Shown here piece after piece: positions 1 through 64,000 of a stretch of DNA of 64,000 bases (its first letter is position 1; every line of letters starts with the position of its first letter). The translations under genes and the position numbers were made by a program. Under the pieces are notes generated by a model. The model worked only from the letters and a program-made list of their open reading frames with translations. It did no database searches and was not told the DNA's origin. The DNA comes from a virus: positions 1-64,000 of IMG/VR virus record IMGVR_UViG_3300035698_006183. One strand, given 5' to 3'.

Positions 1-2262
1 GGTGAGAAAGTTGCTCAGGACATGACGGGAATGATGGAGCAGTTAGGCCATTCTCTCGGGGGTGTTCGAGAAAACTTTGCTATGATTTATGATGCTGCTC
101 AGATGAGTGGGTTCGGAACGAAACGATTCTTCGGGATGGTTCTCCAAGCTACCACAGGTATGGGGATGTACAACGTCCGGTTGGAACAGACTACCAACAT
201 GCTTCTCAACCTGAATAAAATCTTAGGGACCAAGTTCGGTGCGGACTTCTTCCAGAAGTTGACAGGCCAGTTTTCAGGAGATGATGCTGGTGAGGGCATA
301 AAGAAAGTCATGTTACGTGGCGGTAAAGCAGTTACAGCTACTTTACAGAGCCAGGCTGAATATACGGCTGATGGTGTGATGAATGTTTTCAAATCTCATT
401 TGGGAGATGATTTTTCTACAGGATTAAAAGATATTTTCGGAGCTGAAGGGACAGAACTTGCAGCACAACTTTCTGATGCTGATACACGAGGGGAAGGAAT
501 TACTTCTCTTGTGTCCATGTTAGGGAAAATGAGTGGTAAAGATCAAGGTGCAGCTTTTGTTGAAATTGAGAAGAAGATAGGCTCTGATGCAGCTCGTCAA
601 TTCCAGCAGTTATTAGTTCAGACAAATGGTATCACAGGCAATCTAGGAGAACAGATAACAGCTCTGAGGGCTCTGGGTCCTGGTGGTGTCTTGGCAGACC
701 AGATGACTCGGATGCTTCAAGTAACTGGGGCTAAAAGCATGTCTGAATTAGGAGAGAAGCTGGGTGCTATAAGTCAAAAAACTCTTGAAGGTCTACATGG
801 GATAGATTCGACAATGAGAGATCAAATGCTTGCAATGGCCACAAGTACAGGGTCTCATTGGAATGATATGAAGAAACTCCAGAAAGAGATTAAGGATGGA
901 GTATATGACCAAGACCCCGATGGATTGTTAGCTAAGCAGACAAAACAAATGGACACCTGGGGAGCTACAGCTACTAAGGACGGTAAGATTTGGCAAGCTA
1001 AGTTAGATGAAAATGGAGAGATTGAAAAGATAGGTTTTAAAGCAATAGAAGATGAAAAAGATTTACTGATGGGTCGAGTAAAATCAGATGCTGCTATTGA
1101 AAAAACAATGACTGCTCAGGAAGCTCTGGCATTAGAGGTTGCTTCTAATACCACAGATATGACCCATGCTTTGGAAGTGGGGATTCAGTATATCCTGAAT
1201 GGTATTTATGATTCAGTAAAAAGTATCTCAGGGTTTTTGTTAGGTAAAGGGTTGGATGATGATGAAAAAATAGACCAGGCTAAAGCCTTAGCTGCACAAG
1301 AAGCTATTTCTAAGGATTTAGTAGAACAGTCAAAAGATAAAAGAAGAGAAATCAGTACCGTGAAAGCAGATATAAGCCAAGTTAAAGAAGGGCCTGAGAA
1401 AGATGCTATGAGGGCAACCTTGGCACAACTAAAATCTGAGTTTAAGACCATGAATACAAAATTGGGTGCTAGTAGAGATATAGAAAAAGTGATTTCTCGG
1501 TTTGAGGGTGTCTTTCTTGATAAAGATATTGAACAATTGACAGATTATGCTCGTACTAAAGCAGCAAATGATAAGTATGGACGTACTGAAGGAAGTTATG
1601 TTGGTACACGCGGTCGTGGTGGCCGTCAGTTACCTACAACTTTTGATCAGAGAACAGCTCGGGCAGGTCTAAGGGAAACACACCCCGAAGACCTGAAAGA
1701 AATATTAGAATCTGGTAAAAGTGATAAAGAAATTGATAAGGCCATTGAAAAGTTAGCTGATGGTGCCTATAAAGATCAAGTTCAGGCTCAGAAGACCCTA
1801 TCTACTGATATTGGTAAAGATGCTGAAAAACGGCAGAAAAAACAAGAGACTTTTGCAATCCAGAAAGAAGCTCCTAAGATTGGTCAAGAAGTGAACCTTC
1901 AAGCTAAAGATGAAAAACTGAGGGAGATGATATCGGAGAAACTCGGATCTTCTGTATCTGACCGAACACTTCAAGCCTTTAAAAGAGGGAATATCTCTGG
2001 AGTGTCTGGAGAGGAACGTAGCCAAATTGTAAAACAATGGCAGGCTGGTTTAAGAACTGCTGAGAAAGCAGATGATTTCATTCTGAGTGGGGGTCGTCTT
2101 ATTAAACCGAACTCTAAAGATACAATTGTTGGCTCTAAGCCAGGTGGCCCACTAGATCAAAAAAGAGGTGGGAACTCCATCATCAACAACTACTACCTCC
2201 CGAACGATGCCAATCAGAACCTGAATGCTATCACGAAGGCACAGAAAGCAGGGGTTTTATAA
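1..2262 (+). CDS. Tail tape measure protein, 3' part (5' end outside window)
   Basis: The frame is open from base 1, with seven sense codons before the first ATG at 22 and no ribosome site there, so the gene starts outside the window; about 753 codons are visible. The product is mostly predicted helix with many Ala, Lys, Gln and Glu. A hydrophobic helix-like stretch lies near visible residues 370-415, followed by a charged coiled-coil-like region (about 420-500). The C-terminus is polar and ends with an INNYY motif and a short helix. Great length, helical composition and a place just before hub and baseplate genes fit a tape measure protein, which sets tail length and occupies the tube lumen before DNA ejection. 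No peptidase or lysozyme motif is visible in this part. The stop is 3 nt from the next ATG. Assignment is by context and composition, not a recognised family signature. Confidence 0.72.
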   Translation, partial: GEKVAQDMTGMMEQLGHSLGGVRENFAMIYDAAQMSGFGTKRFFGMVLQATTGMGMYNVRLEQTTNMLLNLNKILGTKFGADFFQKLTGQFSGDDAGEGIKKVMLRGGKAVTATLQSQAEYTADGVMNVFKSHLGDDFSTGLKDIFGAEGTELAAQLSDADTRGEGITSLVSMLGKMSGKDQGAAFVEIEKKIGSDAARQFQQLLVQTNGITGNLGEQITALRALGPGGVLADQMTRMLQVTGAKSMSELGEKLGAISQKTLEGLHGIDSTMRDQMLAMATSTGSHWNDMKKLQKEIKDGVYDQDPDGLLAKQTKQMDTWGATATKDGKIWQAKLDENGEIEKIGFKAIEDEKDLLMGRVKSDAAIEKTMTAQEALALEVASNTTDMTHALEVGIQYILNGIYDSVKSISGFLLGKGLDDDEKIDQAKALAAQEAISKDLVEQSKDKRREISTVKADISQVKEGPEKDAMRATLAQLKSEFKTMNTKLGASRDIEKVISRFEGVFLDKDIEQLTDYARTKAANDKYGRTEGSYVGTRGRGGRQLPTTFDQRTARAGLRETHPEDLKEILESGKSDKEIDKAIEKLADGAYKDQVQAQKTLSTDIGKDAEKRQKKQETFAIQKEAPKIGQEVNLQAKDEKLREMISEKLGSSVSDRTLQAFKRGNISGVSGEERSQIVKQWQAGLRTAEKADDFILSGGRLIKPNSKDTIVGSKPGGPLDQKRGGNSIINNYYLPNDANQNLNAITKAQKAGVL

Positions 2263-2265
2263 CCG

Positions 2266-2961
2266 ATGGCCAAGAAACCACCAGTTTTCCGGTCGTCTTT
2301 CATGTCACCGGATGATGAATTTAACGAGAGCCTCGGCAAAAAGCCCGTTGTTTTCGATATCTTAGCTACCGACAGGGAAACGAGTATCCTCCCTGACAAC
2401 ATGAAACTGGTGCTACATGTGAACCCAGAGTCAATGTCCGTCAACTACTCCAAAATCATTGAACGAATCCCAACTAAAGGCGGGTTCGTTGAACAGCATT
2501 TCGGTGAAGGTCTGGATTCCCTGGAATTTAACCTGGCATCTGGTGGGTTCATGAGGTTGTACTCAGGACTATCAAATATTACAGGTGGCCAAGGAGCTAT
2601 TGATGTAGAGGGTAGCCGTCGGGACTCCATTGCTTACGATAAATACCTGGATGTGTTGGCATTGTTTCATAATAATGGCTCTGTCTACGATGTTACAGGG
2701 AAGATTGTGTTCCAGGGATACATCAGCGTCACGTTTGACGGGGGTGTCTATCTAGGAGTATTCAATGATTTCACAGTAACAGAAGCTGCTGATAAACCAT
2801 ATCAGTTCACGATGTCCACGAGTTTCACTGTCCAGTCTGAGCTGGTCAGGATACGAACAGATATGTCTTACAACCTTCAGGGTGAGATGCACAACATCTC
2901 TAATGATACTCCAGATATTCTGAATCCTGATTTCCTTGATTTAGGTCGAAGGATAAAGTGA
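2266..2961 (+). CDS. Tail-hub adaptor / tube-like baseplate protein (copy 1)
   Basis: The 231-aa product has a core starting near residue 46 with the motif LHVNPESMSVNYSK. The 'NPxxxxxxYxK' pattern is typical of tube-like adaptor proteins of contractile tails and injection systems (Afp7/CIS-tube type; T4 gp48/gp53/gp54 region). It is followed by alternating beta segments and an NNGSVYD motif near residue 147 that recurs in the next gene. The position between the tape measure gene and the hub fits a protein joining the tube to the hub. No LysM repeat is obvious. The ATG lies 3 nt after the previous stop without a Shine-Dalgarno sequence, suggesting coupled translation. The protein is shorter than its paralogue at 2969. 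The family is inferred from motif and order, so the exact T4 equivalent is uncertain. Confidence 0.62.
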   Translation: MAKKPPVFRSSFMSPDDEFNESLGKKPVVFDILATDRETSILPDNMKLVLHVNPESMSVNYSKIIERIPTKGGFVEQHFGEGLDSLEFNLASGGFMRLYSGLSNITGGQGAIDVEGSRRDSIAYDKYLDVLALFHNNGSVYDVTGKIVFQGYISVTFDGGVYLGVFNDFTVTEAADKPYQFTMSTSFTVQSELVRIRTDMSYNLQGEMHNISNDTPDILNPDFLDLGRRIK

Positions 2962-2968
2962 GGGTGTT

Positions 2969-4366
2969 ATGGCTGAAATAGTCACAGTAAATGTAAATGA
3001 TGCTGTAGAAAACTCGAAGGCATCTGGGGGTGTTCCAGATGGTGTGAACCGAGCAATGATGTCAGCTCTAGCTGTGAAGAACCCTCCAGCTCCATTAGCT
3101 TATCAACACCTGAACGTGGGACCAGAACTGTCCATTGAGATGGAAAATATCTCAGCAGACCAAATTGATAATACTCGGCAGATGCTCCGTAATCTGTCAC
3201 CGTTCGTTCTTCAGATAGAACCACCCGCATCATTCCAATCTTATACTTCGGAACCAAGTGATGCTAATAGCCCGAGAATCAATCTTTACGATGTAGCTAA
3301 TGGGACGGCCAATAGTTATCAGAAAGCTCGTGATGCCATTTCCCAGGATAGTTTTTTATCAGGGATTGCCAGCACACAGACAACAATGGACCCTGAAGCA
3401 GCTGTGGCTCGGACAGCTTATGCAGTAGATTCTTTCTTTGGTAGTGCCTCCGACATAGATGCTGCTCCTGATGGGAGCCAGCCGGATTTAGTTTCACGAG
3501 GAAAGCCTGCCTTGCCAGACCTTCTGACTGTGATGGACATGCGGTTGCAAATATCTAATATCCTTAACATTCCTCCACTTGTACTGTTGATTAACCCGAC
3601 GACGTTCCAGGTTCAGTACACCAAGATTCAACAATATCAGGACCGTAGCCGGTACGGGTACATCCTCCATACTTGGGGTGAAGACCAAGCCAAGGTTTCT
3701 TTCACAGCAAAGTGTGGAGCTTTTATCTCTGGTGGTCGAGGTGTTCATGTAGCCAGCCGTAATGATTCCAAAGCCTGGCAGAACATGCAGAACCTGATGA
3801 GGTTCTATAAAAACAATGGTTACATCTACGATACAATGGGCCGTTCAAATGCACATCTCCATGTAGGAGCTTTGTCCATTCGGTATGACGGATTCATTTA
3901 CTATGGTAGCATGGAGTCATTCACATTCGAATTGAACGAAGATAATGAGCTTGGTGGTGTAGAGTTTAACATTGAGTTCACGGCTAACGGTATTCAGGAT
4001 ACAACTCCTGATGTTAACATCGTCAATCCTATGCGGGCTCCTTTGCCGAGCATTGAAGATCAACGATACATGAACTCAGGCAAGAACAAGCCTGGTGAAT
4101 ATGCTTTTGGAATTGGAGATGACGGTGCTCGTCTGACCACTCAGGGTCGAGAGGTGAGTGCTAGTGATGCTCTTAATACGTTAGTTCCCCAAGATGGTGC
4201 TGGAGGGGCAGGTACTCAGCCTGCTGACCCCACTACGATTGGGAGGACTGGTGGGCTTGCCGACCAGCCAGTAGGAAGCCAGGGTTTCCAGAGTTCTGGG
4301 GGCACTGTAAATGTAGAAGAAGTGGAACAAACTTCAATCTCTAATGCTAAACCGTTTGGATTTTAA
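2969..4366 (+). CDS. Tail-hub adaptor / tube-like baseplate protein (copy 2, extended)
   Basis: This 465-aa protein carries the same core as its upstream neighbour, here from about residue 203 (LLINPTTFQVQYTKI), followed by KNNGYIYD near residue 280, matching HNNGSVYD in copy 1. About 190 extra residues precede the core and include a second short beta region and a predicted helix. The last 90 residues are rich in Gly, Gln and Thr and look flexible. It probably sits beside copy 1 in the tail hub, the extension adding contacts to the baseplate or tape measure. The start is supported by a GAGGG ribosome site 7 nt downstream of the previous stop. Divergence between the copies is high, so duplication is old, or both belong to a broad superfamily. 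An alternative role as a tail terminator is less likely given the order. Confidence 0.6.
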   Translation: MAEIVTVNVNDAVENSKASGGVPDGVNRAMMSALAVKNPPAPLAYQHLNVGPELSIEMENISADQIDNTRQMLRNLSPFVLQIEPPASFQSYTSEPSDANSPRINLYDVANGTANSYQKARDAISQDSFLSGIASTQTTMDPEAAVARTAYAVDSFFGSASDIDAAPDGSQPDLVSRGKPALPDLLTVMDMRLQISNILNIPPLVLLINPTTFQVQYTKIQQYQDRSRYGYILHTWGEDQAKVSFTAKCGAFISGGRGVHVASRNDSKAWQNMQNLMRFYKNNGYIYDTMGRSNAHLHVGALSIRYDGFIYYGSMESFTFELNEDNELGGVEFNIEFTANGIQDTTPDVNIVNPMRAPLPSIEDQRYMNSGKNKPGEYAFGIGDDGARLTTQGREVSASDALNTLVPQDGAGGAGTQPADPTTIGRTGGLADQPVGSQGFQSSGGTVNVEEVEQTSISNAKPFGF

Positions 4367-4369
4367 CCG

Positions 4370-7300
4370 ATGGGTATTGAAAATAGACCATATGTAGGGA
4401 CATGGAAGCTGAACCGTCAGCAAATTGTCCAACACACTCCAGATTGCTTGGTGTATCTGAATGGAGACATCTCTCTACCAGGGTGTGCTCGATGCAACAG
4501 CAAGATTAACATACAGGAGTTCGTGACAGAGGTGTCTGTGGACGCAGGAACGGACCCTGGAGCTACGTCTGCATCCTTTACCTTGTCAGTACCAGTCCAT
4601 CATCATGAATCGTTTGCACGGGATGCTCAGTTCATTCTCCGACCAGGGTTGGAAGTCCACATTTACCAGCGTGGTTATTTCCCCGTGGAAGGGATGTATC
4701 AGGATACTGACGATGACAACATGCCTGCTTATCCGTATTACCATGTTTTCCACGGAGTTGTTACTCAGGTAGGTGGAGCTTACAGTTCTGGTGTTCAGAC
4801 TTTCTCTGTTCAGTGTGGCTCGATGCTACATTTCTGGCAGTTCCAACAGGTCAGTACAAATGCTTCTATTTTTGGGCAACGTCCTGAGAATTCTCACAAT
4901 AAAATATCAACAGTTGGCCATAACTACACAGGCCAACACCCTTACGAAATTGTCTGGCACATTCATAACGATTTCATCAGTGCAGCTGCTGGTGTTGGTT
5001 TTGCTTTGTCTTCCCAGACAAACATTGCTGCCATGTTCGGGGATAAAACCCTCTACTCCCTGGCAGCCAAGTATTGGGAGGAACGATTCAAGACCTCAAC
5101 CATCCGACTGAGGATGCACGGAGCCACTGGCCAGCTTTTCAATGCTGCTCAAGCAGCTTTCCTGGGGAGAGCCTCCAGTAAAGAACTACTCAAATTAACT
5201 AAGAGCCGGTTCAATCAATCCAACACCGGAGCAAAAGGTAACCCCGAAGTGTGGAGTGATGCTCGGATTCGTGGGTCTTGGACACCTGAGACTCTGGATG
5301 CCCTTCTCTACATGGACAGGGCTTCTGCTGGTAGTAAACCTGTTGATTTGAACATTGTTGACATGCAGGCTTTCATTAGTGATATTGGTATGTTTGGTCA
5401 GTTCAATGAGTTTGAAGCTACCTATGAAAGCAAGATGGATATTGTTAACAAAGTGTGTGAGGTTTCAGGCTTTGAGTTTTACCAGGATGTAGATGGGGAT
5501 TTTGTTTTCAAACCTCCATTCTATAACCTCGATACGTCAGGTTCGAGAACCTATTGCATCGAGGATATTGACATCATCAACATCAGCTTCGATGAAAAAG
5601 AACCAGAAGTCACATATATGACAGCCAAGAGTGGCCAAATTAAGAATGTGACGAGTACGGGAGCTGAGAATGAGTACGGTGTTCGTGGCCAGCATGTAGA
5701 TTATCGTCTGGTAGCTCAGTACGGCTGGCGTCCCGGTGAGTTTGAAACAGCTTACTTCAATGATAAAGATGCAATGCAACATGCGGCAGCCAATCAGATG
5801 GACATCATGAATGCTCCTTCAAAGTCGGCTTCCGTAACGATCCCTCTCCGGCCTGAAATTCGTCCAGGATATCCAGTGTACATCCGATACTTAGATTGCT
5901 TCTATTACTGCACCTCGATGTCACATGGTTTCATGGCGGGTGGTCAGTGTACGACAACCCTCCAGCTCGTGGCCAAAAGAGCCAAGTTCTTTGCTCCTGG
6001 GGATGTGGATAAACCTGATGGTGGTATCAATGCTATTCATCTGGACAACCCATCCATGCCACCTCGTCCTTTACAGGTGGAAGATAACATGGGCTACCCT
6101 TCTCTGATGGGATTCCCAAATGTAGTAATGGCTCTTGACCCTAACAGAGTAGACCCTCGGACAATATTACTTGGAGGTGGGGTCTTTGATGTCTCTATCC
6201 CTGGGATGATTCCGGGAATCATCGTGATGGCTTTGGATATGAAAGTCATTAGATTTGCGGGTGGGGCTGACATGGGGACTCTGTTTGAGATGCAGACTGG
6301 TGAAGGCACGGTCATGAAATTCCAATATGACCTTGACCAAGATTTGCTACCTCCTGGAACACATCCTCCAGTGAATGCTGAAGGGGAATTTGTAGATTTA
6401 GCAAAAGGGATAAATAAATATAAGAAACGACTGGAAGCCTTTGCTATAGACAAGGTTAAATTAGAGAAAGACCTTCAGAAAGCATTGAAGTTACAAGATG
6501 CTGCTTCCCTTAAATATAACAGGATTGCCAACAACTCAACAAACAAAACAAGTCGAGCAAATGCTTGGAAACAAGTGGTAGCTACACAGAAGAAAGTGGC
6601 TGTAGCTAGAAACAACTTAGCCCAGAGTATGGTTGCTTTCGAATCCAACCTTAGTAATATGAAAGATACTGAGCCATTAAAAGTTCTTTACACCATCGTT
6701 CTGAATCTGATGAGTACCAAAGATGGTTCTCGAAAAGATGTCAATAGCACCAACTTCATTTTAGGGGTGTTAGCTGACAAGAAAGCAACACGGACAAATG
6801 GTACCATGTCAGGTTCGTACCGATATTATTCATCTTCTCATCCGAGTCCTCAACACCAAGGGATGGGGAAACTAACTATCAATGTTACTGATGAGGATAA
6901 ATCCCACACTGTAGTTGATGCCCCACTTGAAAATGGGCAGATTGACGGAGAAGGTTTCCTTCCAGGTGGGTCTCAAACACCTTTGAATAAAGGTGTGGAT
7001 TCCAAGTTCGGCACAATCCCAGTAACTAAGGGGATTACAGTTCTAACAGGCCACCCTGATAAAAAAGGCGGGGTAGTTGTACCAACGTCAGAAATTCGAG
7101 AGATGATGTTTTCTCCTGTGGATTACAACCTTGGGAGTGTGAAGACTACGACAGTAGATACCCCGAACCCTGGTGCTTTAGGTGCCAAGTTTTTCTCAAA
7201 TCTGTCCAAGAGTGCAATAGTTCAAGGAGCCTCTCAATCAGCTACCAACACTTTAGAAGAGGCTTTCGGTGCATGGGTTGCAGAACTGAATTACAACATT

Positions 7301-8512
7301 TCATCATCAGCTCAGGGTGCTGATAGTTCTATCCCTCAACCCACTCCGATAACATTGCCAGCAGTGAAGATAAAAGGTGCTAGTGTATTCCCAATACATT
7401 CCCCTCAGAATTTCAAATTGAGTGGGACAAATGGGACTATAACATTCCCACTCAGTGAGAAAATGCCAGTAGATCAGTTTTGGAAGATTGTTTCCAAAAA
7501 CCTGGCTGCTGCTGTCCAAAAACAAATCAATACCTGGGTGAAAACCTGGAGACAGTCCGTATTACAAGGAGCCGAAGCAACTCAAGAAAATACGGTTACA
7601 TTAAATGAGGCACTGAAAGTAACGGCTAATTTCTTCTCAAGCCTCTCTCAAATCTATGGCGCAGCAGGGATTACGAAAATCAGACGAACCAGTGGGAAAA
7701 AGAATAAGAAGATTGCTGTGAGTAGCCCTGTCTTCCCCGTATCTGATGCCCGTGGGTATGAGATTGTAGGGTCTTATCGTTATGGCCGAGGTGTGGACAT
7801 TGATGAGAATGGAGTGTTTTCACAATTGGTTATGGAAGGTCCCTTGCAAAGTTTGGATATAGCAAGTGTGGATATCTTCGTCAATGGCATCATGCGGAAT
7901 AAAGCAACTGTAGGGTATGCTCAGATTCAAGGACTGTTACAAAGTCTGGACAAATCCTATCCAGGTCAAATGGCTGCTATCAGGCAGAAAGCAAATAAAC
8001 CTGGTGAAGAAGGAACTCAAACTCAAATGCTGACGGATGGCCTTCGAGCTTGGTATATTAACAGTGTGAAAGATGGTGTGGCTAAAACTAAAATACAACT
8101 GACGAATGCTGCCTACTCTCTGGCTGATTTAACCCCCGACTCTGTAAGGACTTGTCATTGTAAGATGGCTGAGGCTAACATTGTTCTGGAAGGTGCTCAG
8201 GAACGTGAGTTCATCCCAGTGGTGGAAGGATTCATGGAACTACAACAGGGTGACCCAGTAACAGCAGCTTCAGCCAAAGCAGCAGCTGCAGCCGGACAGA
8301 ATTGGATTCTTCATCAGGATGCCCTTCGTGGTGAAGTTAGTGACCGAGACCCTGGAGACATTGTTGGTTCTATTGCTAGTTTGGATGAAACCCTTCAGGC
8401 TGCCTCAGAGGCTACTCAACGGATAGTTAACGATGTAGAAGCAGCTGCAGACGATGTAGTGGAAGCTACTGAAAATGTTGATGATGCCTTTGGCGGGGAT
8501 GGAGAAGTATAA
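4370..8512 (+). CDS. Baseplate hub protein, gp27/gpD-like, with long C-terminal extension
   Basis: The first 560 or so residues of this 1380-aa protein look like a gp27/late-control-D type hub: beta-rich halves and, near residues 344-385, a helix-strand unit (KVCEVSGFEFYQDVDGDF) typical of the family. The hub forms the trimeric ring under the tube and holds the spike encoded next. H22, C26, C39 and C42 (HTPDC then GCARC) look like a zinc-binding knuckle. The rest is unusual: a lysine-rich coiled coil near residues 680-770, beta-rich segments, another helical segment near 1010-1050, and an acidic Ala-rich C-terminal helix. No lysozyme or peptidase catalytic motif was seen. Typical gp27-like hubs are about 350-400 aa, so this is three times longer. 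Its stop overlaps the spike start by 1 nt, which fits co-assembly. Confidence 0.66.
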   Translation: MGIENRPYVGTWKLNRQQIVQHTPDCLVYLNGDISLPGCARCNSKINIQEFVTEVSVDAGTDPGATSASFTLSVPVHHHESFARDAQFILRPGLEVHIYQRGYFPVEGMYQDTDDDNMPAYPYYHVFHGVVTQVGGAYSSGVQTFSVQCGSMLHFWQFQQVSTNASIFGQRPENSHNKISTVGHNYTGQHPYEIVWHIHNDFISAAAGVGFALSSQTNIAAMFGDKTLYSLAAKYWEERFKTSTIRLRMHGATGQLFNAAQAAFLGRASSKELLKLTKSRFNQSNTGAKGNPEVWSDARIRGSWTPETLDALLYMDRASAGSKPVDLNIVDMQAFISDIGMFGQFNEFEATYESKMDIVNKVCEVSGFEFYQDVDGDFVFKPPFYNLDTSGSRTYCIEDIDIINISFDEKEPEVTYMTAKSGQIKNVTSTGAENEYGVRGQHVDYRLVAQYGWRPGEFETAYFNDKDAMQHAAANQMDIMNAPSKSASVTIPLRPEIRPGYPVYIRYLDCFYYCTSMSHGFMAGGQCTTTLQLVAKRAKFFAPGDVDKPDGGINAIHLDNPSMPPRPLQVEDNMGYPSLMGFPNVVMALDPNRVDPRTILLGGGVFDVSIPGMIPGIIVMALDMKVIRFAGGADMGTLFEMQTGEGTVMKFQYDLDQDLLPPGTHPPVNAEGEFVDLAKGINKYKKRLEAFAIDKVKLEKDLQKALKLQDAASLKYNRIANNSTNKTSRANAWKQVVATQKKVAVARNNLAQSMVAFESNLSNMKDTEPLKVLYTIVLNLMSTKDGSRKDVNSTNFILGVLADKKATRTNGTMSGSYRYYSSSHPSPQHQGMGKLTINVTDEDKSHTVVDAPLENGQIDGEGFLPGGSQTPLNKGVDSKFGTIPVTKGITVLTGHPDKKGGVVVPTSEIREMMFSPVDYNLGSVKTTTVDTPNPGALGAKFFSNLSKSAIVQGASQSATNTLEEAFGAWVAELNYNISSSAQGADSSIPQPTPITLPAVKIKGASVFPIHSPQNFKLSGTNGTITFPLSEKMPVDQFWKIVSKNLAAAVQKQINTWVKTWRQSVLQGAEATQENTVTLNEALKVTANFFSSLSQIYGAAGITKIRRTSGKKNKKIAVSSPVFPVSDARGYEIVGSYRYGRGVDIDENGVFSQLVMEGPLQSLDIASVDIFVNGIMRNKATVGYAQIQGLLQSLDKSYPGQMAAIRQKANKPGEEGTQTQMLTDGLRAWYINSVKDGVAKTKIQLTNAAYSLADLTPDSVRTCHCKMAEANIVLEGAQEREFIPVVEGFMELQQGDPVTAASAKAAAAAGQNWILHQDALRGEVSDRDPGDIVGSIASLDETLQAASEATQRIVNDVEAAADDVVEATENVDDAFGGDGEV

Positions 8513-10965
8513 TGGCAATGATGATCAATCCTCAATCTGGTTTGAACGGGAGTGGGACTGTACCGTGGGGACAGCTTAAATCTTCCACAGCCTATGCGGC
8601 CAAACGTAAACATGACATGAACCCCGACAATAACTGGGGTCTGGGTACGGCACGAGTAACGAACGTCAACTATGTGGAGATGTTCGTTACCCTCCGAACA
8701 TTATCTGGTTCTTCTGATACTTTCGATAGAGTCCCCGTTCCTTTGACATTCCCGGGGGCAGGTTCTCGTCATTTCTTCGGTGCTATGCCAGAAGTCGGGG
8801 ATATCTGTGTCGTCGGTTGGATGCCTCCCGAGAGCATGTCTTCCAATTCTACCAACACTCGAACACCAGTCATCATGTCGTGGTTGATACCAGGTGTGTG
8901 GCCTGGTCAAGATTGGGTGACAACATCTGACTTTGACCCTGATGAGTATGACATCAATAACCCGAAGGACCAGCAGGCTCTCCGTGGAATTTATTCACAG
9001 ACTCGGCATAAACTTCGGCATATCCAACCTGGTAATGTAGTAGCTTCTTCCTCTCAAGGTTCTGACATGGTTCTGGATGAGGGTGTTACTCTGGCCAACC
9101 GTCGGGGTAATGAAATCCGATTACGCGACCAGGACCAGGCTTTGGTAACTCGAAGTCTTCAACAGTTCCATGCAATGGCTGGTACTCGAATCTATGCTGG
9201 TATGGTTCAGCGTGATGCTCGATTACTGCCTGCCATGTGTGTATCTGATGGCCGTGAGTGGGATAATAAAACCCAGGCTTTGGCAGGAGTGGTTATTGAT
9301 GACGCTCAACTTCCTGCTGACCCCCAAGCTGAGGAAGGGTTCTATACTCCTTCCAAACTGTTTCAACGACGACAATTGGCCAATGACGAAGGTGATTTAG
9401 CTGGACAGCCTTTCCCTATATCTTCTTATTTGGACCCTTACAAATTCCTCCAGAGAGGTGGATTAGTTGATGATGCTGGGTATGTCCTCGATGCCAATCA
9501 CATCCCTTCTGTTAGTGATGCAGTGTACGGCGGAAAACCTTTCTTCCGAGTAGCTAACCAAGGTCTTCAGAATGCTGTACTGGAACCTGACACCCCAACT
9601 CTGACAGAATACCGTATTGAGCTGGCTCATACATCTGATGGCCGTTTACCTGTCACTGAACAGACCGACATGTTCGATGCTGAACGGTTACTAGAGACTA
9701 ACCCTGATATTCCAGGCTCAGCTTCCACAAACACACCATTTATTGAATGGGTTATGGGTTCGGTAGTTGGTAATGATCCTTACACAGCTAAGGGCCGAGA
9801 AGGATACGGCCTGCCCGTAGTTCCTATCATTTTTGATGGTGACACTCCTGCTCCCAGATTGGAACCAGCCAAGATTACAGATGTGAGTGACGGTAGTATC
9901 CCGACTCCCATGAAAGACCAGGCAGCCATGCTTTTCCGTATGGCTCCCCCGACTGCTGAACCAGCAGCCCCTACTTTCTGGTCAGTTAATAAACAAGGGC
10001 AGTATCGAGGATACATCGGTGGTAACACTAAAGAAGATTCGATTCATTTATATGCTCAAGGAAACATTAAAATCGGCACTGGTGGGAAATTAGACCTCCA
10101 GTTACAGGATGGGATAAATCTCAGTGCTCTAGGGAAGAATGATTTTAATCTGAACTCTCCTGAAGGAGCCGTGGTAATTTACGGTGGTGGCCCAATCAAG
10201 ACGGCTGAAACCACAGTAGAACGGGCATCAGGCACGGGTGGTGGTGAAGGTGATGTGCCTGCCGTGGACATTGGTGCTAAGACTAACATCAGATTGATGG
10301 CTGAGAAGAAAATCCTTCTGAAAAGTAACAACCATGAAACTCAGGCTACTAATGTGAAATTAACTGGCCATGAGAAAATCGAAATCAATGGTACGAAGTC
10401 CATCAGTGAAACAACTGAGAATTATCAATTGGCCGTCAGTGCTCAGGCTTCCGAGTCTTACAGTGGCCCGAAGTATTTACTGCCGACCAATTTCCCGTTA
10501 CATGAACGAGTATATACAAGTTCCTATCCTGGATTCACAGGAGAGAAAGTCTCCTACCAGATGTGTGACCGAGAAGAAGAGTTCAAGATTCTTGGTAGCC
10601 ATTCTACAACTATGCAGATTGGTGACATGACTTATGAGACAAGGCTGGGTAAATGGTCAGCCAAAGCTCTGGCAAACAGCCTGGAGGTGGATTCTTCCTC
10701 TGGTATTACTGGTAAAGCTGCAATAGGAAACGTAGCTTTGAAGGCATTAGTGGGAACAGCTACAGTTTCAGGAATGGCCACAGCCACGTTAGAAGCAACG
10801 GCTGGCATAGCCACTGTTCGGGGAGGTGTTAGTGTGATACTAGGAGCTCCGATTACAGGTCCTGATTCAGGTCCTATTATTTGTGCAGGTTCTTTAGAAC
10901 CTTTTACTAATCTTCCCTATGCTACTTGGGGTATGGGTGCAAAAATGCATATTGTGTCAGCCTAA
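8512..10965 (+). CDS. Baseplate spike / puncturing protein, gp5/VgrG-like
   Basis: This 817-aa protein has an N-terminal beta-barrel region (about residues 45-150) with the MPEVGDICVVGWMPP segment characteristic of the OB-fold of gp5, gpV and VgrG spikes. A middle region (about 150-490) is mixed and unassigned. From about residue 500 the sequence becomes short repeating strands such as IKIGTGGKLDLQLQDG, and near residues 725-785 Gly/Ala-spaced repeats (VSGMATATLEATAGIATVRGG), as in the trimeric beta-helix needle of spikes. It would pierce the host outer membrane on sheath contraction. It overlaps the hub gene by TAATG and the next gene by the same arrangement. No lysozyme domain is visible between the OB-fold and the needle, unlike T4 gp5. 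The family call is good; the middle domain is unknown. Confidence 0.72.
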   Translation: MAMMINPQSGLNGSGTVPWGQLKSSTAYAAKRKHDMNPDNNWGLGTARVTNVNYVEMFVTLRTLSGSSDTFDRVPVPLTFPGAGSRHFFGAMPEVGDICVVGWMPPESMSSNSTNTRTPVIMSWLIPGVWPGQDWVTTSDFDPDEYDINNPKDQQALRGIYSQTRHKLRHIQPGNVVASSSQGSDMVLDEGVTLANRRGNEIRLRDQDQALVTRSLQQFHAMAGTRIYAGMVQRDARLLPAMCVSDGREWDNKTQALAGVVIDDAQLPADPQAEEGFYTPSKLFQRRQLANDEGDLAGQPFPISSYLDPYKFLQRGGLVDDAGYVLDANHIPSVSDAVYGGKPFFRVANQGLQNAVLEPDTPTLTEYRIELAHTSDGRLPVTEQTDMFDAERLLETNPDIPGSASTNTPFIEWVMGSVVGNDPYTAKGREGYGLPVVPIIFDGDTPAPRLEPAKITDVSDGSIPTPMKDQAAMLFRMAPPTAEPAAPTFWSVNKQGQYRGYIGGNTKEDSIHLYAQGNIKIGTGGKLDLQLQDGINLSALGKNDFNLNSPEGAVVIYGGGPIKTAETTVERASGTGGGEGDVPAVDIGAKTNIRLMAEKKILLKSNNHETQATNVKLTGHEKIEINGTKSISETTENYQLAVSAQASESYSGPKYLLPTNFPLHERVYTSSYPGFTGEKVSYQMCDREEEFKILGSHSTTMQIGDMTYETRLGKWSAKALANSLEVDSSSGITGKAAIGNVALKALVGTATVSGMATATLEATAGIATVRGGVSVILGAPITGPDSGPIICAGSLEPFTNLPYATWGMGAKMHIVSA

Positions 10966-11567
10966 TGGCAATTAACCAGGGTATAATATATCAGGCTTTG
11001 AAATCGAATCAGGCTTCAGGTGGTCTGCCTATGAATGGGCCTGCTTTTGATAGCCTGGCTTTAGGTATTGCAAATTCTGTAACTTCCTGGGCTGTAGGAC
11101 AGCCACAGAATTTAGGTTTAGTTGGTGCTGCTACCGGAACACTTGGGGCAGGAGTAATAAATCCTGTTACTACTAAATTGGTTGTTCCTATAGTTGTGCC
11201 AGTAATGTTAGGGTCTTTGGTTGCAGCAGGTATGGTTGGTCCCTTGACTCAACCTCTGTCTGTGGTAGTGGCTATGGGTATTTCACAAGCCTTTACAAGT
11301 GCTGGTCAATATACTGGTGTCTGTGCGGGTGTTGGAGTTGGTGCTGATATTTCTAAGATTGTAATTTCCAACCCCTCTACACTAATAACATTGTTAATGA
11401 CGAATTTGTCTGCTGTTTCAGGAGCAGGGTCATCTTTAACAACAATGGCAACAGGCTTAGGAAATGGTATAGCTGCTTTGTTATTATTAGGAGCAGGTAC
11501 AGGGTCTGTAACGGGAATCCCAGCCCCTCTTCCGGGTGCTGGTGTTTCAAACTCTACGGTGGTATAG
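10965..11567 (+). CDS. Nearly uncharged hydrophobic Gly/Ala-rich protein after the spike, unknown function
   Basis: The ATG at 10965 overlaps the spike stop by 1 nt and matches the local coupling pattern, so it is preferred over an in-frame ATG at 10926 that lies inside the spike gene. The 200-aa product contains only three Lys, two Asp and no Arg or Glu. It is made of Gly, Ala, Val, Leu, Thr and Ser, with several long hydrophobic stretches (for example LVVPIVVPVMLGSLVAAGMV near residues 70-90) and short prolines that break them. There is no classical signal peptide. In contractile tails the place after the spike can hold a tip (PAAR) protein, but this one is longer and lacks the usual PAAR metal ligands. 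A membrane-inserting or tip-associated virion protein is an inference from composition and position only. I do not recognise the family. Confidence 0.72.
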   Translation: MAINQGIIYQALKSNQASGGLPMNGPAFDSLALGIANSVTSWAVGQPQNLGLVGAATGTLGAGVINPVTTKLVVPIVVPVMLGSLVAAGMVGPLTQPLSVVVAMGISQAFTSAGQYTGVCAGVGVGADISKIVISNPSTLITLLMTNLSAVSGAGSSLTTMATGLGNGIAALLLLGAGTGSVTGIPAPLPGAGVSNSTVV

Positions 11568-14500
11568 ATGAGCTTTCAATTTGACGGAAAAGTATTAGAG
11601 GGTGTTCGACAATCTCCAGTGAATGCCCCTACGACAGATGAACCTGGTACTAGTGTGGTTCGTGACATTCGAGCACTCCCTGCCAATTACACCTTGGGTT
11701 CTCCTGACTTGGTGAGTGCTCCGACAGACCAGTATCGTGTCGCTGCTCTGGATGCCCCAGGTTCCTCAATTGTGGAATATTTGGTTTGGGCTCAGAACTC
11801 AGCTCAGTTGGCCACAGTAGATGATACCGATTGGTGGACGACAGAGGGTTTAGGGAATATACCTATTGGTGCTTTGGATGTTATTGCTTACCCTGGTCCG
11901 GACCAGGAACTTTTCACTGATGGAACGGCCAATGTTGTCGTCGTAGATAATGGTGACCGTTCTATAGGTACAATTTCATGGCTGGTCGTAGCCCGTGGTG
12001 ACGTTGAGTATGACGATGATGGTTGGGATGATGTTGATAACCCCGCAGCAGGCAGGGAAGGTAATCTTCCTTACCTTGCATTTGAAATTTTACCTGAGAA
12101 CCAGAACCCTGTTTCAGGAGTCGTGACATTAACCGATGCCCAGTTAGCCTTGCTCGATGGAGGTCTATCCATTGAACGTGGTGACAGAGTTATCCAACCT
12201 CGATACACAGCGGCTACCCCACGGTTCTGGTGGACTCGTAATGATAGATATGAGAAAAGATTCGGATGGAATGCAGCACTTCAGCGGTGGGAACCCTGGA
12301 AAGGTTCAGGAGTTAAGAACCTGGGATATCTCCTGCTGGACGAGGCTTCATTCACAATGGACCCTAAACTTCAGAATTTCCCTGTCGGGTCTTTTTTGCC
12401 GGGTGATGCTTCAGAGCCAGATGCTTATTCAATGATTCGACTGGGGTCTGACCCTGGTATAAATAGTGTTCCGGCAGGCCCTGGAAATGGATTCCTCGGG
12501 ATTCAAGTGAAACCTGATGATGTTGTAGAGGATTTCGATTTCAGCACTGCCTCTGATTTAATTGGTGTTATGGGACAGACCAACGGAAAACTGGTATTCA
12601 ACCCAGCCTATGTAAACACACAAGCTGGTAAATCAGTTTGGTATTCATACAAGGGATTTTCTGAGGATGAGGATGGAATGATTGGAAGCATTCAAGATGC
12701 TTTGACCTCTGAGCTGTTTCTTGCACCTCTCCCTGGACCGACCGATTCCATTTTACTTCGGTATGGAAACAGAAGCTATCTGGATACCGTGACTTTTGCC
12801 AATGATGCAGCCTTGCAAGCCGAGGTTGCTGACCCCGCTGAAGGTCAAGTGTATCTCTCGTTATCTACTGGCCGTCTGAGATTAAGTCCTGTGGATATGG
12901 GTAAAGCTGACCCTGATAGCCCAGCAACATTCTCCAAGTATTACCTGGGAGCTGATGTGATTTATGATGGAGTAGCTCTCTGTCAACGTCCTCAGCCGAC
13001 CCGTTCTCCTGTTCGGTTATTGGTTGACGGTGATGACTTATTCCTCCCTGAAGCTGAGTATCTTCCAGATGCTTACAACGATACGGACTGGAATAATGCT
13101 TACCGAGGACTCGGAACTTCAGGTATTCTGAATGTCCCTGATGAGACAGGTGCTTTACCTTTGGATATAGGGGTTGTTCCTGTACGCCCTGGTGGAGATA
13201 ACTCAGCTACTGACTCGAATGTTGGGATGGTACGTGCTTTGACAGATGGGGTGAGTGACCTCATTATCTTCGGGCGTAACCATGCTATCACAGCTACCCG
13301 TCCCTATAGGATTCCTGATGATAAGCCCAGCCACATACGTGGTGGAAATGCTTACGTCTGCCTTCAACTTGAAAGTGGTGACCCGGGTTCCCGAGTGGAG
13401 ATGGGACGGTACGACCGACAGAAACTGGATGGGGATTACATTTACTTCCTTCAGGCTGCTTTGGTGCCTGCTACATTTACAACAGAAGCTAAACTCTACT
13501 CCCGTAACAGAGACATCTTCCGTTTCGATGGGGGTGAGATCCTCTATTTTGCTGTGGATGGGACTTCTTATGAGTGGGATTCTAGTGACTTGCTGACAGG
13601 CTTCCCTGACCAGGCTTCATTCACAACAGAGGAAGTGGCTGACAGCATCTCTATTGACTCCGTCCCCCTTCTTCCAGCCGGAGCTATCACAGCTCACCTT
13701 GGCCGAATCCTTATTACAGGGACAGCCTCCGTAGAGATTGGTTTTGGTGGAGCAGGTAAAGACCTGAGTGGTGCAGCAGTTCTGGGATTCCTTCCAGGAT
13801 GGCGGGCAACTGAGGGTGAACCTTGCTGGTTGCCTGATTCTGGTGTGAGTGTGGGATTGTTCCGTAGCCCTGTAAACCTGGATAGGTCGAAGGCCACTAC
13901 TGATTTTGCATACGTTGATAGAATCCGAGAGGGCCTGCTGAGTGAAAGTCTTCAGCCGAACCCATTCTTCTTTTTCCTGAACCCTCCCTTGCAGGATGTC
14001 GCTGGATATAATGAGAACTTCTTCTTCCAGTTGGTGAACTACATCATTGATGGGGATGACATTCAGATAATCTACAAGAACCTGGAGCATTACAAAGACA
14101 TCATCTATCGTTTTGGCCAGAATAAGTTTGACTGGGTGGGTGAAGGTTCTTACCGAGAGCCCGTTGAACGTGCTCTGGATACTTTAGATTTGGGAGCTGC
14201 TGGTATTGTCCCGGAGTCCATGATGGGTGCTCCTGGAATTCCAGGTGCCCTTTATGTGAACACTGGTGAAGGTGGTTTGGTTCTTCAAGACCAGGATGAT
14301 GATTACATCCTCCCGTTCGATGGTTCCCCTGGAAATGCAACTCTTATACATCGGTTCGGAAGACGGATATCTTTCGGAGCTCAGGGAGAGTTCGTTGAGG
14401 ATTCAACTACATTCACTGACACGAGCCTGACTACCGATTTCAATGACCTGGACAGCCCAGTGTTGCCTGGTTACCGTTTGAAATTAACGACAGGTGATGC

Positions 14501-17500
14501 AGAAGGTTCCTATACCGTTGAGAGTGTGGACTCTGATAACACTCTTACCGTGTCACCAGCATTCCTCTGGACTTCTGAACTTCCCGTAACATGGGAATTG
14601 TTTGAAGGTTACTCCAGAGATGTGTATGACCCGATGATTGTAGCTGACATGCTGTACAAAGAATTCAGCCCGTTGTCAGAAGAACCGTTCAAAGTTCGGG
14701 TTTTGTCATATCTCGGCCTCGTTCCCGAAGATTCTTCGGTACAGGATACTGGCCGATTGGTTGCCAATGTTGAAGGAGCCTTGTCTAGTGATCGTCCAAT
14801 CAACCTCCGATACAAACCTGAACCTCTGACCGCGGAGAACACTGTTAGTTTAACCTGGCTGACAAAATTAGATATTGGAGTTATCGAGAATGGTGCCAGA
14901 GTCATTTCTGGTGTGACAGACCTCCGATTCACATCTGAGGCTTTCAGCATTCAGATTGGGACGGTTGTTTACAGTCATGGTGACTCAACATACCTCTTAG
15001 AGGGTGTAACGTCCTTCAGCAGCGACCCTGGAGCTTCTGTGGAGTATTTGACAGTAGACACAGACCCAGAATTCCCGAAAGGGATGTTGAAGTTTGGTTC
15101 CAGTGTTCTGGCCACTTATGCTGAGAGTCATGTACTGGTGAAAGACGAGTTCCTCGATCCATCTGATATGGAAGAACTCCAGGCAGAATTGAGTCCGTGG
15201 ACAGGTGAGGTTAACCTCTCTGACACCGATATGGTGGCATTTACTGGAGAACGTGCTTATTTTGTCGAGCAGATGGATACTAAGAAAGATTTATCGGTCC
15301 AACCTATGAGTGGAAGCTGTGCTTTCCTCCGACCTCTCCCGAAGGGTGTGTTGGTCGAGATGGAGTATTACGGAGCAGACCTCGAAGGCCGGAAGTTACA
15401 ATATCCTGTGCTTTCCCTGGACGGGGAACCGACAGGGCTGACAGAAACTCGTCAGATTACAGAATTTTTACCTGTGTTCATCCGAGATGAAGTTGCAGTC
15501 CGTGAAAGCAACCGAGTTTTCACATTCAACATTGATCAGAACACAGTCTATGAGGACATTGACCCGATTATTTACATTCGGGCAGCTCAACAGAACTATA
15601 ATGAAACGAACTGTGTGGTTAATTATCTTCCTGATGGCCGTGGCCAACTTACCTTCATCACGTATGACGTGACGGAGGGGGTAGATGTGAAAATCACATA
15701 TGCTGTTGCTGAGTCCCAAGGTGGAGAGCGGGCATATGAAACCAGCACGAAACCAGTCTATCGTCCTCCATTCTACATCACTGCCAATCAGAACCGGTTC
15801 GGTATTCGTGGTGATAGAGCAGATGAGTTCGTAGCTGGCCAGTTGCTTCGGTTCGGAAAAGAGAATTTCTACGTCAAAGGTGCCAAATATTACGAAGCAG
15901 GCACAGATAACGAGGGGAATGAAACTGGGGACATCACCGCTGTTTATATCTTCCCACAGACGACTCAGGAAGTCGGTACCCGAGCACCAGCTCGAGACAT
16001 CCTGGCTCTCCAGACTCAGATGCCTATCACTCCAGTAGTAGACCCCAAAGGAAATGTGATTGGGCCAGATGGAACAGCTCATGAGGTAAACACCTCGGCT
16101 TCCCCTGGTCTGATGTATGAGTTGGACCTCACAGAATTCCCGTTTGAGCCTATGAATCGTGGGCAGACAGACATCGTGTTCACTGGCAACCTGCTATTCT
16201 TGGCTGTGCCTGGTCACATCATCGAATTCGGTGGTGTTCCTTACACTATTGCTAGAGCAGCATTGTCTGATGATGGTTCACGTTCAGTGGTTTCGATTGC
16301 TTCTGGTATCCGCCAGGCATTTGAAATGGCTGACGAGCCAACTGTACGGCTCACTTACCGTCCTGTGTATCCTCCTAACGTGACGGATTTACTAGGGGTT
16401 GGAGCTTTTGTACCTGAAGAAGGTTACGAATTGGTGCAGTATGGACTGATGGATGGTGACAATGAACTCCCAGGTAAAACCCTGGTGAACACCGTTGACT
16501 ATACATTTGATTTAGGGTCTGGTAAAGTCACTCTCTTGGAACCGATTCAGGAACCATTGAATGCTCCTGAATCTCTGGCCATGTCCTTTGTGAGACTCCG
16601 ACAACTGGCTCCTTACATGGAGAACGGGGCTATCGTCCGACCGACATATTCGGCCAGTTATCTGAACTCTATCACCCCGAGCAAAGAGAATGATTTGTTG
16701 GGTGCTACTCTCCGTGGAACATACACGTTCAGAAGCCCTGACACTTTCTATTTCCGTATCGTTCCTATGTCACAGTTCCTGGTGGAAGTCACAACGGAAG
16801 TCATCGAGGAAATCTCCAGTCAGCAACCTGCCAGTGGAGCACCGAAGCCTTCAGGTGGACAAGATAACTGGGACTTTGGCCGAACTGGTCTGAAGACTGA
16901 ACGACGACACCTGACTAATAAAGACAGGGTAGCCCGAACCTTCATGGATTTCTACAATGTGGCCACTAATTCTTTTGAGCAGGTACTGGAAAGTATCACC
17001 GGTGATATCGTGGGTGATAGGGATGGTAAGTTTAAGTTCTGGATTGGCCGTGGTAAAGAATGGCCTACCCCAGGATATGAAGATGAAATCACAGGGGACT
17101 TGACCCCTCGGAATGTTTGGACAGATGTTTTCTCTTCTGCTGCATCAGGGTATGTTTACGTTCAACCTTTTGATAAACTAGTAAATCCTCTGAAAACCTT
17201 CTACATTGAGGACTCCAAACTTCATGGTGATGTTCCTGACATCGATACTCTGAACTTGATGATGGATAGTCAGAAAGATATTGTTACCAATGAAGTGGAC
17301 GATATTGTCCTGACAAATTTCTGGGCGGGTTTCAAACGTAAATCAGGATGGCCCTTCTATTATTTCATCCTGAATGGCCAGTTCAATTGGATGTACCAGA
17401 ACCACAAGTTCTCCCGTATATTCCCTCGATGGACGAAGACATTCCTTCGTACCAATCCAGGTATCGAATCTAATTTAGATGCTGGGGAACCAGGTTGGTA

Positions 17501-20500
17501 TTCAGCAGGCCGTTATGATTCCGAAGATGCCTACCGCCGAACAACTCAGATGACCATCGGGCAGGTAGCCAATCCCGTACTGGGGGACATCGGTGAAATC
17601 CGTTCATTGTTCCTGAATAAGAGGATGGCAAGAGCCAGAATCTGGCAGTATTACCCGTATGGTATCCCTGAAGGTTCCTTCGGGCTGGTCAGTGGAAGTC
17701 CCTCTCCAGCTATCGAAGTACCGTGTGTAATTGCAACCCAGGGATGGCTTCGAGAATTTCCGATAGACCCTGAAACAGGTTATCCTGATAAGTCTCAATT
17801 CCTTAATAATAACGGGGAGTTCCCTGATTTAGATACAGGTGACCCAGAGATGGCAGTTCCTCCATTCATTATTGGAGAGCAGCTTGGTTGGGGGAAACCT
17901 AATGGTCGGATAGCTGAGGCTTACTGTGGTTCGTTAACCAAAGAGTCAGGAAGCGTTATTAACGCTCTGACAGGTTTGTTCGTCAATGAAATCCTGTACA
18001 GTTGTGTTCTCACATTCCAGGATGCTAATGGTGACCTCATTGAAGACCCGAACAACGTGCTGGTTGGAACTTCTCCGACTACTGGTGTTGTAGCTGAGGG
18101 TTATCTGGAACAGGGTGACACAGTTCAGTCAGTGCCAATTTCGGGTACTGCCGATATAAGTAATCCTCCGACGACTGAGGATATGGAACTGCTGGCCAAT
18201 AACTCCAGTACTTACCGTGCAGGTTTTGATATCCAACATGCTCAAGATGGGCAGTTACTGGATGTCACATTACCTTCAAAAGATGACCCTGCATTCTGGG
18301 CTTTAAAAGAAATCGTTGGCCAGAACCCTCCACCACCTCTAACGTGTTTGGAAGGGTCTGTAGAATTCTACTATGAGGGTCAGAACCCTCTCTTAATCCC
18401 TGCTTTGGAAGGATTACCCCAGGATGATGCGGGTGATTACCATGTACCGTTCCTACGGGTGACCAACACAGAGCTGGATAGATTCAATGAAGGGATTATC
18501 CTGGCAGATATCCTGAAAGTAGATAGCCATGTGCCATTAGCTTGGGGTGTTTACCCTGATGAATGGTTAGGGAATGACGGGTGTGTGATGACAATCCCCT
18601 CTGACCCAGCTCAATCTGCTTTCATTCCGTTGACTGAGCCTGCATCTTTGTTGACGGCCACAGACGTGCAGCCTAAAGCAACAGTGTCCTCGGAAGAACC
18701 TGGGACAGCCGACTTGGATGAATATGATTTACTGTTCACTCAGGTTGAAGCTACTAGCCCATTTGTCCAGTCGAGTCTTTTGACAGAGGGGCCGATGGGA
18801 ATTCAATCCGTTGGCCGTATCCGTAATAGAGACGGGGCTTGGAATTTAGGAACTGGTGACCCGACGAGTGGCTGGGGTTCAATCATTGAACCTCCACGGT
18901 TTATCACTCAGACTAAACAGGGTTCACCGATTCGATATAAAATTGAAAATGCAATGGTGAGTGAAGCTCCTTCTGGCCAGTTCTATGGAGTGAAGCTCCG
19001 TACTTATGATGTCACAGGATACATAGTGTTGGACTTCACAGGTATGAACATTGATATGAGTGGGCTGGATGCCATATATGCAGCATCCCCTGACAATTAC
19101 ATCAGTATTAAGCTCATCTCACATGATGATGGAGATGCTATCATCGGTCCGGGTGGAATACCTGCCCCACCATTTGGTTCTGAATTACTGGCTTTGGATA
19201 TTCAGCAAAGCACCGGTCTGAGAGTCACAAATTACACAGCAGCCTCACTCCTGATGCCTACTCTGACGAACGCTCAGTTTGGGGTAGATGGTGCAGTAAT
19301 TGCGGCACTTCCAGGTATGGACCCAGCAGACTACCTTGCAGGCAACACCCGATACATCCTGCTGACATGTACAAGCCTTACTCCTGCTGTGATGGATTTG
19401 ATTTGGGATTTGCCGAATCCTCCAGTAGCACCTTTGGCTCACCCTGGTTGGTTTATTCCTTACGAAGTGAGAGATTTTGGAGGAAGCCTTTACACCTCCG
19501 CAGACTACGGCATGGACTTCGTGTTTGATATTGACACATACAACATTCCGAGTTCTCTGGGTGAATCCACGACAGCTTATATTAGTTCTGACCGATTGAC
19601 GTTCAATGAAAACATTGATTTCGATTTGGCTCGTGAACGTGGAGCAGTTCATGCTTTGAACCCCGCAACTGAATTGGAAACACGACTGGCCATTTACGAA
19701 GTGACCGTAGGGCATGATTCAGTGCTCCCGACTTATGCTTCAACCATCAATACGTTCTGTAATGGGGAGAGTGCAGGCCAGCCAGTACCATTTACATTCC
19801 TCCCACGAGGCGGAGTGGTTGCTACCTCTGGTTCTCTGGTTGTGCATGGATTCGAAGGTTATGAGAACACTCCTATCCTCGGCAATGAAGCTACGTTCTC
19901 AGGAGCTGCTTCAAACGACCAGACCACGGTGCCAAGTTATGGCAGTATCTGTAAAGGGACTGGGGTGATGGAGAGTAAATTCGACTCGGGTTTAACCCCC
20001 TTGGATGCAACACTCTATGATAACCGAGTAGCTTCAACCATTATCACAGACCCAACAGCTCCACTTGATGGGATGGCTCAGATTGAATCTGGGGATATCC
20101 TGGTCATTAAACAAGACCCGAATGGGGAGGCAACTACCAAAGCTGGAACGTATCTGGTTCGACATTCTATCCCACAACATGACCCTGTAGGTTCTCCTGC
20201 TGAGGAGTGGTGGGAATCAGCTCCTGTTTCTATAGCAGGGAGTGAAAAAGACTGGTGCCCCGTACATTTCCCAACAATCGTCAGTTATGATGAAGGAACT
20301 CGTGAGTTAGTCCTCACCGACCCGGCTTGGATACGAGCAATTGAAGCAGGCAACACTGTGGCTGGTTATCCTATAGGATGGGAGTCTGGTTTCCCTGACC
20401 CTATAGCAGGTACCACATTTATTTACATCATCCGTAATGTGGATGCTTTGGCCACCGTAGACCCTGGTGGGACTCCTGAAGAATATGATGTTGCAGCTAC

Positions 20501-23201
20501 AACATACAAAGAATCTATCATACGGCTCAAGTATACAGCTCTGGCCATTGATGGTGTCACTGGTGAATGTACTTTAACACTTCCTCCTGTAGCTACATCC
20601 ACGGAAGCTGCCTATGCCGGCGGTAAGATAGTAGCAGTACCTGGTGACTCTGATTATGCAGTTATAACAACAGAAGCTGAAAGAACAGCTCTCCTTGATG
20701 ATTCTTATCAGGTGTCTGGGATGAAAGCCTGGCCAGTTAATGTTTCTGGTGAGAAGGACGGCTTGCCTATAAATAATGTGGTTGGTTATGATGACCCTGC
20801 TGCTCCAGGTGTAACAGCTAATGGTTTCTTACATCTGAACATTGATAGTCGATTAACTGATACGACAGCCCAGCAGTATGGGATTGCCGACTTCATCAAC
20901 ACCCCAACAGGTTTTGCACCCGGACTCATTTACCCAGCAGTTTACGAACCTATGGCCAGTAATGATTTCTATGACGATAGAGAAACACCTGTTTATAATT
21001 TTGTGGTAGGTGTTCTCATCAATAGCATTTTAGATGCAGATTGGGAAACAGCAGACCTTCCTACCACTTCTATGGGGAATTCAGTAGCTTGGGATTATTT
21101 TGCCAATTGCCTGCTACCTTCGTCTCATCTGACCTTGGGTGTTCCTACTGTAGTTCCTACAACTCCTGGACATTTAGCTTTTTCAGGTGTTTACTTGGAG
21201 CCTTCTGTTCCTCGATCAGCTTTGGGTTTGATTGAAGACCATCCGAGAGTGGTTGATTCCAATCAGATTCTCCCTGACCCACAACCTTTGGCAGACCCCG
21301 ATAGAGAGATTGGTGCAAGAAGCTCTGATTCCTACGGGGACTTTGCGGGAACACCTCCTGTTCACACAACACCGTCGGCAGTGGAGTTTGAAGTTCGACG
21401 GATACGTCGTTTCCATAATATCCAGGATGTCAACCTGAAGCTGACACCTCTCCGATTCGTTTACGAAATACGACGTGGCAGGATTACAGACTATACCAGT
21501 GACCCCCTGACAACAGGGCAACGGGGAATCGTGGAAGCTATTGATTTCACAATGGATTACGACCCAACTCCTCATGTCTCAGGCCAACCGAAAACTCCAG
21601 ATGTTTGGAACGATGGGATGGAATATACCGGTACAAACCTCGGACCTTACCTGACTGCATACTTGACTCCGAATGAAGATGTCAATGTTAATGCTGGAGA
21701 TATGTTCCGTCTTCTGGATGAGGACGGAGAGGTACTAGAAGAAGCTCGTATCGAACGTATCGTAGGTGCAGGAACCATTCAGTTGGCTGCCCCCGGATTG
21801 GTGACAAAAACACCAACTGAGTTAACAGATGATGGTGGGATGAGATTTGAAATCTATCTGAACAAAGCTCCCGTTCCTATCGAACAGTCTGTGGAAGAAC
21901 TATTTGAATTGGTTGTAGATAAGGAAGTCCTTCGGACAGATGCTACCTGGGGAGATATAAACACTGATGAAAAAGGTGGGTATGTTCCCGAGTCCACAGG
22001 AGATTGGGATGCTGATGCCAACAAACTGTATGATGACCTCAATGTAGATGGTGGCAGTAGTGCTGCAACTTTCGGGAACTTAGGTGTTCGTAAAGGGGAC
22101 ATTGTAATTGTAGACCCGTTAGGGAAAGTTCCTCAGAGGTCGGGAAGCCCAGCCATCCAGGAACGTGGTATGCGTCCCATTGGAGATATGGGTGTAGATG
22201 GCCGAGTAGGTTGGAAAGATGGGGCACCAATTACTGACCCTCCAACTTCCCAGTACATTGCAGGGAACCCTGACTCTCGTGATGATAACCGTGGTTACTA
22301 CAGAGTTACTGGTATAGACGACTCAGGAGCTGACCCATTCCTTGAACTGACAGGGATTTCAACATTCTCAGGAGCCAGAGATGAGGATGTGGTGTTTGAC
22401 TCTACGGATACGGAACGGGCTTATGCTATTTACCCGACCGTGCATCAGTCACCAATAACTTCGAACCTTGCTGAAGGGCAGATGGATTTACGTCCGACTA
22501 AGAAACGGGTGGGTGATAAGTTCAACTACCCGCTGAACTTCAATTCTATCCGACCCTTCTCGTACCGAGTTATTCGGCCTTCTAAATTGTTCTCTGACGA
22601 AACCATTGATTTGGTTCTGATGATGAGGGAACGGCTCTTGTCTCTCATTGAACTGATTGGACGAGGATTCGAAGGTAAAAGTGGGGATTACTGGACGTTC
22701 CAGAAGTTTAACCACATCGAGGACTTGGGTTCAGTTACAAATGCTGAGGATGGCATGGGCTTGTTATCAAATGCCTTCTTGCTGTCCGTTCTGGGTAGAA
22801 CTGACGTGTCCCCATTCTTGAACAATGCTTCATGTCTCTCAATCCTGGACCGTAGGTTCTGGGTGATGGACACCAGGTTAGATTCATTGGCTCCGGCCCG
22901 TGCTATAGATAACAATCCTTTCGGGATGAGACAGGTTGAAGCTGGAGTTGACCAGCCTTATACTGCCTATAATGACAGTACAGGAGAGGGTGTTCGTCCA
23001 GTGCTTCCAGATAGGATAGACGATGCTCTTGACCAACGTGACAGATTCCGACCGATTCGGTATGTGTGGTTGGCTTATAGAACTCACAAACTTCTGGGTT
23101 CCTTGGCTGCTATCAGACGGTTTGACACAGAATATGTCGAGCGTCGTTCCCAGCAGCTTCAACTTCTCTTGAAGCAGGAGTCCTTGGAGAAAATAACATG
23201 A
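11568..23201 (+). CDS. Giant 3877-aa virion protein, probable baseplate/adhesion scaffold
   Basis: One uninterrupted frame of 3877 codons starts directly after the previous stop (TAGATG). Most of it is acidic, Asp/Gly/Pro/Thr-rich and beta-strand-like, with no signal peptide. Recognisable repeating units are of the type G-x-x-L-x-[IL]-x-x-G...G-x-Y-x-V, for example near residue 967 (GYRLKLTTGDAEGSYTVESV) and near 2841. A segment near residues 1700-1730 (GATLRGTYTFRSPDTFYFRI) precedes a more aromatic, mixed region to about 2040. The last 240 residues are helical and charged (RERLLSLIELIGRGFEGKSG, then ERRSQQLQLLLKQESLEK). The stop overlaps a small coiled-coil gene. Its place between spike and wedge genes makes a baseplate role likely, perhaps a structural belt or long appendage. 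No enzyme motif was found. I cannot assign it to a named family. Confidence 0.8.
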   Translation: MSFQFDGKVLEGVRQSPVNAPTTDEPGTSVVRDIRALPANYTLGSPDLVSAPTDQYRVAALDAPGSSIVEYLVWAQNSAQLATVDDTDWWTTEGLGNIPIGALDVIAYPGPDQELFTDGTANVVVVDNGDRSIGTISWLVVARGDVEYDDDGWDDVDNPAAGREGNLPYLAFEILPENQNPVSGVVTLTDAQLALLDGGLSIERGDRVIQPRYTAATPRFWWTRNDRYEKRFGWNAALQRWEPWKGSGVKNLGYLLLDEASFTMDPKLQNFPVGSFLPGDASEPDAYSMIRLGSDPGINSVPAGPGNGFLGIQVKPDDVVEDFDFSTASDLIGVMGQTNGKLVFNPAYVNTQAGKSVWYSYKGFSEDEDGMIGSIQDALTSELFLAPLPGPTDSILLRYGNRSYLDTVTFANDAALQAEVADPAEGQVYLSLSTGRLRLSPVDMGKADPDSPATFSKYYLGADVIYDGVALCQRPQPTRSPVRLLVDGDDLFLPEAEYLPDAYNDTDWNNAYRGLGTSGILNVPDETGALPLDIGVVPVRPGGDNSATDSNVGMVRALTDGVSDLIIFGRNHAITATRPYRIPDDKPSHIRGGNAYVCLQLESGDPGSRVEMGRYDRQKLDGDYIYFLQAALVPATFTTEAKLYSRNRDIFRFDGGEILYFAVDGTSYEWDSSDLLTGFPDQASFTTEEVADSISIDSVPLLPAGAITAHLGRILITGTASVEIGFGGAGKDLSGAAVLGFLPGWRATEGEPCWLPDSGVSVGLFRSPVNLDRSKATTDFAYVDRIREGLLSESLQPNPFFFFLNPPLQDVAGYNENFFFQLVNYIIDGDDIQIIYKNLEHYKDIIYRFGQNKFDWVGEGSYREPVERALDTLDLGAAGIVPESMMGAPGIPGALYVNTGEGGLVLQDQDDDYILPFDGSPGNATLIHRFGRRISFGAQGEFVEDSTTFTDTSLTTDFNDLDSPVLPGYRLKLTTGDAEGSYTVESVDSDNTLTVSPAFLWTSELPVTWELFEGYSRDVYDPMIVADMLYKEFSPLSEEPFKVRVLSYLGLVPEDSSVQDTGRLVANVEGALSSDRPINLRYKPEPLTAENTVSLTWLTKLDIGVIENGARVISGVTDLRFTSEAFSIQIGTVVYSHGDSTYLLEGVTSFSSDPGASVEYLTVDTDPEFPKGMLKFGSSVLATYAESHVLVKDEFLDPSDMEELQAELSPWTGEVNLSDTDMVAFTGERAYFVEQMDTKKDLSVQPMSGSCAFLRPLPKGVLVEMEYYGADLEGRKLQYPVLSLDGEPTGLTETRQITEFLPVFIRDEVAVRESNRVFTFNIDQNTVYEDIDPIIYIRAAQQNYNETNCVVNYLPDGRGQLTFITYDVTEGVDVKITYAVAESQGGERAYETSTKPVYRPPFYITANQNRFGIRGDRADEFVAGQLLRFGKENFYVKGAKYYEAGTDNEGNETGDITAVYIFPQTTQEVGTRAPARDILALQTQMPITPVVDPKGNVIGPDGTAHEVNTSASPGLMYELDLTEFPFEPMNRGQTDIVFTGNLLFLAVPGHIIEFGGVPYTIARAALSDDGSRSVVSIASGIRQAFEMADEPTVRLTYRPVYPPNVTDLLGVGAFVPEEGYELVQYGLMDGDNELPGKTLVNTVDYTFDLGSGKVTLLEPIQEPLNAPESLAMSFVRLRQLAPYMENGAIVRPTYSASYLNSITPSKENDLLGATLRGTYTFRSPDTFYFRIVPMSQFLVEVTTEVIEEISSQQPASGAPKPSGGQDNWDFGRTGLKTERRHLTNKDRVARTFMDFYNVATNSFEQVLESITGDIVGDRDGKFKFWIGRGKEWPTPGYEDEITGDLTPRNVWTDVFSSAASGYVYVQPFDKLVNPLKTFYIEDSKLHGDVPDIDTLNLMMDSQKDIVTNEVDDIVLTNFWAGFKRKSGWPFYYFILNGQFNWMYQNHKFSRIFPRWTKTFLRTNPGIESNLDAGEPGWYSAGRYDSEDAYRRTTQMTIGQVANPVLGDIGEIRSLFLNKRMARARIWQYYPYGIPEGSFGLVSGSPSPAIEVPCVIATQGWLREFPIDPETGYPDKSQFLNNNGEFPDLDTGDPEMAVPPFIIGEQLGWGKPNGRIAEAYCGSLTKESGSVINALTGLFVNEILYSCVLTFQDANGDLIEDPNNVLVGTSPTTGVVAEGYLEQGDTVQSVPISGTADISNPPTTEDMELLANNSSTYRAGFDIQHAQDGQLLDVTLPSKDDPAFWALKEIVGQNPPPPLTCLEGSVEFYYEGQNPLLIPALEGLPQDDAGDYHVPFLRVTNTELDRFNEGIILADILKVDSHVPLAWGVYPDEWLGNDGCVMTIPSDPAQSAFIPLTEPASLLTATDVQPKATVSSEEPGTADLDEYDLLFTQVEATSPFVQSSLLTEGPMGIQSVGRIRNRDGAWNLGTGDPTSGWGSIIEPPRFITQTKQGSPIRYKIENAMVSEAPSGQFYGVKLRTYDVTGYIVLDFTGMNIDMSGLDAIYAASPDNYISIKLISHDDGDAIIGPGGIPAPPFGSELLALDIQQSTGLRVTNYTAASLLMPTLTNAQFGVDGAVIAALPGMDPADYLAGNTRYILLTCTSLTPAVMDLIWDLPNPPVAPLAHPGWFIPYEVRDFGGSLYTSADYGMDFVFDIDTYNIPSSLGESTTAYISSDRLTFNENIDFDLARERGAVHALNPATELETRLAIYEVTVGHDSVLPTYASTINTFCNGESAGQPVPFTFLPRGGVVATSGSLVVHGFEGYENTPILGNEATFSGAASNDQTTVPSYGSICKGTGVMESKFDSGLTPLDATLYDNRVASTIITDPTAPLDGMAQIESGDILVIKQDPNGEATTKAGTYLVRHSIPQHDPVGSPAEEWWESAPVSIAGSEKDWCPVHFPTIVSYDEGTRELVLTDPAWIRAIEAGNTVAGYPIGWESGFPDPIAGTTFIYIIRNVDALATVDPGGTPEEYDVAATTYKESIIRLKYTALAIDGVTGECTLTLPPVATSTEAAYAGGKIVAVPGDSDYAVITTEAERTALLDDSYQVSGMKAWPVNVSGEKDGLPINNVVGYDDPAAPGVTANGFLHLNIDSRLTDTTAQQYGIADFINTPTGFAPGLIYPAVYEPMASNDFYDDRETPVYNFVVGVLINSILDADWETADLPTTSMGNSVAWDYFANCLLPSSHLTLGVPTVVPTTPGHLAFSGVYLEPSVPRSALGLIEDHPRVVDSNQILPDPQPLADPDREIGARSSDSYGDFAGTPPVHTTPSAVEFEVRRIRRFHNIQDVNLKLTPLRFVYEIRRGRITDYTSDPLTTGQRGIVEAIDFTMDYDPTPHVSGQPKTPDVWNDGMEYTGTNLGPYLTAYLTPNEDVNVNAGDMFRLLDEDGEVLEEARIERIVGAGTIQLAAPGLVTKTPTELTDDGGMRFEIYLNKAPVPIEQSVEELFELVVDKEVLRTDATWGDINTDEKGGYVPESTGDWDADANKLYDDLNVDGGSSAATFGNLGVRKGDIVIVDPLGKVPQRSGSPAIQERGMRPIGDMGVDGRVGWKDGAPITDPPTSQYIAGNPDSRDDNRGYYRVTGIDDSGADPFLELTGISTFSGARDEDVVFDSTDTERAYAIYPTVHQSPITSNLAEGQMDLRPTKKRVGDKFNYPLNFNSIRPFSYRVIRPSKLFSDETIDLVLMMRERLLSLIELIGRGFEGKSGDYWTFQKFNHIEDLGSVTNAEDGMGLLSNAFLLSVLGRTDVSPFLNNASCLSILDRRFWVMDTRLDSLAPARAIDNNPFGMRQVEAGVDQPYTAYNDSTGEGVRPVLPDRIDDALDQRDRFRPIRYVWLAYRTHKLLGSLAAIRRFDTEYVERRSQQLQLLLKQESLEKIT

Positions 23202-23431
23202 GAAACATGACCCCTGAGCAACTGGTAGAAGAACTGAAAAAGGCTGGTGTGGACCCTGAACGATGGGTGAATGTCGAAGAAAAGATGGTGAAGCCTGTTG
23301 CTTTAGAGGAACAACGTCGGCTACTGACCAAGATGAGAGACATGTTCGAGGGTATAGTAGAACAGGACCGTAAAAAGGTATTGACACTTAAAGAGCAAGT
23401 AGAACGGCTCAAACACGGGGGAGGCGTTTAA
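23198..23431 (+). CDS. Small coiled-coil protein, unknown function
   Basis: The 77-aa product is short, charged and almost entirely helical. Leucine and hydrophobic spacing from about residue 35 onward (LEEQRRLLTKMRDMFEGIVE, then KKVLTLKEQVERLK) suggests a coiled coil. Its ATG overlaps the stop of the giant gene (ATGA), and its own stop overlaps the next start (TAATG), so it is locked between the 3877-aa and 976-aa proteins. Since the giant protein also ends in a charged helical segment, the two may pair, this protein acting as a clamp or assembly partner; that is inference. A second Met at residue 4 is a possible alternative start. Confidence 0.7.
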   Translation: MRNMTPEQLVEELKKAGVDPERWVNVEEKMVKPVALEEQRRLLTKMRDMFEGIVEQDRKKVLTLKEQVERLKHGGGV

Positions 23432-26361
23432 TGGCTGATGCACCCCAATGGGGAACCCTTACAATTGAAGTTCCAGATTTTCTGGAATCCACCAGAGATG
23501 CTATCAACAGTGTGGCAGAGTTCCTGGTTACGATGTTAGACATCGTGCTAGCAGCTCTCCAGTTGGTTAAGGCATTCCTGACGGCATTCATTGACCCGAT
23601 TTTGGCACTTATTCAAAAGATTATTGATGAGCTAAATGCTCTCATACAAGATATCCGTCAGATGGGTATCTATATCACTGGTGACTGGAAACTATTTGAC
23701 TATCCTTTCGAAGAACTTCGTGGGGGTTACAACGAATATGAACGTCGGATGATGACTCGGCTGACGGACAGAACTGACCCAACTCGTCCAGATGTTACAG
23801 GCAATATGAAAGTGTTCGGATTGTTTTTCTACCTCTCGGTAGATATCTCTGACATTCAACGGTTGATTGCATTTGTCATGAGGCTGATTGGATTCTTCAA
23901 ACAGGATTGGTTGGCCAATACACTTCCTTCAGTGCAGATTACTGATGTTAGATATGGTTTGGATACCATCAATCTTTTGAACCCGAAGTCTCTGGGTGAT
24001 ACGTTTGATGATATGGCCAAGTCTGGACTCTCGGGACAGGTTCCCCAGGTTGCTCAGGTGAGGTTCAAGACTCAAACCCCTAATAAGAATAGTCCTTTCG
24101 ATCCATTCCCACCGAATATGCTCGGCCCAGATGGGTTCGTCATTACCGTGTCCACTTATCCTGATGGGATAAATGTGAAATATGATAAACCTCGGTTGAA
24201 TACGACGACCGAACCTAATATGAAGAACCCAAAGACAATGGTTCAGCCTCGGGATTACGGGGTTGTACGTGGGACTGATGGCAAACCTGTCGTTATGTAT
24301 GGAGGCACAGCTTCTTCCACTTCTGATACTAAAGGTATGGTGATATTACCCAAGGAGTTGGGCTACAATAACGGGACAGCTAATAATGGTCCTGTAACAG
24401 GTAAGACTCGAATTTACGGATTCTCTAACCCCGCAGACAATGCTCCAATACCTCTCGATGACATGGCTGGTGGTATTTTCCAGAAAACATTCTGGATGGA
24501 CCAGACTCAGGTGGCCTTCCAGTCTTTCACTGGAGAATACACATTCAATATGAATCTGGATGACATGCCTTTAGATGCTGATATTGTTGTTCAGGAGGAT
24601 GGGAAGTCTGAAATAGACCTCGACAGTCTACAGAGGGCTGGGACAGTTCATGTTCGAATAGCTGCTGTAAATAAAGCAGCCCTTCCTGTAAATAATATAG
24701 GTGGATTCAAGTACGATTTTGGTGAATCTAAAGTCACCTCAATGATGGCAGCACCTGGTTATGTAGTTGTTCCTCCAATAAGTGGGGACATTTCAGACAT
24801 TGGCCAATGGTCTAGGCCACAACGGGTGACTTTCCCTACGGCACACACGGCTACATATTTCCAGGCGGTTCAATCAGCTCTGGTTGTCTTGTTCCTGTGT
24901 CGGCCAGATTTGGTAACAAAAGATGAATTGGTACAGCTCCTGACACCTCAGCAGATGACCAAAATAGATGGTGGCCAATTTATTGTTGAAGGGACGGCAG
25001 ATGAGAAGTGTGGATTAGAATCCCTGAAACAACTTCTTCGAGTGATGTACGACGGTGTGCATGGTCCAAGCCAGCAGTGGAAACGAAATGATTCCCTCCC
25101 AGTAGATTTCAGAGTCTCCTTAGATAGACGAGTGCGGAAGTTTACCCAGGATTTATATGCTAAGACTGGGCCGATGTCTGAGATTGAGAAGTTCGTGACC
25201 GAGAGTACCGAGAAACTCCGCAGTGTGAAATGGGGAGAGATTTTAGATGCTTCTGGTTTGTTCCCGAACAGTGACTTCACAGATGATTTCAAAGAGGCCA
25301 CTTTATTAGAAGCCCTCACTAATGATGCAGGTAAAGATACCACGTCTGGGCTGGCTGTTAATCCGTGGAGTATTGGTATCAAAGCTGATGATGCTCTCAT
25401 GAAAGATGGTTTGATTACAGGCCGTACCCCACAGATGTTTGAAGCCTCTACAGGTGATCCTGACGTAGTATTGAAACGGGAACTTCCAGCATCTGAACTG
25501 GCTGAGTACATAACAACACTCCCAGAGAATTACCGTGCCATATATGAAGCCAGCCCTATTGATGATGATAATGTTGTCAAAGTTTCTGATGAGAACTATA
25601 AGACGATGGAGGCTATGAAGAAAGGCCACAAAGAAGGCTCTGGTGACCGTTCTCCCGTCGTGTTCACAGATGTTGAGGGCATTAACCGAGTTATTGCTGG
25701 CACGTCCAGTGGAGATGCTGCCAAGGCTTCTAAGATAGTCTTTGCTCGAAAACTCCTGGTAGAATATGAAGGTGGCCAGCTTATCCAAGAAGCCAAGATT
25801 GCTTTGGGCTTAGCAGGCAACCTTTGGAAACGAAATGATGATGGAGCATGGATTGCAATTCGATTCTTGGATGTAATGCCAGGCATTGATGATTTCCTTG
25901 AAACAATCCGTAACTGGGTTGAAGCTATCAAAGATGCCATCCAGTCCATCGTAGACACAATCGTTAAGTATATCGAATGGTTAGAAGCTCGTATCATCGA
26001 GATTCAGCAACTGATTCGTCGTATCAATGCTCTCATCCAGTCCCTCCTGGGTCACTTATTCCAGGTGCCTGCATGTTCAGCTTTGATGTGTATCTCGAAC
26101 GGAACAGACGGCTTAGTGTCTGACTTGACGGGTTCTCAGTACAAACCGAATGATGGACCCCTGGCTTATGGGGCTGGGGTTGCTTTGGTAGTTCCATTCA
26201 TGCCATCGTTTGTTTACGATTTATTATTGATGATATTCCAAAAACAAGATGGTGAGCCTGACGGTTCCTTGGGTGGGACTGACCCACCAGCAGGAATCCC
26301 GTTAGAAGGTTTACCAGGGGCACCTGACGAATCTCAGGATGACCCACCTGACGTATTATAG
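23431..26361 (+). CDS. Virion protein with amphipathic helix bundles at both ends, unknown function
   Basis: This 976-aa protein begins with a long hydrophobic/amphipathic helical stretch (about residues 14-75) and has a comparable one near residues 817-880; both contain the motif NALIQ preceded by Ile/Leu heptads. A further hydrophobic segment lies near 912-938 (GVALVVPFMPSFVYDLLLMI), before a Gly/Pro/Asp-rich tail. The region between is mixed and partly beta-rich, with no recognised catalytic motif. Its start overlaps the stop of the coiled-coil gene by 1 nt. The terminal helices could bring the two ends together, form trimeric bundles or touch a membrane. Genomic place indicates a baseplate or tail-tip component. 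The function is unknown. Confidence 0.72.
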   Translation: MADAPQWGTLTIEVPDFLESTRDAINSVAEFLVTMLDIVLAALQLVKAFLTAFIDPILALIQKIIDELNALIQDIRQMGIYITGDWKLFDYPFEELRGGYNEYERRMMTRLTDRTDPTRPDVTGNMKVFGLFFYLSVDISDIQRLIAFVMRLIGFFKQDWLANTLPSVQITDVRYGLDTINLLNPKSLGDTFDDMAKSGLSGQVPQVAQVRFKTQTPNKNSPFDPFPPNMLGPDGFVITVSTYPDGINVKYDKPRLNTTTEPNMKNPKTMVQPRDYGVVRGTDGKPVVMYGGTASSTSDTKGMVILPKELGYNNGTANNGPVTGKTRIYGFSNPADNAPIPLDDMAGGIFQKTFWMDQTQVAFQSFTGEYTFNMNLDDMPLDADIVVQEDGKSEIDLDSLQRAGTVHVRIAAVNKAALPVNNIGGFKYDFGESKVTSMMAAPGYVVVPPISGDISDIGQWSRPQRVTFPTAHTATYFQAVQSALVVLFLCRPDLVTKDELVQLLTPQQMTKIDGGQFIVEGTADEKCGLESLKQLLRVMYDGVHGPSQQWKRNDSLPVDFRVSLDRRVRKFTQDLYAKTGPMSEIEKFVTESTEKLRSVKWGEILDASGLFPNSDFTDDFKEATLLEALTNDAGKDTTSGLAVNPWSIGIKADDALMKDGLITGRTPQMFEASTGDPDVVLKRELPASELAEYITTLPENYRAIYEASPIDDDNVVKVSDENYKTMEAMKKGHKEGSGDRSPVVFTDVEGINRVIAGTSSGDAAKASKIVFARKLLVEYEGGQLIQEAKIALGLAGNLWKRNDDGAWIAIRFLDVMPGIDDFLETIRNWVEAIKDAIQSIVDTIVKYIEWLEARIIEIQQLIRRINALIQSLLGHLFQVPACSALMCISNGTDGLVSDLTGSQYKPNDGPLAYGAGVALVVPFMPSFVYDLLLMIFQKQDGEPDGSLGGTDPPAGIPLEGLPGAPDESQDDPPDVL

Positions 26362-26366
26362 GAGGT
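26360..26366 (+). promoter_or_regulatory. Strong ribosome binding site of the 288-aa gene
   Basis: AGGAGGT overlaps the stop codon of the preceding gene and lies 4-5 nt before the ATG at 26371. It is among the best Shine-Dalgarno matches in the window and contrasts with the coupled, SD-poor junctions upstream. Confidence 0.7.
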
Positions 26367-26370
26367 TTCC

Positions 26371-27237
26371 ATGAGTTCTTTTGATAAAATGGTATCGTGG
26401 CCAGTTGGTTATTTCAGAGCAACTACCAGTTGGCTTCTTCGAAACCGAAAAGAAATCGGGGCACGTATTGATACTATCAATGCTGAGATTGACCGTATTG
26501 GTCATGTGTCTGTTGAGTATGCAGCTTCAACTTCGGAAGAAGGAGAGCTGACAGAAACCAGGACAGCCATCTCAGTTACGGCTGATTCAAATGTTGGGCG
26601 GTTGATGCAGGCTTATGTGGCCAACGGAGGTAATCCTTTCGACATCTCCCCGTTCATGCACCCCCAAGAAGGTTATCCTCACGGTGGTGTGGTTGCTCCA
26701 CAGTCGGTAGATGATAACGAAGACAAACAGCCCGTCATGTTGAAGAATGAAGATGGGACAGATAGTGTTGACTCTGGTTATGGTCCCTCGATGGGTGGTT
26801 GGATGAAGACCGACAGGTATTATGCAGCCCGACAGGGAGGACGTACTTCCCAGGGAAGTTTTGATGCTGATACTGTCCTCACAGGAATGGACTTGGTTCG
26901 TAAATGGGCAAATAAAGAAATTAAAGAACGTCTCCAGGATATGGAGTGGAGGGTTATCAAACAGTGTGATTTACGTGAGCAGTTGATTAAGGAACGTGAT
27001 GAAGTTCTCGTCACTGCTTTCGGTGGTGTAGTTGCTGGAGTTCCTGAGCCTGATGAAGGCCGATTTGACTCCAGCCTTCTGGTTCAAAATGTGGTTCAGG
27101 AAATGTATCAACTGATTTATCAGACGGATGAGACAGGTTTGGTGTCTTCTTTTGCTCCGAATCCTCTGGTTCCTCTATATGGGTTCACATTTAAGGATGT
27201 GGCCTCAGAGATGAATCGGTTCGAAATGGGATGCTGA
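26371..27237 (+). CDS. Hypothetical baseplate-region protein, 288 aa
   Basis: The start is fixed by AGGAGGT just upstream. The N-terminus (residues 1-50) is helical and basic (WLLRNRKEIGARIDTINAEI). A flexible, Asp/Pro/Gly-rich middle (about 80-150) follows, then a strongly charged helix near 170-215 (WANKEIKERLQDMEWRVIKQ) and a C-terminal domain ending at Cys288. No signal peptide or transmembrane segment is apparent. It is the last gene of the block started by the giant protein and precedes the gp25-like wedge gene by 54 nt. The helical design and context suggest a structural connector in the baseplate, but no family is recognised. Confidence 0.68.
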   Translation: MSSFDKMVSWPVGYFRATTSWLLRNRKEIGARIDTINAEIDRIGHVSVEYAASTSEEGELTETRTAISVTADSNVGRLMQAYVANGGNPFDISPFMHPQEGYPHGGVVAPQSVDDNEDKQPVMLKNEDGTDSVDSGYGPSMGGWMKTDRYYAARQGGRTSQGSFDADTVLTGMDLVRKWANKEIKERLQDMEWRVIKQCDLREQLIKERDEVLVTAFGGVVAGVPEPDEGRFDSSLLVQNVVQEMYQLIYQTDETGLVSSFAPNPLVPLYGFTFKDVASEMNRFEMGC

Positions 27238-27275
27238 CTCGGTGCAGTGCCTATAAAAACCTACCAGTAGACCAT

Positions 27276-27281
27276 AGGAGG
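27276..27281 (+). promoter_or_regulatory. Ribosome binding site opening the wedge gene block
   Basis: AGGAGG sits 10 nt before the ATG at 27292, within a 54-nt gap that separates the hub/giant-protein block from the wedge genes. CCTA at 27260-27263 could pair with TAGG at 27275-27278 and partly cover it. A TATAAAA string at 27252 has no convincing -35 partner. Confidence 0.55.
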
Positions 27282-27291
27282 AGTCCGTTGA

Positions 27292-28470
27292 ATGTCAAGA
27301 GAATTTCAAATAGCATGGCCATGTGACCACCGAACAATCGAAGAAGGAGTTCTTCTTGGTGATGACCGGCGTTCATTGCTTACCAGACAACCTATAGCGG
27401 GGTCTAAGACCGTCCGAGTGATGGTTAATGATGAGCTGTTTGTTCCGCTCGGTGGTTTGTATTCTCCTGCCCAACTTTACGGTTCTACTTCTGGTCCCTT
27501 CGACCTGACTGAAGGGGATGACACTCTGATAGTTGAAACCTCAGCAGGAACTTCAACTGTTTCTTTTGGAGTTACGGGTATTACTCGGCTGACTACAGAC
27601 CAGGTTATCCAGGAACTCCAAAGACAGCAATTCAATAGTGCCGTGGCTGAGAATATTAACGGCCACCTGGTCTTTTCTGACGGTTTAGTCGTCGGCCCTG
27701 ACTCCTATGTAAAAGTTAGAGGTAAAGCTGCGGAATCCCTTGGTTTCGGTTCGGCAGAATGCAACAAAGGGGCCTCGAATCAACGTGGTGCCAGAGGGTT
27801 GCAGTTGTATCCGAGCTGGAATCTTTCAACTCGTCCTGACGATTTAGTAAACCGTTTCCCAGTATTTGATTACCCTGTGAGGGGAAATCCTCTGTTCAAG
27901 GTATCCTACACGGTTATCCCAGAGAGATGCCTTCGATGTGGTGGTTCTTACGTGGAAAACGATTATAGATATGGGATTGATGGCCAGTCAATCATGATTG
28001 AAAACGAGAACTTACTGTACCAGGCGTGTTTGAAGATGCTCCTGACTGATATAGGTAGTAATCCTTATCATACGTGGTATGGAACCAAGATTATGAGCCG
28101 AATTGGAACGAAGGCCGTGTCTGGGGTGTCTATGTTGATTAGTGAAGATGTTCGGAATGCTCTGGCTCGTTACCAGTCCCAGCAGGTAGAGCAGGGGAAA
28201 TACCAACCCGTGTCTCTGAAAGAACAGCTTTATTCGATTTTGAATGTCCAGGTTGTCCCTCATAAGCAGGACCAGACGACGTTCCTGATTGATGTGACAG
28301 TTCGGAGTGCCTCGGGCGACCCTGTAACTTTGAGCATTGTATTTACGGCTCCTTCGGCAGTGGCTTTGATGGGGTCCAATGGACTCATGCTGGGAACCGA
28401 ATCAGTAGGGTTGGGTGATGATAGAGTGTTTCCTAATCAACTGAACCTTAACGGTGTTCCTACGGAGTGA
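27292..28470 (+). CDS. Baseplate wedge protein, gp25-like, with N-terminal adhesin-type domain
   Basis: The C-terminal half (about residues 230-375) resembles the gp25 family of baseplate wedge proteins: a helix with ENENLLYQACLKMLLTD, then NPYHTWYGTKIMSRIG, a long helix, LYSILNVQV and ending beta strands. gp25 proteins start sheath assembly on the baseplate. Ahead of this, residues 65-160 contain a beta module with GPFDLTEGDDTLIVET, TTDQVIQEL and AAESLGFG, like modules in flagellar hook-associated and phage adhesin proteins. A CLRC motif near residues 212-216 may bind metal with other ligands. Usual gp25 is about 130 aa, so this 392-aa protein is a three-part extension. The ribosome site is AGGAGG. 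The order gp25-like, J-like, I-like is the classic wedge operon, which supports the call. Confidence 0.7.
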   Translation: MSREFQIAWPCDHRTIEEGVLLGDDRRSLLTRQPIAGSKTVRVMVNDELFVPLGGLYSPAQLYGSTSGPFDLTEGDDTLIVETSAGTSTVSFGVTGITRLTTDQVIQELQRQQFNSAVAENINGHLVFSDGLVVGPDSYVKVRGKAAESLGFGSAECNKGASNQRGARGLQLYPSWNLSTRPDDLVNRFPVFDYPVRGNPLFKVSYTVIPERCLRCGGSYVENDYRYGIDGQSIMIENENLLYQACLKMLLTDIGSNPYHTWYGTKIMSRIGTKAVSGVSMLISEDVRNALARYQSQQVEQGKYQPVSLKEQLYSILNVQVVPHKQDQTTFLIDVTVRSASGDPVTLSIVFTAPSAVALMGSNGLMLGTESVGLGDDRVFPNQLNLNGVPTE

Positions 28471-28474
28471 TAAT

Positions 28475-31400
28475 ATGACGACAGAAGATACAAGAACACC
28501 TAAATTTTATGGACCTGACAACGTACTCCGCTCGGAATATATATTTTCGACGGACTTATCGTTTCGTGTATTCAATGGGACTGTTGATGCAGACACTGTA
28601 GATGTGCAAGTTTCTCTGAGAAACGGAGCCTTCTCGTCTGACCCGGACTTGATTTCATTTGAGGGAACAACTTTCACAGTCCCGAACTCCGCAGCATTTC
28701 CTGACGGCTTACAGCTTCTTCCGGGGGAAAACATTATTTCTGTTCGGGCAGTTATGTCCAATGGTGATACCTCTCCAATAGGAACCATCCAGGCAAATCT
28801 TTCCTTGGAACGAGATGTCAAGGCTGGAGTCATTGCTCCCAGTGGTATCTATGTAGAACGTCTGGATAACAAAGTTCAAGTTTACGTGGATGGCCTTGAA
28901 GATGCCAACGTCACAGGTTACCAGTTCTATGCTTCAATAGAAGCTGGAGGTGGTGCCACAGGATACAAACGGATTTCAATAGGCCCTGTGATTTCTGGGG
29001 AAGTCTATGAGAAAATCACCCCTCTTGGGGAATTGGACATGGATGCTAACGTGGTCCGGACCGATGATGGCAGTCTGGCTTCCGAACCTCAATACATTCA
29101 TATGCTCAGCACTCAGGAAGACCGAACTGGAGTAGTTTTCCAGACTGATTTGAACCAACGTATCAGTATATCTGATACCACCACTCAATTCCGAGCCAAC
29201 ATCGTACTCGATGGAGTGCAGGAGTTGAATAGATTCTCGTTCATTCATAACCGTAAAGCTACGGCCAGCCTAACAGAAGCATACCCAGCAGTCCCACACT
29301 CAGAATTCTCAGCCATGCTGGACACAGACCCTCTATATTATGTGGTGACCGCACTGTATATAATTGACGGGAAAGAGTACGAATCTTCTTACTCTCCTGA
29401 AGTCGGGGCAACCCCAATCATCGTGTCGCCTCTGGTATCGGCATTACCAACAGTATCCAGGCAGCAGATTGTCAAAGACGTGTCCTTGTCCATTTTCAGG
29501 TCACACCCTGAGCTGGATATTAAACCAGGCTCAATGATTCGTGATACTTTCGTGGACCCGTTCTCCAGTGAAGCTGAACGTATTCGTTTCATCTTGAACT
29601 TCGTCCAAACTTGCCAGGCATTCTCGACACTGTTAGACGTTGATGACCCGAACAACACAGGTCAATCTATCACGGTGAACAACTCACCGTTCAAATTAGC
29701 TTTGAAGCAGGCTTTCTATCTGCAATCCAATACCGATGTGCAGAATATGATTGACAATGCTTTCGATAAACTGGCCTCTCAGAGAGGAGTCGTCCGAAAC
29801 ATTGGGCGTCGTTCTCGTGGTGAGGTTGTAGCTTACGTTACAACTAAGCCAGTGACTTCAATCTTCATCCCTCTGGGGACAATTGCCTATGCAGGCAGTC
29901 AGCAATTCAGAACAACTTCCAGTGGTTACATCACTTCGACTGGGATTGGGTCTTCATACGACCCAGTTACTGGCCGATACTTCACCAGATTATACGTCCA
30001 GGCTGTGAATCCTGGGGGTGCTGGCAATGTAGCTGGTGGGCAGATTCGTGCATTCCAGAGTGGCCCACAGGGTGTTCTCTGTTATAACGATGTTCCAACC
30101 TATGGTGGACGTGACCTTGAAACTAACCGTCAGTTGGCCACTCGGGCCGACGGAGCATTATCAGGTGTAGATACGGGAACTTACCGTGGATACGTGCAGA
30201 CCACAAATAACATCAGTGGGGTGCAAGAGTCTACCGTGGTAGATGCTGGCCATTCTCTGATGCTTCGAGATATCAACCCTGAAACCAACCAACACACAGG
30301 TGGTAAAGTGGATGTGTGGGTACGGGGTGAAAACCTGGCTTCCATCCAGGATAGCTTTGCATTCTCTTTCGAGATTGTGGACAGTGGCCAGTTTGAACCG
30401 GTTGGTGCCATTCAAGACCTCAAGTTCAGAGCTGTTAATGCCAATCTTTCCATAGATAATCCTATTATGGAGATGTTGGATAACGAAGCCTGGGGCTTCA
30501 TGTTCACGGATGACACAACGGGCAAAGTATTTGATTTGACCGACGTTGAAGTTCTGACGTTTGATACCATACAATTATCCTCTGCTCTCAATGACCCGAC
30601 CAACATTGCCCTGACAGATGTGTTCCGTGGGTCTTACCGTTACCGAACCAGTAACAAGTATGTGTTCCAACGTCAGCCTGTACGGTCAGTGACCAGTTTG
30701 GTCGGGACAACCCAGAATGTGGACGAGGGCTATTTCAAATTGTTTGCAGGCAGCCAGCCTTTAGACCTGGGACGTTCTACTGAGTCCGGGGATTATTTGC
30801 AGGTTGTGCAGCCTGTTGGGGATTACATTCAGATTCCTTCAGGTGAGCCTATTGAAGTGTCGGATGAACGGCATGTGCTTTTGGAAAGTACTGAATACCT
30901 GGATAACTTGGGAATCAATCCCATCACTGTTCGGGTGTACAATGTAGAGAGAACCATCGAATATTACGGCCCATATCATCCTGACGTGGAGCCTGACTTC
31001 ACATTTGTGGATGAAGTAGGGGATTACCCTCTGGGAATTCTGCCCACCTCCCTAAGCCGAATGGTTGAGGGTCAGGAAGTGGCCGTGGATTATAGCCACG
31101 ATGAGAACTTTGTCGTGACCTACCAAGTCAACTCTTTGATTGGGACAACCCAAGAAGATTTAGATGATACTCGGAACATCATGGCCGATGTATTGGCCAA
31201 AGATTCCCTCCCGATTGGTGTAGATATCACAGCTACCATCGTGACCAAGAAGAACAACAGCGTTTATGTAGTGGATAGTGATGTTCGGACGGAATTAGCT
31301 CGGTTGTTTGGGACTTTCAACCTGGGAACTCCTGTACGGCAATCTGACGTACTTGGAGCCCTAGAGCTTGTCGAGGCTGTTTCCTATGTCGTTGTACCTC

Positions 31401-31993
31401 TGACGAAGATGACGCGTACAGACGGCTCTCAGGCTCTCCTGGAACGTGTTCTGACAGACACCGAGATAGACTATGAGGAAATCACTGAATGGTCCACAGA
31501 CTTGGTGGGTATTTACATTTTGAAGAACCAATTGGAATCAGGAACTGCCAACGGCGGTGGTGAATTTAATGAGACAAAGGGAGTGTACCAGGGCTACACT
31601 TTGCTGGAAACCTACGATACAACTCCCGACTCTCACGGAGTTCCTCTGAACCGAACAGAAAACGGGGCTTACATCATTGGAAATGAGGGGATGACCATCC
31701 CAGGGTATAGTGATGATGCTACTCTGAAAACCATGTATCCGTTTGCTTCTGATGCTGAACTCGTTGAACACAGAGTAGAAATTACAGCCAACCGAGTTCT
31801 CGTGGCATTGCCGACAGCGGATACTCCTTTAGATCAGGTTTACCAGGTAACATACGTTGTGTCTGGTGACACAGGTGTGAAGAATATTAACCCGGACCCG
31901 ATTCAATATTTACAGTTGGGTGATTTGGACTTCACGTATGATGAAGACCCTGATTTCTCATCCTTAGTTAGTGGTGGAAGACGGAGTAGTTGA
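28475..31993 (+). CDS. Baseplate J-like wedge protein (gp6-like)
   Basis: The ATG at 28475 is chosen because GGAG at 28464-28467 is well placed; an upstream in-frame ATG at 28454 lies inside the gp25-like gene. The 1172-aa product has an N-terminal beta extension (residues 1-280), then a helical entry (QQIVKDVSLSIFRSHPELDI near 330) and the baseplate-J core (about 445-610), including GEVVAYVTTKPVTSIFIPLG and QFRTTSSGYI. Near residues 890-980 is the typical J C-terminal unit (LDDTRNIMADVLAKDSLPIG, then DVRTELARLFGTFNLG). A further C-terminal domain of about 180 residues is extra. gp6/J proteins form the inner ring of the baseplate that opens during contraction. Ordinary J proteins are 300-650 aa, so this is large. 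It overlaps the next start (TGATG). The identification is among the firmest here. Confidence 0.82.
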   Translation: MTTEDTRTPKFYGPDNVLRSEYIFSTDLSFRVFNGTVDADTVDVQVSLRNGAFSSDPDLISFEGTTFTVPNSAAFPDGLQLLPGENIISVRAVMSNGDTSPIGTIQANLSLERDVKAGVIAPSGIYVERLDNKVQVYVDGLEDANVTGYQFYASIEAGGGATGYKRISIGPVISGEVYEKITPLGELDMDANVVRTDDGSLASEPQYIHMLSTQEDRTGVVFQTDLNQRISISDTTTQFRANIVLDGVQELNRFSFIHNRKATASLTEAYPAVPHSEFSAMLDTDPLYYVVTALYIIDGKEYESSYSPEVGATPIIVSPLVSALPTVSRQQIVKDVSLSIFRSHPELDIKPGSMIRDTFVDPFSSEAERIRFILNFVQTCQAFSTLLDVDDPNNTGQSITVNNSPFKLALKQAFYLQSNTDVQNMIDNAFDKLASQRGVVRNIGRRSRGEVVAYVTTKPVTSIFIPLGTIAYAGSQQFRTTSSGYITSTGIGSSYDPVTGRYFTRLYVQAVNPGGAGNVAGGQIRAFQSGPQGVLCYNDVPTYGGRDLETNRQLATRADGALSGVDTGTYRGYVQTTNNISGVQESTVVDAGHSLMLRDINPETNQHTGGKVDVWVRGENLASIQDSFAFSFEIVDSGQFEPVGAIQDLKFRAVNANLSIDNPIMEMLDNEAWGFMFTDDTTGKVFDLTDVEVLTFDTIQLSSALNDPTNIALTDVFRGSYRYRTSNKYVFQRQPVRSVTSLVGTTQNVDEGYFKLFAGSQPLDLGRSTESGDYLQVVQPVGDYIQIPSGEPIEVSDERHVLLESTEYLDNLGINPITVRVYNVERTIEYYGPYHPDVEPDFTFVDEVGDYPLGILPTSLSRMVEGQEVAVDYSHDENFVVTYQVNSLIGTTQEDLDDTRNIMADVLAKDSLPIGVDITATIVTKKNNSVYVVDSDVRTELARLFGTFNLGTPVRQSDVLGALELVEAVSYVVVPLTKMTRTDGSQALLERVLTDTEIDYEEITEWSTDLVGIYILKNQLESGTANGGGEFNETKGVYQGYTLLETYDTTPDSHGVPLNRTENGAYIIGNEGMTIPGYSDDATLKTMYPFASDAELVEHRVEITANRVLVALPTADTPLDQVYQVTYVVSGDTGVKNINPDPIQYLQLGDLDFTYDEDPDFSSLVSGGRRSS

Positions 31994-33381
31994 TGGCAGA
32001 CCAACCACAAGATAAAAATCTATTTCCATCATCTATCCCTCAGAATCCTTCACCTCTGGGAGATAGTCAGAATAGGAAGAATGCTGTCCGTAGCCAGGTA
32101 GACCGGATTATGTCGGCCTTCATGAAAGTGTTGCCGAGTAACTACGTGTCTCAGGTATCAGGACCATTCTATAATCTCCAGTTCCAGGCAGCTGCTGAGG
32201 AAATTGCCAACATTCAGATTACAGCCCAGGAAACAATGGCTGATGCTTTCACCGACTACACCCGACCAGAGTTCCTCTGGCAGATTGTGGGTTCATTGGT
32301 GTTCCCCGATGCCAAGACAGATGGCTGGCCAGACCTTGAGGGTGATTTAACCTATCGTGACTTCCTTCAACGAATGGTTCTCCTGCTCCTTCAAGGAGCC
32401 AAACCCTCTGTGATTAAGGACGGAATAGAACTGCTGACCGATGCCACCGTTGAGGTTATCGAGCGGGGTGTAGAAGCTCGGAAACTGAAGGGTACGTCAG
32501 CTTGGGGTGTTGATGACCAGTTCACATTTGAAATCAACATCAGTGAAGAAGCAGGGACAGTGGAGATTGATGGGGAGGAAGTTGTCCTCAACCGATTCCC
32601 TACAGAAGAACCTTTCAATCTGGCCAGAAACATCCAGATTGTTTTGCGGGCTTTGAAGCCTGGCCATACTCTCTATGATTACAGGCACTTATTCTTCGAC
32701 AGCTTTAATCATCTGTTCACAGATACATGGTCTTCTGAGTTCACGACCTATTATTACCAGGACTTCCGAAGGTTCTGGCTAGGTGCCAAAAATGTGACAG
32801 GGACAGAGGGTAAAACTCTCTTAGACCGTGCATTGTTTACGGATGCTACCCGAGATTTCACATCCATCCAGCCTGGAGCCATCTTGACAATCTTAGATGG
32901 TCCAAACTCTGAGCACATTGGGGATGCAGAAGGTATTCCTGTCCAGGTAGAGGAGGATTACACGGGGAACTTCAGAGTAGAAGAAGTTTTATTCTTCCCA
33001 GTTGGAGATGATGCCGTACCACGAGCGTACACGACCTCACCGACAGGGTTGTCTGGAACGGCCACTGTGATGGGTGATATATTAGAAGACCCCTTTCAAT
33101 CGTGGGAGAATGCAGCCGAGGGAGAAATTCTGACTTTTACCACGGGACCTAATTCTGGTTCTTATCGTTTAAAAACTTTAGTTGGGACTTTTGGCGGACC
33201 TGTAGGGTTTGCTGAAGGGCCAGCTACTAAAGTGAAAATAGCACCGAGTATCCTACGTTTACACCGTAGAATGTCTCAGTCAGGTGAGTCTCAGGCTTAT
33301 AAAGTTGAGGTTGACAGACTGGGAATGCAGACACCCCGACGAGTTGAGGGTGAGGATGCCACTGTCTTTTTTATCAGGTGA
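31993..33381 (+). CDS. Tail protein I-like / wedge adaptor (gp7-like position)
   Basis: The ATG at 31993 overlaps the previous stop (TGATG); the TTG three bases earlier is a less likely start. The 462-aa product begins with about 45 polar residues and then a helical domain (about 35-160; DRIMSAFMKVLPSNY, then LQFQAAAEEIANIQITAQET), as expected of gpI-type wedge proteins that follow J proteins. A beta region follows, and residues 275-415 contain two G-x-x-L-x-[IF]-x-x-G...G-x-[FY]-x-[VL] units (QPGAILTILDGPNSEH; GEILTFTTGPNSGSYRLKTL) that also occur in the giant protein. gpI/gp7-like proteins link the inner wedge to fibres, which fits the fibre genes downstream. The extra beta modules may dock fibres. 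Moderately sure of family, sure of the gene. Confidence 0.68.
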   Translation: MADQPQDKNLFPSSIPQNPSPLGDSQNRKNAVRSQVDRIMSAFMKVLPSNYVSQVSGPFYNLQFQAAAEEIANIQITAQETMADAFTDYTRPEFLWQIVGSLVFPDAKTDGWPDLEGDLTYRDFLQRMVLLLLQGAKPSVIKDGIELLTDATVEVIERGVEARKLKGTSAWGVDDQFTFEINISEEAGTVEIDGEEVVLNRFPTEEPFNLARNIQIVLRALKPGHTLYDYRHLFFDSFNHLFTDTWSSEFTTYYYQDFRRFWLGAKNVTGTEGKTLLDRALFTDATRDFTSIQPGAILTILDGPNSEHIGDAEGIPVQVEEDYTGNFRVEEVLFFPVGDDAVPRAYTTSPTGLSGTATVMGDILEDPFQSWENAAEGEILTFTTGPNSGSYRLKTLVGTFGGPVGFAEGPATKVKIAPSILRLHRRMSQSGESQAYKVEVDRLGMQTPRRVEGEDATVFFIR

Positions 33382-33404
33382 CGTGGTTTTCGGTTGATAC
33401 TCAT

Positions 33405-33417
33405 CCTCTTACAGAGG
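33405..33417 (+). other. Small hairpin between wedge and fibre genes, possible weak terminator
   Basis: CCTCT (33405-33409) and AGAGG (33413-33417) can form a 5-bp stem with a 3-nt TAC loop, followed by TGTTTTG. It sits in the 57-nt gap between the gpI-like gene and the first fibre gene, ahead of the ribosome site AAGGAG at 33428-33433. The stem is short and the T-tract only four bases, so attenuation is possible but not convincing. Confidence 0.3.
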
Positions 33418-33438
33418 TGTTTTGATTAAGGAGATACC

Positions 33439-36183
33439 ATGCCAGCAGATATCAGATATTCAGTCGTCCGAGGAGCCACAACATTAGGCCCCTTCACCAA
33501 TACCAGTGAGAATATTCTCCGTAAAGGAGATGTTATCAACCTGGAATGCCCGAACATTGACCAGACCAGTTACTACTGGGTTCTGTCCTACAAGCCAGTT
33601 TCCTCTGGTGGGACTGAATCTACAGCAGCTCTGACTTCGGCTAATACACGGACAACAAGTTTCACCGCGGACTTTGACGGAGCCTATTTGGTTCAGTTGA
33701 CAGTTAACCAAGGTGTAGAAGGTGAAGACACCCAGTTTATACGTGTCAGAGGATTGACGAAGTTCGTTAATCTAAGCCTGATTGCTGCTGGGGAGCGTTA
33801 CAACCAGGATGGTCCCGTTCCTGTGGATGCTACTTCCCAAGGTTGGTCAGATTTCCTGAACAATAACCTTCAGAAAGTTCTGGCCATCACTCGTAGAAAT
33901 GCCACTACAGGCCGTCAGCTTTATGTTGATGCTAATAGGCCACGAGGTTGGGAAGGTGCAGGGACTGGGGACATCGATGATAACCCTGCTAATGACCCGA
34001 CCAAACATGTTCATTTCCCAGGGACTGACCAGACCACTACAACTACCGAAGCCCAGACGGGAATCAATATCCCGACGGAGGGTGTGGGTGATTTCAGCAC
34101 TATCCAGGATGCTATAGATTACGCTGTAGCAATGGACCCAATACCTTCGTTGAATAACCCTGTGTGGGTTATCGTGAAGCCTGGTTTGTATGTAGAGGAT
34201 ATAACATTCCACTCCTACGTTCATGTCCTATCTGAAACATCTTTTACCGAACTTAGTGGTTCAGCATTGATAGTTGGGGATGCAGAGGTTTTTGCTGTGG
34301 TTCGGACGTATTCTGTTATAGTTCAGTCTGAAACTTCTGCGGGTCATTCTTGGGAAGCACCTCATATGCCCTCGTTCGACGAGTGGGCACAACTTCTGGC
34401 TTTTTGGGAAAATTTTCCAGTAATTCTATCTTCCGGTATTTCTTTTGAAAACTGGTTAGAGAGTCCCGCAGGTAGCCCTCAACCTATGTTGAGTTTGACA
34501 GGTACAGGTTTACTGCTCTCCAGTTCTGATTTCATTCAGATGGGGTCTACTGCAACACAGGAAGCAGGGTCCCCTATATCTGTTGTGAACCCACAACATG
34601 GTGTTGGTGACATTACCCAGAGAGATTGGTTCTTACTTTATTTGAAGGACTGTTTCTTAGTTAAAGCTCCTGTACAAGCATATGATGATGAAGACCCTAT
34701 CATTATGATGGATTCAGCAGGGGCCGTTCAACTCTTAGGGCTTGTTCAGCTTTTGAATGCTGAGGATTCTATCAGGATTCCTGATGAAGCCTCAATAGAT
34801 GATGGGACAGGATTAGGCCCTAAAGCCGGAGATTGCTCTATCTCGGTAATTGGCAATTATGTGACTGGTGGGGAACTGGATGGTTCAACTTTTCTTAGAG
34901 GTGTTCCTGAAAGTTTGTCCATCAGTGATTCAAAGCTGGATATGGACATTATCTTTGATTCTGACATAGCAACCCCAAACATCAACTATGAACCTACGGT
35001 TTATATTGGTGGTAATTCCAGTTTTGGTGGAAATCTTATCATCAATGATAGTATCTTTGACCCCATCGAGAGTGATGGGGCTGACATAGAAATAGGAGTA
35101 GTGGAAACTTCGGGTACTTACGAAGATAGTGATTACCGGCACCCTGTAGTGTTGACAGCAGCACCAGGGTTGGTGAAAACTTCTATCCGACCTCGGCATG
35201 GGGCATCTTATGGGATGCAGTATGATACTAGATATATCTCTCCTGCCTCTGGTCCCGCAGGTGACCCTGTATTATTCCATGAACAACAGTGGTGGCAATA
35301 CGACCGACCATCATTCCAGAACTTTGCCGATATGATGCTCCAGTTATCATTGCCAATAGCTCCACCTAATCCAGGTGACCCTGATTATATAGACGAACGC
35401 TCGTTCACTCCCACATTGGGATCGATGTATAAGGGTATCTTGAATTTAGGGGATGCAAGTTCAGCCCCTAGTGCTGGTGAAGGTTTCGGGCGGGCTATTG
35501 ATGTTGAGCTTCGAACATTTGGAACTTTAGAAGGATATTACCTCCCAGTTCAGATTCGACCTCCTGATGACTCTCCAACCGAAGGTTTTATAACTGACCG
35601 TCGGTTACTTCGATTTGGGACAGGTAATGAAGATGCTGGTGGGACTTATGTCGATGTTGGTTGTGAAGCAAACGGAACCCTGAAAGTTTACGGTGACGTT
35701 GAAGCTGACAATATTGGTCCTGCTCCTGCTGCTACTAGAGCAACGGAATTTGCTGAATGTATAGCTGATGCAACTCTCTGGCCTGGTGATTTAGGATTCC
35801 CCGGCTCTCAAACTGTTATTGGTGGTCAAGACTATGATGTGGCTGCTGACACTTTGGTTTACGGTGTTCTCTGGGAACCTGGGGATAATTCTCCCCACAT
35901 TTACCTCCCTCGTTCCAGAACTGCTGGTGGTATTCCTGACCAATGGCCGAAAGAAGGTCAGATTGTTACAGTGAAAGACATCTCGGGTACTGTTGCAACA
36001 GGTGGTGGTGGAGGTCAACCTATTACAATCACGACCTCTCACCAAGTTGGTGTTATAACTGATGCCTTATTTGAAAGTGGTCCTGGAGATTACGTTATGA
36101 CCACTGCTGATTTTGAATCGGCAACTTTTGTTTACCATTATCGATCATCAACAGATATCGGTTACTGGTATAAGATAGACTGA
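33439..36183 (+). CDS. Tail fibre/tailspike-like protein with Ig-like and beta-helix domains
   Basis: AAGGAG 5 nt upstream fixes the start. The 914-aa protein has an N-terminal Ig/PKD-like beta domain (about residues 5-105; GDVINLECPN, then FTADFDGAYLVQLTVNQG), a linker with a TTTTTE run near 197, and from about 215 the entry of a right-handed beta-helix (GDFSTIQDAIDYAV, then VWVIVKPGLYVEDITF), as in pectin-lyase-like tailspikes. Strand-turn repeats continue to about 580. The last 160 residues form a separate domain (DTLVYGVLWEPGDNSPHIYL; GQIVTVKDISG) resembling tip domains that cover polymer products in phage fibres. It probably binds or degrades a host surface glycan; active-site acids cannot be placed by eye. 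It is the first gene of the adhesin array, right after the wedge genes, so it may be closest to the baseplate. Confidence 0.65.
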   Translation: MPADIRYSVVRGATTLGPFTNTSENILRKGDVINLECPNIDQTSYYWVLSYKPVSSGGTESTAALTSANTRTTSFTADFDGAYLVQLTVNQGVEGEDTQFIRVRGLTKFVNLSLIAAGERYNQDGPVPVDATSQGWSDFLNNNLQKVLAITRRNATTGRQLYVDANRPRGWEGAGTGDIDDNPANDPTKHVHFPGTDQTTTTTEAQTGINIPTEGVGDFSTIQDAIDYAVAMDPIPSLNNPVWVIVKPGLYVEDITFHSYVHVLSETSFTELSGSALIVGDAEVFAVVRTYSVIVQSETSAGHSWEAPHMPSFDEWAQLLAFWENFPVILSSGISFENWLESPAGSPQPMLSLTGTGLLLSSSDFIQMGSTATQEAGSPISVVNPQHGVGDITQRDWFLLYLKDCFLVKAPVQAYDDEDPIIMMDSAGAVQLLGLVQLLNAEDSIRIPDEASIDDGTGLGPKAGDCSISVIGNYVTGGELDGSTFLRGVPESLSISDSKLDMDIIFDSDIATPNINYEPTVYIGGNSSFGGNLIINDSIFDPIESDGADIEIGVVETSGTYEDSDYRHPVVLTAAPGLVKTSIRPRHGASYGMQYDTRYISPASGPAGDPVLFHEQQWWQYDRPSFQNFADMMLQLSLPIAPPNPGDPDYIDERSFTPTLGSMYKGILNLGDASSAPSAGEGFGRAIDVELRTFGTLEGYYLPVQIRPPDDSPTEGFITDRRLLRFGTGNEDAGGTYVDVGCEANGTLKVYGDVEADNIGPAPAATRATEFAECIADATLWPGDLGFPGSQTVIGGQDYDVAADTLVYGVLWEPGDNSPHIYLPRSRTAGGIPDQWPKEGQIVTVKDISGTVATGGGGGQPITITTSHQVGVITDALFESGPGDYVMTTADFESATFVYHYRSSTDIGYWYKID

Positions 36184-36194
36184 GACGGTGATGA

Positions 36195-39100
36195 ATGACC
36201 GACCAGAACAACAGAACCGACCCGACGGAGAACTTTCGTACAAGTTCCTTCGGGTTTGGACCATTTCCACCACCAGGGTACGTTGGAGTATTAGCAGCAT
36301 CCCCATATCCTGATTACGCCGGTTTCGGTGGCGTTGCTTGGGCTACACTTCCAATTTCAGACCCTGCACCAATTGGTGGAGCTTATGGTTTATCCCCTTA
36401 CGGGGGAGTCGTACACCCTCCTGCTCCGACCCCTCTCCCTGCATTACCTAACCCAGGTGGTAGTGGGGCTTCTGGTGGAGTTGGCTTCGGTGGTGACCCT
36501 TTCGGTTTATCTCCTTTCGGTGTTGGTGGAGGTGCAGGCGGAGGAAGTACAGCAGTATCAGGAGCTCTGAGCCTGAATGGTTATGAGATTGAAATCTTCT
36601 TCACTAATCCTATAAACACTAGTGACCCAGCACTTTATCAAGTGGCCTCTTACAATTTAACTGCTCTCTTAGGAGCAGCTCCAGCCACCGTGTTAAGTGT
36701 ACGTTCCGAAACTCTGGGGTTGGAAGCAGCTTCCAGTGTCTCATCAGTTATTATTACCCACACAGGAACAACCTTGGGTGGCTCGTACCGAGTCCATGTG
36801 AGTGGCCCTGGTGGTATCATAAATGATTCTGTAGATATCCTGACGAAGGGTGATGCACCAACTTATACTGTCAGTGTCCTGGGCGGTGAAGATTTAGTTC
36901 TTACATTCTCTGACCCCATGTTAGAGGACACTGGAGCTTCTGTAGGGAATTCTGGGATTACAGACCCAGCTTCTTACGAGTTCTCATCAGAACCCGATTA
37001 CCCAATTACATTGACCCCACTTGAAATCACTCATCCTTATGAGAGTGACCTTCACAAAGTTCAGATGACCGTCAAAGGTATGACATCGTTACAATATACT
37101 TGTAACATCACACCATCTGAGGCATTTGATTACGAGGCATTAGTTCTACCAGATGTTGACCCAACACTAACCGGTGTAGAGATTAACCCTGACCAGGGAG
37201 AGTCCTACGTTGACGGTGGGTATCTCTGGATGTCCAAGCTACGTTTCCGTGTTTACGGTTGGAAGTTCCTCGATGACAGTGGTCGAGTAGTTCCAGATGT
37301 GACGACGTTCCGAGGCAGCCTGACCTTTGATGCTGCTTCAGCCACGTACAACCCACCTCTGAATGCTTTCACGAGCCTGACGGTTGCTTCCCTCATCTTT
37401 GAGGATGGTCCCGCAGGAACTGGTGTTCGAGTCAAAGTTGGACTGACTCGACAGACAGGTATAGATTATCTCAGAGTTCAGTGTGGAACCTTCGACTCAT
37501 CAGTTCAACAGACATGGACTTCTGGTGAGAATGCTATTGCTCTGGTACGAAACCTGAAAGCTGGGACATATTCTGTCCTGTTGAATGGCCTGCCTGTGCT
37601 CACAGCCTTGATTGCTGACTTTGATGGAGTATCTGAAGGAACAGGAGCTGGGATTTCATGTGTCTTGGTAGCCGACGGGTTTGATGTGTCTGGTTTCAAG
37701 GTACAGGAAACAACCTTCTCAGCTACCAGCACGGTGTACTCAGGTTCATGGAACTTCTTGCACGATACCGAGAGTACCCCATTTACAGGCTCAGATGCTC
37801 TGACTCGTGACCACATCATGACTCAACGTGGCCCAGTCGTAAAAGGTTGGGGTGATGCAACTCCAGCTACCAAACAGGATGTTGAAGTCCTAATTGCTGG
37901 TACGGCTGTGGGAGTTAAGGATGTGAATCCCTACATCGGTGAGATTTGGCCGACGTATCCGATTCCATTGCTACCTTATGATGACCCCCAAGCTGATGTG
38001 AAGCTCAACTATTACTGGATGGCTTCTCCTATTATGGAGATGGCTGGACTGAATACTCCTGGCTTGGTCTTGAACCAATGGGACAGGCAGGATGGACATA
38101 CAAGCCCTGCAGCTCATGGGCAACCACCAACTCACCCGTCACACATTGACACTCAGCCTGCTCAGGTTATCCCATTTGAGGATGATGAGGTTGCAATCAG
38201 GTTCCCAATGGGAACAGTATTGGGACCGATGGACCGACCGAAGCCTTTACAGATTGGCCATCGATACATGGGTTTCGAGAAAGAAACCTCTGCTCTCCTG
38301 AATGACCCGACGAGCCTGCTGTTGAATCAGAATCCTTATGCCACTGCCGTAGATGATTTCGAGCGGGAGATGACAGGGGAGTCCATTGCTTACGAGGGTA
38401 CGGAAACACCTCTCGTAGCATCCCCAGCCTGGCTGTTAGAAGGTCAAGATGCTGGATGGGTAGATGTTGGTGAGGGGACTTACACTCTGATTGATGCTCT
38501 GCCTGCTGAATTTGAACCAGACCTCCGAACTGTGACCATGTATCATCGGGAAGTGGATTTGACATTCCCCGCAGCTACTACCTTGGCCACTCGGTTCATC
38601 GTTGAGGATTACACTCTGGAAGGAGTGTTCACGGGCGTAGGCTTCGGAATCCATGACAATGACCATTTGTACCAAGTTGGCCTGTTAGTTATCAATAATA
38701 TCCGACACTTAGGGATGCTCATTGACCCGAAGAAACCAGAGTATAGAGAATCCTGGCACCTCGGACCGACAGCAGCTTCTTCCGTTCTGAACTCTAAGGC
38801 CATCAGCATTGTGTCTGATTTGGTTCCTATAGATTTTCAATCTGGGATGCAGTTCCAGATATTTGACCATGCTCAAGCTGGTGTTTATACTGCTACCTCG
38901 GTCATCCATCAGTGTGATGGCTCCACGACAGTTACCATTGCAGAAGAATTTCCAGCAGACCCAACCATGTGGAAGCAGGATAATCCAGAGGTCGTGTTCG
39001 AAGTACGTTGGGACGAACATCCTCTAACCTATCGTTTCGTAGCAGACCTGGATAATGAGGCTGCTTCTTTAGAGATAGCTGGTGAGATTTCAGCTACTGT

Positions 39101-41840
39101 CTTCCAACTGGACGGCAGTGTGAATCCGTGGCCTGTACCCTCAGAATCTGCATTAGTGCTAGATACGTCGGGCAAAGGGCAAGTTTTCTGGGGTTCCTTG
39201 AGTTATTTGGCAGCAAATCGTACCAAGTGGTCATTTTTCCGTTATGATGTGGTTCCTGATTTCACTGCTCTGAATGTTCCGACTATCGTTGTGCAGACAG
39301 AGATGGACGTTCTTCCCCAGGATACCCTGGAGAAACCGTGGTTTACTACCCAGTCTTTCGGGACGGGGATGATTGACCAGACAGGAGATGCCCTTCTTCT
39401 GAAATCTGCGGTGGCCAGTGACACATTAGATTATACTTTCGGGTACTCCCGTATTGAACCGTTTGTGAATGAAGATGCTGGGGTTGACATCCGAGCAGAG
39501 TTCCGAGTAGATTCTGGAATCTTGGGAGCTGGTGATGCTGAAGTTGTCATCAACAATGGCACTAAGGAAGTTCGACTGGCAACCATTCTGTATGCCGAAG
39601 GCTATCCTGGATTGGAATACCGTCGGCTTTTTACTATCCCCTCTGTTTCAATGTCAGGGATTCAAGACCCCGACCAGCAGGGATGGTCAATTATATCCGG
39701 CTCTAACGGCTCAGACCTTCGACATGAGTACGACCTGATTGTTACCCAAGGAGCTGGCCAAACACAGCGGTATCGAGCCTCTGTGGACACTTCCAGCTTT
39801 ACCGTGGACTCAGGCTACCGTATTGCCGAAGCTCAGCTTGGAGTGGATGCTTACACGACAGATGCTAACGGAAACACTGGAATCGTGTTCCAGGCTGACA
39901 TTGGCCCGAACAGATGGTTTGGTGCTAGACTGAACGATGATGGGACTCCCAAAATCCAGTTGGTTGACCAGGTAGATTCTGTTATTCATGAGTATGAGTT
40001 CGACTGGACGGATGGGGAAACTCACACGTACCGAATCGTCGGTGCTCTTGGTGTCCTCTCTGTGTTTGTGGATGATGTTCTCATGACCCCGACACTGAAC
40101 ATTGATTTGTTCTTGGGTGGGGCAGGCACAGATACTTTCCTGTTTGGTGCAACAAACCTCATCACAGGTGTGGCCAATACAACATTATCAAGTACTGTTC
40201 GATGGCGTACTGTTTCATATCACCCCACAGCAGCCCCTCAGTGCCTTCGTACCGTAGGTATTTGGAAGGGTGGGGACAAAGACCATATCAACTCCTGGGA
40301 ACTCCCTAGAACGGATAGCTCAACAGCTCCGAACTCTAGTCATGTCGGCCCAGAGATTACCGTGATGGACTGGCGACAGAGCATGGAAGTCCGTCTTCTC
40401 CTGAAGGCTGACTTCGGTGTGACACTGTATCGTCCTGATTTGCCATTACCTCCTTATTACCAGGCAGAATCTGATGTTGTAGGGACAGGATTCATCAACC
40501 AGACGAACGAACCCTCAGCAGGCTGGGTGAATGTTGAATATTCTCAACTGCCTCATGTCTCCTCGATGTTCGGTTTCGTTGGGTTCGGGTCTTTTGATTC
40601 CCGTTCCATAACCCAGCAACGATGGGATTGGGTCAGGTATCGTATTTTCAAAGCCCTGACTGAAGATTATATTGCTCCTCAGCACATGGTTCTCAATCAG
40701 TACAACGTCATCACGAGCGGTGAGCGGACCAGGGACATTACTCTGGAGAATGTCGTCGTCCAAACCATTGATAATCGTCGAGTATCTCTGCTTCCTACTC
40801 ATCTGTATGCCGAGGATATCTACAAAATCGTGGATGGTGACACCATTTACACCAGGGAATCCTGGACATTTGACTCAGATTCCCAGCTCATTACCTTGGG
40901 GCAGGATGCCAACTACGACGATTTGCATTTCTCTGGTGACCATGTGCCGGTCAACATTATCTTCCAGCCAGGTAAACCAGTTACAAACACCTATCTCGAA
41001 AACCAGCCTCTGGCTGACAGCGTGACCAAGTTGAATGAGGGGACACCCCCGATTCCATTGAGCCAAGCTAACGGGATTGATAAAGTAATCACAACTAATG
41101 CAGCAGATACTGGTGATTATAGAACCCTCGACCACGAAGTTGATGCCGAGACCTTGTACGAATCTATGGAATTCATGGAAGTTTCAAATGGTGGCCGTCG
41201 TGGTTTGATAGCAATTGCTGGAGAAGGAACTCTCCCCGAAGGATTCTCGGGATACTCTGAAACAGAAGGAAAAGCAGTTGGTGCTCATGTTTTAGATTTC
41301 CGTGGGACTAAATTCTGGGAAGGAGCACAATTCCCGAAACCTGAAGCCTTTGAACAAGGCGGTGGCCTCCCAGGAACAACCTTGTTCTGTAGTGGTGGTA
41401 ATTATGTTGGCCCCGTTGCCGTGAGTGGAGGAACTCCTTCTATTGGAGCCCCTGAAACTTGGAAAGCTGGCTTGATGGCACCTTTGGGCGGTGTTCTTGG
41501 TCCGGACCCAGAAATGGCAATTCTCCATCCAACGTATTGCTCAGGTGATGTAGTTCGTGGAAATGATGGAGGGAAAATCAATCGGAGCACCGAATGGTAT
41601 TTGCGTATTGGTTATCCTGTTGTCTATCCTGAAGGAGCAGCTTCATATATTTCCACAGACACCCCACTGACTGAGGATATGAACTGGGGGTTAGTAGATA
41701 ACATCCCTCCGAGTGAACCTGCTGGGATAGAACCTAATCCAGATGGTACTCCTAACCCTGATAGTTTAGGAGCCTGTTATGTGAAAATGTGGTGGGCTTC
41801 AAGTGGGGTTGTGATACTTGAGGGTACTATCTATGGTTAA
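36195..41840 (+). CDS. Giant fibre protein with lectin-like (ConA/LamG-type) domains
   Basis: The 1881-aa product begins with a Gly/Pro-rich, low-charge segment (about residues 18-118) that repeats YGLSPYGG and FGLSPFGV, probably a flexible or attachment region. A Big/fn3-like beta domain follows (about 122-215; YEIEIFFTNPINTSDPALYQ). Jelly-roll-like lectin domains appear at about 790-900, 1035-1135 and 1200-1330; the last shows NTGIVFQADIGPNRWFGARL and HTYRIVGALGVLSVFVDDVL, the pattern of LamG/concanavalin-like folds. A further beta module near 880 has GMQFQIFDHAQAGVYTATSV, shared with baseplate proteins. Such folds typically bind carbohydrates, so a host-surface adhesin is likely. The start at 36195 follows a weak GGTGA site; an ATG four bases earlier gives only a short frame. 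The C-terminal 200 residues are unassigned. Confidence 0.66.
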   Translation: MTDQNNRTDPTENFRTSSFGFGPFPPPGYVGVLAASPYPDYAGFGGVAWATLPISDPAPIGGAYGLSPYGGVVHPPAPTPLPALPNPGGSGASGGVGFGGDPFGLSPFGVGGGAGGGSTAVSGALSLNGYEIEIFFTNPINTSDPALYQVASYNLTALLGAAPATVLSVRSETLGLEAASSVSSVIITHTGTTLGGSYRVHVSGPGGIINDSVDILTKGDAPTYTVSVLGGEDLVLTFSDPMLEDTGASVGNSGITDPASYEFSSEPDYPITLTPLEITHPYESDLHKVQMTVKGMTSLQYTCNITPSEAFDYEALVLPDVDPTLTGVEINPDQGESYVDGGYLWMSKLRFRVYGWKFLDDSGRVVPDVTTFRGSLTFDAASATYNPPLNAFTSLTVASLIFEDGPAGTGVRVKVGLTRQTGIDYLRVQCGTFDSSVQQTWTSGENAIALVRNLKAGTYSVLLNGLPVLTALIADFDGVSEGTGAGISCVLVADGFDVSGFKVQETTFSATSTVYSGSWNFLHDTESTPFTGSDALTRDHIMTQRGPVVKGWGDATPATKQDVEVLIAGTAVGVKDVNPYIGEIWPTYPIPLLPYDDPQADVKLNYYWMASPIMEMAGLNTPGLVLNQWDRQDGHTSPAAHGQPPTHPSHIDTQPAQVIPFEDDEVAIRFPMGTVLGPMDRPKPLQIGHRYMGFEKETSALLNDPTSLLLNQNPYATAVDDFEREMTGESIAYEGTETPLVASPAWLLEGQDAGWVDVGEGTYTLIDALPAEFEPDLRTVTMYHREVDLTFPAATTLATRFIVEDYTLEGVFTGVGFGIHDNDHLYQVGLLVINNIRHLGMLIDPKKPEYRESWHLGPTAASSVLNSKAISIVSDLVPIDFQSGMQFQIFDHAQAGVYTATSVIHQCDGSTTVTIAEEFPADPTMWKQDNPEVVFEVRWDEHPLTYRFVADLDNEAASLEIAGEISATVFQLDGSVNPWPVPSESALVLDTSGKGQVFWGSLSYLAANRTKWSFFRYDVVPDFTALNVPTIVVQTEMDVLPQDTLEKPWFTTQSFGTGMIDQTGDALLLKSAVASDTLDYTFGYSRIEPFVNEDAGVDIRAEFRVDSGILGAGDAEVVINNGTKEVRLATILYAEGYPGLEYRRLFTIPSVSMSGIQDPDQQGWSIISGSNGSDLRHEYDLIVTQGAGQTQRYRASVDTSSFTVDSGYRIAEAQLGVDAYTTDANGNTGIVFQADIGPNRWFGARLNDDGTPKIQLVDQVDSVIHEYEFDWTDGETHTYRIVGALGVLSVFVDDVLMTPTLNIDLFLGGAGTDTFLFGATNLITGVANTTLSSTVRWRTVSYHPTAAPQCLRTVGIWKGGDKDHINSWELPRTDSSTAPNSSHVGPEITVMDWRQSMEVRLLLKADFGVTLYRPDLPLPPYYQAESDVVGTGFINQTNEPSAGWVNVEYSQLPHVSSMFGFVGFGSFDSRSITQQRWDWVRYRIFKALTEDYIAPQHMVLNQYNVITSGERTRDITLENVVVQTIDNRRVSLLPTHLYAEDIYKIVDGDTIYTRESWTFDSDSQLITLGQDANYDDLHFSGDHVPVNIIFQPGKPVTNTYLENQPLADSVTKLNEGTPPIPLSQANGIDKVITTNAADTGDYRTLDHEVDAETLYESMEFMEVSNGGRRGLIAIAGEGTLPEGFSGYSETEGKAVGAHVLDFRGTKFWEGAQFPKPEAFEQGGGLPGTTLFCSGGNYVGPVAVSGGTPSIGAPETWKAGLMAPLGGVLGPDPEMAILHPTYCSGDVVRGNDGGKINRSTEWYLRIGYPVVYPEGAASYISTDTPLTEDMNWGLVDNIPPSEPAGIEPNPDGTPNPDSLGACYVKMWWASSGVVILEGTIYG

Positions 41841-41885
41841 GAACGAGAACAAACACACGATAATATGGTTATTAAAAGCCTTGTT

Positions 41886-41890
41886 AGGAG
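41886..41890 (+). promoter_or_regulatory. Ribosome site deciding the start of the 219-aa gene
   Basis: AGGAG lies 7 nt before ATG 41898 and favours it over the in-frame ATG at 41865. The preceding 57-nt gap also contains GATAATATGG near 41859-41868, which resembles a -10 element but lacks a clear -35. Confidence 0.6.
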
Positions 41891-41897
41891 AACACTT

Positions 41898-42557
41898 ATG
41901 TTGCATAAAGAACAGATGAATAAAAACACTCAGGCAATGAAATCCATGATGCAATCTCACTACGAGGAAGCAACTCGGCTTATGAGTATGGCCAAAGGGT
42001 CTTTCCACTTGAAAATGTGGGATGCCAAGACAGGTGAAATTCTAGCTGAATGGGAAAAACCTAATGTTTTGACATTAGATTCAGGTATCCTTGCAGCTCG
42101 GTTATTCAAAAACAGTCAAGACCCTTTTGCAGGGGTGAATAATGGAATCAACATGTTGGCCATTGGGACTGGAGCTACGGGTAATATTCTGAACCCTGAT
42201 GCTCCACAGCAAGAACAACGTAGGCTTAATAACGAAATCCAACGGAAAGCATTCTCGTCATCTCAATTCAGGACGACTGAGGGTGTGGCTGTAGCTTACC
42301 CGACAAACATTGTTGATTTCACCACGGTTTACGGTGAGGCTGAGGCAGTTGGGCCATTGAACGAGATGGCTTTAATGCACACTTACTCTCAGAACCCTGC
42401 CACAAAGAATTTAATTCCGGCTGAGTATGAGGGTGTAAACTATGACCCTTCATTCGATGTCACCAATTATGACATGATGGGTAACTACTTGACATTCAGT
42501 GTGATTTCGAAGCCATCAACGGCCATCTTGTCGATAACGTGGCGGTTGACATTTTGA
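41898..42557 (+). CDS. Conserved virion-associated protein, 219 aa, probable fibre partner
   Basis: The start follows AGGAG at the right distance. The first 35 residues are helical and Met/Gln-rich (TQAMKSMMQSHYEEATRLM). The rest is compact: a WDAKTGEIL strand pair near 45, GINMLAIGTGATG near 90, then RRLNNEIQRKAFSSSQF and VAYPTNIVDFTTVY, GPLNEMALM and a C-terminal beta unit ending ILSITWRLTF. This layout (GTG turn, RR-L-N-E helix, F-R, DF strand, GPL-NEM) is familiar from small structural proteins found beside fibre genes in several tailed phages, though I cannot name the family. It lies between two giant fibre genes, so an adaptor or fibre-base role is plausible. Confidence 0.66.
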   Translation: MLHKEQMNKNTQAMKSMMQSHYEEATRLMSMAKGSFHLKMWDAKTGEILAEWEKPNVLTLDSGILAARLFKNSQDPFAGVNNGINMLAIGTGATGNILNPDAPQQEQRRLNNEIQRKAFSSSQFRTTEGVAVAYPTNIVDFTTVYGEAEAVGPLNEMALMHTYSQNPATKNLIPAEYEGVNYDPSFDVTNYDMMGNYLTFSVISKPSTAILSITWRLTF

Positions 42558-42593
42558 TTTGCCATGTAAATAACAACCGACAGAAGGTGAGAT

Positions 42594-45500
42594 ATGGCGA
42601 CCAAAGACTATAAAAAGAATTATTCTGGGATTCAAGAGGCTGGGAGTTCTGTTCCTGTTCCTAATGAGGTTTCTCGGGATTTAAGTGCTGGTGACAAAGC
42701 CTTTGAATCAATCATCTGGGAAACGGGTAAACCCGTTCTGGATTCTGAACTTGCAGTCCATCAGGACGCAATCAAATGGGAAAACCGATTGTATCGGGGA
42801 CAACATTTGAATTCAGGTTGGTTCAGGGGGATTTCACGAGTTGATGGGTACGACGATTACGGAACTGAAACAGATTCCGTAGTTGTGGATAACTCAGATG
42901 CCGACTTGATTGACGGTGACATCCTGGTGAACTCTTTCGTGATGAATAAGATGACGGCTCTGGTAGCCGGACGTACTGTAGTGATCGAATATACGAACAC
43001 CGAAACTCCAAACCGAAACTTGATTCAATTACCAGAACCTCCTATTTTTGCTCCAGACACACCTCAGAAGACCGACTTTGTTTGGCTTGAAGTCTGGTTG
43101 GCCTTGGTAGCCCCGAGTCCTCGTGCAGCAGGAGCTGTTCAAGTGGCCAGTATTCCTTCAGTAGGAGATACTATCACCATCAATAGTGTCGCTCTGGCTG
43201 GTGTTGCTGCTGCTCCCGTAGCAGGAGAGTTCCTCATCGGTGCAGATGAAGAAACCACAGCCGTCAATATTGTGGCAGCTATCAACGACCCTTTAAATGC
43301 AACGTCAAGTTACGTTGTAGCCCGAGTAAATGTAAACTTTGTCGTCATCGAGTCCATAGTGGCTGGTGAAGGCCAAGGTGCTGTAGTTCCTTATACTGGT
43401 AATTTCATTACCTTAGCTTCTACTGCTCCTGCTTTAGTAGCTTCAGGGATGACATTGCAAGACGGCCAAGATAGGCCAAACAAACCAGAAGAAGACCAAA
43501 GCAAGTTGTTCAGACATGGGAACGTACAATCTCCTGAGAACACCTGGCTTGATGATGAAATTATAGACCCCGTAGTGAATTCGGAATCCTCTCAACGTGT
43601 TCAATTACAATATCGTTTCCGATACACGGACTCTGAGGCAATCAATTACAAGACTCACCCTGATGGGTTCTCAAATTCAACGGCAGGAGCTGGTGCTCCC
43701 TTAGTTATTGCCCAAGGTGCTCGACAAACTCCAGCTTTGAATGTAGACGGCACTCGAACATATCCGTTCGTCCCAGCCGACACTGAATCTACCTGGCTGG
43801 AGTCTAGTGCTATTGCCTATGCTCTTAAAGATAATGGCTTGTGGGTTGCAGGCTCTGGTGATGACCAGTCTGTAAAAGACCTCGGAACCATTGATGGCTA
43901 TGTATATGCAATTCCTCTATGTTTTGTATTCCGTCACAGTAACGTATCGTTCACTGGGATGCCTTTCGGGTTTGACCCATTAAACAATGCCAATGGTGCT
44001 CCGATGCACGACCACAGTGGCTATGACGGCCCTCTGGGAGCAATCCCTGCTGACCATTCTGACCGTCCTGACGGTGAGTTTGCCGATGTAGTGACTCTGG
44101 ATAACATGCTGGACTTGAGAAGGTCCATTGTTTCTCCAGGGATTAGCCTGACGAGTGAGCTTCAATACCAAATGCAATCCCTTCTTGATGCCAATAATCA
44201 GACATGGGCTGTAAGTTCTCATGACAAACATGGTTATGGTGGCAGTGTGAACGGAGATGTTTCGACTCGGTTCCTTATCTGTAATGCCATTGGGAGAGAC
44301 ACAGTGGCAGATGGAATGCACATTCGTGATTTTGATCATGTAGCCCGACGATTCGGAAGTAACCCTGTTGTCGAGCGTGTTGTGTATGCTTTCTGGCCAG
44401 GTGATAGAGAAACGGCTGGAGAAGTAGCCCCAGGTCTTGTGAATTCTGGTAAATATATTGATAAATCAATAGGTTCCACAGGTGGTGTTTGGACAGAGAC
44501 AGATGTTCTTCATCTTGATTTGGCTGAGCTGGACACTCATGGATTAGGTTCTCTATTCCAAGGGGGCACTAACGGATTATCTTTACCTGGAACACCTCAA
44601 CCTTTTATTGATAAAGCACCTCCAGGTACAACCATAACAGATGTACTGTCCATCTATCATGATGATGGCCATTATGACAACGACACAGACCATCAGGAAG
44701 TCGAGGCTTCCTTAATCAAGGGATTGGGGACAGGTCATCTTGAAATCACTCTGGATGCCAATGGGACACTCGTAACGGGTGGTCTTGATACAGCTCCTGG
44801 TGGTGAGTACCCGATGGTAGATAGTGCAACACCTCCGGCTGACGGTTCGATGCGGAGAATATTCGTTGAGGTTGAAATCAGCTACCCGATAGGTGACGAT
44901 GCTTATCATGGCCTGACAGACACTCCTTTGTTGGATTTGGCTGAACCTGATGCAATAGTGTATGACGGAACTTTGATAAATCCTGTGGTAGGTGAAGATT
45001 ACTTAGCTGGCCCAGGAAGTGCTGTAGCCGTAGATGAAGACCAATCACCTGGGGACATGGCTTCAAAAAACCCTCCAGCTTTCAGAGAAGGTTTCCGAGA
45101 GGTTCGTTTGGACTATGTGACGGACTCAACACAATCAGAATTACTCCCTAACCCAGACCCTGTGACCGATGGTACAAGTATTGGCCCATTATGGGGACTT
45201 GTTAGCCGAGGACCCGAAGAAATCCGAACACCTCGCCGTCTGTACGGCATACCATTTAGTGCTGGTGGTGGATTCCCAGTGATTGAAGATGTCCCTGCTG
45301 CTGTTGCAGTAGACCCAGACTTTGACCTGACAGAATATGGTAGTAGCTCTCGTAAAATCGTCATGGATGATGTTCTCTCAGGAGCTGGTAAAACACTTTG
45401 CAATGTCACGTATGAACCTCAAGACCCCATTCCTAACTACGGGGATAGTGGTTATACTGTGATGGTTTATTATAGAGCAGCAGCTCCACAGACTGCCGGT

Positions 45501-46199
45501 GTTATCGAGGGAGATTTCAAAACTTCCGTAAGTAGTGGTGGAACAGTTCCAACAGAGCTGAGAATTGAACCTCTGGCCATCAGTCCTCATACTTGGACTG
45601 GTCAAGTAGGCATGGGTTCGACGGATGCAGCTTTCCCATATGCTTCTCCTTTAGACCAGCTTCCTCTTTTGGAAGGTATCCCAGGCACAGAGCATAATCA
45701 GGATTGGTTCTTCTGTGCCTCAGCTACTGTCACGATTGACGATTTCAATGCTGACACTGGAATGCTGACGTTACAATCAATGGTACAAGCCGACCAGCAG
45801 CCTGAGTGGGTGTTGGGAGGATTAGATAACTATGCTTCCCCCAGACCAGATGCTGAGTTCAGGGCAATGTATCCATATGTTGAAGGCTTGAATGGGTACC
45901 GTCCTACGGTAATAGCTCAGCCTTTATTTGGGTCAACCCGACACAAAGTATTCGTCCCAGTCCTGGCTCGTATAAAAGAAACCGTACCTGGAGCTACAGG
46001 AGGTATATTATACAGACAGGATGAGTTAGTTCTTGTAGTGTTGACACGATTTGCGGAACTGGATGAAGATAACAACCTCCAATTTATTGGTGGCTTATCC
46101 AGTGAAGGTAATGAAGGTTTAGAGAATGCTGAGAATAACAGAACCTGTGCTGCTGTATATAGAACTCGCAACTTACTTTTAGCTGTGGGTGGAAGATAA
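42594..46199 (+). CDS. Tail fibre protein, paralogue of the 2140-aa fibre
   Basis: The 1201-aa product shares an N-terminal signature with the protein encoded at 57312: WETGKPVLDSEL here, WRKNKPPLDAEL there. Further matches are FVWLEVWLALV/FVFLEAWQTRL, QRVQLQYRFR/ARVQVQYRIR, IDGYVYAIPLCFVFR/VDGFSYAIPICAVFR (near residue 436) and RPDG...DNMLDLRR/RPDG...DILDLRR (near 489-510). Between residues 185 and 290 is an insert with GDTITINSVALAG and ETTAVNIVAAIND, a beta module also seen in sheath and hook-type proteins. The rest is beta-rich with no enzyme motif. The shared N-terminus is probably the virion attachment part and the diverged remainder the receptor-facing part. The start is preceded by AAGGTGA. 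Fibre status is inferred from motifs and context. Confidence 0.7.
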   Translation: MATKDYKKNYSGIQEAGSSVPVPNEVSRDLSAGDKAFESIIWETGKPVLDSELAVHQDAIKWENRLYRGQHLNSGWFRGISRVDGYDDYGTETDSVVVDNSDADLIDGDILVNSFVMNKMTALVAGRTVVIEYTNTETPNRNLIQLPEPPIFAPDTPQKTDFVWLEVWLALVAPSPRAAGAVQVASIPSVGDTITINSVALAGVAAAPVAGEFLIGADEETTAVNIVAAINDPLNATSSYVVARVNVNFVVIESIVAGEGQGAVVPYTGNFITLASTAPALVASGMTLQDGQDRPNKPEEDQSKLFRHGNVQSPENTWLDDEIIDPVVNSESSQRVQLQYRFRYTDSEAINYKTHPDGFSNSTAGAGAPLVIAQGARQTPALNVDGTRTYPFVPADTESTWLESSAIAYALKDNGLWVAGSGDDQSVKDLGTIDGYVYAIPLCFVFRHSNVSFTGMPFGFDPLNNANGAPMHDHSGYDGPLGAIPADHSDRPDGEFADVVTLDNMLDLRRSIVSPGISLTSELQYQMQSLLDANNQTWAVSSHDKHGYGGSVNGDVSTRFLICNAIGRDTVADGMHIRDFDHVARRFGSNPVVERVVYAFWPGDRETAGEVAPGLVNSGKYIDKSIGSTGGVWTETDVLHLDLAELDTHGLGSLFQGGTNGLSLPGTPQPFIDKAPPGTTITDVLSIYHDDGHYDNDTDHQEVEASLIKGLGTGHLEITLDANGTLVTGGLDTAPGGEYPMVDSATPPADGSMRRIFVEVEISYPIGDDAYHGLTDTPLLDLAEPDAIVYDGTLINPVVGEDYLAGPGSAVAVDEDQSPGDMASKNPPAFREGFREVRLDYVTDSTQSELLPNPDPVTDGTSIGPLWGLVSRGPEEIRTPRRLYGIPFSAGGGFPVIEDVPAAVAVDPDFDLTEYGSSSRKIVMDDVLSGAGKTLCNVTYEPQDPIPNYGDSGYTVMVYYRAAAPQTAGVIEGDFKTSVSSGGTVPTELRIEPLAISPHTWTGQVGMGSTDAAFPYASPLDQLPLLEGIPGTEHNQDWFFCASATVTIDDFNADTGMLTLQSMVQADQQPEWVLGGLDNYASPRPDAEFRAMYPYVEGLNGYRPTVIAQPLFGSTRHKVFVPVLARIKETVPGATGGILYRQDELVLVVLTRFAELDEDNNLQFIGGLSSEGNEGLENAENNRTCAAVYRTRNLLLAVGGR

Positions 46200-46203
46200 G
46201 GAG
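46198..46203 (+). promoter_or_regulatory. Ribosome site deciding the start of the 1270-aa fibre gene
   Basis: AAGGAG overlaps the previous stop and is 6 nt from ATG 46210; the in-frame ATG at 46189 lies inside the preceding gene and has no site of its own. Confidence 0.6.
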
Positions 46204-46209
46204 ATTGGG

Positions 46210-49200
46210 ATGCCGAGGAATCTGAACCCAAAAAATATTAAGATTGGCCCGGGTCAAACAGTTCCTGACCGAGGAGCTGATGCTGGTCTTGTAAATGGTG
46301 CTGTGACAGGTGGTGGTGGAGCTGGTGGGGATGCTAATTTAGTTCTGGCAGCCTTGAAAGCTCATATCCTTGACCCTAAGAATGCTCATGATTCATCAGC
46401 TATATCAGTAAATCCAATACCTCCGTTAGTCTCTGACGATGTTGAAGATGTTTTAGAGGATGTTGTAGGCGGTATGCCTTATGAGCCCCCGATGCTCGGT
46501 AAATCTACTCGGTATGTTGATTTCCATAGTGTTCCTGATTGGGGTTCTATCAAGTTGAATGATACTCCTATCTTCCTTAGAGATAGTGATTTTGATGGGT
46601 TGGTAAATACAAATGATTTCGGGGATGTCTATCCTTATTTCCATAGACCTCCTTTCTTGAATATTGACACCTCGTTAATGAATTACAATGAAGATTTCGA
46701 TAGTAACCAGCAGTATTCTCCTGGCTTTATACCTTCGAATCCTCATGTCACACCTGAATTTGATGGGCAGGTACAGAATAAAAAATATGACCTGAGAGAA
46801 CACGGGACGATGTTTCCTAATGGTGGGGATGTTTTTGCAGACCGTGTTTTCAATTACCCTGATGTGTTGGGTGTTGATAACACCTGGGACATGAAATCTG
46901 GTGGTACAGGCCGTTGTTATGCTGGTGGATTTACTCGGGCTGATGACAAGGTACAGAAAACTTTAAGGCTTATGGCCAATGAGATTGCTGGCCCGTGGCC
47001 CATGTTGGTGACAATATCAGGTTCCATCTACCCTGCTGATAGAGGTGTAATAGCATTATTACATTTTCCTCATATTCCTGAACCTACCTCTACAGAACCC
47101 TGGTCAGATGAACGACGAGATGCTTTCCTTGGTCAAGATATAACAGACCGTTGTATTGCAGCTTTGTTATTGGGGCAGGGTGTGTTAGGTGATGCTTGCA
47201 TTGAATCCTTCGGGCAGGCTTCGATAGGTGCTCCTTATCCTCCTGCTTGTGATGGTGGCCCCGGAGGTATTTTTGGGGTTGGTGTTGACAGTGAGGGTGA
47301 TTATGACCCCTTCACATATCCAGGCCGAGCAGGGGGCCAATACGACCTTGAAGAACTGCATACAGGAACCTCTGTTATCTCAGGTATAGGTACTCTTCCT
47401 CACCCGTGGGGCAATTTGACTGACCAGGGAGCAGGAGCTGGTTCTAAACGAGCACATTATCAAATCCCTGGAGATGATTTCTATCCTGCAGCAGGTCAGG
47501 TCCGACTCGGTTCAGACCCTGATGCTGGTGATGTTCTAGCTTGGGGTATTCCAATACTCGGTGGAACTGTCGAGGCTTATATGGATGCCGTGTCTATTCC
47601 CAATTACACGGATTACCCAAATATCCCTTACATAGGGCAATCAGCTATCCACGACACAAATTTCTTTAAGTATCGTTTGCCAGTACTTGATGACTATTCA
47701 AACACTTCGGGGTTGAAACACACACCTCAAAGTAGCACTACTCCAACAGTTGGGGAAAGTCACAGGTATTTCAGAGCTCCTGATACAAGTAGTCCTTCAG
47801 AGAATCCTTATGACTGGGGTGCAACATCCGTTACTTTTGAAGTAGCTGGTAACTACCCTCCGTTCCAACAGGACTGCACAACCTGGCAGATTGCTCGATA
47901 CCGACATACCTTTGCTATGGAAGGCAGTCAGAACTTAGGTTCTTATGCCATATTCCATTTTAAATCGGAACGAGATTTCGAGGCATTGATGATAGATGGT
48001 GTTATACCTGATGATTTGTATGGGATTCATTTCCTAACAGACCAGTCCAACGTGGTTAATGAAAATATCACTGTAACGGATGACCCTGAATACAATGGGC
48101 CTATTCCAGGATTTGGATATGAAGCCACATTTTATAATGGTTTAAGGGATGAGGTTTTCGTCAGTGGTTCTGTAGACGACCATGTGGTAGACCGTGGTGA
48201 CATTGTTACTAATACTTTTGACTGGGAGGTTCCAGTTTTAGCTTCCGACCCTGGGATTATGTGGGTGTCGGGTGTAGCTTATTACACAGCTAAGAAGTTC
48301 TTAGGCGGTGGTGATTCATTCAAACTTACTGAGGTTGCTACTGAGGTATCCAATGCATGGGACAAATGCTATAGAACGGATGATATTCCAGGTGATGGTT
48401 TATCGGGGATAACTCCGCCTGCTCTGGAAAACAGTCCCAACCCAGCATTTATGAATTTGAAGTGTTTCGGTAATAATGTTGAAAGTGATTTACCTGGTTC
48501 TTATCCAGGTGCTTGGTATCGTCAAAATCAATATGCTGTTGAATTCCCATTCAACACATTAGGTTCTAATGGATTTGGGGATTTTAGCTGGGATAATGGT
48601 CCCGCAAACAGTGATTCTTTATCTATTGCTATTGTAGACGATGTTATTCTATCCGGTGATGAAGATGAACCTTCTTTCTCATCAAATGCCCAACCCTGGT
48701 TTGGTATCCGTCGGCCATTAACTCATGGTGGTGACTGGGAAGGTGTTATACAACCAGCTTGGGACCTTACAAATGGTCATGGCTTTGCATTAGAGAATTC
48801 AGAGATAGTCTTACTCCATACTACAAGTGTGTGGGTAGATGACCCTGATGGTAGTGGTTTCGATGGTTCCTATGGTAATTTCGTGAAAGCCTCAGCTATA
48901 AGTACTGTATATCTTAGTCATTACACTGCATTTAGTAATTTATTAACCGCAGAAAAAGATGTCAGTGAAAGATTCCTGGATGAGATTTACCGTTATCGTA
49001 ATCGGTATAGTAACAACAACCATCCAATTGATTCAGAAGCTCTAAATTCTTTGGTTGGCCCCGGAATAGGCACCTGGCATGGTGGCCCCGTTCCAATACC
49101 TACCAGAGCAGGACAATATTATTCTGCAGCAGAATTCCCTGAACCTTGGACGACTTATGAAGATATTGATGGCTATCCCACTGTTGTGTGGATCAGTAAT

Positions 49201-50022
49201 ATGTCTTGGACACAGTTGAAAAAACACGAAAAAGGTTTATTTGATTTCAGTTTGACTACTCCGACTCCAGACGAACTTCAAGTTGTAGGGCTTCCTCCCA
49301 GAAACCCGAAACTGTTGGACTGGGCTACAGTTCCGTTCCCGAGTGCTGGATTACTTCGTTACCCTGTGGAGAATTACACGTTAACCTCGTATCGGCCAGA
49401 TACAACAGATAATGCTGATGCGACACTTCGTGATTATAGTACAGGTTATGGGGATGACATTAAAAACTATGTTCGTGTCTTCGATACTTCGTTTAGCCGT
49501 TCTAATCCAGCAAGTTCTACGCCCCCGTGGGATGCCGCAGGACAACCGTTTGTGACTTTACGGGTGGATGGACTCAAACTAGAGGATTTCAAATATACAG
49601 TACCTGGTTTAGGGACGTTATCTGAAGCAGGTTATCCAAAAATATCAGTTCAGGTGAAAGCACCTGGGTTGACGACGTGGATGGATGCTGGTCGTCCTGA
49701 CGGGTCCGGACCAAGTAAACAAAACCCAACTCTTGATGGTGCTGGCTGTCAAGTAATTAGCCCCCATACTTTTGATGGCCTCGACCCTGAGACGGGTATG
49801 GTGTACTGTCAGATACGTGTGAATGTCGGTCCCTTTGTTAATTTATCAACTGGGATTGATGGTGAAGTACCTGTAATGGTTAGGATTCAGATGAATGAGA
49901 TGAATGCAGGCGAGTATGATTTACGTGGTGGTGGCTCGGGGACAGCAGCTTCGGATGTTCGTGGGGTCACAGGACTCCATGTTATACACCCTGATGAAGT
50001 AGAAACAGCTCCTACAATCTAA
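46210..50022 (+). CDS. Large fibre-like structural protein, 1270 aa
   Basis: After a short polar start, residues 30-45 are Gly-rich (VTGGGGAGGDAN) and lead into a helix with LKAHILDPKNAHDSSAIS and DDVEDVLEDVV. The AH-D-SAIS...D-VEDVL arrangement is a common fibre-stalk motif in phage tail fibres. The rest is long, acidic, rich in Gly, Pro, Asp and Tyr, with beta-like segments and many aromatic residues, which suggests a surface-exposed ligand-binding protein. No enzyme motif, signal peptide or membrane segment was found. Third-base choice is somewhat richer in A/T than in the neighbouring gene at 42594. It lies in the middle of the adhesin array. The fibre assignment rests on the N-terminal motif and context; substrate unknown. 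Confidence 0.64.
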   Translation: MPRNLNPKNIKIGPGQTVPDRGADAGLVNGAVTGGGGAGGDANLVLAALKAHILDPKNAHDSSAISVNPIPPLVSDDVEDVLEDVVGGMPYEPPMLGKSTRYVDFHSVPDWGSIKLNDTPIFLRDSDFDGLVNTNDFGDVYPYFHRPPFLNIDTSLMNYNEDFDSNQQYSPGFIPSNPHVTPEFDGQVQNKKYDLREHGTMFPNGGDVFADRVFNYPDVLGVDNTWDMKSGGTGRCYAGGFTRADDKVQKTLRLMANEIAGPWPMLVTISGSIYPADRGVIALLHFPHIPEPTSTEPWSDERRDAFLGQDITDRCIAALLLGQGVLGDACIESFGQASIGAPYPPACDGGPGGIFGVGVDSEGDYDPFTYPGRAGGQYDLEELHTGTSVISGIGTLPHPWGNLTDQGAGAGSKRAHYQIPGDDFYPAAGQVRLGSDPDAGDVLAWGIPILGGTVEAYMDAVSIPNYTDYPNIPYIGQSAIHDTNFFKYRLPVLDDYSNTSGLKHTPQSSTTPTVGESHRYFRAPDTSSPSENPYDWGATSVTFEVAGNYPPFQQDCTTWQIARYRHTFAMEGSQNLGSYAIFHFKSERDFEALMIDGVIPDDLYGIHFLTDQSNVVNENITVTDDPEYNGPIPGFGYEATFYNGLRDEVFVSGSVDDHVVDRGDIVTNTFDWEVPVLASDPGIMWVSGVAYYTAKKFLGGGDSFKLTEVATEVSNAWDKCYRTDDIPGDGLSGITPPALENSPNPAFMNLKCFGNNVESDLPGSYPGAWYRQNQYAVEFPFNTLGSNGFGDFSWDNGPANSDSLSIAIVDDVILSGDEDEPSFSSNAQPWFGIRRPLTHGGDWEGVIQPAWDLTNGHGFALENSEIVLLHTTSVWVDDPDGSGFDGSYGNFVKASAISTVYLSHYTAFSNLLTAEKDVSERFLDEIYRYRNRYSNNNHPIDSEALNSLVGPGIGTWHGGPVPIPTRAGQYYSAAEFPEPWTTYEDIDGYPTVVWISNMSWTQLKKHEKGLFDFSLTTPTPDELQVVGLPPRNPKLLDWATVPFPSAGLLRYPVENYTLTSYRPDTTDNADATLRDYSTGYGDDIKNYVRVFDTSFSRSNPASSTPPWDAAGQPFVTLRVDGLKLEDFKYTVPGLGTLSEAGYPKISVQVKAPGLTTWMDAGRPDGSGPSKQNPTLDGAGCQVISPHTFDGLDPETGMVYCQIRVNVGPFVNLSTGIDGEVPVMVRIQMNEMNAGEYDLRGGGSGTAASDVRGVTGLHVIHPDEVETAPTI

Positions 50023-50048
50023 TAGAGTCGGTGGAATGGTTATAGTTC

Positions 50049-50083
50049 ACCTCTGTTAGAAGTATGGCTTGAACATAAGAGGT
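50049..50083 (+). promoter_or_regulatory. Possible hairpin covering the ribosome site of the beta-helix tailspike
   Basis: ACCTCT (50049-50054) is complementary to AGAGGT (50078-50083), which is the only ribosome-site candidate for the ATG at 50088. A 6-bp stem with a 23-nt loop could close the site. It lies in the longest intergenic gap of the window (50023-50087). Pairing is seen in the sequence; a regulatory effect is inference, and the stem is weak. Confidence 0.35.
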
Positions 50084-50087
50084 AGAT

Positions 50088-53000
50088 ATGGCGTACGACC
50101 CAAATAAAGTGAATCTCGGGGCTGACCCTTTAACGAACCCAACAGCTTCGGATAGAGACCCTTGGCAAGAGGCGTTTAAACGCTTCTCATCTGTCCCTGA
50201 ATCGAAAACCTTACGTGCTTCAGAAGCTCTGGCAGGGATGACTGGTTCATGGGCATCTCAATATAAAATGGGTCCTACTGTAAATGATAATTCAGGAAGT
50301 CCTGAAACGACAACCCCCTCTGATTTCCAGATGAAGAATAACAAACTTGGGCGTCCTGGTATGCCTGAGATTGATTTCGTACCTTATAGTCATAACACTA
50401 ACCGATTTGGTAACAAAGGTGGGGCACTTCTTGGTGAACCTATTTCATTCGCCTGTGTTGGACCAACTGCCAAAATTGGTGGTGAGAAGATGGTTTGGCA
50501 ATGGGTAGTGGATTACGATAACTTGGTTGCTGACCATTATGTCATTCTCTTGGATGATATCATCGTGGATACTTCTGCTCCAACCTGGACAACTGCTGCT
50601 CGAACTGCTGATGTGAGTGATTACTACAATATCCAATCAGGAGATGTCGGGACACGTTTCGATGGTGGTTTATATCTGATGGTTCAGGAAACTGGCCACA
50701 CTAGTGAAATTGACCCTTCCTCTCCTGTTACAGGTGGTGTTGGTGATGGTGCTCTCATTCAAGATGGGATAACAACTCGGGTTCCAATTGAACCTTTGAC
50801 TTCCAACAGTAAAACGGAATTGTTCCGTATCGTTGAGTTGTACGAAGATGGTGGAGTTCTTGGGTTTGTACTGGATTCCAATAAATCCCTGGAAGATTAT
50901 TTCGATGTGGCTGGGGACCCCGCAGAACCAGACATCATTCGTCATATTACATTAGTTGAGCCTGCTGCTACTCGATTGGTAGCTATCCCTGACTCTGGTG
51001 AAGGCCGTAGCCGAGAACAAGTGTTTGCATTTACACCACCTCGACGGGCAATGACCTCTGAACATCAACCAATAGCCTCAGATTGGGAAGTTCTTGGGTA
51101 TTCAGAATATCCGTGGTTTGTGGAAACCACGTTTACTGATTTAAACATGTTTTATTATGATTATGCCCCCCAACTCCCTATTCAAAAACCATATATTGAA
51201 TGGGCTGATGTGATCATCCCAGATACTTCTGGATTCGGGGGTGGTGGTTCTTTAGGTATTACGGAAGTTCACTGGGATTCTGGTGCCGATGAGGTTTTGC
51301 CAGAAATCGGGGACATCCTGAAAATACACTCCATTCAAACAGATGACAGTTCCACTTGGGTTCCTGCCAATGGACGGTCTGTTAAATGGGGTAGTATCCT
51401 CGGATTTTTTGAAGTCTATGATGTGTATTTCCGGGGTGCGACTATTTGGGGAGTTAAGCTGAGGCGTTATGCTGAAGTTAACCCTGAAACTGGAAACTCT
51501 ATGTGGGGTGTTCAGAGACAATTCAGTGCTGACCTGGTGAATGATGAACCGACATTGAAATGTTCGGTCCACAAACCGGTTAAAGAACTCTGGAATAACC
51601 CCTGGTTCGATGCTGATGCATTAGACTCAACCAGACTGACCAGTATCATTGACCCTCGATGGGTTGAACGAGCTGGAATCGAAAGCACGGATTTAACCGA
51701 ACATGCTTTAGGTAAGAGTCCTTACCGACCAGATAGAGCTATCTTCGACACAGCTTCTTCTAATGCTGGTGCTGATGGTTCGAATGCTGACCCTGGAAAC
51801 CTTCAGAACTTGGGCTTCCGAGTTGTTTTGTTCCCAGGTAAAATAAAAACCGTTCCGACTTCCACTGGTGGTACCGAAGATATCATTGCTCCTGATTGGA
51901 GCCGTCCAATCACGTCCAATGAGCTGACAATTGACCCGACTGTTAATGAGAAACAATATATTGAGGTGGACTATGCTAACGGTTTCGTCCGTTTGTCACA
52001 TCCTCCCCAAGCAGTGGATGCTTCTGACCCAGATGCTGGGGATTTAGCTCCTGCTGATGACATTTTTGCAATTGATACAGATGATAACCCTCGTGGTGAA
52101 CAGGTGTTGTTTGCAGCATGTGTTCCTTACACTCAGGACATTGGCCAGATTGGGTCCGGACCTCGTGTAACAGCCCAAGCCTCCAGTAAAGATGTTTGTG
52201 ACGGGGTTGGTAATACGGCAGGTTCTGGTAGTTTCTACGATGTCTACAGCCACAGGGTAGCTTTTGATGTGGATACCACCTCAGCTCAGATTATTACATG
52301 CCGTAACCAGGTAGGTTCAATAGACCAACAACTAAGTTTGACAGGATTATTAGCTGACCAGTTACCCCCAACAGGTTTCTTTGAACTGTTCCAGAGTGGT
52401 GACCCTGTTCTTACAACTACGAACGTCCGTGGCTCCTTGTTTGGTTATTATGGAGTTGAAGAATCTGGTGGTAATACCATTCTTCATGGTGTTCATGGTG
52501 GGCTAGAAGCAGATGTTGACACCGTAAATATTAGTATTTCAGCTCCTGCACAGATTATCTTGCGGAGAGAGATGACTACTCCGAATGATCTTTACGGAAC
52601 AGCAACAGTTACATACCAGGATGATGTGACTTATGGTGATGCTAAACGAGCAGGAACACTTCGTTTTACTGGGGTTGATACCGTCGTAAACTTGGATGGT
52701 TCGGTTACTATTCGGATTCAGGATACTGCTGAAGATGCTTATGATAACCTGGGAGATTTGTTTTCCTCTTGGGTATTTGCTGGTGGAGAACTTACAGGGT
52801 ATTATGATGGGGGTGGCCCCGATTATGGTGTGAACATTGCCGAAACCACAATCATGTACCAAGGTTCCAGATTAGTTGTCCCAGCAGGGTTCTTAGTGAC
52901 TGGGGAAACAGACTTCGGTTATGTCTATGTAGATGGTTCTGATTGTTCCTACGGACTTTCGGCCACCATACCTTTGGCAGACCCAGAGCTTGTTCTTTTA

Positions 53001-56000
53001 GGTTCCTATGAAGGAACGGCAGCACTGGCTCCTGAAACAGCAGACCTCCGATATCCTTTATTGGATATTGACCGTCGGTTGGACATCTTCGTAGGTCTTC
53101 GACAGGATGGTAGTGGGACACCGTTGACCGGACACCACTTCTCTACTTTGGTTGAAGCAGTAACTTATGCCAATGAAATTCAGAATCCTACGTCAGGTAA
53201 TCCTGACTTAAAGGTCCGTATTCGAGTTGTAGGGTACACAGAAGAACCAGAAGCTGCATTACCTATCATGATAGGCACAGACGGGCTGATGATTGAATCT
53301 GACCCCTCAATGGGCCAATCACAGTCTGTTACCTGGGATGCTGATGATAAATGCCTGATTGATTTGAATGGTCATGATGGTTTGACCTTTGAAGGGATAT
53401 CTTTTCTCAGCACAAGTGCCGTAACAGAGAACACTGAACCTCTCCGAGCTTTGTTTACGAATACTGGAGGTACTGCCCGACGGCTACATGTCAATAATTG
53501 CCGTTTGATTGGAAGTCAGGGCTTCATGGCCATTAGTGAAGAACGTCTGGAAGATTGTTCCATTACCAACAATTATGGTGAAGATTTACTGGATTTCGGT
53601 ATTTACTTAACCAAAGAAACTTATAGTTCCTTAACCTTAATAGGTACGGTTGGTACGGTAGTGGTTACTTCGGGCTTCATTCGATTCATTGACCCTATTA
53701 CAACACAATTTTTAGATATGACAGTTACTACTGGAGGGACTATTACTGCGGGGCTTGGTAATGTTACTATATCTAATGGTGTTGACCCTGATTTAGTAGT
53801 ATCCACGAGAGCTGATATAGAATCTTATGGTGAAGGTACTATTACTCAGGGTGCTTCTGTCATAACATTTGAATATGGTGATAGAGGTATAATAGATATA
53901 GGTAAGATATCTACTTCTTCCATTTATATAGGTGTGGATATTTTAAACAACAGTGTTATCAAGAAGAACACTTTTATTCAAAGTTCTACTATCGGTAATA
54001 TGTCTGATAACCTACAGGAATTAGCTCTAACTGAGACATCTACCATTGATACAGATGCTGGATTCACTTTGACATTTACAGATAGTGTTACTTCCTTAGT
54101 TATCCCTCCAAGTTCTTCTTATACCCTTCAGAATGTAGCAGGGACTGCTGTAATTACTGGAGGTGCTGGTTTAATCATAGGGTTGAACGACACATTTGCA
54201 TTTAATGGTAGTGGCACGGGCTCTGCAACAATCACCCCGCCTGTAGGTGACCCGATTGTAGTCACAGCAGACACCTATGGGTATTTGATAACTCAGGGTG
54301 CCACTGATGTTGTCACTTTAAAACACAGCCCTATAGAGGGTCCCGTGACAGGTGGGGTTACTTCTTATATTGGTTATGATTTTGATTTACTGAATCCCCA
54401 TAACCAAATTAAAGATAATACCCTTATAGGTTTCCATACTGGTATTCACAGTAATTCTTTAAACAATTCTGAGGTGGCCTTTAACAATATTAGAGATACT
54501 AAAAACTCTGGTATTTATATAGGTGGTTTTTCACGATTTAATGATGTAAATGATAATATCCTAGATCATGTCTTCACTGAAGAACGTCTTGGATGGGAAC
54601 CTTTCCAATGGCCAACTCAGGAGTCAACAACAGGTCCCTTTGATTCAAGTACCGAAGCCTATAAAATTGGTTTGTTCGGAGAAGGTGACCATAATACTGT
54701 TGATTCAAATGTAGTGTCTACTGCCCAATATTCAGCACCTCTACATCTACCACTTACTTTTGGAGCCGTACCTGATCCAGGTTGGAATTATCCAGTATAT
54801 GATATTTGGACTGACGGGGACTATGTAAATATAAGTAACAACACAGTAACTTGGTTTATTGGCGGTAAAGGGGATAATTCCCAAGTAAGAGATAATGTTG
54901 TATTATGGTATGGTTTCCGAGATCAAATCATAAACACAAGTCTTTGGTTTTCAGGTTCAAGGGGTGGTTATATAAAATCTAACAACAAAATTAGTGGTAA
55001 TATATGCACAGGATATCTTTCCTTGTCCGATTCCCGTGAGACACGAGTTGAAGGGAATACAGCAGAGCGTTTCTATACCTCCAACCTTTATCAAAGTGGC
55101 CTTTCATCTACTCATAAGGGTTCCCCATTTTGTGAAATTATTGGTAACAATATAATTTATGGTATGTATATTAACGGCCCAGAAGATTATCGTTCTGAGG
55201 GGTGTCGTGTTGAAGGGAATACTGCTCCTTATCTACACATAGATGATTATAGTAGAGATGTTGTCGTTACTGGAAATACAATAAGTATCGTAGATGATTC
55301 GAGGTCAACTGCTTTGTTCTGTCAAGGCAAAAACTGTACGATTACAGGTAATCTATTCCAAAGGATTTGGGAAGGTGTGGAGGCAAGCATAGTAATAGTA
55401 ATAGTTGAGGGTGATACGGATTTAGTCTTAATTACTGGGGATAATTGTGTGTTCAGTGGAAATGAAGCTCTTCTTGAGTATGTTGCTGAATATATAATAT
55501 CACCAATAGCTCCGAGTGGTTATGGTCCGGTAACTTTTGATGCTTATTTAATTCCCGTGTCTGTGAAGAATGACGGAACTAGTGATGGTTCTTACGGTCG
55601 TAATGCTGTTATTACCGGAAATAATATTAAGATTGAAGTTAACTTGGAACTTATTGAGGGTACTCACGACCATAGTATAACGGTTGAAGGTAACCATATA
55701 GGTCTTTGGGTAAATGGGGTGACTAATGATTCGTATGGTAAAACTACTGGTCATACTATTACAGGGAACCGTATAGAAATTATTCAAAGACTTGTGACCG
55801 CAGGAACAGTGACTCCTGATGTAGTAAACCATGATGATGTTATTGGGATTAAATTTGACCCTGTTGGGGCATTAGCTAATAGTACAATATCTGGTAATAA
55901 TGTGTCGTCTACTTTCTTTGTTGATGCTGAAGGAGATATTACAGCAACGGCCATTTTCAATGGTATCCAGGGATTAAATAACGATGGTAATGTTACATAT

Positions 56001-56450
56001 AATGGAAACTTCATCAGTACCTCAGTAGACCTGACCTCGGGTGGGGATATGACGAGTGTGAGTAGTGGGATAGCAGCTTTAGTTGCTTATGGGGATGGGT
56101 CTACTGTAGTTGGAAACTCTGTTTCTAACCATATAGCTCGATCTATCGGAGGAGTTAATAATGTGACTCCCGGTATAGAAGCTGCCATGTATGTACAGAA
56201 TGGTTTAGTATCTGGTAACTATCTTGCAGAAGGCACTGATATTGATGGTAAGTTATTATTAGCAAACACCAGTAGTATAGTCATAACAGGTAATGTTATG
56301 GAAATGATTGATGCTATAACTCCTGGGACAGTTCCTCCAAATGCTTTGATTTCTAATAACCGTATTACAGATGGTGGTGGTACAGGTTGGTTTGGTATAG
56401 CTATTCCAGCATGGGCGGCCCCAGCAACAATCGGTGATAATAGAACATAA
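50088..56450 (+). CDS. Giant tailspike-like protein with long right-handed beta-helix
   Basis: The 2120-aa protein starts with a polar N-terminal region and several beta domains up to about residue 1000. Near 1014-1060 a pectate-lyase-like entry appears (HHFSTLVEAVTYANEI, then VRIRVVGYT), and from about 1085 the strand-turn pattern of a parallel beta-helix begins (HDGLTFEGISFLS). From about 1455 to the end there are some 18 rungs with the [IV]-x-G-N/N-N-x-[IV] pattern (ISNNTV, ISGNIC, VEGNTA, VTGNTI, ITGNLF, ITGNNI, VEGNHI, ISGNNV, VVGNSV, VSGNYL, ITGNVM). Such helices are typical of depolymerising tailspikes that attack capsule or O-antigen. No catalytic residues can be assigned by eye. The last 2.8 kb is visibly more AT-rich than the flanks, which may mean that the receptor-binding part was exchanged. 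Confidence 0.72.
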   Translation: MAYDPNKVNLGADPLTNPTASDRDPWQEAFKRFSSVPESKTLRASEALAGMTGSWASQYKMGPTVNDNSGSPETTTPSDFQMKNNKLGRPGMPEIDFVPYSHNTNRFGNKGGALLGEPISFACVGPTAKIGGEKMVWQWVVDYDNLVADHYVILLDDIIVDTSAPTWTTAARTADVSDYYNIQSGDVGTRFDGGLYLMVQETGHTSEIDPSSPVTGGVGDGALIQDGITTRVPIEPLTSNSKTELFRIVELYEDGGVLGFVLDSNKSLEDYFDVAGDPAEPDIIRHITLVEPAATRLVAIPDSGEGRSREQVFAFTPPRRAMTSEHQPIASDWEVLGYSEYPWFVETTFTDLNMFYYDYAPQLPIQKPYIEWADVIIPDTSGFGGGGSLGITEVHWDSGADEVLPEIGDILKIHSIQTDDSSTWVPANGRSVKWGSILGFFEVYDVYFRGATIWGVKLRRYAEVNPETGNSMWGVQRQFSADLVNDEPTLKCSVHKPVKELWNNPWFDADALDSTRLTSIIDPRWVERAGIESTDLTEHALGKSPYRPDRAIFDTASSNAGADGSNADPGNLQNLGFRVVLFPGKIKTVPTSTGGTEDIIAPDWSRPITSNELTIDPTVNEKQYIEVDYANGFVRLSHPPQAVDASDPDAGDLAPADDIFAIDTDDNPRGEQVLFAACVPYTQDIGQIGSGPRVTAQASSKDVCDGVGNTAGSGSFYDVYSHRVAFDVDTTSAQIITCRNQVGSIDQQLSLTGLLADQLPPTGFFELFQSGDPVLTTTNVRGSLFGYYGVEESGGNTILHGVHGGLEADVDTVNISISAPAQIILRREMTTPNDLYGTATVTYQDDVTYGDAKRAGTLRFTGVDTVVNLDGSVTIRIQDTAEDAYDNLGDLFSSWVFAGGELTGYYDGGGPDYGVNIAETTIMYQGSRLVVPAGFLVTGETDFGYVYVDGSDCSYGLSATIPLADPELVLLGSYEGTAALAPETADLRYPLLDIDRRLDIFVGLRQDGSGTPLTGHHFSTLVEAVTYANEIQNPTSGNPDLKVRIRVVGYTEEPEAALPIMIGTDGLMIESDPSMGQSQSVTWDADDKCLIDLNGHDGLTFEGISFLSTSAVTENTEPLRALFTNTGGTARRLHVNNCRLIGSQGFMAISEERLEDCSITNNYGEDLLDFGIYLTKETYSSLTLIGTVGTVVVTSGFIRFIDPITTQFLDMTVTTGGTITAGLGNVTISNGVDPDLVVSTRADIESYGEGTITQGASVITFEYGDRGIIDIGKISTSSIYIGVDILNNSVIKKNTFIQSSTIGNMSDNLQELALTETSTIDTDAGFTLTFTDSVTSLVIPPSSSYTLQNVAGTAVITGGAGLIIGLNDTFAFNGSGTGSATITPPVGDPIVVTADTYGYLITQGATDVVTLKHSPIEGPVTGGVTSYIGYDFDLLNPHNQIKDNTLIGFHTGIHSNSLNNSEVAFNNIRDTKNSGIYIGGFSRFNDVNDNILDHVFTEERLGWEPFQWPTQESTTGPFDSSTEAYKIGLFGEGDHNTVDSNVVSTAQYSAPLHLPLTFGAVPDPGWNYPVYDIWTDGDYVNISNNTVTWFIGGKGDNSQVRDNVVLWYGFRDQIINTSLWFSGSRGGYIKSNNKISGNICTGYLSLSDSRETRVEGNTAERFYTSNLYQSGLSSTHKGSPFCEIIGNNIIYGMYINGPEDYRSEGCRVEGNTAPYLHIDDYSRDVVVTGNTISIVDDSRSTALFCQGKNCTITGNLFQRIWEGVEASIVIVIVEGDTDLVLITGDNCVFSGNEALLEYVAEYIISPIAPSGYGPVTFDAYLIPVSVKNDGTSDGSYGRNAVITGNNIKIEVNLELIEGTHDHSITVEGNHIGLWVNGVTNDSYGKTTGHTITGNRIEIIQRLVTAGTVTPDVVNHDDVIGIKFDPVGALANSTISGNNVSSTFFVDAEGDITATAIFNGIQGLNNDGNVTYNGNFISTSVDLTSGGDMTSVSSGIAALVAYGDGSTVVGNSVSNHIARSIGGVNNVTPGIEAAMYVQNGLVSGNYLAEGTDIDGKLLLANTSSIVITGNVMEMIDAITPGTVPPNALISNNRITDGGGTGWFGIAIPAWAAPATIGDNRT

Positions 56451-56460
56451 TGAGGTTTAG

Positions 56461-57297
56461 ATGAGAGTCCTTATAGATCAAAAAGAACTGATAATAGATG
56501 GGCCTTCGGCTGACCTGAAGATTACCCAGGTGGACAAAACCCCTCCCAACTATGAAGACGGGACAGCTATCAATGGCCGTTTCATTCTTCCCGTTGTAGA
56601 TGGTGTGGAGTTTCAAGTAGACTCTGATTCTTATGTCCTTCCAATTGATGGTGATGACATAAGTAGCCAGGCTTTTGCCCATCTGCTGGCCACGTTCCCA
56701 ATGTATGGCCATATCTTCTTCAATCCACTCATCACTGCTCTGAATCTTGCTGATTCTGAGGGTGGTATTGATTTTTCTAAGACTTTTAAAGATGACAGCA
56801 ACACACCACCAGACCCACCGATTTATTATAATCCTCGACTACAAACAGGTCGGGAATCTGGTTCGGATGCTGGAAATTATCCGACTCACACGGCTTTACT
56901 GCCTCTCAATGATAAAGTAATAGCTCCTGCTCCAGACCGTCCAGGCCTTATGGTTACTAAGGAAATCGACCTTACTCCTTATACTGGCTCTGATGGAACA
57001 GATGAATTCTGTCTGTATTGGAAGCTGTTCAATTTTGAAACCTGTGAAGACCTTGCCGGGGACCATGAGAACGATGTTGTGGGTGAAAACACTCCAGCAA
57101 TTCGTCAAATTTTCGAGACAGACCCAGAACCAGATGACTTGTCTGTCTATATTTCCCCTGATAATGGAATCCATTGGTGTGAAGCAGGGTTCCTAGAACC
57201 GGTTGCTTTCACGTTCAAGACGACGAGCATTCGGCTGGCATTTTTGAACCGTGGTGATAGCAAAATTTACATTGCCAATTATTCAGCAATGTTTTAG
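56461..57297 (+). CDS. Small beta-rich fibre-associated protein, 278 aa
   Basis: GAGG at 56452-56455, just after the preceding stop, supports the ATG at 56461. The product is beta-rich and acidic. It begins with RVLIDQKELIIDG, has a Pro-rich loop near 120 (NTPPDPPIYYNP), and ends with a unit resembling a jelly-roll or discoidin-like fold: DDLSVYISPDNGIHWCEAGF, then IRLAFLNRGDSKIYIANYSA. There is no signal peptide. Because it sits between the beta-helix tailspike and the 2140-aa fibre, it could be a tip, cap or assembly partner of either. No catalytic motif was seen, and the family was not recognised. Confidence 0.66.
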   Translation: MRVLIDQKELIIDGPSADLKITQVDKTPPNYEDGTAINGRFILPVVDGVEFQVDSDSYVLPIDGDDISSQAFAHLLATFPMYGHIFFNPLITALNLADSEGGIDFSKTFKDDSNTPPDPPIYYNPRLQTGRESGSDAGNYPTHTALLPLNDKVIAPAPDRPGLMVTKEIDLTPYTGSDGTDEFCLYWKLFNFETCEDLAGDHENDVVGENTPAIRQIFETDPEPDDLSVYISPDNGIHWCEAGFLEPVAFTFKTTSIRLAFLNRGDSKIYIANYSAMF

Positions 57298-57311
57298 TAA
57301 GGGATTGACAC

Positions 57312-60300
57312 ATGGCAAATTTCGGACCCGATGTAAGCAGAACACTAGAGGCCGTCAATCGGCAGTTCAATACAGTCCTGTGGAGGAAGAATAAGCCCCC
57401 ACTCGATGCTGAACTGAACCTGATGAGCCAGATAGAGTGGGATAACCTTCGGGATGTTCTGCGTTCGATGATGCCTTCAGGTTTCATCACTGACCCAACA
57501 CGTCCTCTGGAAGATTTCCAGTTTGACCCATCATGGTCAAATATGTTCGTCCTGGGTAACCCTACGAAGCAGACTCTTGGTGAAACAACTACAATCGAAT
57601 CAAACCCAGTCGTTTGGGCTAATGTCAACGGTTGGTTAATCCCAGTCGTCGGAACAAATATTGACTCCGCCTGGTTAGCCTCTCAGGGTGAACCAACAAA
57701 CATCGTTCGTCTGAATCCTCCCCCTGAATCTGATGCACGAGTTGATTTCGTGTTTCTTGAAGCCTGGCAAACCAGACTCGATGCAAACCCTGCTTCGGCT
57801 CATAAGCCAGCTTCTGATAAAATCTGGAAGTACGGAAATGTTGAGTTTGGTGGAACTAATCTACCAGACGACCTTGAAGACCCAACTATTGGCCACCAGA
57901 CTTCGGCTCGTGTGCAAGTTCAGTATCGAATCCGAGTGTTCGGTTCAGGTGCTGGCCAAGGCCAGAGTGCAGACCTCATGAACTACCCTGACGGATTGGG
58001 ATACCCCAGCATCCTCGGGCAAGGTGCATCCTCTGCTGTAGTAGCAGGATACCCTTTCCAAAATATGCGTGAAGAACTTGGTGACCCCTCCTTATGGAGA
58101 GCTGGTGATGGCAACACAGCCAACGGGATGGAAACTGTAGACGGTTTCTCTTATGCTATTCCCATCTGTGCCGTGTTCCGTCGTAACTCCCGAGTGTATG
58201 TGGCCATGACTGCTGCTGGTAACCCTAACCACAATGGTGGTTTCAACAGGACCCCAGCAACTAGCCTGCTACCTAATCCTCTGACAGGAGCCAAAGCTCT
58301 GACTACGGCTACTATCGTAGGAGTCGGTGCTCACACAGGGATTGCAGCTTCTGATGGTTTCAGTGATTCAGGATTCGGTGTACCCGCAACTTCTGCTGAT
58401 ATTCCAATGCCTTACGGTAATTCTATAGAATTTGAAATCAATGTCTCTGGACTAGATGGCTCTGGTTTAGACGATACTGCTCAGAACTGGCCATACACGT
58501 ACATCAAGATTGAAGATGAGATTTTCAGTGTAGCCTCCGTGGATAAAGTTGCTGGCACTATCAGGATTCCTGAGAATGGCCGAAGCCGGTTCGGAACAAC
58601 TGTCACTGGTCATCTGACTGGTACAATCATTGAGTTCTACAACACTCGACCAGATGGCCTTTATTCCGACCAGGTTGACTGCTGTGACATCTTAGACCTC
58701 CGACGCGGTCTCAATGCCAATGACTGGGACTTTGGCCGTCTGCTGGAACGTGGAGTGGCTGACCTCCTAACAGGTAAACTGAGAACAGCTTGGAAACGAG
58801 AAGGTGCTTCCTACGGTGGAACTCAAGGTCCCGTCGTTCATGAAGTTGACCATCTCTATGCTTATGATTCAACTCACCCGAACGGCACTGACCCAATTGA
58901 TGGGCCAGATGGTGTTCGTACAGTTTGGTCTGATGCAGCTGCTATACAGCCTAACGTGACGACCCTTCTGGATAATGCTGCTGTGACTTCAGGTTCGACC
59001 CCACAGACCGTGGAATCTTTCAATGCTTCGGTCGAATGGGATGTAGCTCCTGGCTTCCGTCCTTCAGGTTTCTTGAATACTGGTGGTGGGCTAACAGAAG
59101 AAGAATCATTCTCGAATGGTTCTGTCCTCTTATTCCACATCGGTGGTGATGATGGTACTGAAGGTGCCCGAGGAACTTTCCGTGATGGAAGTACCCGAGC
59201 AGTTCGGTTCCTGATGCCTAAAGAGATGTGGCGTTCAGGCTACCCCGTGGTAGACCCTGGAAATGGCCAACAACATCCAATCCAACTTCGATTCTGGGGG
59301 GAGAGAGCTTTCGAGCCTGCTCCTGAGAACCTCGATGCAGTGAAAGCTGCCCGACATGTTGGCCCGATGTATCCTTGGAAAGACCTGTCATTCGAATATC
59401 CCTTCATTGCTCTTGGAGGAATCCTGAATGATGGTGGTTTGATGCAGATTGATGTGCCAAACTCATCTTTCCAGGCAGTCACCGAATATGATACTGAGGT
59501 CTTCTCTAACTACGACATCATCGAGATTGACCTCAATAGCTATGATTTCAATGCTAATGGCACTTATGGCCATTGGACCGAAGATTCTATCGGTGCTAAA
59601 CAGTTCACTAACGACCCGTCATTGGTCAGCAAACCTCTCCTGAGAGGTGAACGTACTCTATACGGCCTCCTGACAGACAATGGCCGTGACTTGACAGGTT
59701 TGTCTTCGGAAGTTTACCTGGTCATCTACGGTGATGATACATGGCGTGATAACAACGGTGCTTTCCAGGTTATCGGTGTTGGTACCGAAGGGTACACCAC
59801 TAATAATGCTGTCAACGGCACGAGTTTGGTTCTCCGTCCTCTGTCTGCTGACTTCGTAGATTTCGATTTTACTACGGCCAAAACATTGAGAGTAGAGTTT
59901 AGAACTCCTTACCATAATGCTGATGATGCTTCTGATGCTGAGAGCAGAGTAGCTGATTTGGCCGTCGTCTTAACAGACCTTGGTGGCATCCTGGATAAAG
60001 AAATCCGGGTCAGTGACATGACTATCTCAACTGGTGACCATCCTTGGAAACGGGAGCATCTGGGTGATGTAGCAGGGACAACTTACGACCTGGCTATTCC
60101 TTATGATACTGGTGCTCCCGCAGTCAACATTGCAGCTTGTAAAGCTCTGGTGGATTTGACTCTGATTTATCATCCTGGCCGAGGTTCAATGAACCGTGTG
60201 CCAGATGAACTGAATAGATTTGCTTTGAAAGGGAATAACACTCTGCCTGCCTCTGGTGGATACCTGAGAGGAAACCCTGCTAACATTGATACAACCTTTG

Positions 60301-63300
60301 CATCTACGTCTGGTGCTCCTTCAGATGAAATCTGGTGGGACCCAGCTCATGTTCAGTTATGGAATCGTCTTCCTTCTTTAGGATGGCCAGCTCCTTCTGC
60401 TGAAAACTATGGTGGTGAGGTTGTCGGTTACACAGAACAGGACAGAGAAAACGAACTGTTCTATGATAGAGGAAGCAAAACAGCTATCTTCCGACCGTTC
60501 CGTGACCGCCAGATGACCCTTCAGGCCGTCAGCATCCGAAACGACGACGGAACCACAGGCTTCCCGAATGCAACTACAGGTTTGGAAGGTGGTTTTGAGT
60601 ACCTGACCAAAGCTATCAATAAAGATGCTGGACAGCTCTTTACACCGAACAAGTTTGCTGGTTTCCCAGTACCATTCGAGTTCATGCCACGGTTTGGCCG
60701 ACAGGACATTCCTTACTATGTGGATATCAACTCTGGTAATGGACCATTCCTGAGTGGTATCAACCACTTGTTCGAGGACACCATCAACGTGGTATCCAAC
60801 ATCTTCAACATTATCGGTGGTGAGCCGAAGACTTCGGAAGTGGCCACTTTGATTTTCCGGACAGATACTCCAGCTCGTTATGCTGAATACGACACCTACA
60901 CAGGTATCGAGAACGAACGTCCTGTGATGTTTGCCCGTAAAACCACGGACATCAATATTCCTGCAGCTGCATTCGGCCCGGAGATTCTGGCTCAGTTGGC
61001 AGCAGTGAACTCATCCGACTTCGGTAAAGGACTCAAAGGAATTCAGCTTCCGCCGTACATTGGCCCAGCTCGTGTCCTTGGTGTATATGAGAAGACAGAC
61101 TTCGAAGCCAAAGGTGGTCATACCTTTAAAGGGAACCGCTGGCAGATGGAAGAAGCTGCTCCCCCGAACTTGCTGAGAACCGATGCTGACCGTCAGACTT
61201 TGTTCATCCTCCAGGATGGTGCAAAAGACTTGACAACGGAAGATGGAGACCACACGTACATCATCCCGTCGAATGCAATCGACTTCACCAGGTCTTTGAC
61301 TTATATCACGGCAGGGGATGCTACCAAGACCTTTGAAGATTACGAATACGTGGTGGAATGCACAGTCTTCGGATTTGCCAAAGGCTTCATCAACGAAAAC
61401 AACTATGTTCTGATGCGTGAACTCAATGGCCACAATACTGGGGCAAACGTGGATAACTTCCCCGACCCCATCGAGTACGACGACATCCGTATGGTTATCC
61501 CATGCCCAGCCGGTGACAGTGACCAACTGTACTCGGCTTACAACCGAACTGTTTACCAGGGTGACCCCTACTTCTCCGTGAATGGGAGTGCCGCTGATTA
61601 TACTAACAGATATGGCCAAATCAGCATCGGTGACCAGTATGACATGAGGATTCCAGTCCAACAGTACGACAGCAATGGTAACTTCATACCTGAAATCACC
61701 AACCCCAAATCATTTGAAGTTCTGGCCTCAATGGACTTCTACACGACTATGGGAACTGGTAAAATGGCTGGGGACTTTTACCCAGGAACTCCGCTGGACA
61801 TTGGCCACACAGAATGGAATCGGGATGCTTCTTTCAGAAGCCCTGAAACTAATACCAGCCCAGCCTGGAGAATTATGCCTCGGACATATTCTGAGGGACA
61901 GAAATCGAACCCGAACCGAGCAGGATTAACCCTCATCTGCCAGGATAATGCTGGTTGGTGTGTAGATGCCGACCCGGACTACAGCTTCATCCGATTCCGT
62001 TTCGGTTTATTGGATGGAACTCTGGTAGACCTCTATGGTGCTACCTCTGATACAGCCAGCATTCTGACTACGGGACTGGGGCTTGACAGTGCTGATGTAT
62101 TCGAAGTGGATGCAAATCAGGCTCAAGAGATTCTCGAAGGTTCCGAAGATAAAGATATAAACATCCCTGCTGGTGGTTCTACAGAGTACACTGTTGCAGT
62201 GGTAGGTTGTGTATCAGGAGATTCTGTGATTGTGAACTCTCCAGATTTACCGACCCGTCTTGTTACAATGAGTAAGGTTACAACTCCAGGTGAAGTTACA
62301 GTTACAATAATTGACCCTGGTGAAAAAGTTGACACCTACGTGACAGGGGATGAGTCAATCGTTTTTGCCAATCCTCTCCCTGCTAATACTTCAGCATCTT
62401 CAACGGTATCAATCCCTCTGGCAGATTTGCCTGATGATGATTATACTTTGTATGTGGAAGACACAGAACAGAACCCGTTATCTATTGACAGAATGATTTT
62501 CACATGTCAGTCGGCTATTAACGGTGCAAACTTGGATGTTAAGGTGTTTATCCATAATATTTCAAGTTCCTCCATACTTCTGGGTACACGGATTGTTAGA
62601 ATCGGAGTAGCTGGTTCTCGAGATGCTACTACTCAAAGTGATGTGACTCTCCATGCTAAAGTATTCCAGACAGTTGGAAAAATGTCAGCTACTCTGGTAA
62701 ACCTGATGGAGACCATCAATACTCACCCATCACTCTATCAAAATGTGAAGACTCTCGGTGAAGGTGACAACACTCTCAAAATCATCTCTGTCCCAACAGG
62801 AGCAGAGGGTAATGACATCACAGTTACAGCTCAAATGGTGGGTGTGGATGCTTCGGGTTCTCCAGTAGTTATTGCTGGTGAGTACACAGCACAGGATAAA
62901 GTTTATCCTCTGGAAGCTATTCCTTCTAATCAGAATCCACAACCGTTCGTGGCTTCGGCTTCGACTCCACTCATCGGTGGGATTAACTTCCCATTGAATG
63001 CTGGGAACGGCACAAGTCAAATAGGTCTGACTGGTATGACAGAGAGACTGCCTATGGGAGCATTGCTCCAGGACAGTGATTTCCTCTGTGAGAATCCTTT
63101 GAATGACCAGGCTTCGGCAGTGAAAACTGCTCCAGTTGGACCACATCCGATTCAAACTCTGATGCCGATGACGCAACAGGGTGAAGAATTTGAAAGATTC
63201 AACGGAGCACCTGGCCAGCTTCTAGCTCTGTCCGATGGATTTGAGTGTATCTCTGGTAACTTCAGCTCTTGGACTTCCACTCACACCACAGGCACGAAGA

Positions 63301-63734
63301 AATATCGTATCTACCGTGGAGCTGGTGCTCCCTACGTGTTATCGGGTAATAATCCTGGTGGCCCGATAGACTGGGTTTCGGATACATTCCCACCTTCCAG
63401 CCAGCCTGTCCTTAAAGGTGGAGTGTTGGCTTGCAGGGCTATGTTGGTCCGTAACTTCCCAGAATATCTGGTAACTTCTGACAAACATCCTTCTGAGGGT
63501 GATGAAATTCAGATGATTGTATTGACCTACGGACATCTTGGTGATGGCCGTTCCCAGTTCACTGGGGTTACTTTAGATGGCATTATTTCACCATCTGGGT
63601 ATGGTGAAGGATATGCTGCTGCTGACCGTTACCGAATCGGTGGACGCCCGATGTTCCGAGGCTTCTCCCGTCAAGTACCGAACCCAGCTACAGTTCAATT
63701 GGCGGTTTACCCTGATGCTATAAGGGAACCTTAA
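57312..63734 (+). CDS. Giant tail fibre protein, paralogue of the 1201-aa fibre
   Basis: AAGGGA ends 7-8 nt before the ATG. The 2140-aa product has the N-terminal LWRKNKPPLDAEL signature and the later FVFLEAW, ARVQVQYRIR, VDGFSYAIPICAVFRR (near residue 276) and RPDGLYSDQVDCCDILDLRR (near 445-465) motifs that it shares with the fibre at 42594. Most of the rest is beta-rich. Near 1776-1840 is a unit with SATLVNLMETINTHPSL and IISVPTGAEGNDITV, similar to the hook/sheath-type module found in the gp25-like and 1201-aa proteins. The C-terminal 200 residues include GLTGMTERLPMGALLQDSDF and look like a compact tip. It is the last and longest of the adhesin array. A duplication of an ancestral fibre followed by gain of domains is likely. 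Receptor unknown. Confidence 0.7.
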   Translation: MANFGPDVSRTLEAVNRQFNTVLWRKNKPPLDAELNLMSQIEWDNLRDVLRSMMPSGFITDPTRPLEDFQFDPSWSNMFVLGNPTKQTLGETTTIESNPVVWANVNGWLIPVVGTNIDSAWLASQGEPTNIVRLNPPPESDARVDFVFLEAWQTRLDANPASAHKPASDKIWKYGNVEFGGTNLPDDLEDPTIGHQTSARVQVQYRIRVFGSGAGQGQSADLMNYPDGLGYPSILGQGASSAVVAGYPFQNMREELGDPSLWRAGDGNTANGMETVDGFSYAIPICAVFRRNSRVYVAMTAAGNPNHNGGFNRTPATSLLPNPLTGAKALTTATIVGVGAHTGIAASDGFSDSGFGVPATSADIPMPYGNSIEFEINVSGLDGSGLDDTAQNWPYTYIKIEDEIFSVASVDKVAGTIRIPENGRSRFGTTVTGHLTGTIIEFYNTRPDGLYSDQVDCCDILDLRRGLNANDWDFGRLLERGVADLLTGKLRTAWKREGASYGGTQGPVVHEVDHLYAYDSTHPNGTDPIDGPDGVRTVWSDAAAIQPNVTTLLDNAAVTSGSTPQTVESFNASVEWDVAPGFRPSGFLNTGGGLTEEESFSNGSVLLFHIGGDDGTEGARGTFRDGSTRAVRFLMPKEMWRSGYPVVDPGNGQQHPIQLRFWGERAFEPAPENLDAVKAARHVGPMYPWKDLSFEYPFIALGGILNDGGLMQIDVPNSSFQAVTEYDTEVFSNYDIIEIDLNSYDFNANGTYGHWTEDSIGAKQFTNDPSLVSKPLLRGERTLYGLLTDNGRDLTGLSSEVYLVIYGDDTWRDNNGAFQVIGVGTEGYTTNNAVNGTSLVLRPLSADFVDFDFTTAKTLRVEFRTPYHNADDASDAESRVADLAVVLTDLGGILDKEIRVSDMTISTGDHPWKREHLGDVAGTTYDLAIPYDTGAPAVNIAACKALVDLTLIYHPGRGSMNRVPDELNRFALKGNNTLPASGGYLRGNPANIDTTFASTSGAPSDEIWWDPAHVQLWNRLPSLGWPAPSAENYGGEVVGYTEQDRENELFYDRGSKTAIFRPFRDRQMTLQAVSIRNDDGTTGFPNATTGLEGGFEYLTKAINKDAGQLFTPNKFAGFPVPFEFMPRFGRQDIPYYVDINSGNGPFLSGINHLFEDTINVVSNIFNIIGGEPKTSEVATLIFRTDTPARYAEYDTYTGIENERPVMFARKTTDINIPAAAFGPEILAQLAAVNSSDFGKGLKGIQLPPYIGPARVLGVYEKTDFEAKGGHTFKGNRWQMEEAAPPNLLRTDADRQTLFILQDGAKDLTTEDGDHTYIIPSNAIDFTRSLTYITAGDATKTFEDYEYVVECTVFGFAKGFINENNYVLMRELNGHNTGANVDNFPDPIEYDDIRMVIPCPAGDSDQLYSAYNRTVYQGDPYFSVNGSAADYTNRYGQISIGDQYDMRIPVQQYDSNGNFIPEITNPKSFEVLASMDFYTTMGTGKMAGDFYPGTPLDIGHTEWNRDASFRSPETNTSPAWRIMPRTYSEGQKSNPNRAGLTLICQDNAGWCVDADPDYSFIRFRFGLLDGTLVDLYGATSDTASILTTGLGLDSADVFEVDANQAQEILEGSEDKDINIPAGGSTEYTVAVVGCVSGDSVIVNSPDLPTRLVTMSKVTTPGEVTVTIIDPGEKVDTYVTGDESIVFANPLPANTSASSTVSIPLADLPDDDYTLYVEDTEQNPLSIDRMIFTCQSAINGANLDVKVFIHNISSSSILLGTRIVRIGVAGSRDATTQSDVTLHAKVFQTVGKMSATLVNLMETINTHPSLYQNVKTLGEGDNTLKIISVPTGAEGNDITVTAQMVGVDASGSPVVIAGEYTAQDKVYPLEAIPSNQNPQPFVASASTPLIGGINFPLNAGNGTSQIGLTGMTERLPMGALLQDSDFLCENPLNDQASAVKTAPVGPHPIQTLMPMTQQGEEFERFNGAPGQLLALSDGFECISGNFSSWTSTHTTGTKKYRIYRGAGAPYVLSGNNPGGPIDWVSDTFPPSSQPVLKGGVLACRAMLVRNFPEYLVTSDKHPSEGDEIQMIVLTYGHLGDGRSQFTGVTLDGIISPSGYGEGYAAADRYRIGGRPMFRGFSRQVPNPATVQLAVYPDAIREP

Positions 63735-63737
63735 TCA

Positions 63738-63743
63738 AGGAGG
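63738..63743 (+). promoter_or_regulatory. Ribosome site of the lipoprotein gene
   Basis: AGGAGG lies 7 nt before ATG 63751 and only 1 nt before the in-frame ATG at 63745, so 63751 is the better start. Confidence 0.6.
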
Positions 63744-63750
63744 AATGAAG

Positions 63751-64000
63751 ATGAAGAATTTAGTATGGTTATTGGTATTAGCAGCATTCACGATGAGTGG
63801 ATGTGCGGCTCTCGATTATTTCAAGAAAGCCGACAATCAGGAAAACCTGGTAAAATTGGGAATCACTTGCTTTGAAAGTAAAGATTACACGATTGGTATC
63901 GAATACGGTCTTACCAGAGATGGTGAAGAAATCACGAATGCTACTCAGGTCGGTGGGATTATCGGATGTGATAACAAGAAGTTCTCAGTTATATGTGATG
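63751..64000 (+). CDS. Phage-encoded lipoprotein, 5' part (runs off window)
   Basis: The visible 83 codons read MKNLVWLLVLAAFTMSGCAA and onward: a short basic start, a hydrophobic core and a lipobox-like MSGC with the lipidated Cys at residue 18. Ala at the +2 position (no Asp) predicts sorting to the outer membrane in a Gram-negative cell. Three more cysteines (C40, C73, C82) could form disulphides in the periplasm. The frame is open at the window edge. Phage lipoproteins in such places include outer-membrane spanin subunits and superinfection-exclusion lipoproteins such as T5 Llp; neither can be confirmed. It is the only gene here with a signal sequence, so it acts in the infected cell rather than in the virion. 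Confidence 0.75.
   Translation, partial: MKNLVWLLVLAAFTMSGCAALDYFKKADNQENLVKLGITCFESKDYTIGIEYGLTRDGEEITNATQVGGIIGCDNKKFSVICD

Follow-up and report, generated by a model that had tools for sequence, protein, structure and literature searches.

An almost uncharged, three-repeat protein beside the spike gene of uncultured, often very large phages as a candidate spike-tip cap

The window analysed here is a stretch of 64,000 nucleotides (positions 1 to 64,000 of the IMG/VR virus record IMGVR_UViG_3300035698_006183) and, judged from its sequence matches, holds a contractile-tail baseplate operon. On the + strand, the gene of an 817-aa protein (8512..10965) is followed by the gene of an almost uncharged 200-aa protein, our candidate spike-tip cap (10965..11567), and directly downstream by the gene of a 3877-aa giant protein (11568..23201). 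Further along lie a sheath-initiator-like gene with a weak match (27292-28470, E 0.0075) and a Baseplate_J gene (28454-31993, E 2e-13), while scans of the remaining large genes from position 22 to 33381 returned no convincing family. Pfam gave no direct match for the 817-aa protein. Three of its relatives match DUF2345, the C-terminal region of VgrG, below threshold (E 2e-5, 3e-4, and 6e-3), and a fourth matches a beta-helical trimerisation domain (E 6e-5). Together with the downstream baseplate genes, these signals give moderate support to the label of puncturing spike used in the preliminary description, and we refer to the protein as the spike.

The spike and candidate tip genes meet in a TAATG stop/start overlap (10963..10967, + strand), in which the spike TAA (10963-10965) shares one base with the ATG of the candidate tip gene (10965). 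The translational coupling named in the preliminary description is inferred from this overlap. The same -1 junction occurs in 22 of 57 distinct members of the family described below. At its other end, the candidate tip gene stops with a TAG, and the ATG of the following gene begins at the very next base (11568). No fusion of spike and tip genes was seen in the ORF lists of the loci (a long ORF in locus L043 is out of the spike's frame). Extra genes were observed either between spike and candidate tip or, in the uncultured phage record LR745208, beside the tip gene (L007:5192-6001; L101:2067-2759, - strand), with similar gaps of ~830 bp in L003, L026, and L028. By eye, their motifs (KFGFLTLKG...FLCGCG and paired CxxC) resemble those of HNH/AP2-type homing endonucleases, which suggests that the spike/tip junction may be a recurrent insertion site.

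Translation of 10965-11567 (+) gives a 200-aa product with 3 Lys, 2 Asp, and neither Arg nor Glu, exactly as counted earlier. A longer start is available at a TTG (position 10926), and homologues begin at the position of the ATG at 10965, not at the upstream TTG. The N-terminus (MAINQGIIYQALKSNQ), judged by eye only, lacks a signal peptide, in agreement with the preliminary description. The GRAVY value is 0.85, within a family range of 0.42-1.09. Among the other ORFs of the loci and the window (n=627, each at least 150 aa), the median charged fraction is 21%, and only two fall below 5%, both of them distant members of this very family. The composition of the protein is far from chance.

A first scan found three relatives with 45-54% identity, and a profile scan added more. 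LR745208, a record of 485 kb, holds a remote relative (31% identity, 1.6% charge). As the candidate tip protein is low in complexity, the spike was chosen as the better search handle, and its profile retrieved 80 viral loci and one MAG contig (81 spike loci). Of the 81 loci (metagenomic phage contigs, some of them near-duplicates), 66 encode a family member after the spike, mostly at a distance of a few bases, with an insert of ~830 bp in a few loci. With near-duplicate loci set aside, the 57 distinct members average 196 aa and 4.6% charged residues (range 1.6-10%); the four most remote members reach 4-13%. Since charge rises to 10-13% in some members, the extreme loss of charge is typical of the family rather than essential to it.

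Fifteen spike loci have no neighbouring member. One of these is cut within the spike, and nine others were searched over the whole record: four (375, 312, 297, and 109 kb) encode a member away from the spike, as does LR745208, and the five without a member (41-139 kb) are probably fragments. Counting members away from the spike, each of the six searched records larger than 290 kb holds the family, as does one of 109 kb. A tblastn search of 50,697 phage records matched LR745208 alone, where the low-complexity filter of BLAST may hide such sequence; searches of the phage records with the spike and the giant protein, which are less affected by the filter, also gave only LR745208. A scan of genome contigs yielded no relative with the family query and one MAG contig with the spike query. 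The gene is a member of a previously unnamed protein family spread over uncultured, often very large phages, and the open-access literature that we searched describes no such tip for huge phages. As a side observation, the spike of LR745208 is followed instead by a gene that by eye resembles an N-acetylmuramoyl-L-alanine amidase (L005:14425-15198).

PHROG and Pfam scans of the candidate tip protein and its 52 relatives revealed no credible family. Neither the protein nor its relatives matched PAAR (PF05488), and the protein matched neither Tox-PAAR-like/DUF4150 (PF13665) nor DUF4280 (PF14107). None of the three was found in 12 records; control genomes were detected with the first two profiles, and the DUF4280 search of the records was run without a positive control. 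In the alignment of the 52 members, no column exceeds 10% His or 8% Cys, so that no conserved metal site is apparent. The best hit of a profile search against PDB sequences was a partial match to a CoA-transferase subunit (E 0.0075), which we regard as a chance match because the fold comparison found nothing. The profile and fold searches thus turned up neither an ordinary soluble family nor a PAAR tip, the two identities against which the preliminary description had proposed to check the protein.

Structure prediction of the monomer gave a confident, compact alpha/beta model built of three helix-helix-beta units. AlphaFold2 with 52 relatives reached a pLDDT of 95.1 and a pTM of 0.90, with all five models above 90, and with 9 sequences a pLDDT of 90.8. 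The predicted order of elements, helix-helix-strands, occurs three times: in repeat 1 (aa 1-76; 10965..11192, +) as helices 5-14 and 26-43 and strands 50-73, in repeat 2 (aa 77-135; 11193..11369, +) as helices 78-87 and 95-113 and strands 116-135, and in repeat 3 (aa 136-200; 11370..11564, +) as helices 137-152 and 158-174 and strands 177-199. When the profiles of the three thirds were compared with one another, a threefold sequence repeat gained support: the pairs scored 24.4, 34.1, and 20.8, all in register, the maxima after column shuffling were 13-16, and none of 100 shuffles reached the real score for any repeat pair. The same alignments were recovered from only 9 sequences (P 0.001-0.012). 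The near-invariant positions comprise W42 and, for the most part, strand-region glycines (G54, G58, G61, G63, G118, G126, G178, and G180). The best-conserved charges, K71, D128, and K131, all lie in strand regions; D128 (50 of 52 members) and K131 belong to repeat 2, and K71 and K131 look equivalent between repeats 1 and 2. From the model, the strands would form hairpins and the repeats would be arranged three-fold in space. Foldseek found no match to either model in the PDB (with the 52-relative model, best E 0.36 and TM-scores of at most 0.23 among the matches listed) and none to the earlier 9-sequence model in BFVD, so the fold appears unrepresented there, although Foldseek performs poorly on small proteins made of repeats.

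Three repeats, a trimeric VgrG-like spike as neighbour, and no detected PAAR make a spike cap the most plausible role, and we consider it moderately probable that the protein serves as a structural tip, or cap, on the central spike of a contractile tail, in the manner of PAAR proteins and T4 gp5.4. The tip-protein half of the earlier proposal has hence gained support from the position after the spike, the repeats, and the lack of PAAR and Tox-PAAR-like matches in the 12 records. Like the PAAR-motif tips (PF05488), including T4 gp5.4, it is a small protein whose gene is linked to a trimeric spike, with a three-fold repeat character able to match that spike and a proposed membrane-facing place at the tip. 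Unlike them, it has no PAAR profile match, no conserved metal-binding His or Cys, and no Foldseek match in the PDB, and it consists of ~200 aa with three helix pairs and almost no charge. The candidate would work like PAAR while sitting outside the PAAR family in profile, metal site, and fold. A further parallel is offered by the PIPY (DUF4150, PAAR-like) domains, non-canonical T6SS spike tips that lack PAAR motifs and work with VgrG (PMC11883445), as our candidate would with its VgrG-like spike; by contrast, PF13665 was unmatched in the 12 records and no PIPY motif was seen. Against a cap stand a GRAVY of 0.85, which is more hydrophobic than expected of a soluble cap, and the fact that among the families searched no homologue has a solved structure or known function.

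A further point against the cap leads to its main rival. In records whose spike is encoded elsewhere, the gene of the protein stays beside or close to the giant gene, and the giant protein may thus be its partner: in four such divergent records, the member directly precedes a ~3000-aa giant homologue, followed by homologues of the next two genes of the window, and in LR745208 about 3 kb and a change of strand separate it from the giant gene, with the spike some 240 kb off. The downstream linkage thus outlasts the linkage to the spike, which is the main reason to keep in play an adaptor or attachment protein whose three repeats would link the giant protein (~3000-3900 aa; perhaps a trimeric adhesin or fibre) with the spike or baseplate. 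The 3877-aa protein has no Pfam, PHROG, or PDB match and its homologues in the lineage measure about 2900-3600 aa; the homologue in locus L001 ends in a Gly_rich_2 domain, which we take to be associated with tail fibres, and this also favours an adaptor. In most loci, however, the spike is equally close, often with a one-base overlap, and we hold the adaptor reading to be doubtful, if the most serious of the alternatives.

The preliminary description had also suggested a virion protein that is delivered together with the spike and inserts into the membrane, forms a pore, or plugs the lumen. The very low charge and the GRAVY value speak for this, as do a 19-residue Kyte-Doolittle window above 1.6 in 72% of members and a favourable Wimley-White octanol window in all of them. 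The confident model, however, is compact alpha/beta with long strands and helices of 10-19 residues; the windows of highest hydrophobicity (72-91) take in the end of a strand, then a loop and a 10-residue helix, instead of forming one continuous transmembrane helix, and some members are, as noted, far from chargeless. The likeness to phage holins extends to small size and hydrophobicity, while the predicted mixed fold contains no transmembrane helices of the holin kind, the gene lies in a tail operon, and one of 52 members gave a weak holin match (E 0.012). This half of the proposal is consequently unsupported, and we judge it unlikely. Still less likely is a non-virion assembly factor, e.g., a chaperone for the spike or giant protein, as the gene's place between the two and the dedicated chaperones that T6SS spike-tip complexes can require (PMC11883445) might suggest, since an almost uncharged, Gly-rich protein with long beta strands and three repeats is, in our judgement, unlike typical chaperones.

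As a spike cap, the protein would act through its repeats, which would give one monomer an approximate three-fold symmetry, so that its three beta-hairpins could cap or continue the C-terminus of the trimeric spike, and the three helix pairs would form the leading body of the tip. On sheath contraction, the candidate tip would touch the outer membrane ahead of every other part, and a composition almost free of charge and rich in Gly and Ala would make its entry into lipid less costly. That the protein touches the spike and forms part of the virion, and that its low charge has this role, we infer. Conceivably, though we think it rather improbable, the family represents a new class of spike tip (metal-free, nearly uncharged, three-repeat, with a fold absent from the PDB) that, once puncture has occurred, passes into the host outer membrane or remains there, thereby freeing the tube lumen, and that takes the place of PAAR across a widespread lineage of huge, uncultured phages.

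Little is yet understood of how a contractile spike gets through the outer membrane and of the later fate of its tip. In huge phages with no detectable PAAR, a conserved tip candidate that is near-chargeless and lacks any metal site would amount to a natural experiment on the requirements of a membrane-piercing tip. The profile, for a gene family that Pfam and PHROGs lack, is also of use in recognising this phage lineage in metagenomes.
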